Positions 1-64,000 of a stretch of DNA of 64,000 nucleotides are shown in pieces. Each line of letters begins with the position of its first letter. The stretch's first letter is position 1. Origin of the DNA: Nitrospirota bacterium (lineage in GTDB: Bacteria > Nitrospirota > Nitrospiria > SBBL01 > JAADHI01); the NCBI GenBank assembly GCA_029261135.1, contig JAJDBX010000006.1, forward strand, positions 1 to 64,000. The letters run 5' to 3'. The translations under genes were made by a program, and so were the position numbers. The notes beneath the pieces are model-generated. The model was given only the letters and a program-made list of their open reading frames with translations, ran no database searches and had not been told where the DNA came from.

Positions 1-108
1 ACCTCAATCTTTGAATACATTGAGGTCTTTTATAACCAAAGACGAAAACACTCTGCGATCAATTATAAAGCACCCATGGTATTTGAGAAACAGAGTGTTT
101 TAGCTTAA
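1..108 (+). mobile_element. IS3-family transposase OrfB, C-terminal end (partial)
   Basis: Frame 1 is open from the first base to a TAA at 106-108 and is too short for the ORF track. It encodes the end of a DDE integrase-type transposase: 'FEYIEVFYNQRRKHSAIN' is the hallmark C-terminal IS3-family motif (YI..FYN..R.H..L/I.Y), followed by a short tail ending KQSVLA. The catalytic D, D and E residues lie outside the window. The reading frame here is intact and the element's terminal repeat follows directly, so the copy may be complete to the left, but that cannot be seen. Confidence 0.9.
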
Positions 109-113
109 CATGG

Positions 114-138
114 TGTCCGTGAAAACAGGGGAAGGTCA
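114..138 (+). repeat. Right terminal inverted repeat of the IS3 element
   Basis: The sequence tgtccgtgaaaacaggggaaggtca begins 5 bp after the transposase stop codon. It has the usual IS3-family right-end form, ending in ..GGTCA (TGACC.. when read inward). The left partner is outside the window. The bases after it would carry the 3-4 bp target duplication, which cannot be checked without the other end. hemW ends only 12 bp further on, so the insertion lies just downstream of hemW. Confidence 0.75.
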
Positions 139-150
139 GAAGTCCATCCT

Positions 151-1272
151 TTAAAGATAGGCTATGGCTACTTCATCTGCCAGATGTATTCCAATGGGGG
201 TTAATTGAATGCGTCCCGCTTTTTTTTGCAGCAAGTTTTTTTTGATGAGATGATTGGTTGTTTTGACGAATTCAGGATTGTTTTCGATGTCTCTAAAAGG
301 AATGCCTTCGGTTTTCCTTAAACCAAAAATGACATGGTCTATTTCTACTTGTCGGGTGTCCATGTCTTCGACTTCGATGCAAGGAGATAAGCCCGCTCCT
401 ATTTTTTCAATATAAGACGGAATGTCATGGGTATTCTCCCGCCGCTCTCCATTAAAATAGGAGTGGGCGGCCAGTCCAAGAGATAGGACATCGTTTTGAT
501 TCCAATAAAAAAGGTTGTGGCGGCAAGCATGATCCGGTAAGGAAAAATTTGAAATCTCGTAGTGCACATAACCTGCATTTCGCAATACCGCACGAGCGAT
601 CTCGTAACATTCAATTTGCGTCTCTTCGGAAGGGAGGGAAATTTGTCCTGCTTTTTCTTGTTTGGCAAAAAGTGTTCCTGCTTCGATGGAGAGACCATAA
701 ATTGAGATGTGATCGGGTGAAAGGGCGATGGCATGTTCTAGGTTTTGAACCCAATCTTCCGGGCTTCGCTCTGGCAAGCCATAAATCAAATCGATGGCGA
801 TGTTGGTAAAACCGGCAGCCCGTGCAGCATAAAATCCCTCATCGGCTTCTTTTGCCGTGTGATGTCTTCCCAATCGCTTTAAATCCTTATCCGAAAAAGA
901 CTGGATACCTAAAGAGAGTCGATTGATCCCGCCTTTTAAGAACTGTAAAAGATTATTTTGATTGACCGTTGCGGGGTGGGCTTCGAGTGTGATTTCCGCA
1001 TCATCGCTGATCTGAAACTGCTCCCGGCAACGGAGGATGAGATCAGCCAAGATTTCACTTGAATAAAGGCTGGGGGTTCCCCCTCCGAAATAAAGAGTGG
1101 TGAAGTGGTGGTCTTTAAGTCCGGAATGGCCGGCGTATTGTTTGATCTCCTGATGGAGAGCATTCAGGTATTGCATTGCCCAGCGAGAACGAAAACCTTC
1201 AACATGAAAATCGCAAAAAGCACAACGGGCGATACAGAAGGGCATGTCGATATAGAGTCCCGTTTCCTTCAT
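151..1272 (-). CDS. hemW: HemW-like radical SAM protein
   Basis: A 373-residue radical SAM protein of the HemW (formerly oxygen-independent coproporphyrinogen oxidase-like) family, of normal length. The N-terminus has the 4Fe-4S motif CIARCAFC (CX3CX2C), followed by the glycine-rich 'YFGGGTPS' SAM-binding motif. The 'HNLFYW' segment near residue 250 matches the HNxxYW heme-binding signature that separates HemW from true HemN. HemW family members are heme chaperones that insert heme into respiratory enzymes. The ATG overlaps the stop of the upstream glycosyltransferase gene (ATGA), indicating translational coupling. It ends next to the IS3 remnant at the window edge. Confidence 0.9.
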   Translation of the reverse strand: MKETGLYIDMPFCIARCAFCDFHVEGFRSRWAMQYLNALHQEIKQYAGHSGLKDHHFTTLYFGGGTPSLYSSEILADLILRCREQFQISDDAEITLEAHPATVNQNNLLQFLKGGINRLSLGIQSFSDKDLKRLGRHHTAKEADEGFYAARAAGFTNIAIDLIYGLPERSPEDWVQNLEHAIALSPDHISIYGLSIEAGTLFAKQEKAGQISLPSEETQIECYEIARAVLRNAGYVHYEISNFSLPDHACRHNLFYWNQNDVLSLGLAAHSYFNGERRENTHDIPSYIEKIGAGLSPCIEVEDMDTRQVEIDHVIFGLRKTEGIPFRDIENNPEFVKTTNHLIKKNLLQKKAGRIQLTPIGIHLADEVAIAYL

Positions 1273-1958
1273 GATTGATCCGATTCGCTTGTGGTAAATG
1301 AGGAGAGAATTTTAAAAGTTGCATGAGCGATATCTTCATTGGGAGTATTAAGATACTCTAGATGTTCCTTTAAAAAAGAAAGATCTTGTGGTCGGTCGAT
1401 ATCATACCAAAACGGCAATAGATGGAATGGGATCTTTTCTGTATTCAATTTTTCAAGGGTCTGGGTCAGCACCGTTTCTGTCCCCCAGGCAAAACCTGAA
1501 AATAGGGTAGGGATTACAGTGATGCCCCCAATCAAATAATACCCACCATCTAAACTGGGGCCGAGAACCACATCATTTTTAGAAAGAGCCTCAAAAGCAT
1601 CAGCGATAAACTGAGCCGGTAATGTCGGTGAATCACTGCCGATGATAACGACCTTTTTGAATCCCTTTTTCAATCCCCATTGAAGCGAATTTTTCATGCC
1701 TTCGCCCAAATCTTTTCCTTCTTGTTGAATTAATTCAAGGGAATGCTGTGTTTTGCACGCTTGAAAAAAAGGATGATCCGTTGTCGGTCTACAGGCGATT
1801 ACACGTTCAATATTTTTAATTTCCGTGGTTTGGAGTAGATCTTCTAAAAAGGCTTTTTGGAGTTCTGCCGCCTGGGTTTTTGAAAGAAAAGGGGAGAGGC
1901 GGGTTTTGACGGCCCCAGGCTCGGGAGCCTTGGCAAAAATGATCAGGAGATTCGACAT
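1269..1958 (-). CDS. DUF2064 / TIGR04282-type glycosyltransferase
   Basis: About 229 residues of the GT-A-fold family with the N-terminal nucleotide-binding motif 'FAKAPEPGAVKTRL', a central 'IGSDSPTLP' (metal-binding DxD-like) and 'LGPSLDGGYYLIG'. Proteins of this family resemble CofC/MobA-type nucleotidyltransferases and are often annotated as glycosyltransferases. The substrate is unknown here. The ORF track opens at a GTG at 1967, but the ATG at 1958 (MSNLLIIFAKAP) places the motif at the usual distance from the N-terminus. The stop overlaps the hemW start. The opposite-facing iron cluster begins about 280 bp upstream, so the intergenic region holds divergent promoters. Confidence 0.82.
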   Translation of the reverse strand: MSNLLIIFAKAPEPGAVKTRLSPFLSKTQAAELQKAFLEDLLQTTEIKNIERVIACRPTTDHPFFQACKTQHSLELIQQEGKDLGEGMKNSLQWGLKKGFKKVVIIGSDSPTLPAQFIADAFEALSKNDVVLGPSLDGGYYLIGGITVIPTLFSGFAWGTETVLTQTLEKLNTEKIPFHLLPFWYDIDRPQDLSFLKEHLEYLNTPNEDIAHATFKILSSFTTSESDQS

Positions 1959-2041
1959 AAACAACACTATTTAGGGCTGAGGGTGTAATTATCGTCTTTT
2001 GTGCTGAGCGGGTCAAGGTTGTTGAAGTCTCTAAAAAAAAT

Positions 2042-2070
2042 TTGACAAGGTTTGTCATTATCGCTAGAAT
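2042..2070 (+). promoter_or_regulatory. Sigma70-type promoter of the iron/redox cluster
   Basis: TTGACA at 2042-2047, a 17-bp spacer and TAGAAT at 2065-2070 give a near-consensus promoter facing the porin gene at 2237. The expected start of transcription (about 2077) lies at the edge of the Fur palindrome, so Fur binding would block polymerase. Confidence 0.65.
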
Positions 2071-2081
2071 GTTTTTATTGA

Positions 2082-2102
2082 TATTGATAATGATTATCAA
2101 TA
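2082..2102. promoter_or_regulatory. Fur box (perfect 10-1-10 palindrome)
   Basis: TATTGATAAT-G-ATTATCAATA is a perfect 21-bp palindrome containing the 7-1-7 Fur core TGATAATnATTATCA. It lies directly downstream of the -10 box and about 135 bp before the porin start. With fur encoded 5 kb downstream, iron-dependent repression of the whole 2.2-6.8 kb cluster is the natural reading. This is the strongest operator in the window. Confidence 0.88.
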
Positions 2103-2236
2103 ATTTTCCAAGCAAGTGGGTGGATGTGAAAAACCGATCCCCGAAAATAAGTGGCCAGAGATCCATGGAGAACCCGCGCCAGAAATATTAACATGAAACA
2201 ATACTTCAAAACGAGAATGAGAGGAGATAGTTCAAG

Positions 2237-3358
2237 ATGAAGAAAGGATTAATTTTGGCCCTGTTTTTCACTGTCACCATGGTCTTTGCAATGAAGGGAT
2301 GGGCAATGGAAATGGAAACCGAGTCCGCCGAAGGCGGGACTTCCAAACTAGATATGCACGGATACGGTGAACTGCACTACAATATTCCGCGTGATGGGGG
2401 CAACTCAAACATGGATTTGCATCGCATGGTGTGGGGTGTGAGTTATGAGTTTAGCGACCGGATTAGCCTACACACGGAGGTTGATTTTGAGCACTCGGCG
2501 CAGGCAATGGAACTTGAGTTTGCTTACGTCGATTTTTTGATGAATCCTGCGGTTAATGTCCGTGCCGGCTTGATGTTGATGCCGGTTGGCCCATTGAATG
2601 AGTATCACGAGCCAGTGCTGTTTTACAGCGTTGAACGACCGACGGTTCAAAAGGTGATTATTCCGACAACCTGGCAAGAAGGGGGCGCAGGCATCTTTGG
2701 TTCGCCGGTGGAAGGTTTGCAGTATCGTATTTATATGGTCTCCGGTTTAGCGGGAGAAGGCTTTCGTGCAAAAGACGGTTTGCGAAAAGGACGTGGAAAG
2801 GGAGATGGCGGAGAAAAAAACCCCCAGACCGGAGAAAAACTGGCCATCGTGGCCCGTCTAGAATATACGCCCGCTGCAGGATATGATCTGGGTGCGTCTT
2901 ATTACAATGGCAAAGTGGATCAAGTGAATAATATTGCCGGAGATCCTTCTGTTACCATTATGGAAGGGGATATTCGTATGCGCATGTCGGGACTTGATTT
3001 TCAGGCACTTTATGCCAAGGTGGATATTGACGATGCCAATCAGATCAACGCCGCTTTTTCAAAAAACATTGCGGAGGAAATGGTGGGATGGTATGTCGAG
3101 CTGGCCTATCATCTCGGTCATTTATTGCAAACGGAATGGGATCTGGTTCCTTTTTACCGAATAGAAGAGGCGAATACGCAGGATGTCATGCCTGCTGGGA
3201 CAACGGCAGACTTGCAGTATGATCAGGAAATCACGACCTATGGTCTTGCTTTTTTTCCCGATCCCCAAGTCGCCATTAAGGTGGATTTTCAAAACGTCGA
3301 GGATGCAGCGGGTGGAGACAAGGATCAATATGATCTCGCCGTCGCCTACATGTTCTAA
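2237..3358 (+). CDS. Outer-membrane beta-barrel porin, Fur-controlled
   Basis: 373 residues with a signal peptide (cleavage near GWA-MEM at about residue 23), then alternating amphipathic strands and a C-terminal phenylalanine (..LAVAYMF), the usual BAM recognition signal. 'MHGYGELHYN' and 'EVDFEHSAQAMELEFAYVDF' resemble the start of phosphate/pyrophosphate-selective (OprO/P-like) porins. Met is enriched in the mature N-terminus (MEMETES) and at 'AGLMLMPVGP'. The start is supported by a GGAG site at about 2221-2227. As first gene behind a strong Fur box it probably admits an iron (or other metal) complex. There is no plug domain or TonB box, so it is not a TonB-dependent receptor. The exact substrate is unknown. 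Confidence 0.75.
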   Translation: MKKGLILALFFTVTMVFAMKGWAMEMETESAEGGTSKLDMHGYGELHYNIPRDGGNSNMDLHRMVWGVSYEFSDRISLHTEVDFEHSAQAMELEFAYVDFLMNPAVNVRAGLMLMPVGPLNEYHEPVLFYSVERPTVQKVIIPTTWQEGGAGIFGSPVEGLQYRIYMVSGLAGEGFRAKDGLRKGRGKGDGGEKNPQTGEKLAIVARLEYTPAAGYDLGASYYNGKVDQVNNIAGDPSVTIMEGDIRMRMSGLDFQALYAKVDIDDANQINAAFSKNIAEEMVGWYVELAYHLGHLLQTEWDLVPFYRIEEANTQDVMPAGTTADLQYDQEITTYGLAFFPDPQVAIKVDFQNVEDAAGGDKDQYDLAVAYMF

Positions 3359-3377
3359 AGACTGGGATGCGCTGATC

Positions 3378-3548
3378 ATGCGAAAAAAAATTGTACCCAA
3401 TACCTTGGATCTGAAATCGGATGAAACAGAAGTTCGTTGCTTCTGTGGGAGTCTGATCGCCCGTATTTGTGAAACGGGGGTGGAATTGAAATGCAGGCGC
3501 TGCAAACGCTTTCACCTCATCCCCATCCTTTCGGAGAAAAATCAATAA
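3378..3548 (+). CDS. Small Com-like zinc-finger protein
   Basis: A 56-residue protein, contained in the longer ORF 3183-3548 but most likely starting at the ATG at 3378 (MRKKIVPNTLDL), just after the porin stop. It has 'VRCFCGSLIARI' and 'GVELKCRRCKRFH', the layout of Com-type (phage Mu Com-like) Cys4 zinc ribbons with a CxC and a CxxC pair. In phage Com binds mRNA, but chromosomal members near metal-uptake genes are uncharacterised. It is the first of three consecutive tiny cysteine-containing proteins in the Fur-controlled cluster, so regulation by, or binding of, a metal is plausible but unproven. Confidence 0.65.
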   Translation: MRKKIVPNTLDLKSDETEVRCFCGSLIARICETGVELKCRRCKRFHLIPILSEKNQ

Positions 3549-3562
3549 ACGAAAGAGCGTTC

Positions 3563-3602
3563 AAAAAAAAGGGCGTGATGGTGAAAATAACTCGCCATCA
3601 CG
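3563..3602 (-). terminator. Rho-independent terminator on the minus strand (possible small RNA end)
   Basis: Read on the minus strand, an 11-bp stem (cgtgatggcga ... tcaccatcacg, one G-U pair) with a 7-base loop is followed by ccctttttttt. There is no minus-strand gene here to terminate. A second arm just upstream on the minus strand (agggcgtg, 3640 to 3633) is perfectly complementary to 3577-3570 at the base of the terminator, so two mutually exclusive folds exist. This suggests an attenuator or an antisense/small RNA inside the iron cluster. Confidence 0.5.
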
Positions 3603-3711
3603 TCAGGAAAGCGGCTAGAGGTCTTTTTACCCCACGCCCTAAGCCGAATGGTTCCGGGCATAGGACTCATGTGCTGATCCTCTGTCTGGACGATTTTTAT
3701 GGAGGGGAGTT

Positions 3712-3996
3712 ATGTTTAAAAAGTCTTGCAGGAAAGAGATCTTGGTGTCTACGCCGTATGGCACGATTTGCCGATGCCCTTGCGGCACTTTTTATGTCCG
3801 TATGGGGGAGATGAACATTTGTTTTCCTACTTATGAATTTGAAGAATTGGCGCGGCTTTTTAAACTGTCTCTCGGCATGATTTCGGCAGAAAAATTGGCC
3901 GAAACCGAATCCAATCCATTTTGGAAAAAAGCTGGGAGAAAGCGAGCGCGTGGGGAGAGCACAGGCATTTTTTATGTAAAAGGAGTGAGTGTATGA
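3712..3996 (+). CDS. Small Cys-motif protein, first of a tandem pair
   Basis: 94 residues of no recognised family. It starts at an ATG behind a strong GGAGGGG site. Near residue 20 it carries 'CRCPCGTFYVRMGEMNICF', followed by a hydrophobic, leucine-rich helix (YEFEELARLFKLSLGM) and a basic tail. The same layout, Cys-x-Cys, Gly, aromatic, Val, then Phe and an amphipathic helix, recurs in the next gene, so the two are paralogues. No signal peptide or membrane segment is seen, so the protein is probably cytoplasmic. The stop overlaps the next start by ATGA. A metal- or heme-binding role is inferred only from the cysteines and the Fur context. Confidence 0.65.
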   Translation: MFKKSCRKEILVSTPYGTICRCPCGTFYVRMGEMNICFPTYEFEELARLFKLSLGMISAEKLAETESNPFWKKAGRKRARGESTGIFYVKGVSV

Positions 3997-4286
3997 AAAA
4001 GCAGGAAAATAAATCTCCGGTGATATTGGCACAGTCTGATTTCGGAAAAGTGCATACTTGCCGTTGTGGTGGATACCACGTGAGCTGTCAGCAGACGACA
4101 TTGCATTTCTCCAAGGAAGGATTCAATGCCCTGAGGGATTTGTTGGTGCAGGCGCAACAGCGCGAACACGAAGCGTGTCTCTCCCCTCAAAAAAAACAAG
4201 GCGGCAGAGATGTCGGAACAGGGAAGCGGAGGGGTTTATATCTTGTTTATGATGAGGGCCACCGGGAAGCTGAGGAGGGGTCATGA
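3993..4286 (+). CDS. Small Cys-motif protein, second of a tandem pair
   Basis: 97 residues. The true start is the ATG at 3993 (overlapping the previous stop), with AAGGAG at 3979-3984, not the longer ORF-track start. 'VHTCRCGGYHVSCQQTTLHF' followed by 'NALRDLLVQAQQ' aligns with the paralogue upstream: one or two CxC cysteines, a conserved Gly-x-aromatic-x-Val, then a predicted helix. The C-terminal 35 residues are charged and probably disordered. It overlaps the cupredoxin gene by ATGA, so the tandem pair and the redox genes are translationally coupled. Function unknown. Confidence 0.65.
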   Translation: MKKQENKSPVILAQSDFGKVHTCRCGGYHVSCQQTTLHFSKEGFNALRDLLVQAQQREHEACLSPQKKQGGRDVGTGKRRGLYLVYDEGHREAEEGS

Positions 4287-4774
4287 CACCGTTTATGAAA
4301 CGATGCTGCCCGATGGTTGTCAATATACAAAGGATTCCTCTTCTGGTAGTAGGGTTTTTGTTGTTGATGATTTCATTCATGCCAGCCGATGCCGGGAGTC
4401 AGGAGCCGGTTGCTTCCGGGATTATACAGGTGGAACTGAGAGAATGGGAGATCCTGGTTGACGAAACGATCTTGAAACCGGGGAAGGTGACTTTTTATGC
4501 GGAAAATCAGGGCAGCTTCATGCATGAGATGGTGGTGATTCGAACCACGCTTTCTGCAGATGCCTTCGAGGTGGCAGGGAGCAGAGTGCAAGAAGAAGTC
4601 ATTGGCACGGTGAGGGGTGAGATCGAAGGATTGCCTGCCGGAAAGTTAGGGGAAATCACCCTAGATCTTCCCGAAGGACATTATGTCCTTTTCTGTAATA
4701 ACCGGGAAAAGGGTCATGCCGAAGGGCATTATCAAAAAGGGATGCGTGTCTCTTTCAAGGTGGGCTCTCCCTGA
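4283..4774 (+). CDS. Cupredoxin-domain exported protein
   Basis: 163 residues. A long N-terminus with a hydrophobic export segment (IPLLVVGFLLLMISFMPADA, about residues 18-38) is followed by a single cupredoxin domain. The type 1 copper ligands are all visible: His in 'SFMHEMVV', Cys in 'HYVLFCNN', and His and Met in 'HAEGHYQKGM'. The domain resembles sulfocyanin/plastocyanin-like proteins. It should be a periplasmic electron carrier or copper-binding protein. It is coupled to the gene before it and is followed 14 bp later by the flavinyltransferase fusion, which suggests that electrons pass between the copper and flavin domains. An earlier internal ATG at codon 5 is also possible. Confidence 0.8.
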   Translation: MTPFMKRCCPMVVNIQRIPLLVVGFLLLMISFMPADAGSQEPVASGIIQVELREWEILVDETILKPGKVTFYAENQGSFMHEMVVIRTTLSADAFEVAGSRVQEEVIGTVRGEIEGLPAGKLGEITLDLPEGHYVLFCNNREKGHAEGHYQKGMRVSFKVGSP

Positions 4775-4788
4775 AAAAATCATATTCT

Positions 4789-6324
4789 ATGAAGGTTCAA
4801 ACGCAGAAAAGATTCCGGATTTTGATGGGTGCGCCTTTTGAAATCATCGCCACAGGAGAGGCAGACCACTGTTCTGAAGCAATTGAAGCGGCCTTTCAAG
4901 AAGCTGCCCGGATTGAAGGCCTTTTTACGATTTATCAGCCGGAGGCCGCGCTCGCCCGCTTCAACCGTGCTGACAAAAAAGACCCTACTTTTTTAGAGCG
5001 GGAAGTCCTTGAGGTGCTTGCTGAGGCTGTCCGTTACGCGGGAAAAAGCGGCGGGGCCTTTGATCCGGCGGCGGGCCGTCTGGTGGATCTTTGGGGCTTT
5101 GGCCCCGGCGGTGAGGTGAAGCGCCAGCCCTCAAAGTTATCGGTGGCGAGAACGCTTCAATCGTCTGGATATACATATTTAAACATTGATCTCGAATCAG
5201 GCTGTGTAAGATCTTCTTGTGAGAGCCTTCATCTCAACCTGGGAGGAATTGCAAAAGGCTATGCCATCGACCGGGCCGTCTCGGTTTTAAAAAAATACAG
5301 CATTCAGAGAGGATGGGTCAGTTGTGGTAGCACACTCTATGGATTCGGCAAGCCTCATTGGCGGGTTGCCATTCAGCATCCCCGGGATGAAACAGCAGAA
5401 ATCGAAACCTTGAATTTCTCGGATTATGCCTTGGCTACATCGGGGGATTATGAACGTTGTTTTGTGGAACAAGGACGGCGCTACAGCCATCTCATTGATC
5501 CGAGAACGGGCTATCCGGTTTCTGGTATGGCAAGTGTAAGTGTGATTGCCAAAACCGCAATGGCAGCCGACGCCCTTTCGACCGCGGCCTTCGTTTTGGG
5601 AGTGGATCATGGACAAGGCCTTTTGGAGACCGAGCCGGGCGTGGCCGGATTTTTAATTTCGGAAGATAAAAAAGGTGCGCTACAGTTTCACCGGACGGCA
5701 GGATGGTCTTCGTTCTCCGTATCCTGTGCGCAGCCTGTTTTGAGCCGGAGACGTTTTCTGAAGACCGCGGGTATGATCGCTGTCGGACTGATGTTGCCTG
5801 GAGGGTTAATGAGACCCGAACGATCGGAGGCCGCAAAGATTCGTTTCACTACGGAAAAAGAGGCTCTGGCGCGGATGATCCCCGAAGCAGGTCATTTTGA
5901 GATTGAGTCGGTGCACTTGAACGACGATCAACTTTCAATCGCTCAGCAGATGGCTGGAAAGGGATTCCGAAAAAGGACCTATGATTTTTGGGTCGGTCGG
6001 AAGGGAGAGAAGGTGGCCGGTTATGCTCTCAAGTTGAATGTCGTTGGGAAAAAACAGCCGATTACTTTTTTAATCGGCATCGCGCCGGAAGGTACCGTCA
6101 AGGGGGTAGAAGTGTTAATATATCGAGAATCAAAGGGTTCAGAGGTGCGTTACCAACGGTTTATGAAACAATTTCATCAAAAAACAGCGGAAGACCCTTT
6201 ACGGCTGGGCCGTGACATTCGTCCCATAAGCGGGGCGACGCTTTCATCACGTGCTGCGGCTTACGCGGTTCGTAAGTCTTTGGGCCTTTTTGAAGTGGTG
6301 TACAAAGGAGCGGAGCCGTCTTGA
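4789..6324 (+). CDS. apbE: ApbE flavinyltransferase fused to an FMN_bind domain
   Basis: 511 residues joining an enzyme and its usual substrate. Residues 1 to about 305 are ApbE (FAD:protein FMN transferase): 'GGAFDPAAG', 'LNLGGIAKGYAID' and 'YSHLIDPRTGYPV' are family motifs. Residues about 322-350 form a Tat-like stretch (RRRFLKTAGMIAVG, hydrophobic, then SEAA). Residues about 350-505 form an FMN_bind domain whose 'PISGATLSS' matches the (D/S)GA(S/T) site where ApbE attaches FMN through threonine. There is no N-terminal signal peptide. The protein could therefore flavinylate its own domain or a sister molecule before or during Tat export. The internal Tat segment in a single polypeptide is odd, and a leader-like start for the second half cannot be excluded. 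Confidence 0.88.
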   Translation: MKVQTQKRFRILMGAPFEIIATGEADHCSEAIEAAFQEAARIEGLFTIYQPEAALARFNRADKKDPTFLEREVLEVLAEAVRYAGKSGGAFDPAAGRLVDLWGFGPGGEVKRQPSKLSVARTLQSSGYTYLNIDLESGCVRSSCESLHLNLGGIAKGYAIDRAVSVLKKYSIQRGWVSCGSTLYGFGKPHWRVAIQHPRDETAEIETLNFSDYALATSGDYERCFVEQGRRYSHLIDPRTGYPVSGMASVSVIAKTAMAADALSTAAFVLGVDHGQGLLETEPGVAGFLISEDKKGALQFHRTAGWSSFSVSCAQPVLSRRRFLKTAGMIAVGLMLPGGLMRPERSEAAKIRFTTEKEALARMIPEAGHFEIESVHLNDDQLSIAQQMAGKGFRKRTYDFWVGRKGEKVAGYALKLNVVGKKQPITFLIGIAPEGTVKGVEVLIYRESKGSEVRYQRFMKQFHQKTAEDPLRLGRDIRPISGATLSSRAAAYAVRKSLGLFEVVYKGAEPS

Positions 6325-6812
6325 AAAATTTTACACGCCGGGGGAATTGGCTTGATCAGGCCACAGTTGAAATTCGGGCCATTTATACCCTCTTTTTGGT
6401 CTTCGCCCTTATCGGGCATCTCACCTTCGTTTTGATGGTGGTGAGCAGGGTAGGGCCGGGTTATGAGAAAGTCGTTGAATATTACCTCGGAGGCGAGGGA
6501 GAAGATGAAATGACCTTCCCAAAAGAATTTCAAGAACTATTAGAGGTTACACATTTTCATGCCTATATCGAAGGGGTGGTTCTCCTGGTTTTGACGCACC
6601 TCTTTGTGGTTGTTCCGATTCCACAGGGTCTGAAACGGGCGATTATCGGCCTTGCCTTTGGCAGCACCTTGCTTGAGCTACTCTCTCCTTGGATGATCCG
6701 CTACCTCACACCCTACGCTGCTTTCGCACAGATGGCTGCCTGGATCGGCATGTGTGTCGGCTATTTCCCGCTGACGCTGATCCCAGTCTACTATATCTGG
6801 CGAAAAATTTAA
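6321..6812 (+). CDS. Four-helix membrane protein of the redox cluster
   Basis: 163 residues with four predicted membrane helices (about residues 21-45, 76-97, 102-125 and 132-158). It starts at TTG overlapping the apbE stop (TTGA). The second helix has histidines on both faces: 'LEVTHFHAYIEGVVLLVLTHLFVV'. Such spacing could bind heme b, which would make this the membrane anchor feeding or draining the flavin and copper domains encoded upstream. No family is recognised with confidence. It is the last gene before fur. The role as a membrane electron-transfer partner is inference from context. Confidence 0.65.
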   Translation: MKNFTRRGNWLDQATVEIRAIYTLFLVFALIGHLTFVLMVVSRVGPGYEKVVEYYLGGEGEDEMTFPKEFQELLEVTHFHAYIEGVVLLVLTHLFVVVPIPQGLKRAIIGLAFGSTLLELLSPWMIRYLTPYAAFAQMAAWIGMCVGYFPLTLIPVYYIWRKI

Positions 6813-6920
6813 AAGTCATGATTCATCCCACCTGTACTTTTCTCCGTGGGTACATGTTGTCGGTTTTGTCCTTTATTGAGAAAAGAATTGAAAAACCTTC
6901 TCTCATTGCCTATCCTTCTT

Positions 6921-6941
6921 GATGATTATGATAATGAGTTG
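6921..6941. promoter_or_regulatory. Fur-like box upstream of fur
   Basis: GATGATTATGATAATGAGTTG contains consecutive GATTAT/GATAAT hexamers matching two of the three Fur hexamer repeats. It sits about 50 bp before the fur start. It is weaker and less symmetrical than the box at 2082. Autoregulation of fur is common. Confidence 0.5.
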
Positions 6942-6989
6942 CAATTCCCTTTGCTTTCCGTTCTTGGAAAGCACGCGAAGAGAAAGCCG

Positions 6990-7430
6990 ATGATGAAAGA
7001 AGAAGAACTTCTAAAAAGCCATATCTCAAAACATAACCTGAAAGTGACAAAAGAGCGGTCTTTGGTCTTACGGGTCTTTTTGGATTCGGAGCCGCATATC
7101 ACGGCGGAGGAACTTTATCGAAAGATGAAGAATGACGGATCCTCAATCGGTTTGGCGACGATCTATCGCACATTGAACCTTTTTTGTGAAAGCGGACTGG
7201 CCGAACAGCGTCAGTTTGGGGATGGTCAAGCCCGCTACGAATTGGTCTACAACGTGAAGCATCATGATCATCTCATCTGTAAACAATGCAGCCGCATTAT
7301 TGAGTTTGAAAATCAGGAAATTGAAGCGTTGCAAGAAAAGGTGGCCAAAAAAAACAATTTTAAGATTTTTAGCCACAAGCTTGAATTGTATGGCATTTGT
7401 GGTAATTGCTCCGAAAAAAATGATCAGTAA
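6990..7430 (+). CDS. fur: Ferric uptake regulator Fur
   Basis: 146 residues from the ATG at 6990 (MMKEEELL), preceded by the AG-rich site gaagagaaag. The longer ORF-track start at 6846 reads through non-conserved sequence including the putative Fur box. The N-terminal winged helix contains 'KVTKERSLVLRVF' and the recognition helix 'GLATIYRTLNLFCESGLAEQRQF'. The dimerisation half has 'HHDHLICKQCSRIIEF', with the HHDH metal site and a CxxC pair, and a second CxxC near the end ('GICGNC'), the structural zinc site. The protein should repress the flanking iron genes with Fe(II) as co-repressor. Its position between the two halves of the iron cluster supports Fur over Zur or PerR. Confidence 0.9.
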   Translation: MMKEEELLKSHISKHNLKVTKERSLVLRVFLDSEPHITAEELYRKMKNDGSSIGLATIYRTLNLFCESGLAEQRQFGDGQARYELVYNVKHHDHLICKQCSRIIEFENQEIEALQEKVAKKNNFKIFSHKLELYGICGNCSEKNDQ

Positions 7431-7459
7431 ACAACAACCCTAAGAAAGGATTTGATCCA

Positions 7460-8632
7460 GTGAAAATATTGTCAGAATACATGCAATTTATTCTTTCTAT
7501 GATTGATGCGAGTGGAAGAAACAAGTTGTATCTAGCTATGGCGATTGGTGTTTCAGTGACCGCTCTCAGTACAGGATCTACGGCACTGGCAAAAGACAGC
7601 GTCTTGTCTCTTCGAAATTCAAAGTTTGAAATTGGGGGAGAGCTGGAACTTGAGATTGTCGATTCTCAATCCAATAATGACGCTGAAAATAATCCCAATC
7701 CCAGAATGTCTCTTGATAAGATTGTGATTACCCCAAAAGTACAAGTTGCTCCAGATATTTTGTTTAAAGCAGATATCGAGTTTGGCCCTGATAAAGCAGT
7801 CAAATTGGACGAAGCCTGGGTGAAGTTCTCTGGTTTTCCAATGAATGCCTGGGTGACATTGGGACAAGAAGATCCTTTTATTCATGTGAGCCGAAAAACA
7901 GAATCCTATCCGATATTAGGACATGCATTCTGGCAGGATGAAGATTTGGGTGTTTTTATGGGTGGAGATGCAGGCCCACTTTATTGGCGCCTCTCTGCGA
8001 CCAATGGTCGACGTTTAAAAGACCGTCAAATTGGTGAGGATAGCACTTATAAAATCACGACCGATGATGACGATAATGGTGAGCCCAATGCCAATAAACA
8101 GATTGGTATTGGCTTAGGGGTGAATCATCGCTTCAAAGAAGGGCACAAGGTTGACATATTGCCTTTCTGGTATACTTCAGATTTGACGATGCTTGATATC
8201 ACTTATTTGAACGGCATTAGTGGGTACGGTGCCTTACCTACTAGCGCAAGCAATAACGATCAGACACGTTATGGTGTGAATTTGGATTACGTTTTAAGGC
8301 AATTTTCTTTTTTTGCACAATATATGATGGCTGAAGATGGTGTGATGGATCGTGATGGTTGGTACGTGCAACCGTCATACAAGCATAAACTCGGCATGAA
8401 CCGACTCCAGTCCGTTGAATTTTTACTGCGTTATGAACAATATAATGTAGATTTAACAAATGTAGCCACGGATTCCAGGACTTGGGATCGACAAACCACA
8501 ACCCTCGCGCTTGTCTCTGAAATCGTCAAAGGGCTTAAAGTCAAAACAGAGTACTACATCAACGATGAAGATACGGGCGGGGCAGAGGTGGATAACAATG
8601 AACTTCTCTTGCAGCTTGAAGTGAAGTTTTAA
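7460..8632 (+). CDS. Outer-membrane porin preceding the Fe(III) importer
   Basis: 390 residues from a GTG with AAGAAAGGA upstream. An extended N-terminal region (about 25 residues) precedes the hydrophobic signal (LYLAMAIGVSVTALSTGSTALA). The mature protein begins KDSVLSLRN and shows repeated amphipathic strands with aromatic girdles, ending ..LLLQLEVKF with a terminal phenylalanine. 'DEAWVKFSGFPMNAWVTLGQEDPF' resembles OprP/OprO-type porins. It is not closely similar to the porin at 2237. Only 6 bp separate it from the permease gene, so porin, permease and ATPase form one transcription unit, probably for an iron complex crossing both membranes. Confidence 0.75.
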   Translation: MKILSEYMQFILSMIDASGRNKLYLAMAIGVSVTALSTGSTALAKDSVLSLRNSKFEIGGELELEIVDSQSNNDAENNPNPRMSLDKIVITPKVQVAPDILFKADIEFGPDKAVKLDEAWVKFSGFPMNAWVTLGQEDPFIHVSRKTESYPILGHAFWQDEDLGVFMGGDAGPLYWRLSATNGRRLKDRQIGEDSTYKITTDDDDNGEPNANKQIGIGLGVNHRFKEGHKVDILPFWYTSDLTMLDITYLNGISGYGALPTSASNNDQTRYGVNLDYVLRQFSFFAQYMMAEDGVMDRDGWYVQPSYKHKLGMNRLQSVEFLLRYEQYNVDLTNVATDSRTWDRQTTTLALVSEIVKGLKVKTEYYINDEDTGGAEVDNNELLLQLEVKF

Positions 8633-8638
8633 TTCTCT

Positions 8639-10273
8639 GTGACACCACTTTCTTCTATAACAAAGGCAAGCCCTCATCGCTCTGTTGATCGGTGGGGCCT
8701 TGCTGTTTTTTTGATCGCTGCGATTGTTTGTATCCCGCTGGGTGTTGTCCTTTCCTCTTTGTTCACGGTTCATGATGAAGTTTGGACGCACCTCGTAGAA
8801 ACGACATTGTCCCATGTCCTCATCAATACATTTTTCTTGACCTTAGGCGTTGCCATAGGAACTAGCTTGATCGGTGTGGGGCTTGCCTGGTTGACCGCGG
8901 CGACTGATTTTCCAGGACGTCGATTTTTTGATTGGGCGCTGATGCTTCCGATGGCGATTCCATCCTATGTCACGGCATTTGTTGCCATCGGACTCCTCGA
9001 TTTTACCGGTTCCATTCAAACAATGCTTCGCGCAGCCTTTGGAAAGCATTTACCTTGGTTCCCTGAGATCCGATCGACTGGCGGGGTGATTTTGGTCATG
9101 ACCTTGACGCTCTACCCTTACGTGTATCTTTTGGCACGCAATGCTTTTTTAAGCCAAGGACGTCTCGCCTTGGAAGCGGCGCAATCCCTCGGTCACGGTC
9201 GATGGTCTGGTTTTTTTCGTGTGGCCCTTCCAATGGCGCGTCCCTGGATTGTCGGTGGGGTCATGCTGGCTTTAATGGAAACTTTGTCTGATTTTGGAGC
9301 AGTCTCTATTTTTAATTATGATACTTTTGCGACAGCGATCTATCAGGCATGGTTTGGATTTTTTTCAATCTCTGCGGCATCCCAATTGGCCTCATTGCTT
9401 GTTCTGCTTGTTTTTGTCCTTCTATTGATCGAACAAAGGGTGACTGCACGAGTACGTTATACAACGGATGTGCGTGGTGCTGACCATGGTATTCGCATTA
9501 AGCTGGGTTCAGTTCATCAAGGCCTTGCTTTGAGTTTTGCTTCACTTGTTTTTTCTATTGCTTTTTTGATCCCAGTTTTGCAGTTGCTCATTTGGAGCTA
9601 TGCGATAGTAAAAGAAGATCTGGATCTGCGATATCTGGGTTATTTGGGACATTCCCTGTCTCTGGCGGCTATGGCAGCCCTGTTGACTGTTTCAGCCGTT
9701 CTCGTCTTGGTTTACGCAAAGCGTTTGCACAATACTGCAGTGCTTCGATGGCTGGTTCGTTTTGCAACCTTGGGTTATGCGCTGCCGGGCTCTGTATTGG
9801 CTGTGGGTGTTTTTATTCCGCTTGCTTGGTTTGATAATCAGCTAATTACTCTTTTCAAAAGTCCTGTTATTTTGAAAGGAACCTTGCTGGCAATGCTCTT
9901 GGCTTACTTGGTGCGTTTCCTTACCGTGGCGCACAATCCGGCAGAAAGCGCGATAAAACGAATTTCGCAGCATATTGATGAATCGGCGAGAAACTTAGGC
10001 TGTAGCGGTGTCGATATGTTGCGGCGTGTGCATCTTCCGATGATGAAAGGGGGCGTTTTAACCGCATTCGTCTTAGTGTTTGTCGATGTCATGAAAGAGA
10101 TGCCGATTACACTCATGACGCGTCCTTTTGGATGGGATACGCTTGCCATTCGGATTTATGAAATGACCTCAGAAGGGGAGTGGGAACGCGCCGCCTTACC
10201 CGCCATCGCCATCGTCTTGGCAGGACTGCTTCCTATTTTTTTCCTCATGCGAGATCCTGAAAAGAAATTTTAA
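8639..10273 (+). CDS. fbpB: Fe(III) ABC transporter permease (FbpB/AfuB type)
   Basis: 544 residues from a GTG. Two fused permease halves with about 12 membrane helices. Each half has an EAA loop for contact with the ATPase: 'LEAAQSLGHGRWSGFFRVALP' and 'DESARNLGCSGVDMLRRVHLP'. 'METLSDFGAVSIFNYDTFATAIYQAWFG' is typical of the iron/thiamine permeases (FbpB, AfuB, SfuB). It lies between a porin and the ATPase FbpC. The periplasmic binding protein normally encoded upstream (FbpA) is absent from the cluster and from the rest of this window. Iron is favoured over thiamine because fur is adjacent. Confidence 0.86.
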   Translation: MTPLSSITKASPHRSVDRWGLAVFLIAAIVCIPLGVVLSSLFTVHDEVWTHLVETTLSHVLINTFFLTLGVAIGTSLIGVGLAWLTAATDFPGRRFFDWALMLPMAIPSYVTAFVAIGLLDFTGSIQTMLRAAFGKHLPWFPEIRSTGGVILVMTLTLYPYVYLLARNAFLSQGRLALEAAQSLGHGRWSGFFRVALPMARPWIVGGVMLALMETLSDFGAVSIFNYDTFATAIYQAWFGFFSISAASQLASLLVLLVFVLLLIEQRVTARVRYTTDVRGADHGIRIKLGSVHQGLALSFASLVFSIAFLIPVLQLLIWSYAIVKEDLDLRYLGYLGHSLSLAAMAALLTVSAVLVLVYAKRLHNTAVLRWLVRFATLGYALPGSVLAVGVFIPLAWFDNQLITLFKSPVILKGTLLAMLLAYLVRFLTVAHNPAESAIKRISQHIDESARNLGCSGVDMLRRVHLPMMKGGVLTAFVLVFVDVMKEMPITLMTRPFGWDTLAIRIYEMTSEGEWERAALPAIAIVLAGLLPIFFLMRDPEKKF

Positions 10274-10284
10274 GGTATATTGTG

Positions 10285-11343
10285 ATGATTATTGAACTCA
10301 TCCATGTGTCCAAATACTACCCTCAGAGCACCTCTCCTGCGGCCTTTGATATTTCCCTGAAGGTCAAAAAAGGAGAAATCCTCGCACTCTTGGGTCCCAG
10401 TGGCAGTGGCAAAACGACTGTACTTCGGCTCATCGCAGGGTTTGAATCCCCGGACGAAGGAACGATTCTTCTTAAAGAAAATGAAGTGAGTCAACCCGGT
10501 GTTTCTCTTCCCCCAGAGAGAAGAGGGGTCGGCATGGTTTTTCAAGACTATGCCTTGTTTCCTCATCTAACTGTAGAAAGGAATATCTCTTTTGGTTTGA
10601 TTCATATGTCTCATGACGATCGGAAGAAAAAAGTATCAGACATTCTCGCTTTGGTTGGTCTTTCCGACTATCGCAATCGTTATCCTCACGAGCTTTCAGG
10701 AGGACAACAACAGCGTGTCGCCTTAGGGAGGGCTTTGGCACCAGATCCGGCAGTTATTCTTTTGGATGAACCCTTCAGCTCTCTTGACCCGGATATGTGC
10801 GTGCGTATGCGTGAGGATGTGTCTTCGATTTTGAGAGAAACAGGAAGTACAGCCATCTTGGTCACACATGATCATGAGGAGGCCTTTAGCATGGCCGACA
10901 AAGTTGCGCTTCTCAACAATGGCCGTCTTGAGCAACACGGTACACCGGAAAATATTTATCACACTCCCTTAACCCCCTTTGCTGCTGATTTTGTCGGAAA
11001 GGCAGATTTTATTCCGGGTGTTGTTCAAGGTGATAAGCTGATGACCGAGATTGGCTGCTTAGAAAATAAGACTCAGTTCACAGAGGGAGATGAGGTGATG
11101 GTGATGATTCGCCCTGACGATATTGATCTGAGACCCGAGGAAGAAGGAGAAGCCATCATTCTTGATCGCCAATTCAGGGGATCGGAAAACCATTATCGTG
11201 TGCGGCTTTCATCAGGACAGATTGTGCATAGTAGCCAGCATTCTGTTGCAGTTTACCCGAATGGCTTGAAGGTAGATCTCCAGATACAAATGACGCATAT
11301 CGTTGCTTTTGATAAAAAGGAAATGGATGCCTACCTCGATTAA
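10285..11343 (+). CDS. fbpC: Fe(III) ABC transporter ATPase (FbpC type)
   Basis: 352 residues. Walker A 'GPSGSGKTT', Q-loop 'MVFQDYALFPHLTV', signature 'LSGGQQQRVALGRALA', Walker B 'VILLDEPFSSLD' and H-loop 'VTHDHEEA' are all present, followed by a C-terminal TOBE-like regulatory region (about residues 240-350). The ORF track begins at a GTG one codon earlier; the ATG is preferred. Together with the permease it forms the inner-membrane part of a ferric iron importer. It is the last gene of the iron region; the next gene is on the other strand. Confidence 0.88.
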   Translation: MIIELIHVSKYYPQSTSPAAFDISLKVKKGEILALLGPSGSGKTTVLRLIAGFESPDEGTILLKENEVSQPGVSLPPERRGVGMVFQDYALFPHLTVERNISFGLIHMSHDDRKKKVSDILALVGLSDYRNRYPHELSGGQQQRVALGRALAPDPAVILLDEPFSSLDPDMCVRMREDVSSILRETGSTAILVTHDHEEAFSMADKVALLNNGRLEQHGTPENIYHTPLTPFAADFVGKADFIPGVVQGDKLMTEIGCLENKTQFTEGDEVMVMIRPDDIDLRPEEEGEAIILDRQFRGSENHYRVRLSSGQIVHSSQHSVAVYPNGLKVDLQIQMTHIVAFDKKEMDAYLD

Positions 11344-11408
11344 GGCGCTAGCTCAATCGAGTTTCTTTCTCCGTTTTTATTGCGGAATCGTTGTAAAAAT
11401 TACAGGCT

Positions 11409-11636
11409 TTACGCACACATTTTTTTCATCATGCGCCGTTTTTTGAGGATCGGTGTAATCACTTGGGAGCCAACAGCCTTTTTATTCTTTTTTGAGGTCT
11501 TGCTGCGAATTTTAATCCCAATGCCTGCCTGGAAGCTGATATTCCCGCAATTGATACACCGTTCAACGGAAATGGATCGTCCATTCTCTTCGACGTCATC
11601 TACAATGCAGAGTCCTCTACAACGTTGGCATTTCAT
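11409..11636 (-). CDS. Small zinc-ribbon protein
   Basis: 75 residues with two CxxC pairs, 'MKCQRCRGLCIVDD' and 'VERCINCGNISF', forming a zinc ribbon, and a lysine/arginine-rich C-terminal half that could bind nucleic acid. The start is backed by a strong AAGGAGGAG site read on the minus strand. It lies alone between the iron operon and the thiolase promoter. Such proteins are common in Nitrospirota-like and deltaproteobacterial genomes, but no function is established. Confidence 0.75.
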   Translation of the reverse strand: MKCQRCRGLCIVDDVEENGRSISVERCINCGNISFQAGIGIKIRSKTSKKNKKAVGSQVITPILKKRRMMKKMCA

Positions 11637-11808
11637 TTTCTCCTCCTTAAACTCTAGTTCCCTCCTACTGCGTAGATATATCGAAAATACAGATATTCAA
11701 GATGTATGAGCAGATTTATCTGATTCTGTTAGGCAAATCTTACCTTTCTTTTTTAGTCGTATTTTTGAAATTGACACTCAGCCCTTTCCCTTTAAAATCA
11801 TAGCGATA

Positions 11809-11817
11809 TGTTATAAT
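11809..11817 (+). promoter_or_regulatory. Extended -10 promoter of the acyl-CoA gene cluster
   Basis: TGTTATAAT is a perfect extended -10 element (TGnTATAAT) located 37 bp before the thiolase ATG, with no good -35 box at the matching distance. Transcription would start near 11824. Confidence 0.55.
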
Positions 11818-11853
11818 GTAAAGGTGTAAATACCTCCTTTGGGTTTAGAAAAT

Positions 11854-13038
11854 ATGCATAAAGTCGTGATCGCAAGTGCTGTTCGTACTCCGATTGCCCG
11901 ATTTCAGGGTGGACTTGTTTCTCAATCAGCAACGCAGTTGGGTAGCGCCGTGATTCTTGAAGCCGTCTCACGTGCAGGAATTTTACCTGAGAAGATTGAT
12001 GAAGTGTTTATGGGAAATGTTTTATCCGCAGGCTTGGGCCAAGCACCGGCGCGTCAAGCTGCCATTGGCGGCGGTTTGCCCAATCGAGTGCCTTGCACGA
12101 CGATTAATAAAGTCTGCGGTTCGGGTTTGAAAGCCGTGATGATGGGGGCGCAGGCTATTGCTCTAGGCGATGCAGAAATTGTTGTAGCAGGAGGCATGGA
12201 GAGCATGAGTCACGCGCCCTACTTGCTTGATCGTGCGAGAGATGGCTATCGCCTGGGTCATGGAAAATTGATCGATAGTTTGATTCATGACGGTCTTTGG
12301 GATGTTTATAATAATTTTCACATGGGGACTGCAGCTGAACAGTGTGCACAAAAATATCAATTGTCACGGGAGGCTATGGACGATTTTGCCCTCGAGAGTT
12401 ACAATCGGGCGCAGACGGCTCAAAAACAGGGTGAGTTCAAGCGAGAAATCATCCCCATCTCCGTGAAGAATCGTAAAGGAGAAAAAGTCCTTGTTGACGA
12501 CGAAGAACCGGGCCATGTTGATTTTGATCGCTTCCGTCAATTGAAGCCCGCATTTGCATCGGATGGCCGAATCACTGCGGGCAGTGCTTCTCCTTTAAGT
12601 GACGGCGCTTCAGCCTTGGTGTTGATGTCTGAAGAGGCTGCGGAAAAATGGCACAGCCCACAGCTAGCCTCCATCGCTGGATATACCTCCACTGCAACTG
12701 AACCCGCTCTATTTACGACTGCCCCTGTCGAGGCGATTTCTGCATTGCTCAAAAAACAGGCCCTTTCACTTTCCGACATTGATTTATTTGAAATCAATGA
12801 GGCGTTTGCGGCATCGTCTATCTCTGTGATGAAGGAATTGGAGCTTACTTCAGAAAAGATTAATGTCCGTGGTGGCGCGATTGCTTTGGGGCACCCGATA
12901 GGAGCCAGTGGAAGCCGTATCTTGACAACACTGGTACATCTCTTAGAAGATCAGCATTTAAGTCGGGGGATTGCCTCGCTTTGTATCGGTGGCGGTGAAG
13001 CTGTTGCGCTCTTGGTGGAGCGGAATGATAAAAATTAG
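11854..13038 (+). CDS. Acetyl-CoA C-acetyltransferase (thiolase)
   Basis: About 394 residues from the ATG at 11854 (MHKVVIASAVRTP); the ORF track uses an upstream TTG. All thiolase catalytic elements are present: nucleophile Cys in 'NKVCGSGLKAV', the 'NEAFAASS' loop, His in 'GGAIALGHPIGASG' and the second Cys in 'LCIGGGEAVAL'. The enzyme interconverts two acetyl-CoA and acetoacetyl-CoA. It opens a head-to-tail cluster with 3-hydroxyacyl-CoA dehydrogenase, acyl-CoA dehydrogenase and an acyl-CoA mutase, so it may serve C4/branched acyl-CoA interconversion or degradation. Confidence 0.9.
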   Translation: MHKVVIASAVRTPIARFQGGLVSQSATQLGSAVILEAVSRAGILPEKIDEVFMGNVLSAGLGQAPARQAAIGGGLPNRVPCTTINKVCGSGLKAVMMGAQAIALGDAEIVVAGGMESMSHAPYLLDRARDGYRLGHGKLIDSLIHDGLWDVYNNFHMGTAAEQCAQKYQLSREAMDDFALESYNRAQTAQKQGEFKREIIPISVKNRKGEKVLVDDEEPGHVDFDRFRQLKPAFASDGRITAGSASPLSDGASALVLMSEEAAEKWHSPQLASIAGYTSTATEPALFTTAPVEAISALLKKQALSLSDIDLFEINEAFAASSISVMKELELTSEKINVRGGAIALGHPIGASGSRILTTLVHLLEDQHLSRGIASLCIGGGEAVALLVERNDKN

Positions 13039-13046
13039 GAGATCGA

Positions 13047-13898
13047 ATGGATTTTAGTTTAGTGGGTGTTGTCGGCGCAGGGCAAATGGGACGTGGGATT
13101 GCACAAGTCGTCGCAACAGCGGGTTTTCGTGTGGTCCTGTATGATTTCGATGGCCATGTGCTTGAGGATGCGCAAGAGCTGATTACAGAAGGATTGAACA
13201 AGGCGATTAAAAAAGAAATATTAACGGAATGGGTGCGTGAAAAGACCCTTAAAAATATCAAATCGACGCCAAAATTTGAAGATTTAGGCCCTTGCGATCT
13301 CATTATTGAGGCTGTTCCGGAAAAGGAAGAAATGAAGCTAGAGGTTTTTGAAGGGCTGGACGAACTGTGTGGGAAAGACACGATTTTTGCAACGAATACC
13401 TCTTCGTTACCCGTGACACGGCTGGCCTCCAGTACAGATCGCCCCGAGCAGTTTATCGGTATTCACTTCATGAATCCTGTCCCGCTCATGCCTTTGGTTG
13501 AGCTCATGCGGGGTTGGCGAACCTCGGATGAAACCTTTGAGCGTGTTCAGAAATTTATTAAAAAATTAGGGAAGACGGCCATCGTTTCCAAAGACTACCC
13601 TGGTTTTATTGTGAATCGCATCTTGATGCCCATGATCAACGAGGCCGTATTTGTTTTAACCGAAGGCGTTGGATCTGCGGAAAACATTGATCTCGCAATG
13701 ACGCTCGGTGCTGGACATCCGATGGGGCCGCTTGCCCTGGCGGACATGATTGGGCTCGATGTCTGTCTAGATGTGATGGAGATTCTTTACAGTGAATTTG
13801 GCGACAGCAAATATCGTCCTGCGCCCTTACTTCGAAAATATGTTGAAGCGGATATGCTGGGACGAAAAACTGGCAAAGGATTTTTTGAATACGAATAA
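13047..13898 (+). CDS. 3-hydroxybutyryl-CoA dehydrogenase
   Basis: 283 residues, the standard length for the single-function enzyme. An N-terminal Rossmann fold with 'VVGAGQMGRGIAQVVATAGF' binds NAD(P). 'IHFMNPVPLMPLVELMRG' supplies the catalytic His and downstream Asn environment, and 'PGFIVNRILMPMINEA' begins the helical C-terminal domain. It oxidises or reduces (S)-3-hydroxybutyryl-CoA/acetoacetyl-CoA and thus follows the thiolase step. It lies 8 bp after the thiolase stop with a GGAGA site. No crotonase (enoyl-CoA hydratase) gene is in the cluster, so that step must be encoded elsewhere. Confidence 0.9.
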   Translation: MDFSLVGVVGAGQMGRGIAQVVATAGFRVVLYDFDGHVLEDAQELITEGLNKAIKKEILTEWVREKTLKNIKSTPKFEDLGPCDLIIEAVPEKEEMKLEVFEGLDELCGKDTIFATNTSSLPVTRLASSTDRPEQFIGIHFMNPVPLMPLVELMRGWRTSDETFERVQKFIKKLGKTAIVSKDYPGFIVNRILMPMINEAVFVLTEGVGSAENIDLAMTLGAGHPMGPLALADMIGLDVCLDVMEILYSEFGDSKYRPAPLLRKYVEADMLGRKTGKGFFEYE

Positions 13899-13921
13899 GT
13901 CGTCTGTCTCAGGTTAGAAAA

Positions 13922-15064
13922 ATGGATTTTAAATTCTCCGAAGAACAAGACATGGTGGTTCAAATGGTTCGGTCGTTCACCGAAAAAGAGGTGAATCCGG
14001 TGGCCTCAAAAATGGATCATGCCTGTGAGTTTCCCGTCGCCCTTGTCAAAAAACTGGGTGAAATGGGTTTGATGGGGGCTTTCATCCCGATGGAAGAGGG
14101 CGGTTCTGGGATGGACATGGTGACTTATGTGCTGGCGATGGAAGAAATTTCAAAAGCCTGGGCGTCTTTAGGCGTCATCATGACGGTGAACAATTCGCTG
14201 GTCTGTGACCCCATCCATCGTCATGGGAATACCGCACAAAAGGAAAAATATCTCAAACCGCTGGCACAAGGGAAGCAATTGGGTTGTTATGCTTTAACTG
14301 AACCCGAAGCCGGTTCTGATCCGGGTGCCATGACGACCCGCGCAAGCTTAGAGGGCGATGACTATGTTTTAAATGGTACGAAGCGTTTTATCACGAATGG
14401 GAGTCATGCCGATATTGCCATTGTGTATGCTGTGACAGATCCAAGCCTGGGGAAAAAAGGGATTTCTGCCTTTATCCTTGAAACAGCGACGCCGGGTTTT
14501 GTTGTCGAAAAGGTGGAAGAAAAATTGGGCTTGCATGGTTCTGATACGGCGGAATTGGTTTTTCAAGATTGCCGTGTGCCCAAAGAAAATCTACTTGGTG
14601 AGCTGAACAAAGGATTTAAAATCGCGCTCGCCACACTTGATGGCGGTCGTATCGGCATCGCCTCTCAGTCCCTCGGCATTGCGCAAGCTTGTCTTGAAGC
14701 CTCCATCAATTATGCCAAAGCGCGACAGCAGTTTGGCCAGGCGATTTCCAATTTTCAGGCCATTCAATGGATGCTGGCAGATATGAAAACAGAGCTGGAT
14801 GCCGCGCGGCTCCTCACTTTTCGGGCGGCATCTCTGCGGGATGAGGGAGAGCCCGCTTCCATCGCGGCCTCTCAGGCGAAGCTTTATGCCTCTGAAATGG
14901 CCAATCGCACAGCCTACAAGGCGATTCAAATCTTCGGGGGTTACGGCTACATGAAGGAATTTCCCGTCGAACGCTATTATCGTGATGCGCGTGTGACCAC
15001 CCTTTACGAAGGGACCTCTGAAATCCAGCGCTTGGTTATTGCAAGAGATTTACTTAAATCCTAG
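13922..15064 (+). CDS. Acyl-CoA dehydrogenase (short-chain/butyryl-CoA type)
   Basis: 380 residues, full length. 'CYALTEPEAGSDPGAMTT' and 'FITNGSHADI' are the FAD-binding loop, and 'YEGTSEIQRLVIARDLL' at the C-terminus carries the catalytic-base Glu position of short/medium-chain members. 'QIFGGYGYMKEFPVERYYRDARV' is the family signature. It belongs to the bcd/acdA group and desaturates short acyl-CoAs such as butyryl- or isobutyryl-CoA, with electrons passing to an electron-transfer flavoprotein that is not encoded here. It sits between the dehydrogenase and mutase genes with short spacers. Confidence 0.9.
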   Translation: MDFKFSEEQDMVVQMVRSFTEKEVNPVASKMDHACEFPVALVKKLGEMGLMGAFIPMEEGGSGMDMVTYVLAMEEISKAWASLGVIMTVNNSLVCDPIHRHGNTAQKEKYLKPLAQGKQLGCYALTEPEAGSDPGAMTTRASLEGDDYVLNGTKRFITNGSHADIAIVYAVTDPSLGKKGISAFILETATPGFVVEKVEEKLGLHGSDTAELVFQDCRVPKENLLGELNKGFKIALATLDGGRIGIASQSLGIAQACLEASINYAKARQQFGQAISNFQAIQWMLADMKTELDAARLLTFRAASLRDEGEPASIAASQAKLYASEMANRTAYKAIQIFGGYGYMKEFPVERYYRDARVTTLYEGTSEIQRLVIARDLLKS

Positions 15065-15076
15065 AGAGTCCTTATT

Positions 15077-16666
15077 ATGGGAAAAAAGCGATCAGGATCC
15101 AAAAATAGTTTTACCAATCTCTCCGGGACTGAGATCGATCTCCTTTATTCCGAACCCTCAAAACGCTTGCTCGGCAAGCCCGGAAAATATCCCTATACTC
15201 GTGGGGTTTATCCCTCAATGTATCGGGGCCAACTTTGGACGATGCGGCAATTTTCCGGTTTTGGTTCTGCGAAGGACACCAACACACGCTTTCATTACCT
15301 GCTGAAAAACGGGCAAACAGGTCTCTCCGTCGCCTTCGATATGCCCACCCTCATGGGCTATGATTCTGATGACCCTAAATCTTTAGGAGAGGTCGGAAAA
15401 TGCGGCGTGGCCATCGACTCCGTTGAAGATATGGCAGGGCTTTTCGACAAGATTCCGCTTGATCAAGTCAGTACCTCGATGACCATCAACGGGCCGGCGA
15501 TTGTCTTATTCGCGATGTACTTGTCTGTGGCCGAACGACAGGGGATCCAGTTCAAGGCCCTGAGAGGCACGCTACAAAATGATATTTTAAAAGAGTACAT
15601 CGCGCAAAAAGAATGGATTGTTCCTCCGGCGCCGTCTCTTTCGCTCATTAATGACACGGTTCGTTTCTGTGTTGAAGAAGCACCGCTTTTCCACCCCATC
15701 AGCATTAGCGGCTACCATATTCGGGAAGCGGGATCGACGGCCATTCAAGAATTGGCCTTTACGCTCTACGATGGTCTGACTTATGTCGAAAATGCGATCC
15801 AGTCTGGATTAAATGTGGATGATTTTGCGCCGCGACTTTCCTTTTTCTTTAACGCACACAACGATTTTTTTGAAGAGATTGCAAAGTATCGCGCGGCCCG
15901 GCGCATTTGGGCAACGGAGATGAAAAAACGCTTTCATCCTAAAAATCCAAAGTCCCTGCTCATGCGCTTTCACACACAAACAGCAGGATGTTCTCTCACC
16001 GCGCAACAGCCCTACAACAATATTACCCGCGTCACACTTCAGGCTTTGGCAGCCGTATTGGGTGGCACACAGTCCCTGCATACTAATTCGATGGATGAAA
16101 CCTTGGCTCTACCTTCGGAGGACGCCGTCTCGATCGCCTTGCGTACGCAGCAGGTGATTGCGCATGAGAGTGGGGTGACCAATACCGTTGATCCGCTCGG
16201 CGGTTCCTATTATGTCGAGTCGATGACGGATTTGATGGAAGCCGGGGTAAAGAAATATTTTAAGCGTTTGGATACGATGGGCGGCATGGTCTCTGCCATT
16301 GAAAAAAGCTTCCCGCAATCCGAAATTCACCGTGCTGCCGTGTGCTATCAACAGGAAATTGATCGGAAAGAGCGGATTATTGTCGGGGTGAATGATTATA
16401 TTGAAAAAGAAGACAAAGCACTTGAGACCCTCAAAGTCTCCGAATCCGTCGAACGAAGTCAGATCCGTCGTCTCAAAAAATTCAAAAAGAATCGGGATGC
16501 AAAAAAACTAAAACGTGCCTTGGCTCGCTTAAGCAAGGGCGCAAAAGCACAAGCCTACCTCATGCCCTTGGTGCTTGAAGCCGTTCGGGCCAATGCCACG
16601 GTCGGTGAAATCACAGCTATTTTCAAAAACGTCTTTGGCACTTACCAAGAAAAAACCGTCTTTTAA
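15077..16666 (+). CDS. Acyl-CoA mutase large subunit (methylmalonyl-CoA mutase family)
   Basis: 529 residues, the length of a stand-alone catalytic (TIM-barrel) subunit such as McmA1/IcmA. '[19 protein letters not shown]' and '[21 protein letters not shown]' form the substrate site. The Tyr in 'MGYDSDD' is the residue kept in methylmalonyl-CoA mutases and changed in isobutyryl-CoA mutases, which favours methylmalonyl-CoA as substrate. '[10 protein letters not shown]' and '[30 protein letters not shown]' are conserved. The B12-binding small subunit and the MeaB-like G-protein chaperone are not in this window, so they must be encoded elsewhere. It closes the acyl-CoA cluster. Confidence 0.85.
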
Positions 16667-16784
16667 TTTTTTTTCTTTTACCCCACTTTAACAAAGAAGG
16701 TCAAGGAAGGATTTCAAGTCCCTTGACTCTCGGCAAACTGCCCGTTATCCTTTCATCCCATCCATTTTAAATAAAGGAGTTGCC

Positions 16785-17708
16785 ATGCCCGATCCACTTC
16801 CCACCGAAAAGCAATTTTCTCTCATCCGTCTGCTCATTGCATTGGCTTGGGCGGATGGCGAAATCAACACGCACGAATTGAATTTTCTGAAAGATTTCTT
16901 TTTCAAGCTCGACCTGAGCGGTGAAGACTGGGCCAAAATCGAAGTCTATTTAGAAGACCCCATCCCACCGGAAGAAGCAGAGGTCTTGATTCAAGATTTT
17001 GTGAAGCTCATGGGGGGATCAAAGGAGCGGGAGGCGGTGATCGCCTCGATGGAGAAAATGATTTCGGCGGATGGCAGAAATTCTCCAGAGGAGGAAGCAT
17101 TTTTAAAGCAGTGCACCGAGATGTTTCGAAACAGTGGCCCTGCTTCCTCCCTCATCGGTGGGCTTCGTGGCCTTTTCCGAAACACTCTGATGAAACCGGC
17201 GGCTGTTTCAAAACGCGCCGAGGAAATCGATGATTTCCTCAACAACCGTATTCTGTTTAAAGTACGCCGAAAACTCGAACGGGATAAACTGAGTTTGGAG
17301 GCTGATCCCGAGGCCCTGGCCTATGCCTCCCTTTTTGCGGGTCTACTGGGTTTTGTGGCTGCTGCCCAGGATGGTGTTTCCGAGGTGGAACTTCAGGTGT
17401 TGAAAAAAAGTTTAAAAGATATGGCGGGTTTTGATGAAGAGGGGCTTGCGATTATTACCTCTGTTGTAGAAGATGCTGCCGCAAAAGGTTTGGATGCTTT
17501 TAGTATGGCGCGCCGGTTTTATAATCACAGCAGCAAAGCCCAACGGGAACAATTGCTGGATTGTATGTTTGATGTGGCGGGCGCGGATGATGATTTGTCG
17601 CATGTAGAGCATGAGGCCACTCGTACGATTTCCGACAGTTTAAAGTTTTCAAATCGGGAGTTTATTGCGGCGAAGTTGCGGTATCGGGAACGGGCGAATG
17701 GCGGGTAG
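16785..17708 (+). CDS. TerB-like protein with two repeats
   Basis: 307 residues, all helical, with a clear AAAGGAG site. The N-terminal third ('LLIALAWADGEINTHELNFLKDFF' and 'KMISADGRNSPEEEAFLKQ') shows the acidic 'ADG.I...E' loops of TerB/DUF533 domains. A second weaker repeat follows after residue 180 ('GLLGFVAAAQDGVSEVELQVLKKSL', 'GADDDLSHVEHEATRTI'). These domains bind divalent metal through the acidic loops and occur in stress and tellurite-associated proteins; the cellular role is unknown. No signal or membrane segment. It is probably a separate unit from the mutase gene. Confidence 0.72.
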   Translation: MPDPLPTEKQFSLIRLLIALAWADGEINTHELNFLKDFFFKLDLSGEDWAKIEVYLEDPIPPEEAEVLIQDFVKLMGGSKEREAVIASMEKMISADGRNSPEEEAFLKQCTEMFRNSGPASSLIGGLRGLFRNTLMKPAAVSKRAEEIDDFLNNRILFKVRRKLERDKLSLEADPEALAYASLFAGLLGFVAAAQDGVSEVELQVLKKSLKDMAGFDEEGLAIITSVVEDAAAKGLDAFSMARRFYNHSSKAQREQLLDCMFDVAGADDDLSHVEHEATRTISDSLKFSNREFIAAKLRYRERANGG

Positions 17709-17768
17709 GTTGATGTGGTAATTGGATCGTGTCGACTATGTTCTCTTCTGAAATATTTTCTGGATGTA

Positions 17769-17797
17769 GAGCAGTAATTACATTATAATTACTGCTC
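17769..17797. promoter_or_regulatory. Palindromic operator over the mazEF promoter
   Basis: GAGCAGTAATTA-catta-TAATTACTGCTC is a perfect 12-bp inverted repeat with a 5-bp centre. A TATAAT -10 box (17784-17789) lies inside it. It ends 28 bp before the mazE start. This is the expected site for autorepression by the AbrB-fold antitoxin alone or in complex with toxin. Confidence 0.75.
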
Positions 17798-17824
17798 CTG
17801 GATTAAAATCAAAAGGTGATGTTT

Positions 17825-18079
17825 ATGGCCCAGATTGTAAGAATCGGAAATTCTAAAGGCGTAAGAATCCCCAAAGCGCTCATTGAGGAAGCGCAGCTTG
17901 AAGGAAAAGAGCTCAAATTTAGACTGGTTAAAGGGGGGCTAATGATTTCGCCATCAGAGAACCCTAGAGAGGGTTGGGCTGAAGCGATTCAAATTTCTCA
18001 GTCAACGCGTGGGCTTGAACCGATTGACGGTGAATGGTTGGACGCTCCTCTCGTATCCGATGATGAGTGGCAATGGTAA
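17825..18079 (+). CDS. mazE: MazE-type antitoxin (AbrB/SpoVT fold)
   Basis: About 84 residues from the ATG at 17825, with AAAGG 8 bp upstream. ATG 17819 or GTG 17816 are alternatives. The N-terminus 'AQIVRIGNSKGVRIPKALIEEAQL' is the swapped-hairpin AbrB DNA-binding domain. The acidic tail ('EPIDGEWLDAPLVSDDEWQW') is the part that wraps and inhibits MazF. The stop overlaps the toxin start (ATGGTAA), giving translational coupling. It is preceded by a palindromic operator. Confidence 0.88.
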   Translation: MAQIVRIGNSKGVRIPKALIEEAQLEGKELKFRLVKGGLMISPSENPREGWAEAIQISQSTRGLEPIDGEWLDAPLVSDDEWQW

Positions 18080-18402
18080 AACCCTTCATTAGCCGCTTTC
18101 AAGTGTGGCTTGTCCAACTTGATCCTAGCAGGGGGAGAGAAATAAAAAAAACGCGGCCTTGTGTTGTCGTATCTCCTGATGAATTGGCTTCATTGTCAAC
18201 CATATTAGTCGCTCCAATGACAACGAAGGGCTTTGATTATCCTTGCAGAATAAAGTGTCAATTTCAAAAAAAACAAGGAAAGATACTCCTTGATCAAATT
18301 CGGTCCGTAGATAAAACAAGACTAGTGAAAAAATTGGGGTCAATCAGTAAACCGACACAAATTGAGATATGTGCACTTTTACAAGAAATGTTTTCATATT
18401 AG
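18073..18402 (+). CDS. mazF: MazF-type mRNA interferase toxin
   Basis: About 109 residues from the ATG at 18073; the ORF track uses a GTG two codons earlier. 'RFQVWLVQLDPSRGREIKKTRPCVVVSPDE' contains the conserved K-T-R-P core, 'ILVAPMTTKG' and 'GKILLDQIRSVDKTRLVKKLG' contain the Q-I-R-(S/T)-(V/I)-D active region. The fold is an SH3-like barrel ribonuclease that cuts mRNA at short sequences. The complete toxin and antitoxin look functional. No mobile-element genes adjoin the pair. Confidence 0.9.
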   Translation: MVKPFISRFQVWLVQLDPSRGREIKKTRPCVVVSPDELASLSTILVAPMTTKGFDYPCRIKCQFQKKQGKILLDQIRSVDKTRLVKKLGSISKPTQIEICALLQEMFSY

Positions 18403-18507
18403 GTAATCGTGAAGCGAATCCATCCTTCAACCTGACCACATAATACCTTGCTTGTTTCTAAGTTGAGTCGTGGCCCAGCAAATTTTCTTGGTTGTCGGAA
18501 ATCAAGG

Positions 18508-19008
18508 ATGGCAATACTGAATAATATGACTTCTACAGAAATTGCTGCATGGTGGGGTGCAATTATTGCGTCGGTTGTTCTGATATGGGACATGTATAAG
18601 TGGAAAATACAGGGCCCACGATTGCTTATGGTGTTGTCGCCGAACATGCTGGTACTTGGAGATCCATCGCGTGAAGGGAAGACATGGGTATCGGTAGTCG
18701 TGACGAATATTGGGGATCGTCCAACGACGATTAAAGGTGTTGGGATGGAATACTATACCAATTGGTATAAGCGACTTCGGAACCAAGCCGATAAAGCTGC
18801 TACATTTCCTAATCCGAGTGATAGGTTTCCGCTTCCTCGGGTTCTTACTCCTGGGGACGAATGGAATGGCCTTATTCCTCAAGAGCGCCAAGGTAAAGTA
18901 ATGAATCTCGAAGAAATGTCTCAATCTGGCCACCTAATGATTTGGCTCTCGAGATCAGATAGAAAACAAGCGCTACGAAAAAGAATTATTATAATAAATG
19001 ATTCCTAA
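18508..19008 (+). CDS. Hypothetical single-span membrane protein
   Basis: About 166 residues. The ORF is open from 18448, but the ATG at 18508 (MAILNNM) or 18526 (MTSTEIAAWWG) is a more likely start. One N-terminal membrane helix ('IAAWWGAIIASVVLIWDMYKW') is followed by a soluble domain with beta character ('TWVSVVVTNIGDRPTTIKGVGMEYY'), a pattern seen in small membrane-anchored proteins with an immunoglobulin-like or NTF2-like periplasmic or cytosolic part. No recognised family. It has a shorter, more A+T-rich look than neighbouring metabolic genes, consistent with an accessory origin next to mazEF. Confidence 0.55.
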   Translation: MAILNNMTSTEIAAWWGAIIASVVLIWDMYKWKIQGPRLLMVLSPNMLVLGDPSREGKTWVSVVVTNIGDRPTTIKGVGMEYYTNWYKRLRNQADKAATFPNPSDRFPLPRVLTPGDEWNGLIPQERQGKVMNLEEMSQSGHLMIWLSRSDRKQALRKRIIIINDS

Positions 19009-19088
19009 AAGGAAACTGTGCTCAGGCGTCAAAAATCGTATTTCGAGCTTTGTTCTGACGGATATGGGGAATTTTATAATCTACTTAA

Positions 19089-19562
19089 ATGATTATGCAT
19101 AAAATAATTCCAATAGTATTTCTTTTTATTTTCATTTCGGGTTGTGGTGATATCGAAGAAGATAAAATTGATAACACTCCCTTGAAAGTCACTTTGATTC
19201 TTAGAGACCGCTTGAAAGCGGAATCCAGTACTTTTGCACAAGGCGATACGATTGAGTTTTTTCTAACAGTGACGAACGATAGCACTGAAGCAAAAACTTT
19301 AGATTTTAGCACCGGGAAACAAGTCGATTTTTATATCACATTATCATCAGATCCCACGGTATTATGGCGCTGGTCGGATGATCAAGCATTTATTCAAGCC
19401 GCAACAACATTAGTGGTTGCGGCACAATCTACCATTACTGTTACAGGAACCTGGGATCAAGTGCTCTCAGATGAAACGAATCTAAGCACTGGAACTTATA
19501 CGGCCTTTGCTTCACTCTTAGATCAGTCTCCGACAGATGAATTTAATTTTTCGGTTCAGTAA
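19089..19562 (+). CDS. BsuPI-domain lipoprotein
   Basis: 157 residues. A signal peptide with lipobox 'FISGC' (Cys near residue 19) makes it a lipoprotein. The rest matches the BsuPI (intracellular proteinase inhibitor) beta-sandwich: 'GDTIEFFLTVTNDSTEAKTLDFSTGKQVDFYI', 'LWRWSDDQAFIQAATTLVV' and a closing 'TVTGTWDQ'. In Bacillus the family inhibits a serine protease, but most exported bacterial members have no known target. It stands alone, just upstream of the pyrimidine leader. Confidence 0.75.
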   Translation: MIMHKIIPIVFLFIFISGCGDIEEDKIDNTPLKVTLILRDRLKAESSTFAQGDTIEFFLTVTNDSTEAKTLDFSTGKQVDFYITLSSDPTVLWRWSDDQAFIQAATTLVVAAQSTITVTGTWDQVLSDETNLSTGTYTAFASLLDQSPTDEFNFSVQ

Positions 19563-19658
19563 GGATGTATAATAAATGAATCATTTAGGATCTTTGTGTC
19601 CTTGATCTCCATAAGGATAGAGAAAACCCTCACTTGACTGAGTTCGACCAAATATCCC

Positions 19659-19687
19659 TTGACATCTTTCTATCGAACTGAATAATA
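19659..19687 (+). promoter_or_regulatory. Promoter of the pyrimidine operon
   Basis: TTGACA (19659-19664), a 17-bp spacer and ATAATA (19682-19687). It precedes the attenuator leader by about 40 bp and pyrR by about 170 bp, which leaves space for a leader transcript. Confidence 0.6.
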
Positions 19688-19725
19688 TGTCTTGTTATTT
19701 TGTTCCTTTAAACTGGTTCTGTGAA

Positions 19726-19806
19726 GCCGGAAAGGGGAGATCGTGTGGCATTGCACAAAGTCTAAACCTTCTTCGGCATTTTACCCCGGGAGAAGGTTTT
19801 TTTTTG
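19726..19806 (+). promoter_or_regulatory. PyrR-type attenuator leader with intrinsic terminator
   Basis: aaaccttct (19764-19772) and agaaggttt (19791-19799) form a 9-bp stem followed by a run of T to 19806, an intrinsic terminator ahead of pyrR. An upstream segment gccggaaagg (19726-19735) can pair instead with ccttcttcggc (19768-19778), forming a competing antiterminator with an internal loop. Two exclusive folds upstream of pyrR are what PyrR/UMP attenuation requires. The classical PyrR-binding loop was not matched base by base. Confidence 0.6.
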
Positions 19807-19857
19807 AAATAAACCCCTTATTTACTGCACTTTTATTGTAGGATTATTGCCGGAATT

Positions 19858-20397
19858 ATGGGAACGGTTATTTTAAATTCGCATGAAATTCTGCGCGTAC
19901 TCACGCGTATTGCGCATGAAATTCTTGAGCGAAACGAAGGCGCGAAAGAGATCATATTGGTGGGCATCCAAACAGGTGGGGTCCACCTCGCAAAACGGAT
20001 TGCGCACTTCATTGGAAAAATTGAAGGGACAACACCGCCGACCGGCACACTGGATATTACCTTGTATCGAGATGATTTAGCGGCGCGGAAGGAATACCCG
20101 ACCCTAAAAAAAACAGACATCCCAGTGGATATGAACGATAAAAAAGTGGTCCTCGTGGACGATGTCCTTTTTACGGGACGCACAATTCGGGCGGCGATGG
20201 ATTCCCTCATTGATTTGGGTCGTCCGAAAGAAATTCAGTTGGCGGTCTTAGTGGATCGCGGTCATCGGGAACTTCCCATCCGGGCCGACTATGTGGGCAA
20301 AAACCTTCCGACCGCATTTCACGAAAAAGTGGAAGTGCTCCTTGAAGAAGTGGGTGAAGAAGATCGTGTTCTGCTCAATCGAGGACAGAAAAATTAA
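19858..20397 (+). CDS. pyrR: PyrR, pyrimidine operon regulator / uracil phosphoribosyltransferase
   Basis: 179 residues, normal length. The PRPP-binding loop '[20 protein letters not shown]' is exact for the family, with '[16 protein letters not shown]' at the pyrophosphate loop and '[22 protein letters not shown]' near the C-terminus. In characterised bacteria PyrR binds leader RNA with UMP and promotes termination, with weak UPRT activity. The terminator immediately upstream supports attenuation here. It is the first gene of the pyr operon, 26 bp before pyrB. Confidence 0.93.
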
Positions 20398-20423
20398 GAC
20401 CAAATTTAAACTTAGGTTGTACT

Positions 20424-21350
20424 GTGGAACTTAAACGGAAAGATATTCTTTCACTTTCCGACTTGGATCGGGAAGAGATTGATTTGATTCTGCAAACTGC
20501 GGATTCCTTTAAGGAGGTTTCCACCCGCGAGATCAAAAAAGTACCTGCCCTTCGAGGAAAAACAGTTATTAACCTCTTTTTCGAACCGAGCACGCGGACA
20601 CGCACGTCTTTTGAATTGGCCGGAAAACGCCTTTCCGCTGACGTGATCAATATTTCATCAACTGGAAGCAGCACGGTAAAAGGGGAAAGCCTGCTTGATA
20701 CGGCACGAAATATTGAAGCGATGCATTCTGACTTTATCATTGTGCGACATGCCTCATCCGGGGTGCCACAGTTTTTAGCGAAATCCCTCCAAAGTGCTGT
20801 GATTAATGCCGGTGACGGGGCACATGCGCATCCGAGCCAAGGGCTCTTGGATTTGTTGACCATTAAAGAAGCCAAAGGCACACTCGAAGGCTTGAAAGTC
20901 GTGATTGTGGGCGATATCCTGCACGGCCGTGTGGCACATTCGGATATTCATGGGCTGTTGAAATATGGCGCAGATATTCACTTGGTGGCTCCGCCCACTT
21001 TAATTCCAATCGGCATCGAGCTTTGGGGCGTCACGGTTCATTACCACTTGGATGAAGCCTTGCACGACGCTGATGTGGTCATCTTACTGAGATTACAATT
21101 AGAACGACAGAACACCGCTTATTTCCCGACACTCAGAGAATATGCAAAATTGTACGGTCTGGATCGACGGCGTTTGTCCTTAGCCAAAGAAGATGCCTTG
21201 GTCATGCACCCGGGCCCGATTAATCGCGGTGTGGAGGTGACCTCCGAGGTGGCAGATGGCCTTTCTTCTGTCATTCTAAAACAGGTTTCAAATGGAATCG
21301 CCGTTCGCATGGCGCTCCTTTTTTTACTTTCAGGGGGAAAGAATGACTGA
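20424..21350 (+). CDS. pyrB: Aspartate carbamoyltransferase catalytic subunit
   Basis: 308 residues from a GTG. The carbamoyl phosphate site '[19 protein letters not shown]' is complete, '[11 protein letters not shown]' and '[18 protein letters not shown]' carry conserved binding residues, and '[13 protein letters not shown]' forms the aspartate loop. It condenses carbamoyl phosphate and aspartate in step two of UMP synthesis. No pyrI regulatory subunit is nearby, so it is probably of the unregulated trimeric or PyrC-associated type. Its end overlaps pyrC by 8 bp. Confidence 0.94.
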
Positions 21351-22632
21351 ACACGCAGCATCAATATTAATTAAAGGCGGCCGCATTATTGACCCTGCAC
21401 AGGGCAGAGACGAGATTGGAGACTTGCTGGTCGAAAATGGTGTCATTCTAGAAATCGCCTCATCTATCCCCTTACCGAATGCCGCTTGTTTAGAAATTGA
21501 TGCCGTCGGGAAAATTGTGAGCCCTGGACTGATTGATCTCCATTGCCATGTGCGTGAGCCGGGTTTCGAATATAAGGAAACGGTTGCATCCGCGACTGCC
21601 GCCGCCGCTGCAGGCGGATTTACGACCATCTGTTGTATGCCGAATACGAATCCTGTGAATGATAATCAATCGGTGACCGAGTTTATCCTCGAAAAAACGG
21701 CAAGTGAAGGAAAGGTGCGCATCTTACCCATTGGGGCGATCACAAAAGGACAAAAGGGCAAAGAGCTGGCGGAAATGGGGGAGTTGGTCTCGGCGGGTTG
21801 TGTCGCTGTATCCGATGATGGTCTTCCCGTGATGAACAGCCAGGTTATGCGACAAGCCATGTCTTATGCAAAAATATTTGACATTCCTGTCATCGACCAC
21901 TGCGAAGATTTAAATCTGACGAATAACGGGGTCATTTTCGAAGGTGAGGTCTCAACCCGACTGGGCTTGAAGGGGATTCCCGCTTCATCTGAAACGGTGA
22001 TGGTGGCTCGGGATATCGCCCTGGCCGAGTTGACGGGGGCCCGTGTGCATCTCGCACATATCAGTACGGCAAGCTCTGTGCACTTGATTCGAGAAGCAAA
22101 ACGGCGCGGCATCACCGTAACCGCCGAAACCTGCCCCCATTATTTTACGCTGACAGATGAAGCCGTGGGTTGTTACAGCGCCAACGCAAAAATGAAACCG
22201 CCGTTGGCCCAAGAGTTGGATCAGGCCGAAGTCCGCGCGGGTTTGGCCGATGGCACGATTGACCTCATTGCAACGGATCATGCCCCGCATGCGGCCGATG
22301 AAAAAGAACAAGCCTTGGATTGCTCACCCTTCGGCATTATCGGGCTTGAAACGGCTTTACCCCTTTCACTGGCTTTGGTCGAAAAAGGGATCTTGAGTTT
22401 ACCGGAAGTGATTCAAAAACTGACGTCTGAACCAGCAAGAATTCTTGGGAAAAAGATTGGACACTTGGGCATCGGTGGCATTGCAGACATTACCATCATC
22501 GATCCAGAAGCGGAATGGCTGGTGAAAGAGCAAGACTTTAAGTCCTTGAGTAAAAACTCACCCTTTATAGGATGGACTTTAAAAGGACGTGCCACTGCGG
22601 TCATTGTGGGTGGCAAGTTGATTAAAAATTAA
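21343..22632 (+). CDS. pyrC: Dihydroorotase
   Basis: 429 residues from the ATG at 21343, with CAGGGGGAAA upstream; the ORF-track start at 21292 lies inside pyrB. This is the long type I dihydroorotase form. Zinc ligands are in '[10 protein letters not shown]', 'VSDDGLPV' and 'HCEDLNLT', and '[17 protein letters not shown]' and '[12 protein letters not shown]' follow as expected for the amidohydrolase barrel. It cyclises carbamoyl aspartate to dihydroorotate. Overlap with pyrB suggests coupled translation and possibly a PyrB-PyrC complex. Confidence 0.94.
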
Positions 22633-22635
22633 AAT

Positions 22636-23748
22636 ATGACAAATCAAGCCATACTATTATTAGAAGACGGCACCGTATTTCGAGGCAGATCTTTCGGTGC
22701 TGAAGGCGAATCAGTCGGTGAGATTGTATTTAATACCAGCATGACGGGTTACCAAGAAATTTTGTCTGATCCCTCATACAAAGGCCAGCTGATCACCATG
22801 ACCTATCCCCTCATTGGAAACTACGGCGTCAACTCAGAAGATTTTGAATCTGAGAAGCTTTGGCTGGAAGGTTTTATCGTCAAAGAATATACCGGCTTCT
22901 CTAGCAACTGGCGTTCAGACGAAGCCCTCGATTTGCTTTTAAAACGCCGTGGCATTGTCGCAATTGATCAAATTGATACACGTGCCCTGACCAAGAAAAT
23001 TAGAGAGCGGGGTGCCATGCAGGGCATTCTTTCGACAAAGTCAGATGATATCGATGCGCTTCTTCAAAAACTGAAAGCGGTGCCATCATTGGTGGGGCAA
23101 GATCTGGTTTCTCAAGTCACATGCACTGAACCCTATGTTTGGGAGAATGGCAAAAAATTAGAAGTCGGGCAGGGCGGGGAGGCGGCAACCCAATTTCACG
23201 TGGCTGTTTATGATTTCGGGGTGAAATGGAATATTTTAAATAGGCTCAATGCTTTAAATTGTCGTGTGACCGTCGTGCCTGCCAATACCACAGCCGAAAC
23301 AGTTTTGGCAATGGATATCGACGGGATCCTTTTATCCAACGGGCCGGGAGATCCTGAAGGTCTACCTTATGCCGTCAAAAATATTAAGACGCTGCTCGGA
23401 AAAAAACCAATTTTTGGGATCTGTCTCGGTCATCAACTATTGGGACTGGCCTTGGGGGCAAAGTGCAGCAAAATGAAATTCGGTCATCACGGCGGCAACC
23501 AGCCTGTGAAGGAGCTGTTAACAGGCCGCGTACAAATCACGGCTCAAAATCACGGCTTTGCCATTGATCTTTCTGAGATTGAAGATGAAGTCGAGGTGAC
23601 ACACATTAATCTCAATGATCGATCCGTCGAAGGCTTGCGTCATCGCTCCCTGCCTGCTTCCTCAGTTCAATATCATCCTGAAGCCGCGCCGGGGCCGCAT
23701 GATGCCGCGTTTTTCTTTAAAGATTTTGTCGATTCTTTTTCAAAATAA
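22636..23748 (+). CDS. carA: Carbamoyl phosphate synthase small subunit
   Basis: 370 residues. The N-terminal CPSase small domain ('[38 protein letters not shown]') is followed by a class I glutamine amidotransferase with the nucleophile Cys in '[15 protein letters not shown]', '[13 protein letters not shown]' and the His-Glu pair in '[13 protein letters not shown]'. It supplies ammonia to CarB through an internal tunnel. It starts 4 bp after pyrC. It is separated from carB by an inserted sppA-like gene. Confidence 0.94.
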
Positions 23749-23758
23749 GGGAGACAGT

Positions 23759-24733
23759 ATGATTAAGAAAACACATCAGGTTTTGTTTCTCCTATTGGTA
23801 TTTCTATTATCGGGATTATCCTCCGGCTGCATTTACAACATTTCTCTTTTACCCAAACCGGGACCGCTGAAAGAAATGGTGCTGAGTGGAGAAGGGATTC
23901 ATAAGATTGCCTTGATCGATATTTCTGGTTTTATCTCAAAAGAAAAACCGCAAGGATTGATTCAAAGTCCGGACATGGTATCCCGCATTAAAGAAGAACT
24001 GACCGTCGCGGAAAAAGATGAGAATGTCAAGGCCGTACTCTTGCGCATTAACAGCCCCGGCGGAACCATTACAGCCTCTGACTTGATTTATCATGAAGTG
24101 ATGCAATTCAAAAAAAAGACGGGCAAAAAGGTGATCGCCTCGATTATGGATGTCGGTGCATCCGGAGCATACTACATTGCTATGGCGGCCGATAAGCTTG
24201 TTGTGCATCCAACTTCTGTCACCGGTAGCATTGGTGTGATTATGATGCACATGAATCTCGAAGGTTTGATGGAAAAGGTCGGCATATCGGCAGAATCGAT
24301 TAAATCCGGGCCATTAAAAGATATGGGTTCTCCGGTGAAAGCACTCTCCACTGAATCCCGCGCGGTGCTTCAAGGCGTGATTGACGATATGTATCAGCGA
24401 TTTTTGAGTGTGATCAAAACAGGAAGGAAAAATTTGACTGCGGATCAAATTGAAACATTGGCGGATGGAAGGATTTATACATCCTCTGAAGCGCTTGAAG
24501 TGGGTCTTGTCGATCAAATTGGCTACCTTGAAGAGGTCATTGAGCTGACCCAGTCGGAAGCCGGAATCAAAGAAGCAAAAGTCGTCGTATACAGCCGCTC
24601 CGGAGGCATTAAAAATAATATCTATTCTGAGATGTTTGTGAAACCGGAACGCCCTTTCTCTGTTTGGGGGATTGATCCAAAACACTTGCTTCAAGGCGGC
24701 TCCGCACAGTTTCTTTATCTTTGGATGCCATAA
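23759..24733 (+). CDS. sppA: SppA-type S49 peptidase lipoprotein, inserted in the car operon
   Basis: 324 residues from the ATG at 23759, with AGGGAGAC upstream; the ORF-track start lies inside carA. A signal peptide with lipobox 'LSSGC' marks a lipoprotein. The S49 domain carries '[18 protein letters not shown]', the nucleophile Ser in '[18 protein letters not shown]' and the catalytic Lys in '[13 protein letters not shown]'. This is the short, single-domain SppA that degrades leftover signal peptides. Its location between carA and carB is unusual and must place it under pyrimidine control unless it has its own promoter, which I do not see. Confidence 0.88.
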
Positions 24734-24735
24734 AA

Positions 24736-27700
24736 ATGCCGAAAAGAACGGACATCAAAAAAATTCTTATTATCGGTCCGGGTCCAATTGTCATCGGACA
24801 AGCCTGTGAATTTGACTACTCAGGCACACAGGCCTGCAAGGCATTGCGGGATGAAGGCTATCAGGTTATTTTGGTCAATAGTAACCCTGCGACGATTATG
24901 ACCGATCCTGATGTGGCAAACCGAACCTATATCGAACCGATTACCGTCGAATTTTTAAGAGAGGTGATTAAACGGGAAGATCCTGATGCCATCCTCCCGA
25001 CTATGGGAGGACAAACTGCATTGAACATCGCACTCAAGCTTGCCGATGCGGGCATACTGGAAGAATTTGGCGTGGAACTGATCGGGGCCAATTATGAGTC
25101 GATCAAACGGGCAGAAGACAGAGAATCTTTTAAGCGTGTAATTGAAGAAGCAGGCTTACTTTATACTGAAAGTGAGACTGCAACAAATATTGATGAAGCC
25201 ACTGTAACTCTTGAGAAAATAGGTTTTCCAGCGATCATACGTCCTTCCTTCACTCTCGGAGGCACAGGCGGCAGCATTGCTTACAATATCGAAGAATTTA
25301 AAAAAGGTGTGCAATCCGCATTGGCAAGTTCTCCAATTCATGAGGCTTTAATCGAGCAGTCGGTGATCGGATGGAAAGAATTTGAACTGGAGCTGATGCG
25401 AGACAAAAATGACAATGTGGTCGTCGTCTGTTCGATTGAAAATCTTGATCCGATGGGGGTACACACCGGGGATTCCATCACAGTCGCCCCGATTCAAACT
25501 TTGACTGATAAAGAGTATCAGATTATGCGGGATGCCGCGATTAAAATTATTCGCGGTGTCGGAGTGGACACAGGGGGATCCAATATTCAATTTTCTTTGA
25601 ATCCCCAAAATGGAGATATGCGTGTCATCGAAATGAATCCGCGGGTCTCTCGTAGTTCGGCATTGGCCTCAAAAGCCACGGGTTTTCCCATTGCAAAAAT
25701 TGCGGCCAAACTTTCTGTGGGAATGACGCTTGATGAAATACAAAATGATATTACTTCAGTGACCCCGGCTTCTTTTGAGCCGACACTCGATTATGTCGTG
25801 GTGAAGGTCCCCCGCTTTGCTTTTGAAAAATTCCCACACATGGATCGGACCCTTTCGCTTCAAATGAAGTCTGTGGGGGAAGTCATGGCGATCGGACGTA
25901 ATTTTAAAGAAGCATTTTTAAAAGCCTATCGTTCACTGGATGTCAATCGACATGGGATGGAATCCCAATACACCAGAGAAGACCTCGCTGAACTCAAGAA
26001 GCGGCTTGCACGTCCGACCTTTAATCAAATTTCTCAAGTGCTGGACGCCATGCGGCTCGATGTTTCAATGGATGAAATCTTTCAAATTACCCGAATCGAC
26101 CGGTGGTTTCTCAATCAACTTAAAGAAATCCTTGAAGTGGAATCTCAACTTAAATTAGAAGGGGAGGGTAATGTCGCACTGCTCCGAGTTGCAAAAAGAT
26201 CCGGTTTTTCAGACCGACAAATTGGAAAATTGATACAGAAAAAAGAAAAAGAAGTGACTGCATGGCGAAAGAAAGAGGGGATTTTGCCTGTTTATAAACG
26301 GGTGGATACTTGCGGTGCAGAGTTTGAAGCCTTGACACCCTATCTTTATTCGACCTATGAAAGCGAATGCGAAGCGAATCCCACAGATATTAAGAAGGTG
26401 GTGATCTTAGGGAGCGGCCCCAATCGGATCGGGCAGGGAATCGAGTTTGACTATTGTTGTGTCCATGCGGCACTGGCCTCAAAAGAAGCGGGGTATGAAA
26501 GTATTATGATCAACTGTAATCCCGAGACGGTCAGTACCGATTACGATACCTCGGATCGACTTTATTTTGAACCCTTGACCTTGGAAGATGTCACGCACAT
26601 TCTGGACTTGGAGAAGCCACTCGGCGTTGTCGTGCAATTTGGTGGGCAAACACCCCTGAAATTGGCCGAAGTTTTGACAAAACAAGGGATCAAAATATTG
26701 GGAACCTCTTCAGACGCAATTGACCGGGCAGAAGACCGCGAGCGTTTCAAAGCCTTGATTGATAAGCTCGGTTTGACACAACCTGAAAATGGTCTCGCAA
26801 ATTCTGTTCTTGAGGCAGAGCGGATTGCAGAGGCCATTTCCTATCCTGTCATGGTACGTCCATCCTATGTCTTGGGTGGGCGGGCGATGGAAATTATATA
26901 CGACCGCGCCAGCCTTAAAACCTATATGGAATATGCCATGAATGCATCCCCGGATCATCCTATCTTAATTGATGAGTATATCCAGGATGCGATTGAGATT
27001 GATGTGGACGCTATTTCTGATGGCACCGATGTTTTTGTGGCAGGCATTATGGAACATATTGAAGAAGCGGGGGTGCATTCAGGTGATTCTGCCTGTGCCT
27101 TGCCCCCATTTTCCCTCAGCGAATCAGCCTTGAAATCCATAAGGAAGCAAACCATTGCTTTAGCGAAAGAACTCCATGTGATTGGCTTGATGAATATCCA
27201 ATTTGCTGTCAAAAATAAAGCCGTTTATATTATAGAAGTCAATCCGAGAGGCTCAAGAACAGTGCCTTTCGTGAGTAAAACCATCGGCCAACCTTTAGCA
27301 AAAATCGCAATGAAGGCCGTGTTGGGTATCACACTGAAAGAACAAGGTATTTCAGAGAAACCGCTCCATCATGTGGCAGTCAAAGAGGCGGTCTTCCCTT
27401 TTAAACGTTTTAAAATGGACTCAATTTTAGGGCCTGAAATGAAATCGACAGGGGAGGTGATGGGAATCGATTCTAATTTTGGCGGAGCTTTTGCCAAGGC
27501 AGAAATTGCTGCTGAAAATGCTTTGCCCACCTCTGGAACCGTATTTTTAAGTGTAAAAGATCAAGACAAGGTTATGCTTTCGCCCATTGCCAATCGGCTA
27601 CATGAAATCGGTTTCAAGTTACTGGCAACTTCAGGAACAGCTGAATATTTACAGCAGCTTGGGCTTAGCGTGGACTCCGTTAAAAAAGTACAGGAAGGCC

Positions 27701-27930
27701 GTCCCAACATTGTTGATACTTTAAAAAACAAAGAGATCCAGCTCGTGATCAACACCGTTGGCGATAAAATGTCTCAAACGGATTCTTATGAAATTAGACA
27801 AATGGTGCTTCAAGATAGCATCCCTTATTTTACGACAATTGCCGGGGCCCGGGCGGCCGTTCGTGGCATTGAATCCTTGCTAAAAGAAGATCTTAAAGTG
27901 AAACCCTTACAAGCCTACCATGCTTATTAG
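24736..27930 (+). CDS. carB: Carbamoyl phosphate synthase large subunit
   Basis: About 1064 residues from the ATG at 24736; the ORF-track TTG overlaps the sppA end. Two homologous ATP-grasp halves are visible: '[20 protein letters not shown]' and '[20 protein letters not shown]', each with '[15 protein letters not shown]' or '[16 protein letters not shown]' nucleotide loops. The C-terminal MGS-like domain (about residues 930-1064) contains '[18 protein letters not shown]' and would bind allosteric effectors. It makes carbamoyl phosphate for pyrimidines and arginine. Length and motifs are complete. Confidence 0.95.
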
Positions 27931-27936
27931 GAGGAA

Positions 27937-28413
27937 ATGTTGAAAATACCCATGACAAAAAATGGCTACGAACAGCTGCAAGCAGAACTCCAGCACCTTA
28001 AAAAGGTGGAGCGACCCAAAAATATTGCGGATATTGCAACAGCGCGCGCACATGGCGATCTTTCAGAAAATGCAGACTACAGCGCGGCAAAAGAGCGACA
28101 AGGTTTTATAGAGGGTCGCATTCAGGAAATTGGCGGTAAAATAGCCGAAGCCAATGTGATTGACACCACAAACCTTTCGGCAGACAAAGTGGTTTTCGGG
28201 GCGACGGTTGAGCTACTTGATATTGACACAGATGAATCAAAAAAATACCGAATTGTCGGTGTGGACGAAGCAGATTTGAAAAATGGGACAATATCCGTCC
28301 ATTCTCCTGTCGCAAAAGCCTTGATTACGAAAGAAGTGGGCGATTCTGTCGAGATAAAAACCCCTGCGAAGCGCATTAAGTACGAAATACTCGATATCTT
28401 TTTCGAGAATTAA
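27937..28413 (+). CDS. greA: Transcription elongation factor GreA
   Basis: 158 residues. An N-terminal coiled coil ('[47 protein letters not shown]') carries the acidic D-ENADY tip residues that reach the RNA polymerase active site, and the C-terminal FKBP-like domain follows ('[16 protein letters not shown]'). It rescues backtracked polymerase by stimulating transcript cleavage. AGGAGG lies very close to the ATG, so initiation at 27937 or the adjacent TTG cannot be distinguished. It is 6 bp after carB and probably the end of, or an extension of, the pyr operon. Confidence 0.94.
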
Positions 28414-28420
28414 TCTTTAG

Positions 28421-29224
28421 ATGGTTGTTGAAGACGCCACAAAAACTCCCATTGTCACCCTGACCACTGATTTTGGTTTAAATGATTATTTTGTCGCTGT
28501 ACTAAAAGGCGTTTTGCTACAAGAGCTTCCTTCAGCCAGACTCATTGATGTGACCCACAATCTTTCGAGGCACGATATCATCAGCGCTGCTTTTGTGATT
28601 AAGGAAGTTGTCGCTTATTTTCCTGTGGGGACGATTCACCTAGTTGTCATTGACCCCGGGGTTGGGACATCGCGAAAGAAAATGATTGTGAAACACAAAG
28701 GACAGACCATCGTCGCACCGGACAACGGGGTTCTGACTTATCTTTTAAATGAAGCGGGGAGTCAGGCCTTTGAGGTCTTAGATTCCTCTAATTTAAAATT
28801 TAAGATAAGTCCGACTTTTGCGGAGAGAGATCATTTCGCGCCGATTGCTAGCGCATTGGCGAAAGGAATTTTCCCCGAAGATATCGGAGAAAAAATGAGT
28901 GATGCACATCAGCTTAATGATCTTTTTTGCCGTCAAAAAGAAAGTGAAGTGCTTGGAAAAATCGTTTACTTTGACCATTTTGGAAATGCCATTACGAATT
29001 TAACCCGTGAATCTCTAGGGGAGAAATTACAAAATTCCCATAATCTTTCAGTCCTATACAAAAAAATACGATTTGTTGGTCTTAAGAAAAATTATGTGGA
29101 AGGCCTAAAAGATGAAGGCAATCTTATTATCAACAGCTCTGATCATTTAGAGATATTTGTACCTGGAAAGAGTGCAAAAAAACAATTCAAGTTTCAGTTG
29201 ATGGAAGATATTTTAACGATCTAA
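28421..29224 (+). CDS. SAM hydrolase / SAM hydroxide adenosyltransferase (DUF62)
   Basis: 267 residues of the fluorinase-like SAM hydroxide adenosyltransferase family. 'IVTLTTDFGLNDYFVAVLKG', 'VIDPGVGTSRKKM', 'APDNGVLTYLL' and 'YFDHFGNAITNL' are the conserved segments that bind S-adenosylmethionine. Members hydrolyse SAM to adenosine and methionine; the physiological purpose is unclear. It starts 7 bp after greA and is probably in the same transcript. Confidence 0.9.
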   Translation: MVVEDATKTPIVTLTTDFGLNDYFVAVLKGVLLQELPSARLIDVTHNLSRHDIISAAFVIKEVVAYFPVGTIHLVVIDPGVGTSRKKMIVKHKGQTIVAPDNGVLTYLLNEAGSQAFEVLDSSNLKFKISPTFAERDHFAPIASALAKGIFPEDIGEKMSDAHQLNDLFCRQKESEVLGKIVYFDHFGNAITNLTRESLGEKLQNSHNLSVLYKKIRFVGLKKNYVEGLKDEGNLIINSSDHLEIFVPGKSAKKQFKFQLMEDILTI

Positions 29225-29245
29225 TTTTAAAGAGATTTTTGACTT

Positions 29246-29545
29246 ATGGGTATATTGTTTATTTTTTTAAGCGTGATTGCTTTGATTATATTAATTGCGC
29301 GATTTGGATCAAAGCTACGACCCGCTTCAGAGCTTGGAGATATAAAAAAGAAAGGCTTGTATTCAGTCAAAAAGATTGAACCAGAAAACCATCAAGCGGA
29401 GGTACTTGAAGCACTGATTTCTTTGCTGATTCAGAAGGAAATTTTCTCAGAAGAAGAAGTGTTTTTAGAAGTAAAATCCATTTTAGAGAAAAAAAATAGC
29501 TCAAAAGAGAGGGGCGTGCAGAATTCGGAAAAAATCGTAGGCTAA
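29246..29545 (+). CDS. Small membrane-anchored hypothetical protein
   Basis: 99 residues. One N-terminal membrane helix ('GILFIFLSVIALIILIARFG') is followed by a charged cytosolic part with a likely coiled coil ('HQAEVLEALISLLIQKEIFSEEEVFLEVKSILEK'). It lies 21 bp after the SAM hydrolase and ends the long plus-strand block. No family is recognised. It resembles other short tail genes of operons in this group, and no function can be proposed. Confidence 0.55.
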   Translation: MGILFIFLSVIALIILIARFGSKLRPASELGDIKKKGLYSVKKIEPENHQAEVLEALISLLIQKEIFSEEEVFLEVKSILEKKNSSKERGVQNSEKIVG

Positions 29546-30386
29546 GCTTCAACAGATCCCACGATGACTTTGTTCTCACAGTATTAGTTTTTGATGATCT
29601 CCTCTCGAATTTGGGCGAGTCGGTTGAATGTGGTAGTCGATAAATTATGAATTAGACATTCTGATGTATACTTTTCTACGGTTATTCGGTTTTTTTCTCT
29701 CGATATTTGAAGAAACACGGTATATTTTTTACTCAACTAGAAAGGGCAACTGGGATGCGCAGGTTTTCGTGTTTTATTCTGGCTGTTCTTATTTTTTGTG
29801 AGTAGAATATTCGTGTATGGCCTATCAGTTTTTTCTCCGTTCCTTTCAGCATAATCGAACATCTATCTAGTGGGTTTTATCTCCATTATCCTTTAATTTT
29901 AGATGCAAAAAGAGGAGTTGAGACTTTCATGCAAGAACAAATTGATTTCAGCCCCTGCCAATCATTGGATGGCGAGAATGGCTTTCTCTTCCTAAATTAA
30001 AAATTGATGCAATTAGGGTAGGGGAAGAGATTCAATAAAAAAATTATCGAGTTGTAGTATCGCCGCAAAGGACTTCCCGTTTTCCATTAGCCGTGGAACC
30101 TGGCTGACGCTTGGTCTGTTCACAACCGCTTGCTTTCGTAGCTGTATTGCCTTCTTTAGAAAATATGTTTAGAAAAAATCGGATTACGCTTAAAAATAAT
30201 TGCAGGAAGCCTTTTCGAAAATTTCTTTTTTAAGGACAAGACGCGGCTTGTTCATTTATGATGGCGGAAGTGATCTTATTCTGGGCAAAAATGTCGAGAG
30301 AGGTTCTCACACCTTGAACGTCCATCAACGAATATTTATCGTCATTTTTAATGAGATCTTTCAAAGATGTTTGATGTAATAAGAAA
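29546..30386. other. Gene-poor, decayed interval with relics
   Basis: No intact gene is supported here. At 29756 an ATG opens a short signal-peptide-like stretch (MRRFSCFILAVLIF) that stops at once. At 29929-30025 there is a relic of a retropepsin gene (separate entry). The region around 30040-30230 shows no family. A minus-strand ORF at 30230-30418 (62 residues, 'NDDKYSLMDVQGVRTSLDIFAQNK') reads like real protein but has no start signal, overlaps the next gene and may be another fragment. Confidence 0.5.
29929..30025 (+). pseudogene. Relic of a RimB-like retropepsin gene
   Basis: The ATG at 29929 begins with 15 bases identical to the intact gene at 58221 (atgcaagaacaaatt). After a small indel the matching frame reads 'GWREWLSLPKLKIDAI', against 'GWREWLSLPDLKIDAI' in the intact copy. 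The catalytic DTGA segment and everything after it are missing, and the frame stops at once. This is a truncated duplicate 28 kb from its parent, just upstream of another, different retropepsin gene. Confidence 0.85.
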
Positions 30387-30959
30387 ATGAGGATAGCCGC
30401 CTTTTTCCCTGCCCTCACGGCCGCCTTTTTCGCTGCACAAACTCGGGCAGCCGATGTGACGTCTGCGCAGAAGGAAGATCTTCCAAAACAGCTCGTCGTG
30501 GGATGGGTCGAACGTGTGAAGATCTATCCCGGAGAATTTGTGTTGAAAGCGCGGATTGATACGGGCGCAAAGAGTTCATCCATCAATGCCCCGCATGCTA
30601 CAACCTTTCAGAAAAATGGGGAAACTTGGGTGCGTTTTGAATTGAGCGGACCAAAAGGAAAAGAGACCGTCCTGGTCGAAAAAAAAGTCGAACGCCGGGT
30701 CAAGATTAAGCGAAAAGGAGGGCCACCAAAGGAGCGCGTGGTGATCCGTTTAGCGGTTTGCCTTGGGAACCTGTTCAGAGAAATTGAGGTGAATTTGGCC
30801 GATCGGCGAGGCTTTAACTACCCCGTCCTTATCGGGCGACTCGATCTTGCAAATACATTTGATGTCCTGGTAAATTCACGCGTGAAGAATAGTCTCGCCC
30901 CAAGCTGTACTGCCCCTCTTCAAGCTGAGGCATCCACGGAAGCAGGCCCTCCTGAATAA
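30387..30959 (+). CDS. Exported retropepsin-like protease (ATP-dependent zinc protease family)
   Basis: 190 residues. A signal peptide ('MRIAAFFPALTAAFFAAQTRA') precedes a single retropepsin-like domain (formerly DUF785 / putative ATP-dependent zinc protease). 'VGWVERVKIYPGEFVLKARIDTGAKSSSINA' has the DTG(A) aspartic-protease triad, and 'RRGFNYPVLIGRLDL' closes the fold. A lysine/arginine loop ('VEKKVERRVKIKRKGGPPKERVV') is enlarged compared with the copy at 58221. It begins a three-gene set with an inactive transglutaminase/7TM protein and an ATP-grasp ligase, a conserved neighbourhood described for amidoligase systems. The periplasmic location and target are inferred. Confidence 0.8.
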   Translation: MRIAAFFPALTAAFFAAQTRAADVTSAQKEDLPKQLVVGWVERVKIYPGEFVLKARIDTGAKSSSINAPHATTFQKNGETWVRFELSGPKGKETVLVEKKVERRVKIKRKGGPPKERVVIRLAVCLGNLFREIEVNLADRRGFNYPVLIGRLDLANTFDVLVNSRVKNSLAPSCTAPLQAEASTEAGPPE

Positions 30960-30975
30960 TCGACATCTGTATGTA

Positions 30976-32475
30976 TTGGTTTTCATCCTGCTCTCTGCAG
31001 GATTGGGTTTGTTCTTTTTTAAGGTCGCTGTATTAGGTTTTCCGACCACGCCCGACACAGAGTCTGAAATATGGGATATTGAGGCCTCGATTTCCTTTGT
31101 TGCCAAAGACAAGCCGGTCAAACTTTCCCTCTATTTACCCCGAAATACCGAACACAATACGGTGGTCAATGAACAATTTCTATCCCGTGGCTACGGTTTG
31201 ATTTCCCGTCATGAACGTGGCAATCGACAAGCGGTCTGGTCCATTCGACAAGCCGTCGGAGAGCAAAACCTTTATTACCACGCGACAGTGCAACGTGAAG
31301 GGGCGCAGGGACGCCGCGTGTTCAAAAAGGTGCCTAAGATTGAACCTCCCAATTTTGAGGGGCCATTTTTAGAGGCGGCAAATGCCTTGGTCGCAGAAAT
31401 CGTTTCCGAATCGGCCGATGTCGACATTCTCGTGGCGGGACTTTTAAAACGGCTTCATGCAGATCAACCCAGTGACCATATCTCCTTGCTGCTAGGAAAA
31501 AAAGCAACCCTCGAAAAAAAACTACAGATCGCTGTGCGGATTTTGTCTTTACAAGGTTCGCCTGCCCGTGTGGCACACGGCATTCAGTTAAAAGAACAAG
31601 CACGGGATTTACCTTTGGTCCATTGGTTACAGGTGTTTAATGAAGGGAGTTGGTCCAATTATCACCCTGAGACTTACCAGTCCGAAATTCCAGAGGACTA
31701 TCTTTTGTGGTGGCATGGAGAAGATCGCATGTTCATTGCCAAAGGCGCAGACCAAACACGCGTGAAAATTTCGGTCAGTCTCAGCCTCGAGTCCGCAATC
31801 AATGCGCTTGTGGATCGGGGACAAGTTTTAACACCACAGCTCATGGCCTTCTCTCTTTTTAGTCTGCCCATTCATGCACAAACGACTTATCGCATTTTAT
31901 TGATGATTCCAATGGGAGCCTTGTTGCTCGTGTTTTTACGCAACATCGTCGGGGTCAAAACCTTTGGCACCTTTACCCCCGTCTTGATTGCCCTGGCTTT
32001 TCGAGAAACCGAACTCTTTTGGGGGCTTTTCTTTTTCAGCATGATGGTGGCCTTGGGTCTGAGTGTGCGCTTCTATTTGGAGCATTTGAAGCTCTTATTG
32101 GTGCCGCGCATTGCCTCTGTGTTGATTGTGGTTGTGCTCTTCATGGTGGGCTTCAGCATTGTTAGTCATAAACTGGGTCTGGTGCGAGGCTTGTCTGTGG
32201 CCATTTTCCCGATGGTGATTCTTACTATGACCATTGAGCGCATGTCTATTGTTTGGGAAGAACGCGGACCAAGCGAAGCCATGTCTCAGTGTTTTGGTAG
32301 CCTGATGGTGGCCTCTGCAGCCTATCTGCTCATGAATGTTAAAGTGATTGAACACTTACTGTTTGTGTTCCCCGAATTGCTCCTTGTTTGCCTTTCGGGT
32401 ACTTTGTTGATTGGCCGCTACAACGGCTACCGATTGACCGAATTAATTCGCTTCAAGGTTTTTACAAGGGCCTAA
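30976..32475 (+). CDS. Inactive transglutaminase-like domain fused to seven membrane helices
   Basis: About 499 residues from the TTG in the ORF track. The family usually begins a few residues earlier, and the frame is open upstream through 'NNRHLYVLVF', so the exact start is uncertain. One N-terminal membrane anchor ('VFILLSAGLGLFFFKVAVLGFP') is followed by a periplasmic domain to about residue 295 related to transglutaminases ('WLQVFNEGSWSNYHPETYQSEIPEDYLLWW') but without the catalytic Cys. From about residue 310 there are seven helices ('RILLMIPMGALLLVFLRNIVGVKTFGTFTPVLIALAF'). It matches the 'transglut_i_TM/7TM_transglut' pair that occurs with retropepsin and RimK-like ligases. Probably a membrane sensor or transporter for a tagged peptide. 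Confidence 0.82.
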   Translation: MVFILLSAGLGLFFFKVAVLGFPTTPDTESEIWDIEASISFVAKDKPVKLSLYLPRNTEHNTVVNEQFLSRGYGLISRHERGNRQAVWSIRQAVGEQNLYYHATVQREGAQGRRVFKKVPKIEPPNFEGPFLEAANALVAEIVSESADVDILVAGLLKRLHADQPSDHISLLLGKKATLEKKLQIAVRILSLQGSPARVAHGIQLKEQARDLPLVHWLQVFNEGSWSNYHPETYQSEIPEDYLLWWHGEDRMFIAKGADQTRVKISVSLSLESAINALVDRGQVLTPQLMAFSLFSLPIHAQTTYRILLMIPMGALLLVFLRNIVGVKTFGTFTPVLIALAFRETELFWGLFFFSMMVALGLSVRFYLEHLKLLLVPRIASVLIVVVLFMVGFSIVSHKLGLVRGLSVAIFPMVILTMTIERMSIVWEERGPSEAMSQCFGSLMVASAAYLLMNVKVIEHLLFVFPELLLVCLSGTLLIGRYNGYRLTELIRFKVFTRA

Positions 32476-32476
32476 T

Positions 32477-33421
32477 ATGCTTAAAACCCTGCAAGCCCTC
32501 AGAGAAAAAGGCGTGATAGGCATCAATCAACGCAATGCCGATTTCATTCTGCCCTACAACCCACGCCATCTTTATCCTCTGGTTGACGACAAACTCCGCA
32601 CAAAAAAGCTGGCTGCTGAAAAAGGCTTGGGGGTGCCAGAGTTGTACGGTGTGGTGGAGATCGTTCGACAAACACAGGATTTGCCGCAAGTGCTCGCGCC
32701 CTACGACGACTTTGTCATCAAGCCAGCGCATGGCAGTGGCGGGTCGGGCATCTTGATCGTATCGGGGCGACGAAAAAAACTCTTCCGAAAACCGAGCGGT
32801 GCCTTGCTGAAAGAAAGTGAAGTCATTCACCATGTCATCAATACTTTAAGTGGCATGTACAGCTTGGGCGGACATCCTGATTCGGCTTTGATCGAATATC
32901 GCATCCAAGTCGATCCGCTCTTGGAATCTATTTCATTTCAGGGTGTACCTGATATTCGGATTATTGTTTTCTTCGGCGTCCCTGTATTGTCGATGGTCCG
33001 CTTGCCCACGCGCCTCTCGAACGGCAAAGCCAATTTGCATCAGGGCGCCATTGGCGCGGGCGTGGATATTCCCAACGGTGTCACGCTCGATGCGGTTTCT
33101 TTCAATGACGTGGTCACAGAGCATCCCGACACAGGAAACCCGATTGCAGGCGTTTCCATTCCAGAATGGGACAAGTTATTGTATTTTGCCTCTCAATGTT
33201 ACGAATTGACCGGCCTCGGGTATCAAGGCATCGACATCGTTTTAGATAAAGACAAAGGCCCGCTGATTTTGGAACTGAATGCTCGTCCCGGCCTCAACAT
33301 TCAAATCGCAAATATGACGGGCCTCTTGCATCGACTGCGCTTGGTCGAAAAACACCGACACGAACTGGGCAGCGCAAAAACGCGCGTCGATTTCGCGAAA
33401 ACACAGTTTGCTCGAAAATAG
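32477..33421 (+). CDS. RimK-related ATP-grasp ligase (alpha-L-glutamate ligase-like)
   Basis: 314 residues of the family annotated as alpha-L-glutamate ligase-related. ATP-grasp elements: 'DDFVIKPAHGSGGSGILIV' (nucleotide loop), 'DIRIIVFFGVPVLSMVRLPTRLSNGKANLHQGAIGAGVDI' and 'GPLILELNARPGLNIQIAN', which holds the Mg ligands E and N. Such enzymes join an amino acid to a carboxylate using ATP. It starts 1 bp after the 7TM gene, so the three proteins are made together. The acceptor (a peptide, protein or small metabolite) is unknown. Confidence 0.85.
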   Translation: MLKTLQALREKGVIGINQRNADFILPYNPRHLYPLVDDKLRTKKLAAEKGLGVPELYGVVEIVRQTQDLPQVLAPYDDFVIKPAHGSGGSGILIVSGRRKKLFRKPSGALLKESEVIHHVINTLSGMYSLGGHPDSALIEYRIQVDPLLESISFQGVPDIRIIVFFGVPVLSMVRLPTRLSNGKANLHQGAIGAGVDIPNGVTLDAVSFNDVVTEHPDTGNPIAGVSIPEWDKLLYFASQCYELTGLGYQGIDIVLDKDKGPLILELNARPGLNIQIANMTGLLHRLRLVEKHRHELGSAKTRVDFAKTQFARK

Positions 33422-33525
33422 AATCCAACTTTGGTACTGATTTTATGGCCTTTTGTGATCAAAACTTTTTCCTCTTTTTTCGATGATCGCGGCAAGACTG
33501 CCTTAATTTCACATCAAGACACAAT

Positions 33526-35418
33526 ATGGAAAGTCCCCACACCAGTTTTATTTTTGCCATCGCACTGGCCGCCGGCGTTTTTGCACAAAGCATCGCGCGT
33601 CATCTTCGTATTCCCGGCATCGTCATCCTGCTCGCTTTTGGAGTAATTCTCGGACAAGAAGGACTCGCTTGGGTGGTTCCGGAGTCTCTCGGAGCGGGTC
33701 TTTTTGCCATTGTGGATTTTGCGGTGGCAATTATTCTTTTTGAAGGGGGATTGAGTTTAGAAATCTCTCGGCTCCGACGTGAAGAATCGGCCATTCGCAA
33801 ACTGATCACCCTCGGGGCCCTGGTCACCTTGTTTGGCGGATGTGTGGCCGTCTTAGTTTTTCTGCAATGGTCTTTTAGTCTGGCGCTACTTTTTGGGAGC
33901 CTGGTGGTCGTCACTGGCCCCACTGTCGTGTCCCCGCTCGTGCGAAACCTTCGCCTTAAAACTAAAGTCAAAACTATTCTCGAAGCGGAAGGGGTCTTGA
34001 TTGATCCCATTGGCGCGATTCTAGCGGTACTCGTATTGGAAATTGTAATTACTCCCGACTTTTTGACTGTTGCCAGCGCCCTGGGCAATGTCGTCATTTG
34101 GCTTATTGTGGGGGCGCTCTCCGGGGTGGCCGGAGGACTTTTAGTCGGATGGCTGTTACGCCTGGGCACACTCATCCCCAAGGGATACGAAAATATTTTT
34201 ACCTTGGCATCTGTTCTATTGCTTTTCGAAGGCTCAAATCACCTGGTCTCACAGAGCGGAATTCTCGCGGTCACCATTTCCGGTGTCGTGGTGGGGAATA
34301 TGAAAACCTCGGTCGGACGGGAGCTTCGCGAATTTAAGGATCAGCTCACCGTGCTCCTGGTGGGACTGCTGTTTATTTTGCTTGCTGCGGATGTGCGTTT
34401 AGATGATATTCGCAATCTCGGATGGGCGGGTGCAGGGGTGATTGTCGTGCTGATCCTTATTGTGCGCCCGCTCAATGTTTGGGTTTCGACACGAAATTCG
34501 GATCTGAGTTTTCGGGAAAAGATTTTTATCGCCTGGATCGCGCCCAGAGGGATCATTGCTGCAGCCATTGCATCTCTGACAAGTGCAACCATGAATAACA
34601 TGGGGATTGATGGCGGAGATGACCTGAGGGCACTCGTTTTTTTAACCATCGCTTCTACAGTCTTCCTTGCAGGATTGACAGCCGGACCGCTGGCCATGCT
34701 ACTTGGCATTCGGCTTCCCGGCAGGGATCACATCGCCATTCTTGGCGCACGAGGCTTGGGCCTGCTTTTGGGAGAAGAATTTCGAAAATACAAGCGCACC
34801 GTCGTCTTTCTTGATTCTGATCCCAAACTTTGCGAGCAGGCCGAAGCAGCAGGTTTTCGTGTCGTTTTCGGAAATGCCTTAGAAGAACGGACGCTGCTTC
34901 GCGCGCGTTTCGAGTTGGTCGGCACCGTCATCGGGGTAACCTCTAACAACCACCTGAACAGCTCTTTTGTGAGCCAGGCGAAAAAGCTTTTTAAAGTCCC
35001 AAAATCTTATATCGCGGTGGATAAATTGAAGGAGGAACTCACCCCGGACTACATCCGAGGGCAAGGGGAAGATGTACTTTTTGAAGGACCGCATGACACG
35101 GAACGCTGGGATGTGCGTTTTCGCCACAAAGACTTAGCCGTCGAGCTTTTTTCTTTTTTCCCGATCATGAAGGGAGAGAGGAGCGAAAATCGGACCGAAC
35201 AGGAAAAACAGACAAAGGCCCTGAAAAACAGCGAGCAATTTGTCATGCTGACCGTCGAGCGTGGCGAGCTTATCTTTCCCATGTCGCTCGGTTTTAAAGC
35301 CAAGGAAGGGGATATTGCCTCCGTCGCGATTTATATGCCAGAGCGGGACACTGCATTACAGATGCTGCTTGAACTGGGTTGGCGCTTGACTACCAGCCCG
35401 CAGGAGGAGGATCAATGA
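33526..35418 (+). CDS. NhaP-type cation/proton antiporter with RCK domain
   Basis: 630 residues. About 12-13 membrane helices of the CPA1 family (residues 1 to about 400): 'AVAIILFEGGLSLEISRL', 'VVTGPTVVSPLVRNLRLK' and 'EAEGVLIDPIGAILAVL', the latter holding the ion-site Asp. A TrkA-N/RCK domain follows ('DHIAILGARGLGLLLGEEFRKYKRTVVFLDSDPKLCEQAEAAGF'), which would gate transport by nucleotide. It is probably a K+/H+ or Na+/H+ exchanger. It lies 104 bp after the ATP-grasp gene and before the DUF432/MscS pair, consistent with a role in ion homeostasis under osmotic stress. Confidence 0.88.
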   Translation: MESPHTSFIFAIALAAGVFAQSIARHLRIPGIVILLAFGVILGQEGLAWVVPESLGAGLFAIVDFAVAIILFEGGLSLEISRLRREESAIRKLITLGALVTLFGGCVAVLVFLQWSFSLALLFGSLVVVTGPTVVSPLVRNLRLKTKVKTILEAEGVLIDPIGAILAVLVLEIVITPDFLTVASALGNVVIWLIVGALSGVAGGLLVGWLLRLGTLIPKGYENIFTLASVLLLFEGSNHLVSQSGILAVTISGVVVGNMKTSVGRELREFKDQLTVLLVGLLFILLAADVRLDDIRNLGWAGAGVIVVLILIVRPLNVWVSTRNSDLSFREKIFIAWIAPRGIIAAAIASLTSATMNNMGIDGGDDLRALVFLTIASTVFLAGLTAGPLAMLLGIRLPGRDHIAILGARGLGLLLGEEFRKYKRTVVFLDSDPKLCEQAEAAGFRVVFGNALEERTLLRARFELVGTVIGVTSNNHLNSSFVSQAKKLFKVPKSYIAVDKLKEELTPDYIRGQGEDVLFEGPHDTERWDVRFRHKDLAVELFSFFPIMKGERSENRTEQEKQTKALKNSEQFVMLTVERGELIFPMSLGFKAKEGDIASVAIYMPERDTALQMLLELGWRLTTSPQEEDQ

Positions 35419-35446
35419 TGACTTGCCTTAACTCGGGAATGTGACA

Positions 35447-35540
35447 CTAGGAATGATCCGAATAAAAACTCTGGATGGTCTGCCAGGCGTCTTTCGCCGT
35501 TTCGACATACTGAAATAGTTTCAGATCTTCGGGATCAGTG
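35447..35540 (-). pseudogene. C-terminal relic of a LOG-family (TIGR00730-type) protein
   Basis: On the minus strand a frame ending at TAG (35449-35447) reads 'DPEDLKLFQYVETAKDAWQTIQSFYSDHS', the C-terminal pattern of lysine-decarboxylase-like LOG proteins. Nothing further upstream in this frame is recognisable, so only about 30 codons remain. It abuts a relic of another gene in the opposite direction. Confidence 0.55.
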
Positions 35541-35645
35541 GGCATCGCCCTGATTACGGGCATGGATCGGATGCTGGATATGAGCCGGACGGCCATTAAC
35601 GTCAGCGGTAATTTGGTGGCGGCCAATCTGAATGGGCTGTTTTAT
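35538..35645 (+). pseudogene. C-terminal relic of a dicarboxylate/amino acid:cation symporter
   Basis: The frame beginning at 35538 opens with 'GIALITGMDRMLDMSRTAINVSGNLVAANL', which is the final helical-hairpin and transmembrane segment of DAACS (GltP/DctA-like) symporters, including the NVxG substrate motif. The remaining part of the 95-residue ORF is not conserved. Over 90% of the gene is missing. Confidence 0.75.
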
Positions 35646-35817
35646 TGTTTAAAAATCGCTTCACAGCTGGGTAAGGATTGGAGGCATTGTTTAGGCATTG
35701 AAAAGACCATCACAGAGCAAGAACCTATTTTTTTGAGTACCTCGACTTTTTTTCTGTTATGCTGCTTTTTAATTTTCTATGGCCTTAGGCTGAGCCCTTG
35801 GATGGAGAGAATCAGGA

Positions 35818-36645
35818 TTGAATGATTTGAAAAACGAGGTTGTGAGCACACAACAGGTGGAGATCAAACCCTGGTGGGGTGGGTTTTCCATGCCCCAAAA
35901 TCAAACCGGGTACTGGCAAATCGGCCCATTGAATCTATATATTCGTCGTGTCCGTCAGGAATGGCATGTCGCATCCGAATGTTTGCGAGATGTATTGGAT
36001 CGCACGCTTGATGTCTCTTTCAATGCCGAATTTCCCAACCGTCCCGACTTGGTGTTCTCTCGCTTTGCTTTTCGGGAAACGACAAAGAATCTGTCGATTT
36101 TACCGCAATTGTCAGACCGGGCTGTGGTCATTCGCCCCGAAGCCCCCCTCTACATTCCCGCCGGGGAAGAGGTCACTTTGTTTGTGAGTCTTCCCGTGTG
36201 GATTCGCATTGAAGCTGGAAACCCAGCCAAATTCCTACAGGAGCTCCCCATTTATCGGCCTTCAGATACCTGGTTTGGCCCCTCGACGCGTGAAGGAGAC
36301 TTGTGTTATGCCAGCCGGACCAGTGCACGTTTGAATGTAAACGATGTGCCTTTTCGTCCGCATCGTGCGGTGGCTTCCGTTGTGATTCGAAACGCCGCAG
36401 AGGATCCTTTATTTGTTGAACGACTCAATGTGACGGCCCAACACCTTTCACTCTTTGCGACCCCGGATGGCTACCTCTGGACGCAAGGCATGATTTTGGA
36501 GCGGGAAGAAGATGGAGAAGCCGTGCAAGTTCACTTTGAAAAGACCGCCCCCGCGGTTGCGAAAGACGCTGTCTTGCTCTCCGGTCCGCGCATTGATTCG
36601 GAAGACAATTTGCTGACACGCGCCTTTCACAATTTTTTTGCTTGA
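35818..36645 (+). CDS. DUF432-like protein paired with MscS
   Basis: About 275 residues from a TTG; the precise start is uncertain. A soluble, beta-rich protein with no signal or membrane helices. 'PWWGGFSMPQNQTGYWQIGPLNLYIRR', 'IPAGEEVTLFVSLPVWIRIE' and 'NVNDVPFRPHRAVASVVIRNAAEDPLFVERLNV' match the general layout of DUF432 proteins, which are often encoded beside mechanosensitive channels. It stops 22 bp before an MscS gene and probably forms an operon with it. A cytoplasmic partner of the channel is a reasonable guess; nothing biochemical is known. Confidence 0.65.
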   Translation: MNDLKNEVVSTQQVEIKPWWGGFSMPQNQTGYWQIGPLNLYIRRVRQEWHVASECLRDVLDRTLDVSFNAEFPNRPDLVFSRFAFRETTKNLSILPQLSDRAVVIRPEAPLYIPAGEEVTLFVSLPVWIRIEAGNPAKFLQELPIYRPSDTWFGPSTREGDLCYASRTSARLNVNDVPFRPHRAVASVVIRNAAEDPLFVERLNVTAQHLSLFATPDGYLWTQGMILEREEDGEAVQVHFEKTAPAVAKDAVLLSGPRIDSEDNLLTRAFHNFFA

Positions 36646-36667
36646 AACCTGACTGGAGCATCTTGAG

Positions 36668-37546
36668 ATGAAAATGGTCATGGAGTTTTTGCAATCTGAT
36701 CAGGCCGCACTCGTGATTCGCGCAGCCATTATTTTTGTGCTCGGTCTTATTTTGGCCAAACCCATGAGTTCCGCAGTCGCGCGTTTATGCCTGAAACATG
36801 TCACCCCGCAGCAAGACATGCTGATCAAGCGTTTTTCTTATTACGCCATCGTGCTCATGGCGATCATCTCCGGTCTCAATGAGCTGGGCTTTCAATTGAG
36901 TGTGCTCTTGGGGGCAGCCGGTGTGCTGACCGTCGCGGTGGGTTTCGCGGCGCAAACTTCCGTGTCGAATTTGATCAGCGGTTTGTTTTTGATTGTGGAG
37001 CGCCCTTTCGGTGTGGGCGATGTGATTACGGTGGGGTCCACCACGGGAGAGGTGCTTTCGATTGATCTTTTATCCGTTAAGTTGAGAAAATTCGACAATC
37101 TTTTTGTGCGTATTCCCAACGAAACGCTTGTGAAGTCGGAAATCACCAACATCACCCAGTTTCCCATCCGTCGCATTGATCTCATTTTAGGCGTGGCTTA
37201 CAAAGAAGACCTCGAACGTGTTCAAGACATTTTATTTAAAATAGCGGATCGTAATCCCCTCTGTCTGGAAGAACCCGTGCCACTTTATATTCTTCAAGGA
37301 TTTGGTGATTCTGCTGTGAATATGCAGTTTTCGGTATGGGTGGCGCGTGCAAATTTCTTGGCGGTGAGAAACACGATCCAAACTGAAATTAAAAAAGTGT
37401 TTGACGCCGAAGGCATCGAGATTCCTTTTCCCCATCGCACACTCTATGCGGGCAGTGTCACCGAACCTTTTCCGGTGTGTGTTGTGGATCCTGCGTCGCT
37501 CACTTCTCCCGCTGTCCCACGGACGAAAAAGTCAGAATCAGACTAA
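36668..37546 (+). CDS. Small-conductance mechanosensitive channel (MscS family)
   Basis: 292 residues, the size of E. coli MscS. Three membrane helices, with the pore helix 'VLLGAAGVLTVAVGFAAQTSVSNLISGLFLIVERPFGVGDVITV' rich in Gly and Ala. The beta domain ('TTGEVLSIDLLSVKLRKFDNLFVRIPNETLV') and the alpha/beta C-terminal vestibule ('VFDAEGIEIPFPHRTLY') are complete. It opens in response to membrane tension after hypo-osmotic shock. The tail ends in a basic-acidic extension. It is directly downstream of the DUF432 gene. Confidence 0.92.
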   Translation: MKMVMEFLQSDQAALVIRAAIIFVLGLILAKPMSSAVARLCLKHVTPQQDMLIKRFSYYAIVLMAIISGLNELGFQLSVLLGAAGVLTVAVGFAAQTSVSNLISGLFLIVERPFGVGDVITVGSTTGEVLSIDLLSVKLRKFDNLFVRIPNETLVKSEITNITQFPIRRIDLILGVAYKEDLERVQDILFKIADRNPLCLEEPVPLYILQGFGDSAVNMQFSVWVARANFLAVRNTIQTEIKKVFDAEGIEIPFPHRTLYAGSVTEPFPVCVVDPASLTSPAVPRTKKSESD

Positions 37547-37576
37547 GATCTGTGTTACGCAAATACTTGGACGTGC

Positions 37577-37969
37577 TCAGGACTTCACCACAAATGCCTT
37601 GTAGATCCACGCGATGCCAAGTCCCGCCAACACCAACCAGATGACAACAATCACCGCGCCTGCAACGCGGCTCACGGGTTTTCCCTTCTGTATGTTTTCC
37701 TGCACCTGTGCTCGGCATTCCGCCAACACTTGATGAGGAACGCACTTGATCGACAGAGCGATGCCTATTGGAATCAGGATGAGATCATCCAAATAGCCCA
37801 AAACCGGCACAAAGTCCGGGATTAAATCAATGGGGCTGAAGGCATAAGCGACGATGGCAGCCACGAGGAGTTTCGCATACCAAGGCGTTCTGGGGTCACG
37901 CGCAGCAAGGTAAAGCGCAAAGCTCTCGGCCTTAAGATGACATACGCGCTGTTTTAGTTCTTCGAGCAA
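37577..37969 (-). CDS. DUF1232 (YkvA-like) membrane protein
   Basis: 130 residues from a TTG. 'YAKLLVAAIVAYAFSPIDLIPDFVPVLGYLDDLILIPIGIALSIK' is the DUF1232 signature (SPIDLIPD.....GYLDD), and a second hydrophobic segment near the C-terminus ('VAGAVIVVIWLVLAGLGIAWIYKAF') spans the membrane. The function of the family is unknown. It lies 72 bp after mgtE in the same direction and 30 bp from the oppositely oriented MscS gene. Confidence 0.87.
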   Translation of the reverse strand: MLEELKQRVCHLKAESFALYLAARDPRTPWYAKLLVAAIVAYAFSPIDLIPDFVPVLGYLDDLILIPIGIALSIKCVPHQVLAECRAQVQENIQKGKPVSRVAGAVIVVIWLVLAGLGIAWIYKAFVVKS

Positions 37970-38041
37970 TATCTTACCGTTTCAAGTCAGGTTCTACAAA
38001 CCTTCGCCAATGACTGCAGGGCAGCGTCTATCCGCTGTCGG

Positions 38042-39349
38042 CTACAACATGCCCGAGAGTGCGGTTGCGATGCTGAGGAAGGCAAAAAAGCCGACAACAT
38101 CGGTGACGGTCGTTAGAATGATTGAAGACGATTGCGCGGGGTCTTGCCCCAAGGACGAGAGCACGATGGGGATGATGACGCCAGAGAGTGCGGCGGCCAA
38201 CATGGCAATCACCATCGAGACACCAATGACCAACATGAGCCCCACCGAACGGCTCCACACATAAACCCCTGCAGCGGTCATGAGCGCGATGGCAAGCCCA
38301 TTGATCGCGGCGGCACCGACCTCTTTTCGAACCACACGCAGCCACTGACTGCTTCCGATTTCACGCAATGCTAATCCGCGCATGGTTACCGCCAGGGCCT
38401 GGGCGCCGGTATTGCCGGATTGCCCCGCCACAACTGGAAGCAATACGGCTAAAGCCGTAAATTGGGCGATGAGGGCCTCAAACCAACCCACCACCGCAGC
38501 AGCGAGAAAAGCCGTAATGAGATTGATCGAAAGCCAAGGCAGGCGTTTTTGGACGACAAAGCACACACCAGAAAGCGCATGTTCGTCGCGGCTGGCCCCA
38601 ACCATGGTCAGCATGTCTGCGCTGCTTTCTTCCCGGACCGTGTCCATCAAGGCATCGTAAGGGATGATGCCAATGAGGCGGTTTGAAAGATCCACAACAG
38701 GCAGGTCGGTCACGTGGTGCTGCTTTAAGAGCTCACCAACTTCTTCCCGTGTGGCGGTTGCCGTGACCCGCGTCCGCACAGGTTTAGACAGAGACTGAAG
38801 GGATTCGGCGCCGTCGGCCATGGCCAGTTGATTCAGCTCGACCATGTGCTGCAATACCCCCGCGTCATCGATGATATAAAGCTGCCGCGTAAATCGGGGC
38901 CGGTATTTTCTAATCTGGTGCATTGCTTCACGCGCGGTCAGGGATTCTTGCAAAGGCAGAAAGTTGGTGTCCATCAAGCCGCCTGCACTTTCTTCCCGGT
39001 ACTGAACGAGGGATACTAATTCGCGCCGTCGTAGGCCATCCACCGAGGCCAGGGCCTGTTCGCGCAGCGCCTCAGAAAGACGGACCAGGACGCGGGCCGT
39101 CAGCACCGGATCGCCCCGATTCAAGAGGAATCGCGAGGCCGGTTCCGGTAGTTTTTTTAAAACTTCCGTGGCCACTTCCAAGGTTAGGCCGTCCCATAAG
39201 GCTACCATTTCTGCGACGGGTTGCAGGGTGAGTAGTACAACAATTTCGGTGATCGGCAAGGTGTTAATCGCCTGTTGCGCTTTTTCGGGATGAAGACGGA
39301 TGTAGGCTTGATTTAAGCTCTGAACCGCGTGCGTGGACTGGCCCGTCAC
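38042..39349 (-). CDS. mgtE: MgtE-type magnesium transporter
   Basis: 435 residues from a GTG that overlaps the upstream stop (GTGA). It has the MgtE_N superhelical domain (about residues 20-120), a CBS pair (about 130-250, 'QLYIIDDAGVLQHMVELNQL' and 'HHVTDLPVVDLSNRLIGIIPYDALMD'), and a five-helix transport domain with 'RLPWLSINLITAFLAAAVVGWFE' and 'VLLPVVAGQSGNTGAQALAVTMRGL', the latter carrying the conserved selectivity region. The cytosolic domains normally close the pore at high Mg2+. It is the last gene of an operon with a stand-alone MgtE_N/CBS paralogue and an MscS-like channel. Confidence 0.9.
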   Translation of the reverse strand: MTGQSTHAVQSLNQAYIRLHPEKAQQAINTLPITEIVVLLTLQPVAEMVALWDGLTLEVATEVLKKLPEPASRFLLNRGDPVLTARVLVRLSEALREQALASVDGLRRRELVSLVQYREESAGGLMDTNFLPLQESLTAREAMHQIRKYRPRFTRQLYIIDDAGVLQHMVELNQLAMADGAESLQSLSKPVRTRVTATATREEVGELLKQHHVTDLPVVDLSNRLIGIIPYDALMDTVREESSADMLTMVGASRDEHALSGVCFVVQKRLPWLSINLITAFLAAAVVGWFEALIAQFTALAVLLPVVAGQSGNTGAQALAVTMRGLALREIGSSQWLRVVRKEVGAAAINGLAIALMTAAGVYVWSRSVGLMLVIGVSMVIAMLAAALSGVIIPIVLSSLGQDPAQSSSIILTTVTDVVGFFAFLSIATALSGML

Positions 39350-40179
39350 TGTACTTCTCCTTTTTGAGTGCGTTCGTTACTCAGGATTCCGTCCAAAAGT
39401 TTCGCCAAGGTCAACCAATAGAGGCCCGTGAGCGAAAGCAGCCCATCCAAGCCGTCTTGTTGCACCACGGGATTTTCGCCCGTGCTGGCTTTTAAGCGCG
39501 TAAATTCCAGAACGCCGAGTAAAACGTTGTCTTTTCCAACGACAGGCAAATCGCGATGTGCCTCCCAAGCGGGTAGGGACAGCAGTTGATCCGTGCCCGT
39601 GTTGACGGAGATGGCATGGGTTTTTGGCGTCACTATTTCTTTAAGATTGGCCTTCGGATTGCAACTGAGCAAGGTGCCGACTAAGACAAAACCCTTCAGG
39701 CGATGGGCATCGTCCACTACATAAATTTCATTGCGGATCCGATAACGAAAACGCTTCACGCGCCGAAGCGCGTCGGATAGACTCAATCCCAGAGGCAACA
39801 TGTTAACTTCGATATTCATTAAATCGCCCGCGCACAAGCTTTCATAGTCGAGGAGGGATCGCATGCGACGACGTCTTTTTGTCGACAGGACCTCATCCAA
39901 GCACGTCTGTTTTTCAGGCGCGAGCAGCGCATAAATGCGTGCGGCCTGCTCAACGGGGACCTCAGTTAACAGTTTGGCCGAGAGGTTGTTTTCTAGTAAA
40001 GCAAGGGTCGTGCTTGCGGCTCCGGGCAGCATCGCCGCCAGCACGGGAACGACGTCTTTGGATGGCAGTTCAGAAAATAGCGCAGCGACATCGACCGAGG
40101 AAAGCAATTCCAAACTCCGGGCCGCTTCACTGGGGTAGCGAGAGAGAAATTCCAAGGTCAGTGGATTTGCGGTTTTCAT
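39346..40179 (-). CDS. Stand-alone MgtE_N/CBS regulatory protein
   Basis: 277 residues resembling the cytosolic half of MgtE without its membrane domain. An alpha-superhelical N-terminal part ('SSVDVAALFSELPSKDVVPVLAAMLPGAASTTLALLENN') is followed by a CBS pair ('DLMNIEVNMLPLGLSLSDALRRVKRF', 'RNEIYVVDDAHRLKGFVLVGTLL', 'DLPVVGKDNVLLGVLEFTRL'). The C-terminus is hydrophobic but shows no clear membrane helix. It ends in a 4-bp overlap with mgtE, so it is made with the full transporter and may act as an added Mg2+ sensor or heteromeric subunit. Such a split paralogue is uncommon. Confidence 0.82.
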   Translation of the reverse strand: MKTANPLTLEFLSRYPSEAARSLELLSSVDVAALFSELPSKDVVPVLAAMLPGAASTTLALLENNLSAKLLTEVPVEQAARIYALLAPEKQTCLDEVLSTKRRRRMRSLLDYESLCAGDLMNIEVNMLPLGLSLSDALRRVKRFRYRIRNEIYVVDDAHRLKGFVLVGTLLSCNPKANLKEIVTPKTHAISVNTGTDQLLSLPAWEAHRDLPVVGKDNVLLGVLEFTRLKASTGENPVVQQDGLDGLLSLTGLYWLTLAKLLDGILSNERTQKGEVQ

Positions 40180-40180
40180 T

Positions 40181-41035
40181 TTAGAGACCTTTGTCCGTTA
40201 ACATCGTGATGCGCTCATCGAACAGTTTTGCCGGCACATCCACGATATCGGAGGCTGACTCGATGATCACGCGCGACACGCCAATTTCAGTAATCCGCCC
40301 CTCCATCTCACCAATTTTGACTTTATCTCCGACGCGATAGAGTTTTCGCAGTTGATTCGCGGCAATGATGTTCGCGACATGGGTGCGTGCACCCAGGCCA
40401 AAAGCCAGCGCGATGCTACCCAAAAAGGCAGCCAGCACAATGCCGGTGACCAGCGACAGAAATTTGATATCAATCCCGATTTGATCAATGCCAATTACGG
40501 CCGCTGTGAACAAAATGGCCACTTGCGCAACCCGACCGAGCAGGTCTCCGTGGGCTGAATTTGCAGAGACCGCGGCAGATCGAACCAGGTCTCGCACCAG
40601 AAATCCCACGACAAAACCAGCCAACACAATCAGGACACCTGCGGCCGCGATCGGTAGGAAGTTCACCATTTCCCGGATCCACAGCCCGAAGACATCAAGG
40701 CCCAAAATTTCGGTCGCCAGCGTAATGGAAACAAGGATCACGAGCCAAAAAAACAACTCACCCAAAATAAAAAATGGTGGTCGGCGTGACTGGAGTTGTT
40801 CTAGCCCGCTTTTGGACATGAGCCGTTGCCACAATTGGTCGAGTCGCGCAATGACACGGACAAGCAGCGTGCGAATCAGCCGAGCGATCAGCCAGCCAAA
40901 GACCAATACAAGCAGCGCGATCGCCACGCGGGGAAGATAGGCAAATAACTTCGGGGTGAGGCTTTGTAGTCCTTCGTTCATTTCGTTCATTTCGTTCATT
41001 TCAAATCTCGATGGCACATATGCATTTCTCTCCAT
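40181..41035 (-). CDS. MscS-like channel with conserved TM helices
   Basis: About 284 residues. About five membrane helices, including 'VAIALLVLVFGWLIARLIRTLLVRVI' and 'FLPIAAAGVLIVLAGFVVGFLVRDLV', which match the 'conserved TM helix' repeats found N-terminal to some MscS-type channels. The final part 'AFGLGARTHVANIIAANQLRKLYRVGDKVKIGEMEGRITEIG' is the MscS beta domain. The MscS C-terminal vestibule is missing. The start is uncertain: an in-frame run of MNE codons (three 9-bp DNA repeats) offers three extra ATG codons. It is first in the operon with the MgtE_N/CBS protein (1-bp gap) and mgtE. Confidence 0.82.
   Translation of the reverse strand: MERNAYVPSRFEMNEMNEMNEGLQSLTPKLFAYLPRVAIALLVLVFGWLIARLIRTLLVRVIARLDQLWQRLMSKSGLEQLQSRRPPFFILGELFFWLVILVSITLATEILGLDVFGLWIREMVNFLPIAAAGVLIVLAGFVVGFLVRDLVRSAAVSANSAHGDLLGRVAQVAILFTAAVIGIDQIGIDIKFLSLVTGIVLAAFLGSIALAFGLGARTHVANIIAANQLRKLYRVGDKVKIGEMEGRITEIGVSRVIIESASDIVDVPAKLFDERITMLTDKGL
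40973..40999. repeat. Tandem 9-bp repeat at the start of the MscS-like gene
   Basis: Three exact copies of ttcgttcat. On the coding (minus) strand they encode Met-Asn-Glu three times, each copy adding an in-frame ATG. Slippage would change the length of the N-terminus in steps of three residues without a frameshift. Confidence 0.85.
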
Positions 41036-41282
41036 TTCCAGATGTCTTTATAGCATATTCTGAGTTGTATTTGACTATATTGTTATTTCTGGGAACTTGT
41101 ACATCATCGACCCTACTTGACTACGATTTATTTTCCAACGAGTCACCAGATTCTAGCACCCATTCAAGAACGCATTATCTTATTGACTTCAAAGTCTTCA
41201 TGGGACTATATGCTTGTTGATTTGATCGTTTCTTGACAATATAAGCCCTGAAAACAAACCAAATCTCTTAATGAGGCAGACC

Positions 41283-42645
41283 ATGAATTTAGTTGAACAT
41301 GAGTACGATCCGAGTAAGCATCTCCATGAACGTCCGAAAAAAATATTTGAAGAACGCTTCGATTTTCCAGCCCATGTCCAGTATTTTTCTTATTTTATGA
41401 CCGATCCTCCTTCGGATCGAATTAAGAGTCAAGGTGAATTTAAGTCCCTTTTAGATCGGCTTGGAGTCCCAGAGCACTACCGGACTTTTTCGGAGAAGTT
41501 TGGTTTCGGTGTGAAAACCGCAAACAACGGCGACCAGCTGTATGTCATTTGGGAAGCGCATACGGAATATTATAGCCACCAAATTTGGCATATTCCGGAC
41601 GACAAATTGTTATACATCGAATACGGGCCCATTACTTTTCCCGGCTATGACTATCTCCCCGAGACTTTGGGGGTCAGGGTCAACGCTCTCGACATTCTTG
41701 TTTTGTCTGATACTCAGATGACAACCGAAGAAATTCAAAACCTCATGCCTGAGCAGCATATCTATGGCAGCCAAGTCTTCGGAAAAGAAATTACGGTACT
41801 CACGAGTTTTACCGCTGATGCACACCATGCAGAACGCTACTTGGTTTTTTCCGCTGACCCCGAGGCCTTGAGCCGGCACTTGACCCAGGCGATTGACGGT
41901 ATCGTCACAACAGAGACTTACTATCACTTACTCATGCGTCCTTTTCCAGATTTTTCCAAAGCCATTGATCAGGTTCATCAACTGGAGCAAATTCTGCTCC
42001 AACACAGCCAGGTTCTTTCGGCAGACATTTCAAAAGTCGATGCCGAAACGGCAAAGCAGTGGCTCAAGGCATTGACCAGTGATTTTATGACTGTCGGGCA
42101 ATTTGGAGAACAAATGCGGCTTCGGCTTTCCTCTTCCTTGCCCTATTATGCCATCGTGCAAGCCACCGTACGCGCGCAGCAAGAAACAGCCTTTCCCTCC
42201 ATTTCTTCCGCTCTATGACTCAATGTTGGGCAGCGTATCGGGTGTCGCCGATGGCTATCAGCAACTCTTAAAACGCATCAATGTGTTAATCGCCGATTTT
42301 CAGAGCATCATTTCCGTAATTCGAGCACGAGTAAACCTCATGTTGCAGGAACAAAACCTCGTTCTGGAAGACCAGAACTTTAAGCTACTTGTCAGCATGG
42401 ATAAAACAACCAAGAGTCAAGCCATCCTGCAACACACGGTGGAATCGCTCTCAGTTATTGTAATTGCCTACTATCTATCCGGCTTGGGAAGCTATCTGTT
42501 TAAAGCACTTGAGAAAATGGGGTGGATAGAAAGCGCGACGCTGGCCTCGGGAATTTTTGTGCCCACTTCGCTCGGACTTTCGTTGGGACTGACCCTCGTG
42601 GGAAGACGTATCATTCACAAAATGATGTCCTCGGAAGAACATTAA
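41283..42645 (+). pseudogene. DUF3422 membrane protein gene split by a frameshift
   Basis: Two overlapping ORFs (to 42218, and 42103-42645) are the N- and C-terminal parts of one DUF3422 protein. The first half has 'NLVEHEYDPSKHLHERPKKIF' and 'LVFSADPEALSRHLTQAIDGI'; the second has 'RARVNLMLQEQNLVLEDQNFKLLVSMDKTTKSQAILQHTVESLSVIVIAYYLSGLGSYLFK', the C-terminal two-helix membrane module. The first frame stops at TGA 42216-42218, where the second frame reads on as YDSMLG. A single-base indel near 42195-42218 explains it. Restored length would be about 450 residues. It could be a recent mutation or a sequencing error. ATG 41283 is preferred over 41271. Confidence 0.85.
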
Positions 42646-42646
42646 C

Positions 42647-43069
42647 TTAGCGAAGGGTTTCTAGTAAATCCCTACCATCCTGGTCTCGAAAACCATTGTA
42701 TTCGATGATGAATTTCTTTTTTTTCCCCACACGCCACTGAAACTTTCGGACCCCTTTTTCATCTTTTTGAACAAAAGCGCAGTGCTCTTGTGCGCTTTCT
42801 TCCCATTTCAGACAATGTTGTCCCAGTTCATTGATACGCCAATGGCCCAGTCTCCCGGCATTGGGTTTGATTTCCTTGACTTCACCTGTACTTTGGTACT
42901 CCCGAAGAAACTTTATATCTGATTTTTCTGAGAGAAGATGCCCTTCGACGGTCGTGTCTTCATACAGGGTTTTAAGTTGACTTTCTGAGAGAAGATCTTC
43001 AGCCCATAAAGTTGAGGATAGTAGACAAAACGTCAATATTGAGTATAGGGTCAGTGCCTTAATGTGCAT
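42647..43069 (-). CDS. Small exported protein of unknown function
   Basis: 140 residues. A signal peptide ('IKALTLYSILTFCLLSSTLWA') is followed by a compact basic domain with two cysteines ('QHCLKWEESAQEHCAFVQKD') and 'RLGHWRINELGQHCLKWEE', a pattern reminiscent of DUF995-like or other small periplasmic domains ('G.W.....G..C..W'). It ends 1 bp from the DUF3422 gene on the other strand (convergent). No family assignment is secure. Confidence 0.65.
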   Translation of the reverse strand: MHIKALTLYSILTFCLLSSTLWAEDLLSESQLKTLYEDTTVEGHLLSEKSDIKFLREYQSTGEVKEIKPNAGRLGHWRINELGQHCLKWEESAQEHCAFVQKDEKGVRKFQWRVGKKKKFIIEYNGFRDQDGRDLLETLR

Positions 43070-43313
43070 TGCGGTCTCCGAATGTAAGGACTAAGGCTCG
43101 TACTCTGAAAGGTGAGCCTCACTTCTTCCTGGAGTGTACTAGAGTTGTAGGGATATTTAAAGGGGGGGGTCTGTTTAATCCTTGGGATATCCCTCCTGTC
43201 TGTAGTCAATCCAGATGCTTTCTTGCTCCCGGAAAAATTCCAAACTTTCTTAGGGTTTCTGTCTTCAGGTATACTCTCAGATATGATCAACAATCCTCCC
43301 AATAGCCCCCGGA

Positions 43314-43659
43314 TCAAAACAGGAGCTTCGCAATTTTCTTGGTCTTAAGAAAAGTCGTTTCCTTACGATCATTTCCACGCGCATGCTACCTGTGGCGCCC
43401 TTTTCAATGATCAATTTGGTTTGCAGGTGTCTTCCGGATTCGCTTATGGAATTTTACGGTCGGCACCTTGATTGGGATGACTCCCGGCATTTTAGCCTAT
43501 GCCATTCTGATCCATCATCTCAAATCCGGAGTGTGGTAACCGAGCATCGGACGCTTTGCCCTGATATCCGGTATATTGGCGTCACTGGTGATTGCAGCAC
43601 TCATCTTGCGAGCATGCTTGCTTAAATTGAAAGATAAACAGGAGGAACAAAAAGAATGA
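43314..43659 (+). pseudogene. C-terminal relic of a VTT/TVP38 (DedA-like) membrane protein
   Basis: One frame reads 'RFLTIISTRMLPVAPFSMINLVCR', the re-entrant loop signature of VTT (SNARE-associated/TVP38) proteins. After a frameshift near 43425 the next frame reads 'VGTLIGMTPGILAYAILIHHLKSGVW', a TAA stop (W-stop-P), then 'SIGRFALISGILASLVIAALILRACLLKL' to a final stop at 43657. The N-terminal half is missing. One frameshift and one stop codon confirm decay. The ORF track shows only an unrelated-looking 80-residue piece. Confidence 0.82.
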
Positions 43660-43740
43660 CTGCCAACATCATTTTCTCACTGAGAAAAAAATCGTGGTTG
43701 TGTTCTTAAGCAGTTTTTTCTCAAACTTACGGGCACCTCG

Positions 43741-45075
43741 ATGGCCATAAAAATATCGCTTTCAAAAATCACCCATTTTCTAAAAACAGATATCTGGAGA
43801 ATGCGTGAACGGGATCTTCCTTTATCTAAATTGATCTTGATTCGACCTCTTAGGATTCTTGTGCTGTCTTTCCGAGGGTTTTCCAAGGATAAATGTCAAC
43901 TCAGAGCCTCGGCACTCACCTTCTATTCCTTGCTCTCCATTGTGCCGATTGTCGCGATGGTATTTGGAATCGCAAAAGGTTTTGGTCTTGAAGCAACCAT
44001 TGAACACCGACTTTACGAACAATTTGAAGCACAAAAAGAAGTCATTGACCATATCGTCGAATTTTCCCGCAGGCTGCTTGAAAACACGAAGGGCGGCGTT
44101 ATTGCGGGGATAGGGGTGGCCATTTTGTTTTGGGCCATCATTAAAGGCCTTTCAAATATTGAAGAATCATTCAATGAAGTGTGGGGTGTGCAAAAACCAA
44201 GGACACTCATACGAAAAACCAGCGACTACCTTTCGCTTTTACTGGTTGCCCCAGTTTTCCTGGTGATGTCGAGCACGGTCACCCTCGCAGTCACGGGCCA
44301 GATTACTACCCTCATGGAAAGAATCACGCTTTTAGGTCCACTGACCTCCGTCGTTTTTTTATTGTTGAAGCTAATGCCTTATGTTGTGCTCTGGGGTCTG
44401 TTCACATTCATTTATATCTTCATGCCAAACACAAAAGTTCAACTGAAATCAGCCCTGATTGCCGGAATCATCTCCGGAAGCTTATTCCAGATCTTTCAGG
44501 TGCTCTACATCGATTTTCAAATTGGGGTCTCAAAATACAACGCAATATACGGCAGTTTCGCCGCACTGCCGCTATTTCTGTTATGGCTTCAGATCAGCTG
44601 GCTAATTGTCCTTCTGGGAGCAGAATTGTCATTTGCCCATCAAAATGTCAGGACTTATGAATTTGAGCCGGATTATTTAAGAGTCAGCCATGCGTTTAAA
44701 CGGTTGCTGAGTTTAAAAATCGTGAAAATGATGATTGAACGTTTCTTAAGAGGCAAACCGCCTTTGGATGAGATGCAAATCTCTCATGAACTGGAAATTC
44801 CCATTCGACTGATCCGATTGATTTTATTTGAATTGACAAACGCGGGCCTTATTTCCCAGATTAAAACGAAGGATGATCGCATTGCCTCCTACCAGCCTGC
44901 TGTTGGCTCAGATTCCTTAACCATTAAATATGTACTCGACACACTCGACCAACATGGAACCGATAAAATCCCACTCGCACAATCGAAAGATCTTGAGCAG
45001 CTATCTATTTCCCTTAACGCTTTTGGCGAATTGATAAAAAAATCCCCTTACAACAAACCACTCAAGAACGTTTAG
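43741..45075 (+). CDS. YihY/BrkB family inner-membrane protein
   Basis: 444 residues. The N-terminal part has six membrane helices of the YihY/virulence factor BrkB family ('LRASALTFYSLLSIVPIVAMVFGIAKGFGLEATIEHRLYEQFE', 'GVIAGIGVAILFWAIIKGLSNIEESFNEVWGV', 'AIYGSFAALPLFLLWLQISWLIVLLGAELSFAHQN'). Once called RNase BN, the family is not a nuclease. The C-terminal region (about residues 310-440) looks like a winged-helix domain ('ISHELEIPIRLIRLILFELTNAGLI'), a known extension in some members. Recent work links YihY with envelope lipid transport, which fits the neighbouring TamA/TamB genes. Confidence 0.88.
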   Translation: MAIKISLSKITHFLKTDIWRMRERDLPLSKLILIRPLRILVLSFRGFSKDKCQLRASALTFYSLLSIVPIVAMVFGIAKGFGLEATIEHRLYEQFEAQKEVIDHIVEFSRRLLENTKGGVIAGIGVAILFWAIIKGLSNIEESFNEVWGVQKPRTLIRKTSDYLSLLLVAPVFLVMSSTVTLAVTGQITTLMERITLLGPLTSVVFLLLKLMPYVVLWGLFTFIYIFMPNTKVQLKSALIAGIISGSLFQIFQVLYIDFQIGVSKYNAIYGSFAALPLFLLWLQISWLIVLLGAELSFAHQNVRTYEFEPDYLRVSHAFKRLLSLKIVKMMIERFLRGKPPLDEMQISHELEIPIRLIRLILFELTNAGLISQIKTKDDRIASYQPAVGSDSLTIKYVLDTLDQHGTDKIPLAQSKDLEQLSISLNAFGELIKKSPYNKPLKNV

Positions 45076-45120
45076 CACATTAAAACCAATAAGGTATCCT
45101 CAATTTTTTGAAAGCCCATG

Positions 45121-48100
45121 CTAATAGTCCCACTCCCAAAATAAACCGATATCTGACTCACCGTTTTGTTTAGCCTTACTTTCCAAAGAAACATTCGGAG
45201 TCATTTCTATTTCGACGGAAGCGACACCGGATGAAGCCGCTGTTCCTTGCTCTACTTCTAAATAAACTTTATCTGAAATATATTTCCCGGCCCCAAGTCT
45301 TGTATTCTCTGAACCGACACCTTCGACACGAAGATCATCTAATCCTACGAGAGATTGGATATAGTTCAAGGGATGAATCCCCGCACTACTTTTTCCGGAA
45401 AATTGACGTAAAGTGTTGGCAAGCTGAATCGCCTGAAACGGTGAAATTTGGTGAATGTTTTTGCCAAACAAAATCAGGGAAAGCACTTCGTCTTCAGGTA
45501 AAGCCGGTGTGGAGGCGAGACCAACCCCAAGGGAATCAATGGAACTTGTGATGAGAATTTTCCCTGTAATACCCTCGACTTTTGTAGAGGCTTCAATATC
45601 AAGATAAGGAGAAGGCGGGACAGCGCCTTGAAAACGGAAAACTGCCTTATCCAGAATAAATCGTCGGCCAAATGCCTCATAACGGCCACGCAGCATTTTT
45701 AGATCACCCATGACCCAGGGCGTTTTTAAATCACCTGTGATATCAAGTTCGCCTTGTAATTCACTATTGAGTCCTCGACCACTTACGAAAATTTGATTGT
45801 CCGCTTTAAATTTGATATCGAGTTTTATTTTTTTAAACAGTGTATCCGTTTGTTTTTTCTGATGCTTTGCTTCAACAATATTGAGTTTAGGAATCGAGAC
45901 TCCAAAGCGTTCCGGTAATCGAATGGACACTTCTTTTGGAGAAAGTATCCCTGAAATTATATATTTGTGATCTTCTCCTTTTAGGGTAATATCCGTATTT
46001 AACCATGCATCATAATTTTGATTCCTTAAGAGGTGCATCTCATTTAGATTTAAGGAAGCTGAAATATCAGGATTGAAAATATTATCCAAACCAATCGTTG
46101 CTGATGCCCTCAATGACCCTGTTTTTTCACTGTCTTTCGCCGTTAAAGAAACAATTTTTAATAAACCTTCCTTAAATTCAGCATCAGCTTCAATATCGAC
46201 CAGCTGTATATTGTTGTATTCATCAACGAAGATGCCTTTACGTAATGTTGCTTTCCCATTGATAATAGGTTTGGATAGGGTACCCATAATTCGTGCAGCG
46301 GCATTCAAATCACCATTGATCACATAACCTTCATCTAAAAACGACCGGGATACAACGGTTAAATCTGAGCTTGCATTTAAAGTACCGTCAAGTGAAGTTT
46401 CTTTAGAAATATCAAACACAAACGGTTCGAGAGAAAATCGCAGCGGAAGACTAAAGTCTCCCTGAAATTCCTTCACTCCCTTTCCTTTCCCGGTGAGTTT
46501 GTTTGTCAGTTTTCCGGACAAAAATTGGGTCTTCCCCACAAAAGATGCGGCATATTGTTCTTCAATTGTGGGGTGAAATGTGTATAAAATGCCGAATTCC
46601 GGTTTTTCAAAAGACCCTGCCCCGTGCCCCGAAATTTCATCGACAACCACGGGGATCGAAGAAAGATCAGCAAAAGGAAGATCAGCCAAAACAAGATGTT
46701 TTCCCTCAAAATCGAGCTGAATTTTCGTTTTTTCAAAACGGCCTGAAAACTTGATTATCCCTTTTCCTGCCGTAAGTTCTGCTTCAGAAACTGAAATGAG
46801 AAAAGGATCAAGTCGATGCACACGTCCTGTGGCACTCACAATAAAGGGCCTGTAGCTATGTGCTTTCCCTGAAACGACTACATCGTATTGCTCCGCTTTT
46901 GAGGATATATTCATATCCATATTTTTGATGTCAACGGTGTCAATTTTTCCACCTAAAAGCCGGATTTCTGCGTTCACATTTTTGATGTTTTTTATGTCTT
47001 CAGCATGAAACCTTGCTTTAATCTTTTCCGCAGTGTAATCCTGATACTTCATTTGACTTAAATGCGAGTTGAGTGAAGCGGATTGTGTGCCATTTTCTGA
47101 TGACAGCTTTAATTCTGCAGAACCCGAACCGGAAAGATCTACGATATTGATAAATTGCCTCAAAAAGGTAAAATCTTGCAATGTTGCATCAATAAAGCCT
47201 TCTGCGAAGGTAGTTTCAATATTATAATTCAGCTTACCTGTTATTTCGATTAGCCCGCCGTGGCCTTTAATATCGGACAAGATTACCAACTCATCCTTCC
47301 AGCGTGTTTTTGACTGGATAACCATCTCATGTCCTTGATACCTTGTTGATACTCTAAATTTACCCGATAAGTCTTTCATTTTCCCTTCGATATCTCCCTT
47401 CAAGGTCACCACTTCTTTTAAATGTGCAGCAAAGTTCTGAGGCGCAATCCATTCAGTAAGGATATTTGTTTTGATCCTGCTATCTTGAAATCCAAATTGA
47501 CCACTTAAGGCAATAAGATTATTTTCTTTTTTTGCAATAATTTCGTCAAAATAAAGGGTCTGGTTCTGCGGATTAAATTTAAGCCGGTTATCAATACGAT
47601 CGGGAATATATTCTGAAAAACGATGCTGCACATTTTGCAACAAAATGGTTCCCGTAAAAACAATGTTCTCCTTGATGATTTTAAGATCTTGTTTGATTTT
47701 GAAATGTGAACGAAAACCACCTTCGAGCAATGTTTCAGAAAGATAAAAATCTTTAAGGTCAATATTTATTTTTATTGTTTTGAAATATAGATTGGGTAGC
47801 GCAATCGATTGAGTGCCCATACTTTTTTTATCACTTTTGGATTCGGGAAGGTTTTTTACACTCAAAGATGAGGCGCTTAAATCAATATCAAGATGTTTCA
47901 GTCCCAGACTTAAAAGACCAATACGCAGTGATAGGTTTTCGCTTGCGGCTAAAAGCTGATCGTTGTCCAAAATTTTAAGACGGCCGGCCTTAAGACCCCA
48001 AATACCGGATAAGCTAAAATCATGTGTCTGGATCGTATAAGAGGTCTCACGCAACGCTGTGTTGATTTGTTTTGTAATCCACTTTCCGCCTTTTTCTGTA

Positions 48101-48201
48101 TTGAGCCAGATCACAAAGCTTTGCAATGCCACCGTGATTATGATTGTCACGGCGAGAAAAACTAATAGAAATACAGCACAATGTTTAAGTAGAATCCGCA
48201 A
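45121..48201 (-). CDS. tamB: TamB-like translocation/phospholipid transport protein
   Basis: 1026 residues from a TTG. A single N-terminal membrane anchor ('HCAVFLLVFLAVTIIITVALQSFVIWL') is followed by a very long beta-rich AsmA/TamB-type body and a C-terminal DUF490 domain ('TLRQFSGKSSAGIHPLNYIQSLVGLDDLRVEG', ending 'SDIGLFWEWDY'). Repeated strands with alternating hydrophobic residues fit the hydrophobic groove used for lipid movement between membranes. Length is somewhat below the 1250-residue enterobacterial protein. It follows tamA by about 120 bp on the same strand and should act with it. Confidence 0.87.
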   Translation of the reverse strand: MRILLKHCAVFLLVFLAVTIIITVALQSFVIWLNTEKGGKWITKQINTALRETSYTIQTHDFSLSGIWGLKAGRLKILDNDQLLAASENLSLRIGLLSLGLKHLDIDLSASSLSVKNLPESKSDKKSMGTQSIALPNLYFKTIKINIDLKDFYLSETLLEGGFRSHFKIKQDLKIIKENIVFTGTILLQNVQHRFSEYIPDRIDNRLKFNPQNQTLYFDEIIAKKENNLIALSGQFGFQDSRIKTNILTEWIAPQNFAAHLKEVVTLKGDIEGKMKDLSGKFRVSTRYQGHEMVIQSKTRWKDELVILSDIKGHGGLIEITGKLNYNIETTFAEGFIDATLQDFTFLRQFINIVDLSGSGSAELKLSSENGTQSASLNSHLSQMKYQDYTAEKIKARFHAEDIKNIKNVNAEIRLLGGKIDTVDIKNMDMNISSKAEQYDVVVSGKAHSYRPFIVSATGRVHRLDPFLISVSEAELTAGKGIIKFSGRFEKTKIQLDFEGKHLVLADLPFADLSSIPVVVDEISGHGAGSFEKPEFGILYTFHPTIEEQYAASFVGKTQFLSGKLTNKLTGKGKGVKEFQGDFSLPLRFSLEPFVFDISKETSLDGTLNASSDLTVVSRSFLDEGYVINGDLNAAARIMGTLSKPIINGKATLRKGIFVDEYNNIQLVDIEADAEFKEGLLKIVSLTAKDSEKTGSLRASATIGLDNIFNPDISASLNLNEMHLLRNQNYDAWLNTDITLKGEDHKYIISGILSPKEVSIRLPERFGVSIPKLNIVEAKHQKKQTDTLFKKIKLDIKFKADNQIFVSGRGLNSELQGELDITGDLKTPWVMGDLKMLRGRYEAFGRRFILDKAVFRFQGAVPPSPYLDIEASTKVEGITGKILITSSIDSLGVGLASTPALPEDEVLSLILFGKNIHQISPFQAIQLANTLRQFSGKSSAGIHPLNYIQSLVGLDDLRVEGVGSENTRLGAGKYISDKVYLEVEQGTAASSGVASVEIEMTPNVSLESKAKQNGESDIGLFWEWDY

Positions 48202-48323
48202 GATTTAAACCCAATAAAGACCAATGGAATGAGGCGGAAAGATAGGGAGCAAGGCATCTCGTGCCTTATCAAAATGCATTGTCATTCCTTTGAGATATTG
48301 AAAATTTCTGGAGAGGCGGTTCA

Positions 48324-50057
48324 TTAAAATGCTTGTCCGATGCTAATATAAATTTGAAAACTTTCATCGGTGTTGTCTTTTTCGTTTAGGGGGACAGCGA
48401 CATCAAGCCGTATGGGCCCAAAGCCTGTGTAATACCGCATACCCATTCCTGCGCCGATAAAAAAACTTTCTTCCAAATCCGGAAACACATCTGCATAGAC
48501 TCCGCCCCCATCTACAAATGCCACAAGGCCGATATGGTCTGTGAATTTCAATCTCAATTCTATGCTTGTCTCCAGCAATGATTGTTCACCCCGGGGCACG
48601 CCGTTTTCATTGATAGGTCCAGCCTCTTGAAATCCAAAACCACGGATGGATCCGCCACCGCCGGCGTAAAACCGCTTGGACGCAGGAATATTAGAGGCAT
48701 CAGCACCTAAAATACTGCCAACCGAAACACGCGAAGCCAGAACGGGATCGTATGTGGACGTACTCAGATCAAAATAACTGGTGCCTTTGATACGATTTTT
48801 TAAAAAAGCGTCGGACGTTCCAAATGCGTCAAAAAAAGGCTCAGTTCCAAACACAAAGCTTAGGCCTTGATGCGAATCCAGCACGTCATCACGATTATCA
48901 AAATTCAATCCTCCGGGAAAAGAAACCAGATCAAAGGTATTTTCTTGCGCGTCATGCTCTGTGATTTTTGATGTTTCAAAAGCGACACCCAAGTGACCCA
49001 TCCAATGAATGGAAAGTTTTCGACTCAAGGAAGACTGTAGATTTAAACTCATTTCTTCAAAAGCATCTGTGTCCCTTCTTTCAAGAATGGCAGATACATT
49101 CAGGCTTTGTTTCTTTGATAAAAAGAAAGGTTTTCTGAAACTTGTTTCAAGAGACTGGCGCAACGTAGAGAACTGCGTGAGGATGGAAATTTCTTCACCG
49201 GCCCCCAAATAATTATTGTGCCGCCAATTTGCACTGACACCGGGCCCTTCCCAAGTGCTGTATTTTACGCCGAGCCTAATTTTTCGGGGCGCACGCGTTT
49301 TCAAAACAAAAGAGACCGGTACGAATTTTGATTCAGGCAGTTTTTCGGGTAAATCAGAATTCGCTACACTTAACAAACCTGTTTCCAGTAAATCAGTTCT
49401 GGTGGCTTCAATTTTATTGAGATTCCAACATTCTCCTTCCTTATATCGCAAAAAATAAGAAAGAAATTCACGCTCGATATTATTTCCGCCACTGAAATTT
49501 GTTTTTCCAAATTTTGCATCCTCTTCACCCGCTACGATAAATTTGATATCAGCAATATGACGATTATGATCCAATAAAACTTCATGGCTCACAAATAAAT
49601 GGTAAAAACAGTGTTCTTTCGATATTTTTTTATAAAGTTGGTTTTGGGCATCCAGAACTGTTTCGGCATCCAGAATATTCCCGGATTTTAAGACAATTGA
49701 ATTAGATTTTTCGTACCCGGTAATATTAATTTTGTTTATTTTATAGACTGGTCCGGGTTTTATTTTTAAATGATCTTCCTCATCCTCCCGCCTGTAAGTA
49801 ATCCTGGGGCGATAATAGCCTTTTGCATTGAGGGCTTTCTCCAGATCGGCCTTCACCTTTGTGAAACGAATGGGCTGATCAGATTTTTTCTGGTATTGAA
49901 TTAAAACATTTTGATCGATGTATTGCGCAAGATCAGTATGGTTTTCAAGACCAGTCACCTTAATCTGTGCCAGTAAAACCCTGGTTTGAAAAAAAATACC
50001 GAGAAATACAAAGTATGAGATGCATAAAACCCATATTCTTTTCACGCAAAATTCCAC
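48324..50057 (-). CDS. tamA: TamA/BamA-like outer-membrane assembly protein (Omp85)
   Basis: 577 residues. A signal peptide ('VLCISYFVFLGIFFQTRVLLAQ') precedes POTRA domains (residues about 33-270; 'VKADLEKALNAKGYYRPRITY' and 'YKINKINITGYEKSN'), then an Omp85 barrel ('LGVKYSTWEGPGVSANWRHNNYLGAGEEISI', 'FYAGGGGSIRGFGFQEAGP', the conserved (V/I)RGF/Y motif of L6) and a final strand ending QAF. Size and gene pairing with tamB identify TamA over BamA. It starts from GTG (codon 1 or 5). It assists insertion of outer-membrane proteins. Confidence 0.88.
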   Translation of the reverse strand: MEFCVKRIWVLCISYFVFLGIFFQTRVLLAQIKVTGLENHTDLAQYIDQNVLIQYQKKSDQPIRFTKVKADLEKALNAKGYYRPRITYRREDEEDHLKIKPGPVYKINKINITGYEKSNSIVLKSGNILDAETVLDAQNQLYKKISKEHCFYHLFVSHEVLLDHNRHIADIKFIVAGEEDAKFGKTNFSGGNNIEREFLSYFLRYKEGECWNLNKIEATRTDLLETGLLSVANSDLPEKLPESKFVPVSFVLKTRAPRKIRLGVKYSTWEGPGVSANWRHNNYLGAGEEISILTQFSTLRQSLETSFRKPFFLSKKQSLNVSAILERRDTDAFEEMSLNLQSSLSRKLSIHWMGHLGVAFETSKITEHDAQENTFDLVSFPGGLNFDNRDDVLDSHQGLSFVFGTEPFFDAFGTSDAFLKNRIKGTSYFDLSTSTYDPVLASRVSVGSILGADASNIPASKRFYAGGGGSIRGFGFQEAGPINENGVPRGEQSLLETSIELRLKFTDHIGLVAFVDGGGVYADVFPDLEESFFIGAGMGMRYYTGFGPIRLDVAVPLNEKDNTDESFQIYISIGQAF

Positions 50058-50274
50058 TCATGCCAGACCATATTGGGGTCATGATTTGGGATTAAATTCA
50101 AGTGAAGATATACAGACGATGCAGAAATTAGAGAATATCGTATGGTTTTTTCCGTTTTTAAGAACGCGTAAATTATCTCAGGGTGACGAAAAAAAACGTA
50201 ATATATCACACAGTTCTTCTAGAGAAAAGTTCTGTCTCTAGATCTATCAAATCCGAAAAGTACACAAAAAACCT

Positions 50275-50550
50275 TTAAACGGAATTGCTGGATGATAGCG
50301 AAGAAAATGCTTGTTTTAGTGTTGATAAAGTGAGTCTAAATGCCTGCCACAATAAAGAACGATATCGTCGACAAGATAAAAGGGATTGCAGTTGCACCCG
50401 ACTGAGAATATAGCCGCCGATTAAAGCAAAAACTACCGCCTGCCGCGGATGCCGTTGTGTCAAAATGAATGGGCTAAGGTCTAGAGCAATCGAGCGCAAG
50501 CGGGTTTTGGCTTCTTCAGGGGTTAACGCATGAGACGTTTTACTTGCCAT
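50275..50550 (-). CDS. Small YqjK-like protein
   Basis: 91 residues from the ATG at 50550 (MASKTSHALTPEEAKTRLRSI); the ORF-track start at 50697 is out of register with the neighbouring gene and is probably wrong. A helical protein with one weak hydrophobic stretch ('PRQAVVFALIGGYILSRVQLQSLL') and serine-rich end. It overlaps the upstream YqjE-like gene by 28 bp, which follows the yqjD-yqjE-yqjK order of enterobacteria. Function unknown; it is likely membrane-associated. Confidence 0.55.
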   Translation of the reverse strand: MASKTSHALTPEEAKTRLRSIALDLSPFILTQRHPRQAVVFALIGGYILSRVQLQSLLSCRRYRSLLWQAFRLTLSTLKQAFSSLSSSNSV

Positions 50551-50798
50551 GTCAACACTCCGGAGAAAAATAGGATAAGCAAACCACAAACCAGTGCGGC
50601 GATGATCGGGTCTGAGCGCACGAGCAGGTATTGGTATCCTGCCCATGCGCAGAAACCGAAACCCACCCACATGAACATAAAGAGGGTTCCCACACATCCC
50701 ACGGCAAGGGCAGTGCGTACCGTAGCATGCCTCAGTGCCCGACCTTCCGCCTCCAGCAAATCAGCCAGAGCAATAAACACTTCAATCAGACTATTCAC
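50523..50798 (-). CDS. YqjE-like two-helix membrane protein
   Basis: 91 residues. Two membrane helices ('TALAVGCVGTLFMFMWVGFGFCAWAGYQYLL' and 'PIIAALVCGLLILFFSGVLTWQVKRLM') and an amphipathic N-terminus ('SLIEVFIALADLLEAEGRALRHATV') match the phage-holin-superfamily/YqjE proteins. The start ATG overlaps the stop region of the DUF883 gene at one base. Middle gene of a three-gene membrane-stress unit. Confidence 0.65.
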   Translation of the reverse strand: MNSLIEVFIALADLLEAEGRALRHATVRTALAVGCVGTLFMFMWVGFGFCAWAGYQYLLVRSDPIIAALVCGLLILFFSGVLTWQVKRLMR

Positions 50799-51133
50799 TA
50801 TTCAGATCGACGGCCACCCATACTGATCAGTTTAGCAATGATAAACCCCAGACCTAAGGCTGTCGCCAAACTAGTTCCCGGATACTCGGAAATTTTCTTC
50901 TCTGTGGTCTTCATTGTTTTCGACCCTTTTTTCAATAAATCTTCGAGTTTTTTTTCAAAATCCTCCAGGATACTGCTGGCCTGATCTTTCATACGACTCT
51001 TGGTTTCGTCGACTTTTTCACCGGAGGCCGATTTTACGGAATCCGTCAAATCCGAGATATCTTTGCGAAGCTGGTTGAGATCCTTTTTGAATGCATCCAT
51101 TTCCTTGCGCATTTGTTCTTCAGACATATCCAT
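50798..51133 (-). CDS. DUF883 (ElaB/YqjD-type) membrane-anchored protein
   Basis: 111 residues. A long amphipathic, coiled-coil-like helix ('KEMDAFKKDLNQLRKDISDLTDSVKSASGEKVDETKSRMKDQASSILEDFEKKLEDLLKKG') is followed by a short C-terminal glycine-containing anchor ('TSLATALGLGFIIAKLISMGGRR'). In enterobacteria such proteins are stationary-phase and RpoS-dependent, bind ribosomes and sit in the inner membrane. It is the first gene of a unit with the YqjE- and YqjK-like genes. A GGAGA site precedes the ATG on the minus strand. Confidence 0.82.
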   Translation of the reverse strand: MDMSEEQMRKEMDAFKKDLNQLRKDISDLTDSVKSASGEKVDETKSRMKDQASSILEDFEKKLEDLLKKGSKTMKTTEKKISEYPGTSLATALGLGFIIAKLISMGGRRSE

Positions 51134-51235
51134 TCTCCTTATATATATTCAATAGGATTAAAGTACGGTTCCATAAATCCGAGCTACTCAGGGAATATTC
51201 ATTTGCTCAGGTTCAGTCAAGCTCAAAGCCTCCGC

Positions 51236-51443
51236 TTAATTACTCTTGGAGAGCGTCTCGTCAACAGTGATATTATTGATAATACTTCTCACACACCGCG
51301 GACGTCATTCACAATCTTCTCCGTGAAGTCTCTTTGGCCTCGCTCTTGACTTTGTCTGCCAGCTTGACAATGTCCTTATTCGTTTCGACTTCAGTGTTGT
51401 TCGCATCGGTCGAAGGCTTAACAAGCAAAGTCATCTTAACGAG
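51236..51443 (-). pseudogene. Relic of a BON-domain (OsmY-like) gene
   Basis: Read on the minus strand, 'KMTLLVKPSTDANNTEVETNKDIVKLADKVKSEAKETS' aligns with 'KMTLLFNRATSANNTQVETKDGIVKLSGKAHNGAEKDLA' of the intact gene at 52018-52797. Further segments appear in other frames ('EKIVNDVRGV', then 'NNITVDETLSKSN' to the stop), matching the end of the intact protein (NNMTVDKALSKNN). At least two frameshifts and a stop have accumulated. It is a duplicate of the third BON repeat only. Confidence 0.8.
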
Positions 51444-51478
51444 TCAATCCCAAAGTTAATTGAAAATTGAACGATGAC

Positions 51479-51667
51479 CTATGCTGCTTTTGATTGGTTT
51501 TTATCTTGTGTAAATTTCTCCATATTGTTTTTCAGTAGTGGAAGAAACCGATAAGCTTTGACTTTTCTCAGTGAAGGCTCGATCTCCAACAAAGCCGTTG
51601 CGACCCATCGCCACCGCAGATTGCTAAAACCTACAATACGGACTCGAAGGTCACTTCTCAATTTCAA
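51479..51667 (-). pseudogene. Possible transposase C-terminal remnant
   Basis: A 62-codon minus-strand ORF reads 'FSNLRWRWVATALLEIEPSLRKVKAYRFLPLLKNNMEKF'. The pattern (..RW.A.ALLE.E...R..KGYR.LP.L) is similar to C-termini of some IS256/mutator-type transposases. There is no good ribosome site and the remainder of the element is missing. The assignment is tentative. Confidence 0.35.
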
Positions 51668-51795
51668 CTAAGTTTAGTAGATCCTCTCTCCTTCCAATAT
51701 TGATACGATTTAGGTCTCGCTAAATTTTGAGTGTGTTTCTTTTTATATAGCTAAACCCTTTCTGAACTTAATGGCATTGAAGCCCTTCGGAAAAA

Positions 51796-51945
51796 TCACA
51801 CGATTCTGCGGCCTTGAATGATCCTGACCAGTACGGTGACCACTGCAAGCACCAGAAGGATGTGAATAAACCCGCCCATTGTGTAGCTGCTCACCAAGCC
51901 CAGCGCCCAAAAAACGATGAGCACGATAGAAATTGTCCACAACAT
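51796..51945 (-). CDS. lmo0937-family small membrane protein
   Basis: 49 residues from the ATG at 51945 with a strong AAAGGAGG site; the ORF-track start at 52002 is too long. 'LWTISIVLIVFWALGLVSSYTMGGFIHILLVLAVVTVLVRIIQGR' is two short membrane helices with the 'GG.IH.LL..A...' signature of the lmo0937/DUF5670 family. These tiny proteins are widespread and often sit by stress genes. It lies about 70 bp after the BON gene on the same strand. Confidence 0.85.
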   Translation of the reverse strand: MLWTISIVLIVFWALGLVSSYTMGGFIHILLVLAVVTVLVRIIQGRRIV

Positions 51946-52017
51946 CCGATCCTCCTTTCCCTTTATTTCGACTGACGACTGGCGAACACGAAGGATCGCC
52001 AATCGTCAGTCGCCTGT

Positions 52018-52797
52018 TTAATTGTTTTTAGATAAGGCCTTGTCGACGGTCATGTTGTTGACTACGCTTTTCACGCCGTGGATGTCTGCGACAAGTTTTT
52101 TGGCCAGATCCTTTTCGGCTCCGTTGTGGGCCTTTCCACTCAGCTTGACGATGCCGTCCTTCGTCTCAACTTGGGTGTTGTTGGCGCTGGTCGCCCGATT
52201 AAACAACAAGGTCATCTTGGCTTGGGCAGTGATGGAGGCATCATCAATCTTTTCCCCCACTGTTTCGCCCGGTTTTTTAGAGATTTTGGCGACAGTCATC
52301 TTGTTATTAACGCTTTTGACTCCTTCAACGTCTTTGGCAAATTCGGTTGTCAGATCTTTTTGGGCTTGGCTATCGGCCTCACCTTTCAGAGTCACAATGC
52401 CGCCCTTGGAATCAACTTCTGTTTGAATGGCGCTCACGTTCCGATGAAACAAAAACGCAGTTTTCACTTTCGTGGTGAGCCATGCATCCGAATTTTTTTC
52501 TGGGAGTTTACCCTCTACTTTTATTTGATTCACCACACTTTTGACGCCGGGTAATCCAGAGACCGTATCTGCTGCCAAGGCTTCGTGGTGTTCTTTGTCG
52601 ACCGTACCCGTTAAAGTCACAATGCCGTCCTTGGATTTAATCTTAACCTGGTCATCCTTGAGAAAGGTTCTAAAAACAAAGGACTCTTTGGCGGATGATT
52701 CGATCCGATCATCTGTGACTGAGGCAAAGACTGCCCCGCCGCTCATCAATAAAACAGCCGCAGCGGCCATAAACATTCGTGCATATTGTATTTTCAT
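52018..52797 (-). CDS. OsmY-like periplasmic protein with three BON domains
   Basis: 259 residues. A signal peptide ('MFMAAAAVLLMSGGAVFA') precedes three tandem BON repeats (about residues 30-95, 105-170 and 185-255). Each has the form 'D..I...AK..F.F.......V....GIVTL.G.V......LA......V.GVKSV.N...V', for example 'DGIVTLTGTVDKEHHEALAADTVSGLPGVKSVVNQI'. BON proteins bind phospholipid and are induced by osmotic stress. A relic of its last repeat lies 800 bp downstream. GGAGAA precedes the ATG on the minus strand. Confidence 0.88.
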   Translation of the reverse strand: MKIQYARMFMAAAAVLLMSGGAVFASVTDDRIESSAKESFVFRTFLKDDQVKIKSKDGIVTLTGTVDKEHHEALAADTVSGLPGVKSVVNQIKVEGKLPEKNSDAWLTTKVKTAFLFHRNVSAIQTEVDSKGGIVTLKGEADSQAQKDLTTEFAKDVEGVKSVNNKMTVAKISKKPGETVGEKIDDASITAQAKMTLLFNRATSANNTQVETKDGIVKLSGKAHNGAEKDLAKKLVADIHGVKSVVNNMTVDKALSKNN

Positions 52798-52886
52798 TGT
52801 CAGTTCTCCTTGTGCTTGGTTGTTGGTTCTCTTTTTCCGCGATATGTTGGAACGTACCCTGTCGAATGACAGGAGTACGTTCGTTT

Positions 52887-54545
52887 TTATTCATTAACGA
52901 TTTGAATCTCTATGCGACGGTTTTCTGCACGACCTTCCGGGGTTTCATTGGAAGAAACGGGCTTACTTTCGCCAAAACCACGCGACATGATGTGATCCGG
53001 CACCACACCACCCACTTCTTTTAAGAATTTGGCGACTTTTTCGGCCCGCAGTTCCGAAAGTTTTTGATTTCTGATGTCAGTTCCGCTCGAATCAGAATGC
53101 CCGGCCACCTCAATACGTGCATTGGGAAATGTCCTAATTGCCTTCACGATTTTATTCATCATCGGGAAGTTATTCGCCTCGATTTCACTCTGCCCAGATG
53201 GAAACTGAAAACCATGTGCAGAAATTAGAATATTTTTTCGCTGCCGATAGACCTTGGCTTCATTACCAGAAAACATGGCCTGTACCGTTTCAAATTTTTG
53301 TTGCTCGGCAAGATCCTTTTGCTTAAAAGCCAGGCGCTCTTTTTCGGTACTCGCCAATTGTTTTTCTTGCTGAATCCGTAGTTTTCCGAGTTCTTCCTGG
53401 TTGGCAGACTTCAGCGCAGCAATCTGACGATCCGCGTTTTGTTGCGCGACAAGATCCTTTTGTACCAAGGCCAGCTGCTTTTTTTCTGTTCTAACCAACT
53501 GCTCTTTATGCTGAGCACGTAGTTTCTGTAGCTCTTCTTGGTTAGCAGACATCAGAGCGCTATTCTTGCGCTCTGCATCCTTAAGCCGGACTTGTGATTC
53601 GCGCTCTACTTCTTCCAACTGATTACGCGCCACATCTCTCTCATCCATCACCCTGCTCACAGCACCTTTTAAACTAAGTACGGCCTTGTCGCTGGGTTCG
53701 TTAAACGGAAGTTGGCCGCCTAAGGGTTGATTGACTGTGCCAAGTTGTTGTTGATGCCAAAGCACCACATCTTCCATGCCGTAATCACGCCGATCAAAGT
53801 CTTTGACCGTTTCGGAGATTGAAGCGCTTTGTTCTGCCAGCCACTTTGTCTTTTTGGCATGTCGATCGGCCTTTTCGATTTGGGTCCGATCGGCATCCAA
53901 AATTGAAATGGCAAGCGCCATTTCCTCTTGGGCCTGAGCAAAGGTTTTGGAGGCATATTTCTCAGCACCTTGCTTTTTGGCATTGGCAATGGCGGACTTC
54001 GCCTGCTCGACGGTGCCTTGTTTCAAAGCCACCAATTCAAGTTGTGCATAATCTGAGATCAGTTTGGGGCGGCGCTGTTTTGCCTCTTCGATATTGCCCT
54101 TTTCGACCAGTGCAGCGGTTTCTTTCAGATCTTTGTCCAAGGCTGAGATTTCCTCATCCTGTAAGGTTTTGGCCCCGGCGACATAAGCGCGCTTACGTGT
54201 ATTTAAGACTTCAGCCAGGATTTCTCGGCTGCTCTCAGTATCACGATTAAGTTTTTCCATTACATGAAGGCCTTCATTCGCCGCCGTTTTTGCAACTTCA
54301 GTCTTGTTGTTGCGAGCTGCCTTCATGGCACGGTCTAGGGAAATACTGACCTTGGTAAAGCTTTTTGGTGCAAGCAGTTCAGCATCTTTGATTCTTGCAT
54401 CCTGAAGTACAGACTCAAGTTGACCCACCTCTTTATATTGAGTCAGAATTTGTTGGTGTGTCAGTTTCGGTTGTGACGCGCAGCCGCTTACAGCGGTCAC
54501 TGCCATCGCGAGACCGATGGAAAACAGCTTGTTTTTTATTTTCAT
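52887..54545 (-). CDS. OmpA-family lipoprotein with DUF4398-like and coiled-coil regions
   Basis: 552 residues. Lipobox 'VSGC' at residue 22. Residues about 25-270 are helical and DUF4398-like ('SFTKVSISLDRAMKAARNN', 'KYASKTFAQAQEEMALAISIL'). Residues about 310-430 form a coiled coil with two imperfect repeats of about 48 residues ('SANQEELQKLRAQHKEQLVRTEKKQLALVQKDLVAQQ' and 'SANQEELGKLRIQQEKQLASTEKERLAFKQKDLAEQQ'). Residues about 430-552 are an OmpA peptidoglycan-binding domain ('NARIEVAGHSDSSGTDIRNQKLSELRAEKVAKFL', 'GFGESKPVSSNETPEGRAENRRIEI'). It should span from the outer membrane to the cell wall. Confidence 0.85.
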   Translation of the reverse strand: MKIKNKLFSIGLAMAVTAVSGCASQPKLTHQQILTQYKEVGQLESVLQDARIKDAELLAPKSFTKVSISLDRAMKAARNNKTEVAKTAANEGLHVMEKLNRDTESSREILAEVLNTRKRAYVAGAKTLQDEEISALDKDLKETAALVEKGNIEEAKQRRPKLISDYAQLELVALKQGTVEQAKSAIANAKKQGAEKYASKTFAQAQEEMALAISILDADRTQIEKADRHAKKTKWLAEQSASISETVKDFDRRDYGMEDVVLWHQQQLGTVNQPLGGQLPFNEPSDKAVLSLKGAVSRVMDERDVARNQLEEVERESQVRLKDAERKNSALMSANQEELQKLRAQHKEQLVRTEKKQLALVQKDLVAQQNADRQIAALKSANQEELGKLRIQQEKQLASTEKERLAFKQKDLAEQQKFETVQAMFSGNEAKVYRQRKNILISAHGFQFPSGQSEIEANNFPMMNKIVKAIRTFPNARIEVAGHSDSSGTDIRNQKLSELRAEKVAKFLKEVGGVVPDHIMSRGFGESKPVSSNETPEGRAENRRIEIQIVNE

Positions 54546-54650
54546 GTTTACTCTCCTTTAAATTAGGGGGTGATTTCTTTAAGTACCCATTATGAGAGAA
54601 AAAACTTTAATCCCCCTATGCTGTTACAAACAAAATTTAAAAATAAAAGA

Positions 54651-54683
54651 GACCTCCCTGTATTTTAAAAACACAGGGAGGTC
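54651..54683 (-). terminator. Terminator after the DUF3494 gene
   Basis: gacctccctgt and acagggaggtc form a perfect 11-bp stem with an 11-base A/T-rich loop. On the minus strand it is followed by a T-rich stretch (ctcttttattttt). It lies about 20 bp after the stop of the DUF3494 lipoprotein gene and upstream of the OmpA-family gene, separating the two units. Confidence 0.8.
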
Positions 54684-54703
54684 CGACTTAAGTTCCTGCC
54701 GCC

Positions 54704-55816
54704 TTAAGGTGCCGTGATGGCGTTGGCATCCAATGTAATGGCGGTCTGCGCAAAGGCCCTGCCATTCATCGTTGCGCCAGTATTCAGCGCAATCAAGGTC
54801 TGCGACAAGAGTATTCCCTTGAAATCGGATGTCGTTCCAAGTGTCACCTGTCCGGCGACTTGCCAGAAAATATTCTTGGCCTGTGCGCCTCCGCTTAAGG
54901 TGACAATCGCACCGTTTCCAATAATCAGGTCTTGCGCGATCTGAAAAATCCAGATGTCGTTGGCTCCCCCAGATAGGGTTACCCCAATCGGAACAGTCAC
55001 ACCAGTTCCCCATTTGTAGAGACCCGGAACAAGCGTCAAGCCATCGATATTACCGGCACCCAGTTCGGTGAAGTCAGGTAAAACCCGACCGGCGGCGTCT
55101 GTGTAAGCAGTTTGCATATCGAGGACGGCCGTGGTCAGTTTAGAGGGGCTTGGCGGACTATAGTCGGCCGCGAATAGATTGCCAGTAACTTGAGCCGCTG
55201 TCGAAAAGGTACCCGTGGCATCAAGGGTTTCTGAAAAGCCAGTCAAGGAACTCGCTGCGGATGGACTAAGTCCGATATCTCCCACGACTGTGGTGGTTCC
55301 CGTGGTGGAAACCCCTGTTTTCGCCAAAAGGACATAATTTTTAGCCGTTCCCAGCATAAGAGGGTCGGGTCCCAACGCGGTTGTGGCGCTGGTCGTAAAA
55401 CTCCAGGATTTATTCACTTCTAGCGCCTTGCCTGATGGATCTTTAATCCCAGTACTCAGGTTGGCGGTAAAGGAAGTATTGGAAGCCAGATTGTTGACGG
55501 GGCTAAAGACCGCTGTGGTACCTGTATAGGTCACAATGCCCGATACCGGTGTTGTGCCTTGCACCAAGGTGAAGGTCGCAGAAGTGATCGTGGCCGCATC
55601 CATTTCTTTATTGAAGGTCGCCGTGATTTTCCGATTAATTGCAACATCGGTGTCTGTGTCGTCTGGGTTTGTGGCACTTACGCTTGCGATAATCAGATTT
55701 GCGCCAGCTCCAGGGGTATTATTGTCACTACTGCATCCTGAAATAAAAATAACCGATAGCAAAGCCAACAACCTCATCTTTGAATTCTTCTTCTTATTCA
55801 CTTTAGATCCACACAT
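54704..55816 (-). CDS. DUF3494 (ice-binding-like) lipoprotein with Ig-like domain
   Basis: 370 residues. Lipobox 'FISGC' (the start may be the internal Met of 'MRLLALLSVIFISGC'). Residues about 42-140 are a bacterial Ig-like (Big_5) domain ('VSATNPDDTDTDVAINRKITATFNKEMDAATI', ending 'KSWSFTTS'). Residues about 150-370 are a DUF3494 beta-solenoid ('LGTAKNYVLLAKTGVSTTGTTTVVGDIGLSP', 'GLYKWGTGVTVPIGVTLSGGANDIWIFQIAQDLIIGNGAIVTLSGGAQAKNIFWQVAGQVTLG'). The fold binds ice in cold-adapted microbes, but many members serve surface attachment. Whether this protein binds ice cannot be judged from sequence. Confidence 0.87.
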   Translation of the reverse strand: MCGSKVNKKKNSKMRLLALLSVIFISGCSSDNNTPGAGANLIIASVSATNPDDTDTDVAINRKITATFNKEMDAATITSATFTLVQGTTPVSGIVTYTGTTAVFSPVNNLASNTSFTANLSTGIKDPSGKALEVNKSWSFTTSATTALGPDPLMLGTAKNYVLLAKTGVSTTGTTTVVGDIGLSPSAASSLTGFSETLDATGTFSTAAQVTGNLFAADYSPPSPSKLTTAVLDMQTAYTDAAGRVLPDFTELGAGNIDGLTLVPGLYKWGTGVTVPIGVTLSGGANDIWIFQIAQDLIIGNGAIVTLSGGAQAKNIFWQVAGQVTLGTTSDFKGILLSQTLIALNTGATMNGRAFAQTAITLDANAITAP

Positions 55817-56074
55817 TTTTTTCCCTCCATTTTAATTTAATTTTTTCTGACACGGGGTATTATAGGGACAGTATCAATCGCGGTATGGTCAATATTGCTC
55901 ACATTGGAAGAATAAGTGGCGTGTCAGGGATAAAAGAAGTAAAGGTTATGTTTTTTAAAGTCGTGAGACAAAAATAGGCTTTTTTAGAATCGCCTTTAAC
56001 GGTTCTATCTCGAGAACCTGCCTCTCAAGAACAGGTCCTCAGTCCACCTGGTATTGATATGGGATTTGCTTCAT

Positions 56075-56593
56075 CTATTCCATTGTTGGCTTCATACCGG
56101 GATCGGGTTCAGACTCAGACCTCTCGTCGGTCATAAAGCTCCAGGTTTTATTTGTCACCGACGACTTGCCTGCTAGATCTTTAACCTCGTTGCTCAGGTT
56201 GGCGGTAAAGGTGGCATTCGGATCCAGATTCTCTGAGGGAGTAAAAACCGCAGTAGTCCCTTCGTAAGTCACGGTGCCAGAAACGGGGGGTTTCTCTTGT
56301 AATAAGGTGAAGGTTGCAGGAGTAATGGTCGCCGCATTCGTCTCTTTACTGAAAGTCGCTGTGATTTTCGGGTTCATTGAAACCTTTGTGGCGGCGTCCT
56401 CGGGTATTGTGGAGCTCACACTCGGGAGGTACACGTCTGCTGCGCTTCCAGAGCGATCGTTTTTACTGTTACTGCATCCAGGAATAAAAATGGACATCAG
56501 CAAGATCAGCCACCCCATCTTTAAAACATTCTTCTTGTACATGTTAAACATAGGTATTTTGCTCTCCTTTATTTGATCGAAATTCGTTCGCAT
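56075..56593 (-). CDS. Ig-like lipoprotein, paralogue of the DUF3494 gene lacking its C-terminal domain
   Basis: About 172 residues (the start may be the Met of 'MYKKNVLKMGWL', codon 18). Lipobox 'FIPGC'. The Ig-like domain 'VSSTIPEDAATKVSMNPKITATFSKETNAATITPATFTLLQEKPPVSGTVTYEGTTAVF' is a close copy of that in the neighbouring gene. The protein then ends at 'ESEPDPGMKPTME', where the neighbour continues into DUF3494 with 'DPLMLG'. The gene is therefore either a truncated duplicate or a deliberate short form. No DUF3494 remnant is seen in the 250 bp downstream. Confidence 0.75.
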   Translation of the reverse strand: MRTNFDQIKESKIPMFNMYKKNVLKMGWLILLMSIFIPGCSNSKNDRSGSAADVYLPSVSSTIPEDAATKVSMNPKITATFSKETNAATITPATFTLLQEKPPVSGTVTYEGTTAVFTPSENLDPNATFTANLSNEVKDLAGKSSVTNKTWSFMTDERSESEPDPGMKPTME

Positions 56594-56653
56594 GACCGAG
56601 ATACAGGGAGGAGTGAAGCGTCGTGGATTGATACTGTAAGAACGAAAAGAAAA

Positions 56654-57310
56654 TTAATCGTGAAGAATGACATTCATGAGGGAGCTGTGAATGCGCAATT
56701 CACCATTGTACTCAATCAGACCAAGCTTTTTGAACTTGTTCATAAAGAAACTGACCCGCGATCGGGTAGTGCCAATCATTTCCGCCAGCGTCTCCTGGCT
56801 GACCTTCGGGATGACGATCTTCTCTGTGTATCCTTCTTTCCCGAAGCGGGCGAGGAGGAGGAGAATCCGGGCGAGACGCTTCTCGCTCGAATTAAAAAGC
56901 TGGTCGATGAGATCTTCTTCAATTCGTATATTTCTGGAGAGAAGATAGGCCATGAAGAGCTCCGAAAAGACGGGTTCGTCATGAAGGACGCGGATCATCG
57001 CCGCCTTTTCGATACGAACAACGGTAGAGTCTTCTACCGATAAGGCGGTGGCCATGCGAAGCGGTTGCCCGGCCAGGCACCCTTCCCCAAAAAAGTTGGC
57101 GGGCTCAATCATGCCAACGACTGCTTCTTTCCCCTGAGGGGATACGACGGTGAGCTTAACCTTCCCCGCTTTGACATAGAGAACAGCATCGGCAGGGTCT
57201 CCTTGCGAGAACAGAACCGTTTTCGTTGGGGCTTTCAGAATTGTTTTTCCGCTGCCGACGATTGAAAGGAAGAAATCGGGGGTAAAAGTAGGAGGCTGTT
57301 TATTTTTCAT
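56654..57310 (-). CDS. Crp/Fnr-family transcriptional regulator
   Basis: 218 residues. An N-terminal cyclic-nucleotide-binding-like beta-roll ('LFSQGDPADAVLYVKAGKVKLTVVSPQGKEAVVGMIEPANFFGEGCLAGQPLRMATALSVEDSTVV') is linked by a long helix to a winged helix with recognition motif 'SQETLAEMIGTTRSRVSFFMNKFKKLGLIEYNGELRI'. The N-terminal cysteine cluster of FNR is missing, so it does not sense oxygen by a 4Fe-4S cluster. The effector is unknown. It is encoded immediately before, and on the same strand as, the Ig/DUF3494 lipoproteins, whose expression it might control. Confidence 0.88.
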   Translation of the reverse strand: MKNKQPPTFTPDFFLSIVGSGKTILKAPTKTVLFSQGDPADAVLYVKAGKVKLTVVSPQGKEAVVGMIEPANFFGEGCLAGQPLRMATALSVEDSTVVRIEKAAMIRVLHDEPVFSELFMAYLLSRNIRIEEDLIDQLFNSSEKRLARILLLLARFGKEGYTEKIVIPKVSQETLAEMIGTTRSRVSFFMNKFKKLGLIEYNGELRIHSSLMNVILHD

Positions 57311-57622
57311 TCGTCACCTTATATAATACCCCTGATTCATGTCAATGCCTTTACCTATCACCCTATCCGTCTTCTGATCAAGAAGCGAATGCTCAGTGGA
57401 ATCTCAAGAATGATCTTCTATTCGGAGATGAACTCTCCATTCCTAGACTGTTCGGGTATAACTTGAGGAAATCGTTTGGTGTGAAAAATTGATATATCCC
57501 GATGGTTTCAGATTAAAGTTTCCATCAGCAATTTTGCAGAAATTTTAGAATTGGAACCCCAATAAGAGACAAAGGGATAAGTGAAAATTCTGAAGTATTC
57601 TACGCAAGCACAGGAGACTCAC
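57311..57622. other. Intergenic region without recognised features
   Basis: No gene, tRNA or strong promoter is seen between the Crp/Fnr gene and the IS3 remnant. A weak hairpin (gatgg ... ccatc near 57503) lacks a T-run. Confidence 0.4.
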
Positions 57623-57996
57623 ATGAAAAGAAAATACAGAAACCAATTGCCTCCATTTAAACTTAAAGTCCTGTCCGCGATAAAAGGGGATCAGCTCTTG
57701 GCCGAGCTTTCAGAGCGATTTGATGTTCGCCCGAATAAAATTCAGAACTGGAAGAAACAGCTACTTAATCAGAAGTTCCTTTACTGAGGAATTCAGAGAT
57801 CAGTCAAGTCAACCCAGCGATGGTTTTGCAGGTGTCTTCAAGGACAAGCGCATAAAGATCAGCATGTATGGGAAAGCGTTGGATCAACAAGGTCACCATA
57901 GAGCGCCTATAGCATACATAGCCTGAAATACGAGGAGGTTTACCTTAAGGTCTATGGTACGAATCGCACAAGCAAAAAAGAGTATTAGCATTTGCT
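57623..57996 (+). mobile_element. Internally deleted IS3-family element (OrfA and OrfB fragments)
   Basis: 57623-57787 encodes an OrfA start: 'MKRKYRNQLPPFKLKVLSAIKGDQLLAELSERFDVRPNKIQNWKKQLL', a helix-turn-helix of the IS3 family. Twenty bases later a second frame reads 'DQSSQPSDGFAGVFKDKRIKISMYGK', the DQGSQ(Y/F)... IRISMDGKG segment of OrfB, followed after frameshifts by 'KVTIERL' and 'LKYEEVYLKVYG'. About 700 bp of OrfB, including most of the catalytic core and the C-terminus, are missing. No terminal repeats were found. It is a dead copy and not the source of the fragment at 1-108. Confidence 0.82.
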
Positions 57997-58220
57997 TGGC
58001 AAATTATAATCAAGACAGGTAATATGTCGACCTGAAAATAACGATACCAGACCAGGTTTATTATCAGCTGCCTTCCAAGTTGCCAGAAACCGCATGACAA
58101 TGTCCCAGGATTTCATTTATAAAAGCAAATTCACTGTATCATGTTTCAGGTTCACTTCTCTTACACTAGACTTTTCCTGGATGCTTATTATAGGATGTCA
58201 CTAGATTGTATAGGCTCTTG

Positions 58221-58697
58221 ATGCAAGAACAAATTAATTCCCAACAACCTCGTCCAACACTCGGATGGCGTGAATGGCTTTCTCTTCCTGATTTAAAAAT
58301 CGATGCCATTAAAGCAAAGGTGGATACGGGGGCACGCACTTCTGCACTTCACGCCTATTTTGTAGAAGAATTCAAAAAAGATGGTGAAGCCTATGTGCGT
58401 TTCAGCATCCATCCAATGCAAAAAGACAGTACTTCTTCCGTCAGCTGCGAAGCTAAAATCATTGACACGCGCCAAATCAAAGATTCCGGTGGACATGAAG
58501 AACAACGCATTCTCATTGCCACCCCGGTTCGGGTCGGCGAAGTCGAGTGGCTGGTCGAAATGACGCTCACCAATCGAGAAACGATGGGCTTTCGTATGCT
58601 TTTAGGGCGTACTGCCATCGAAAACCGATACTATGTGGATCCGGGTCGCTCCTATCTAAGTCGCCCCGAACCACTACTATCCCTCACATCCGAATAA
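58221..58697 (+). CDS. RimB-like retropepsin (ATP-dependent zinc protease family)
   Basis: 158 residues from the ATG at 58221; the ORF-track TTG is five codons earlier. No signal peptide, so it is cytoplasmic, unlike the copy at 30387. 'LGWREWLSLPDLKIDAIKAKVDTGARTSALHAYFVEEF' contains the retropepsin DTGA triad and 'TLTNRETMGFRMLLGRTAIE' closes the fold. In Pseudomonas the small protease RimB of the rimABK locus trims glutamate tails added by RimK; the same partner, RimK, starts 9 bp downstream here. A truncated duplicate of this gene lies at 29929. Confidence 0.85.
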   Translation: MQEQINSQQPRPTLGWREWLSLPDLKIDAIKAKVDTGARTSALHAYFVEEFKKDGEAYVRFSIHPMQKDSTSSVSCEAKIIDTRQIKDSGGHEEQRILIATPVRVGEVEWLVEMTLTNRETMGFRMLLGRTAIENRYYVDPGRSYLSRPEPLLSLTSE

Positions 58698-58706
58698 GGA
58701 CAATCT

Positions 58707-59612
58707 ATGAAAATTGGCGTTTTATCGCGTAATGCAAAACTATATTCAACCTCCCGGCTTGTAGAAGCCATCAAAGCAGCGGGTCACGAAGCACAGGTCA
58801 TTGACGTCACTCGATGTTATATGAATATTACTTCTCATAATCCGAGTATTCTTTTTAAAGGGAAAAAATTGGAAGGTTTTGATGCCGTCATTCCTCGGAT
58901 CGGCGCGTCAATAACATTTTATGGCACATCCGTTGTCCGTCAATTTGAGATGATGGGTGTCTACAGCGTCAATGAGTCGGTGGCGATCTCCCGGAGCCGA
59001 GACAAACTGCGCTCACTTCAATTGCTTGCCAGAAAAGGCGTCGGACTACCGGTCACCGGCTTTGCCCGCCGGCCGGATGACGTAGAAGGGGTTATCTCAA
59101 TGGTCGGAGGCGCACCCCTCGTGATCAAGCTGCTGGAGGGGACTCAAGGGATCGGGGTCGTCCTGGCCGAAACGGAGAACGCTGCGAAAAGCGTCATCGA
59201 AGCCTTTATGGGCGTCAAAACAAACATTTTGGTACAAGAATTCATCAAGGAAGCCGGGGGAGCCGATATCCGTTGTTTTGTCATTGGCGACAAAGTTGTC
59301 GCTGCCATGAAACGGCAGGGGGCAGAAGGCGACTTTCGTTCCAACCTGCACCGAGGCGGTTCCGCAGTCTTGATTAAACTGACGCCGGAGGAACGTAGCA
59401 CGGCCGTTCGCGCAGCCAGCATCATGGGACTCAACGTTGCCGGCGTTGATCTTTTAAGATCGAACCACGGACCCGTCGTGATGGAAGTGAATTCTTCTCC
59501 CGGCCTTCGCGGCATCGAAGCGGCAACAGATAAAGATGTCGCAGGCATGATTGTCTCCTTCATTGAAAAGAATGCAAAACCCTTCAAAACGAAAACGAGG
59601 GGACGTGGCTAA
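58707..59612 (+). CDS. rimK: RimK-type glutamate ligase
   Basis: 301 residues, the size of E. coli RimK. The N-terminal '[40 protein letters not shown]' and '[28 protein letters not shown]' are typical for RimK. The ATP-grasp region has '[19 protein letters not shown]' (nucleotide loop), '[28 protein letters not shown]' and '[20 protein letters not shown]' (Mg ligands). It adds glutamate residues to the C-terminus of a target, classically ribosomal protein S6. Its end overlaps the hydrolase gene by 8 bp, so protease, ligase and hydrolase are co-expressed. Confidence 0.92.
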
Positions 59613-60690
59613 AAAAACAAGCCCGACCCCGATGAGCATTAATGGTCACGACATCCCAGTCGGTCGTCGTACCGTGCTCGACCTCACCCTGACGAAGCTC
59701 TACACACAGGCAGATATCAGATTGCCCGTGCATGTCATTCGGGGTCGAAAACCGGGTCCCAAACTTTTTGTGAGCGCAGCCATTCATGGTGACGAAATCA
59801 ATGGCGTCGAAATCGTTCGCCGTCTATTGAGGATGCAGATGGTTAAACGTCTGCGAGGTGTGCTTATCGCCGTACCTGTGGTGAATGTGCACGGACTCAT
59901 TCATCAAAGTCGTTATTTGCCCGACCGAAGGGATCTCAATCGGAGTTTTCCAGGCTCCTCCGAAGGCTCCCTCGCTGGCCGCATGGCGAAATTTTTTGTG
60001 GATCATATCGTCAAAAATTCCACCCACGGCATTGATCTGCACACGGGTGCGGTCCACCGCGAAAACCTGCCGCAAATCCGGGCGAATTTAAAAGACCCCG
60101 AAACGAGGCGATTGGCCGATGCCTTCGGTGTGCCGGTCTTAATCGATTCTGAGTTGCGGGATGGTTCACTCCGGGAATATGCGAGCGAATGTGGTGTGCC
60201 CATGCTGCTTTACGAAGCCGGAGAGGCCCTTCGTTTCGACGAGCTTTCAATTCGTGCGGGTATTCGTGGCATCATTCAAGTCATGCGGGCGCTCGAGATG
60301 CTTCCTCCCGCGAAGGAAGTCAAAAAACAAAAAAAATTAGCATCACCCTTTGTGGCCAATACGAGTTTTTGGGTCAGGGCACCCGAGAGCGGCGTCCTGA
60401 GAGTGGAGGTCCCTTTAGGAGGACAAGTCCAACCCGGAGATCGCCTCGGGACCATCAGCAACCCTTTTGGGGAACAAGAAATAGGCGTCTTTTCAAAAAA
60501 GGCGGGCGTGGTGATTGGGAAAACGAATTTACCGCTGGTGAATGAAGGCGAAGCCCTCTTCCATATTGCCTGTTTTTCAAAACCGGGAGAAGTGGCCCAG
60601 CAATTGGGTGCCTTTACCGACCTGCACGACCTGAACGAACCCTTGCTGCCCCAACTTGAAGACAAAGATAAGGTTGGTCCGGGTGCCTAA
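59605..60690 (+). CDS. AstE/AspA-like zinc carboxypeptidase (succinylglutamate desuccinylase family)
   Basis: About 361 residues from GTG 59605, with GAGGGG upstream. It has the M14-like AstE/AspA fold: '[21 protein letters not shown]' supplies the first zinc His and Glu (HGDE), 'RDLNRSFPG' the substrate arginines and '[22 protein letters not shown]' the third zinc His. The C-terminal beta domain ('[34 protein letters not shown]') is biotinyl-like. Homologues beside rimK are often annotated as succinylglutamate desuccinylase; here it may remove or recycle glutamyl tags or a related amide. Confidence 0.87.
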
Positions 60691-60744
60691 TTTGGGGTCG
60701 AATGCAAATCGTTAGCCCCGGAGAAGCACTTAGCACAAAGGCGT

Positions 60745-61764
60745 CTACTTCCGTTTTACAATGCCTCTGAGTAACCTGCCCAAAATGTCGGCGCCCGTTA
60801 CAATCCTTTTTTCCTCATTCCAATACAAGATGATGTCGTTATCCACCACGTCGTCTTCGGCATGCTCCGGGTGCACTTTAAACTTAAGCAGCACTTCACC
60901 CAGTTTTGTGTCCGGATCAGTGACAACGATGGGCCGATGGCAGTAGAGGTAAGTACTTTTGACTTCCTTTGCGTACATTGCGTCGCGTAGAAACTGGTCT
61001 GCATTTAAAACAAGCAAGGGTTCTCCGGACTCATTCGTGATCACAACCCACTTCTCTTGTGAATGGTGAACCTGCTGCAAAAAAGCGTTGTCCTGCTCCC
61101 GGTCAATGTGTGGAAACAGCGGAAGACCTTTTTCATTTTGCGGCAGCTCAATGATGCTCGTAGGATTCAGTACCTCGCCTTCGTCGACGATTTCGACATC
61201 ATCCATCTTTAAAAAATTCACGGCACCGGTGCTTTCAAGCCGCTCAAGGTCAGTGACATCGGCATGCGCATGCTGCTCCAATAACACCTTGATTTCACTT
61301 TCTTTAAAATAGCCCACCTCTTCTTTGCCCAACCAGAAATCGAGTAGAAGACCTGTCGGCTTAGCGATCGGGTAGAGCAAGAACTGATAAAAGCGAATCA
61401 CCGGAACGAGAATGTTACTCGTTTTTAGCGCATGCCGTGCAAAATAGGCTTGCGGAATCACCTCACCGAAAAAAGTGATGCCCACGGTCGAAAAAAGAAA
61501 GGCCCCGACCCCGGCAAGAATCGATTCGCTCAGCAAGGCTAATAACACATTACTACTGACATTTCCCCACAAGAGCGTCGCTAAAAGGAGATGTGCATCT
61601 TCTCTGAGCTTGAGAATCCTTGAGGCCCCGGGATCTCCCATTTCAGCCTGGACTTCCAAGCGTAGGCGTGAGAGTCCAAAAAAGCCCAAATTAAGCCCTG
61701 AAAAAATAGCTGATTGCGTGATGCAGATAAAAATTCCAAGCCAACTAAGTGCGAGCAATGTCAT
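60745..61764 (-). CDS. CNNM/CorC-type transporter with CBS pair (hemolysin C-like)
   Basis: 339 residues from the ATG at 61764, with GAAGGAGG upstream; the longer ORF-track start (61980) is inside the MscS gene. The N-terminal DUF21/CNNM domain has four helices ('LALSWLGIFICITQSAIFSGLNLGFFGLSRLRLEV', 'ESILAGVGAFLFSTVGITFFGEVIPQAYFARHAL'), then a CBS pair ('VLNPTSIIELPQNEKGLPLFP', 'EKWVVITNESGEPLLVLNADQFLRDA'). The CorC_HlyC C-terminal domain is missing. CNNM proteins handle Mg2+ (and Co2+). It overlaps the upstream MscS gene by 20 bp. Confidence 0.85.
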   Translation of the reverse strand: MTLLALSWLGIFICITQSAIFSGLNLGFFGLSRLRLEVQAEMGDPGASRILKLREDAHLLLATLLWGNVSSNVLLALLSESILAGVGAFLFSTVGITFFGEVIPQAYFARHALKTSNILVPVIRFYQFLLYPIAKPTGLLLDFWLGKEEVGYFKESEIKVLLEQHAHADVTDLERLESTGAVNFLKMDDVEIVDEGEVLNPTSIIELPQNEKGLPLFPHIDREQDNAFLQQVHHSQEKWVVITNESGEPLLVLNADQFLRDAMYAKEVKSTYLYCHRPIVVTDPDTKLGEVLLKFKVHPEHAEDDVVDNDIILYWNEEKRIVTGADILGRLLRGIVKRK

Positions 61765-62644
61765 TTCCTCCTTTTTGTCCGACGAGCTTTTCGAGAGAAG
61801 GACTGGGATATAAATGCACATCCCTTTGCGGAAAAGGGATCGTAATCTCATTTTCTCGAAAGGCCTCAGCGATGGAAAAATTAATCTCGCTACGCAAGTT
61901 TTTTTGATTCTCAGGGTCTCCGGTCCAGACCAGTAGATCAAAATTGAGCGAAGAATCTCCGAATTCCAAAAACCGGACAACGGGTTTGGGCTGTTTTAAT
62001 ACCATTCCATTGGCGTGGGCCACCTCGATCAGCACATTCCGCACCTTTTTTTCGTCGGAACCATAGGCAACACCGACGGGACAATGGATTCGGATGCGCG
62101 GATCACCGACCGTCCAATTGGTCACCTCACCTTCGATAAATTTAGAATTGGGCACGATAATGGTGAGATGGTCGAAGGTTCTGACCGTCGTGGAGCGCAT
62201 GTTGATGCTCATCACTTCGGCTGTGCGATCATTGAGTGTCACCAAATCACCAACACCGATGGGACGTTCGACGAGCAAAATGACCCCCGAGATAAAGTTG
62301 GACGTCAGGTTTTGCAAACCAAAGCCGATGCCGACACTCAAAAAGCCAAAAATGATGGCGAGGCTGCTGAGTTTCAGACCCATTGATTCAGAAGCAATCA
62401 GGATGCCCACAACAATAAAAAAATAGTTGATGATGCGATTCATTGCATAAATCACCGATTTCGAAATTTTTTCTTTTTTTGAAAGCTGCTTAAACATAAT
62501 CCGTTGCACAATCTTGGAAAGTACAAGGGTCAGCATTATGATCAAGAACGCAGCTCCGATACCCCCTAAAGTCACTGCGGTCTCACCGATGCGAAAAAGT
62601 GGTACATTTAGCCACTTGACTTGGTTTTGGATTTCAGTTTTCAT
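61745..62644 (-). CDS. MscS-family mechanosensitive channel
   Basis: 299 residues. Three membrane helices, with the pore helix in 'SLAIIFGFLSVGIGFGLQNLTSNFISGVILLVERPIGVGDLVTLNDRTAEVMSINMRSTTVRTFDHLTIIVPNSKFIEGEVTNW' and a C-terminal vestibule ('FRENEITIPFPQRDVHLYPS'). The protein is a different lineage from the copy at 36668 (conserved GFGLQN rather than GFAAQT). It precedes and overlaps the CNNM gene, suggesting joint production of a tension-gated channel and a divalent cation transporter. Confidence 0.9.
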   Translation of the reverse strand: MKTEIQNQVKWLNVPLFRIGETAVTLGGIGAAFLIIMLTLVLSKIVQRIMFKQLSKKEKISKSVIYAMNRIINYFFIVVGILIASESMGLKLSSLAIIFGFLSVGIGFGLQNLTSNFISGVILLVERPIGVGDLVTLNDRTAEVMSINMRSTTVRTFDHLTIIVPNSKFIEGEVTNWTVGDPRIRIHCPVGVAYGSDEKKVRNVLIEVAHANGMVLKQPKPVVRFLEFGDSSLNFDLLVWTGDPENQKNLRSEINFSIAEAFRENEITIPFPQRDVHLYPSPSLEKLVGQKGGNDIART

Positions 62645-62922
62645 AAGGCACCTCTTATATGGTACGCAATTTTTTGGGGCTAAACGGCGGTTCTAGCCAC
62701 AAAGGGATCACGTTTTTTTTTTTTAAATAAGCTCCAAACGCAGAATTAATCTGTCTTTTTCTGTGCTCGTCATGGAGAAAGAGAAACCCGAAGACATTCA
62801 TAAGAGCAGAATGGGGTAGGGGCTGTACCGCTCAAGCGAAAAAAAAGAGTTGATAGAATACTGATAAATAGTTCGCTTCGTTTTTTCAGAACTGGATCAC
62901 CCGAAAAGAAGGTCATTTCATA

Positions 62923-63611
62923 TCAAGCGGACGGCTCTTTGCTTTCAATCTCAGGTTGAGAAAAACCATTGCCCGATTCCCCAAAATAAACCATGCGATG
63001 CGGAAAAGGAATCTCGATACCGCTGGCATCAAAAGCCAGTTTAATTCGACGAAGGTATTCAGAACCCGTTTCCCATTGTTTGATCTGTTTGCTTTTAATC
63101 CGTCCCTTAATCAGCACCGCAGAGTCATAGAATTTATCCAAACCCATGATCTACGGCACTTCTAACATGTGTTTTCTTTATAGCTGGTTCCATTCAATGC
63201 GGCGACATCACCGACCCGGACTTATTTTTCCATGATGATAAAAAATCTAGAGATCACATCCCACATCAAGTTTTGCGTGCCAAATCCGACCGCGAGCCCA
63301 ATAATACCGGCACTGGCGATGAGTGGCGCTATCTCAATGCCGAGTTCCTTAAAAATCATCAAGCCGATTACAATAGATATTGCCTGCCGAAACAGAACCG
63401 ATATCGTCTCAATTCGCTTTGCGGACTTGGTAATGGGTTCCCCTTCGGCTTGCGCTTCCTGCTGAATCAAACGTTTCTGAAGTCGGGTCAGTACTTTTTT
63501 GATTACAATGGTCAAGCCGCCGCCGAAGATAAGGATCAAGATAATGCGAAATCCAGCATAAGCGACCCTTGAGCAAGGGAGAAGATTGAGATATCCGGAG
63601 AGAAAGTTCAT
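62923..63611 (-). pseudogene. Decayed MscS-family channel gene
   Basis: 63222-63611 encodes helices and the pore region ('APLIASAGIIGLAVGFGTQNLMWDVISRFFIIMEK') and then meets a stop exactly where family members continue as '.QVRVGDV'. The next bases, read on past the stop, are indeed 'VRVGDVAALNG'. A second piece, 62923-63147, encodes the C-terminal vestibule ('YDSAVLIKGRIKSKQIKQWETGSEYLRRIKLAFDASGIEIPFPHRMVYFGE'). About 80 codons of beta domain between them are deleted. The gene cannot give a functional channel. Confidence 0.85.
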
Positions 63612-63632
63612 TCTACTGCCTGAGATTAAGAG

Positions 63633-64000
63633 CTAAAACCATTTTTTCCAACGAAAAAGCATCAGCACAAAAAAGACAATGCCAAGTAGAATAAGCAGAA
63701 AAATTGAAAAGGCCCAAGGGTGATTTGCGCCAGGAATACCACCGACATTAATGCCTAACAAGCCCGTCAAAAAACCCAGAGGGAGGAAAATCGCAGCGAT
63801 GATGGAAAGCACATACATGCGACTGTTTAACTGTTCTGAAGCATGACTCAATAGCTCTTCTTGTGCAAGGGCCTGCCTTTCGCGGATCGCATCCAAATCT
63901 TCCACGTGACGGATGAGTCGGTCGCTGATTTCTCTTATCTGCGACCGATGGGACTCATCGAACCAGGAGACTTTTTCGATTAAAAGCCGAGACAGTGCAT
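63633..64000 (-). CDS. CorA/ZntB-like cation transporter, C-terminal part (partial)
   Basis: The frame runs off the window edge; the ORF-track 'start' at 63905 is an internal GTG. Read on upstream, the sequence 'RLLIEKVSWFDESHRSQIREISDRLIRHVEDLDAIRERQ' is the long cytoplasmic helix of the CorA funnel. Two membrane helices follow, with 'GLLGINVGGIPGANHPWAF', where the GxN signature lies between them in ZntB form (GINVGG.P). It is a pentameric Mg2+ or Zn2+ transporter. It lies just upstream of the decayed MscS gene on the same strand. Confidence 0.85.
   Translation of the reverse strand, partial: ALSRLLIEKVSWFDESHRSQIREISDRLIRHVEDLDAIRERQALAQEELLSHASEQLNSRMYVLSIIAAIFLPLGFLTGLLGINVGGIPGANHPWAFSIFLLILLGIVFFVLMLFRWKKWF

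Follow-up and report, generated by a model that had tools for sequence, protein, structure and literature searches.

The window analyzed here is the whole stretch of 64,000 nucleotides from a Nitrospirota bacterium, and it contains, within 30387-33421, three genes that lie in one direction in the order rloA-rloB-rloC, all of them present in that interval (Table 1). They are followed by genes whose products belong to ion transport and mechanosensitive channel families, and a separate retropepsin/ATP-grasp pair of the RimB-RimK type is found farther along the same stretch. That the set combines a retropepsin, a catalytically dead transglutaminase-7TM protein and an ATP-grasp enzyme had been proposed from the letters of the DNA, and profiles, residues and gene order confirm it; the compartments likely for the three proteins, with the ligase in the cytosol and the retropepsin in the periplasm, were also judged right.

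Table 1. Position, strand and supporting evidence of the rlo-type genes, their neighbors and the separate Rim-type pair.
Feature	Position	Strand	Evidence
rloA-like gene, exported retropepsin	30387..30959	+	PF05618, solved homologues, residue conservation in 24 distinct homologues
rloB-like gene: one TM helix, inactive transglutaminase-fold domain, 7TM	30952..32475 (most likely start)	+	PF14400, PF14402, model, fold match
rloC-like gene, cytosolic ATP-grasp ligase	32477..33421	+	TIGR02291, PF14397
Cation/proton antiporter (NhaP), TrkA_N domain	33526..35418	+	PF00999, PF02254
DUF432 protein	35818..36645	+	PF04254 21.1 bits, just over cut-off 21
MscS-type mechanosensitive channel	36668..37546	+	PF00924 73 bits
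MgtE, second MgtE-N/CBS protein, MscS-like protein	38042..41035	-	neighbor block
Separate RimB-RimK-type pair	58206-59612		PF18030 151 bits, PF08443 226 bits

The RloA-like protein (190 amino acids) scores 110 bits with PF05618 (cut-off 27), has its DTGA motif at D58 and bears at the N-terminus a segment that looks by eye like a signal. In a sequence search it matches 9g58, 9g59 and 2pma, which are solved structures of the RloA type (E-values from 3e-21 to 5e-14), and its residues D58, R117 and R140 are the equivalents of D48, R114 and R137 in the RloA of Pseudomonas aeruginosa. The aspartate and both arginines are invariant in all 24 distinct RloA homologues, and a periplasmic cysteine pair, C125/C174 in the window, is present in 21 of the 24.

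The RloB-like protein matches PF14400 (144 bits) and PF14402 (330 bits), and its AlphaFold model (pLDDT 78, pTM 0.53) begins with a single helix; residues 32-269 form a mixed alpha/beta domain, and the helical membrane domain sets in at about residue 299. Foldseek gave one significant match, between the middle domain and 3isr, a transglutaminase-like protease (E-value 1e-9); for the membrane domain that search found no solved relative, and the fold therefore lends no support to a transport role of RloB. P335, E421 and R422 are invariant residues of RloB. In the alignment a leucine and a valine stand in the columns of the catalytic cysteine and histidine, respectively, so the transglutaminase domain is dead, which bears out the earlier assignment. 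In the list of open reading frames, rloB starts at a TTG at 30976, which leaves the gap of 16 bp to rloA that had been claimed. Upstream of this codon the same frame extends back to a CTG at 30952, from which it encodes LNNRHLYVLVF, and at this place the genus and family relatives begin with MNNRHLY or MNRRHFY, a same-genus RloB with MNNRHLY. Judged from these relatives, the start is most likely the CTG, with an overlap of 8 bp with rloA (4 bp in same-genus relatives), and the 16 bp probably stem from the choice of start codon; the gap of 1 bp before rloC is as stated.

The RloC-like ligase scores 456 bits with TIGR02291, whose cut-off is 314, and 302 bits with PF14397, and the pre-ATP-grasp domain PF18030 was not found in it by profile search. 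In the RloC tree the window is grouped with its genus and family (support 100/97), which indicates that the operon is native to this lineage. A scan for promoter and terminator consensus sequences returned fewer sites than in shuffled sequence.

The same three-gene set is known in P. aeruginosa as rloABC (Lormand et al., mBio 2025, PMC12239564). Crystal structures show RloA as a dimeric retropepsin. The protease cleaves poly-glutamate, requires at least eight consecutive glutamates and also cuts poly-glutamate borne on proteins in vitro; R114 and R137 are required both in vitro and in vivo (PMC12239564). Cells that have lost all three RloA proteases cannot grow in medium without salt, and the deletion of rloB or rloC restores their growth, placing these genes in the same pathway as rloA; phenotypes in cell shape and with beta-lactams have also been reported (PMC12239564). 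Furthermore, an exopolysaccharide suppressor screen yielded insertions in PA1766-PA1768 (PMC7314104). In Pseudomonas the rlo operon governs survival at low salt as well as the shape of the cells, biofilm and beta-lactam tolerance. Since the domains, the gene order and the conserved residues for cutting poly-glutamate match the published set, the genes of the window are, on sequence grounds, a distant operon of the rloABC type, homologous to the Pseudomonas system but not its equivalog. The latter distinction was drawn from the scores against the NCBIfam cut-offs for RloA, RloA2, RloA3 and RloB: the Pseudomonas models all fall below them (105 bits against 210 for RloA3, 95 against 280 for RloA and 456 against 900 for RloB), and an equivalog is therefore not claimed. 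This kind of system became known in 2025 and is met here in a distant lineage; what is new is the comparative evidence on the rlo mechanism. The original prediction held that neither the substrate nor the purpose was established; it overlooked the 2025 genetics and the cleavage of poly-glutamate, but was right as far as the native product is concerned.

PF14402 occurs in 20 of the 270 genomes of the window's class, one of the 20 below the family cut-off, and in 21 genomes of a draw of 396 from the phylum. The three families travel together, as every one of the 18 tabulated RloB proteins of type 1 has RloA and RloC in its locus. A scan of the contig set for RloB gave one locus, L001, from Pseudomonadales; the remaining loci came from whole-genome searches, and no RloB was found in phage records. 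The RLAN domain, PF14401, had no match in the genome of the window nor in the controls, an absence that carries no information. Weak PF14402 matches occur in two further genomes (G014 and G544), the one in G544 being an unrelated membrane protein with TPR-like repeats.

The genes that follow rloC had suggested a link with the NhaP antiporter and the DUF432/MscS pair, and the synteny check proposed with that link was run. The gaps from rloC to the antiporter gene (104 bp) and from there to the DUF432 gene (399 bp) make these genes neighbors that are not obviously on one transcript with rlo, and the rlo loci of the same genus (L025, L026) and family (L035) do not have the window's NhaP, DUF432 and MscS genes next to them. 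The block of MgtE, MgtE-N/CBS and MscS-like genes is also found directly after rloC in a locus of another family (L020). As a class, MscS-domain genes lie within 5 kb of 6 of the 19 rlo loci (18 genomes), where 0.33 would be expected (p about 5e-7), and, without the window's genome, of 5 of 18 loci from five genera against 0.31 (p about 9e-6), p-values which assume random placement and independent loci and are too small because MscS genes cluster with each other. Within 10 kb of the RloB 7TM domain, the count is again 6 of 19, against 0.69 expected; with antiporters as control genes it is 3 of 51 against 1.8. Around the rlo loci themselves, antiporters are weakly enriched within 10 kb (3 of 19 against 0.26), and 2 of 18 remain without the window (p about 0.02). 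The MscS relatives found near rlo differ from locus to locus, as do their positions, and a locus outside the count (L065) has a gene for a 745-aa MscS-domain channel 1.1 kb upstream of rloA. The proposed link is thus upheld as adjacency and as an osmotic theme, in which MscS is enriched near rlo, and fails for the particular neighbors, which are not conserved even within the genus.

Loci that depart from the standard architecture bear most directly on the mechanism. Five loci (L030-L034), which form one clade in the tree, have no RloA, and in all four that were scanned the RloB relative matches the ordinary transglutaminase core PF01841 (61-70 bits). In the four of these five loci with enough DNA, TG-7TM and ATP-grasp are followed by a TPR protein, which has one hydrophobic segment at its N-terminus, and then by a beta protein that bears a signal. 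AlphaFold models this last protein (pLDDT 70, pTM 0.68) as a 16-stranded barrel that matches outer-membrane channels, among them the alginate exporter AlgE (E-value 1e-7); since ordinary porins and FadL are also among its top PDB matches, the function of the barrel is not readable from its fold. A further locus, L064, encodes a fusion of a retropepsin with the 7TM module (PF05618, Asp_protease_2 and PF14402), in which the retropepsin takes the place of the transglutaminase. Besides an ATP-grasp protein, this locus has an RloA-like gene apart from the fusion and a barrel of the family just described, with 300 bits against its profile. No further retropepsin-7TM fusion was found among 231 genomes of its class, nor on plasmids. 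This single fusion locus retains a separate RloA, which simple replacement does not predict. In Halobacterium sp. DL1, the 7TM module and the ATP-grasp domain form one protein of 584 amino acids that has no transglutaminase. The catalytic cysteine and histidine are kept in 5 of 5 RloB relatives without RloA and in 0 of 18 with RloA, and the barrel family is present in 6 of 6 genomes with the RloA-less or the retropepsin-7TM variant and in 0 of the 22 others (28 searched), correlations that rest on very few evolutionary events and are overstated by Fisher tests.

The extracytoplasmic module attached to the 7TM domain can thus be of either of two unrelated hydrolase folds, and the RloB proteins have a dead transglutaminase only beside a separate RloA; this is the pattern expected if the 7TM domain delivers something that has to be cut on the far side of the membrane, and its fusion to the ligase implies that delivery is coupled to synthesis. 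The TPR and barrel partners suggest that something leaves the cell in the RloA-less and fusion variants. When these architectures are combined with the published epistasis, the leading explanation, which we hold at about even probability, is that RloC makes, RloB moves and RloA cuts an acidic chain. RloC would join acidic amino acids in the cytosol, probably as alpha-linked glutamate, in a chain that may be free or attached to a carrier; RloB would take it through the inner membrane by way of its 7TM domain, with the transglutaminase-fold domain placed at the periplasmic exit; and RloA would cut it in the periplasm. The making of the chain by RloC, its movement by RloB and its identity are the parts of this explanation that we infer, and the rescue by deletion of rloB or rloC is what would be expected if both proteins supply the substrate of RloA. 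The chain could be a removable periplasmic polyanion that sets the osmolarity of the periplasm or the mechanics of the wall, in the manner of the periplasmic glucans, and would be harmful in dilute medium if left uncut. The transglutaminase domain of RloB may be what is left of a hydrolase that was once part of the protein and was superseded by RloA.

In an alternative explanation, rather unlikely in our judgment, RloC adds glutamate or a similar residue to an envelope protein, a lipid or a peptidoglycan precursor, RloB handles or flips this acceptor and RloA trims the tag, the logic of RimK and RimB being transferred to the envelope. The homology of RloC and RloA to the enzymes of the S6 tail, the cutting of protein-borne poly-glutamate in vitro and the shape and beta-lactam phenotypes, which point to the wall, are all in its favor (PMC12239564). 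However, with the ligase in the cytosol and the protease in the periplasm, the acceptor would have to pass through the membrane, the loci examined show no conserved acceptor gene beside rlo, and the barrel and TPR partners of the variants suggest instead a release from the cell. Less probable still is that RloB acts as a receptor, in which the dead transglutaminase binds a periplasmic peptide, the membrane domain signals to RloC and RloA degrades the ligand. Dead enzyme domains are often binding modules, and such a receptor would fit the epistasis of rloB and rloC to rloA; nevertheless, relatives have a live transglutaminase or a retropepsin at that place, the haloarchaeal 7TM-ligase fusion lacks any extracytoplasmic domain and RloB has no signaling output domain. 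Of the two roles first offered for the 7TM protein, sensing or moving the product, the variants would make moving the likelier one.

The explanation to which we give the least credence, and which we regard as very improbable, is that of the original prediction, in which a small osmolyte precursor or signal acts together with NhaP and DUF432/MscS in a single volume-control cassette. The genes do adjoin in the window, and the counts of MscS genes (6 of 19 within 5 kb against 0.33) and antiporters (3 of 19 within 10 kb against 0.26) agree with it. Yet the cassette is not kept in the same genus or family, the antiporter signal drops to 2 of 18 (p about 0.02) when the window is left out, the varied MscS relatives at varied positions describe a theme of the neighborhood rather than one cassette, and RloA requires at least eight glutamates and not a small molecule.

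Returning to the reading in which an acidic chain is made, moved and cut, the hydrolase swaps and the barrel and TPR partners turn it into a concrete and testable model of rlo, and the culture fluid of the RloA-less hosts is a simpler place in which to seek the product. A broader extension, tentative and somewhat on the doubtful side, is that the PF14402 7TM module may be the membrane conduit of widespread and undescribed prokaryotic poly-amino-acid systems, fed by an ATP-grasp enzyme and served on the far side by a hydrolase, whether a live transglutaminase, a fused retropepsin or a separate RloA beside a dead transglutaminase. Some of these systems would export the chain via the TPR protein and the barrel, and rlo would retain it as a degradable, osmoregulatory polyanion of the periplasm.

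Among the known systems, PgsBCA/CapBCA also combines a ligase with a small membrane protein, as do RloC and the 7TM module, but PgsB is an enzyme of the Mur-ligase type whereas RloC is an ATP-grasp protein. Homology of the 7TM module to CapC/PgsC (PF14102), attractive by eye, did not reach significance and is kept as a lead. CapC sequences from genomes of the window's phylum gave a probability of at most 4.6 in hhalign, with the 7TM profile scoring higher against its own reversal; CapC came first among the ORFs other than RloB in the 7TM search with an E-value of 1.3, and the similar proline-centered motifs of the two families, spaced 77 and 79 residues apart, were not accompanied by a significant profile match. 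The trans-envelope exporters of the AlgK-AlgE type resemble the RloA-less relatives, in which a TPR protein and an outer-membrane barrel stand beside an inner-membrane apparatus; this likeness does not extend to the window, in whose genome the barrel is absent by profile search. Another parallel is the pair RimB-RimK, a retropepsin and an ATP-grasp enzyme homologous to RloA and RloC, which trims and lengthens the glutamate tail of the ribosomal protein S6 (PMC12239564). RimB has neither a signal peptide nor a 7TM partner, unlike the RloA of the window with its signal-like segment, and RimK has the N-terminal pre-ATP-grasp domain that RloC lacks. The genome of the window contains two PF05618 proteases in total, this RloA and a RimB-like one, whereas P. 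aeruginosa has three secreted RloA proteases and RimB. The closest system remains rloABC of P. aeruginosa, which shares with the window the gene order, the domains, the residues for poly-glutamate, the cysteine pair, the dead transglutaminase-7TM protein and the ATP-grasp ligase, and differs from it in its distant lineage and in its neighboring genes.

Modules that rlo, the operon for a secreted retropepsin (RloA), a dead transglutaminase-7TM protein (RloB) and an ATP-grasp ligase (RloC), encodes separately are also found joined in single proteins (see table). The retropepsin-7TM fusion of L064 was the sole copy found in a search of 231 genomes of its class and of plasmids, and the C-terminal part of the L067 product resembles its retropepsin domain, so that this product is possibly a ligase-retropepsin fusion. 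At the 7TM-ligase frame of L038 the collection's table has no annotated gene.

Features of rlo and other loci
Locus	Position	Strand	Feature
L064	7545-11392		retropepsin-7TM fusion protein, ATP-grasp, separate RloA-like protease, outer-membrane barrel
L038 (Halobacterium sp. DL1 plasmid)	7848-9602		single protein, 7TM + ATP-grasp ligase
L067 (Natrononativus amylolyticus plasmid)	3050-4357		gene annotated RimK-family ligase
Window	58206-60690; 61745-62644	+; -	rim-type locus, separate from rlo
L026 (same-genus genome)	5671-7910	-	histidine kinase and OmpR-type regulator, divergent from rlo
L060	about 886-1938	-	1086-aa open frame, two CapC-like domains in tandem
L049 (genome G400)	9501-11052	-	rloB split among several frames

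Two full rloABC operons, from different subclades (L024 and L027), are present in genome G255, and the split rloB of L049 is due either to gene disruption or to misassembly. RloA-less loci (L030-L034) combine a live transglutaminase-7TM protein with an ATP-grasp protein, a TPR protein and an outer-membrane barrel, a gene set that could form a polymer export system.

The rim-type locus of the window encodes a RimB-like retropepsin without a signal, RimK and an AstE/aspartoacylase-like protein, and an MscS gene lies about 3.9 kb away. Across 18 genomes, MscS was found at most 4 kb from 6 of the 10 non-rlo genes of the retropepsin family PF05618 (expected within 5 kb: 0.21).

Finally, the regulator pair of L026 recalls the Vibrio rlo genes, which are under VxrAB control.
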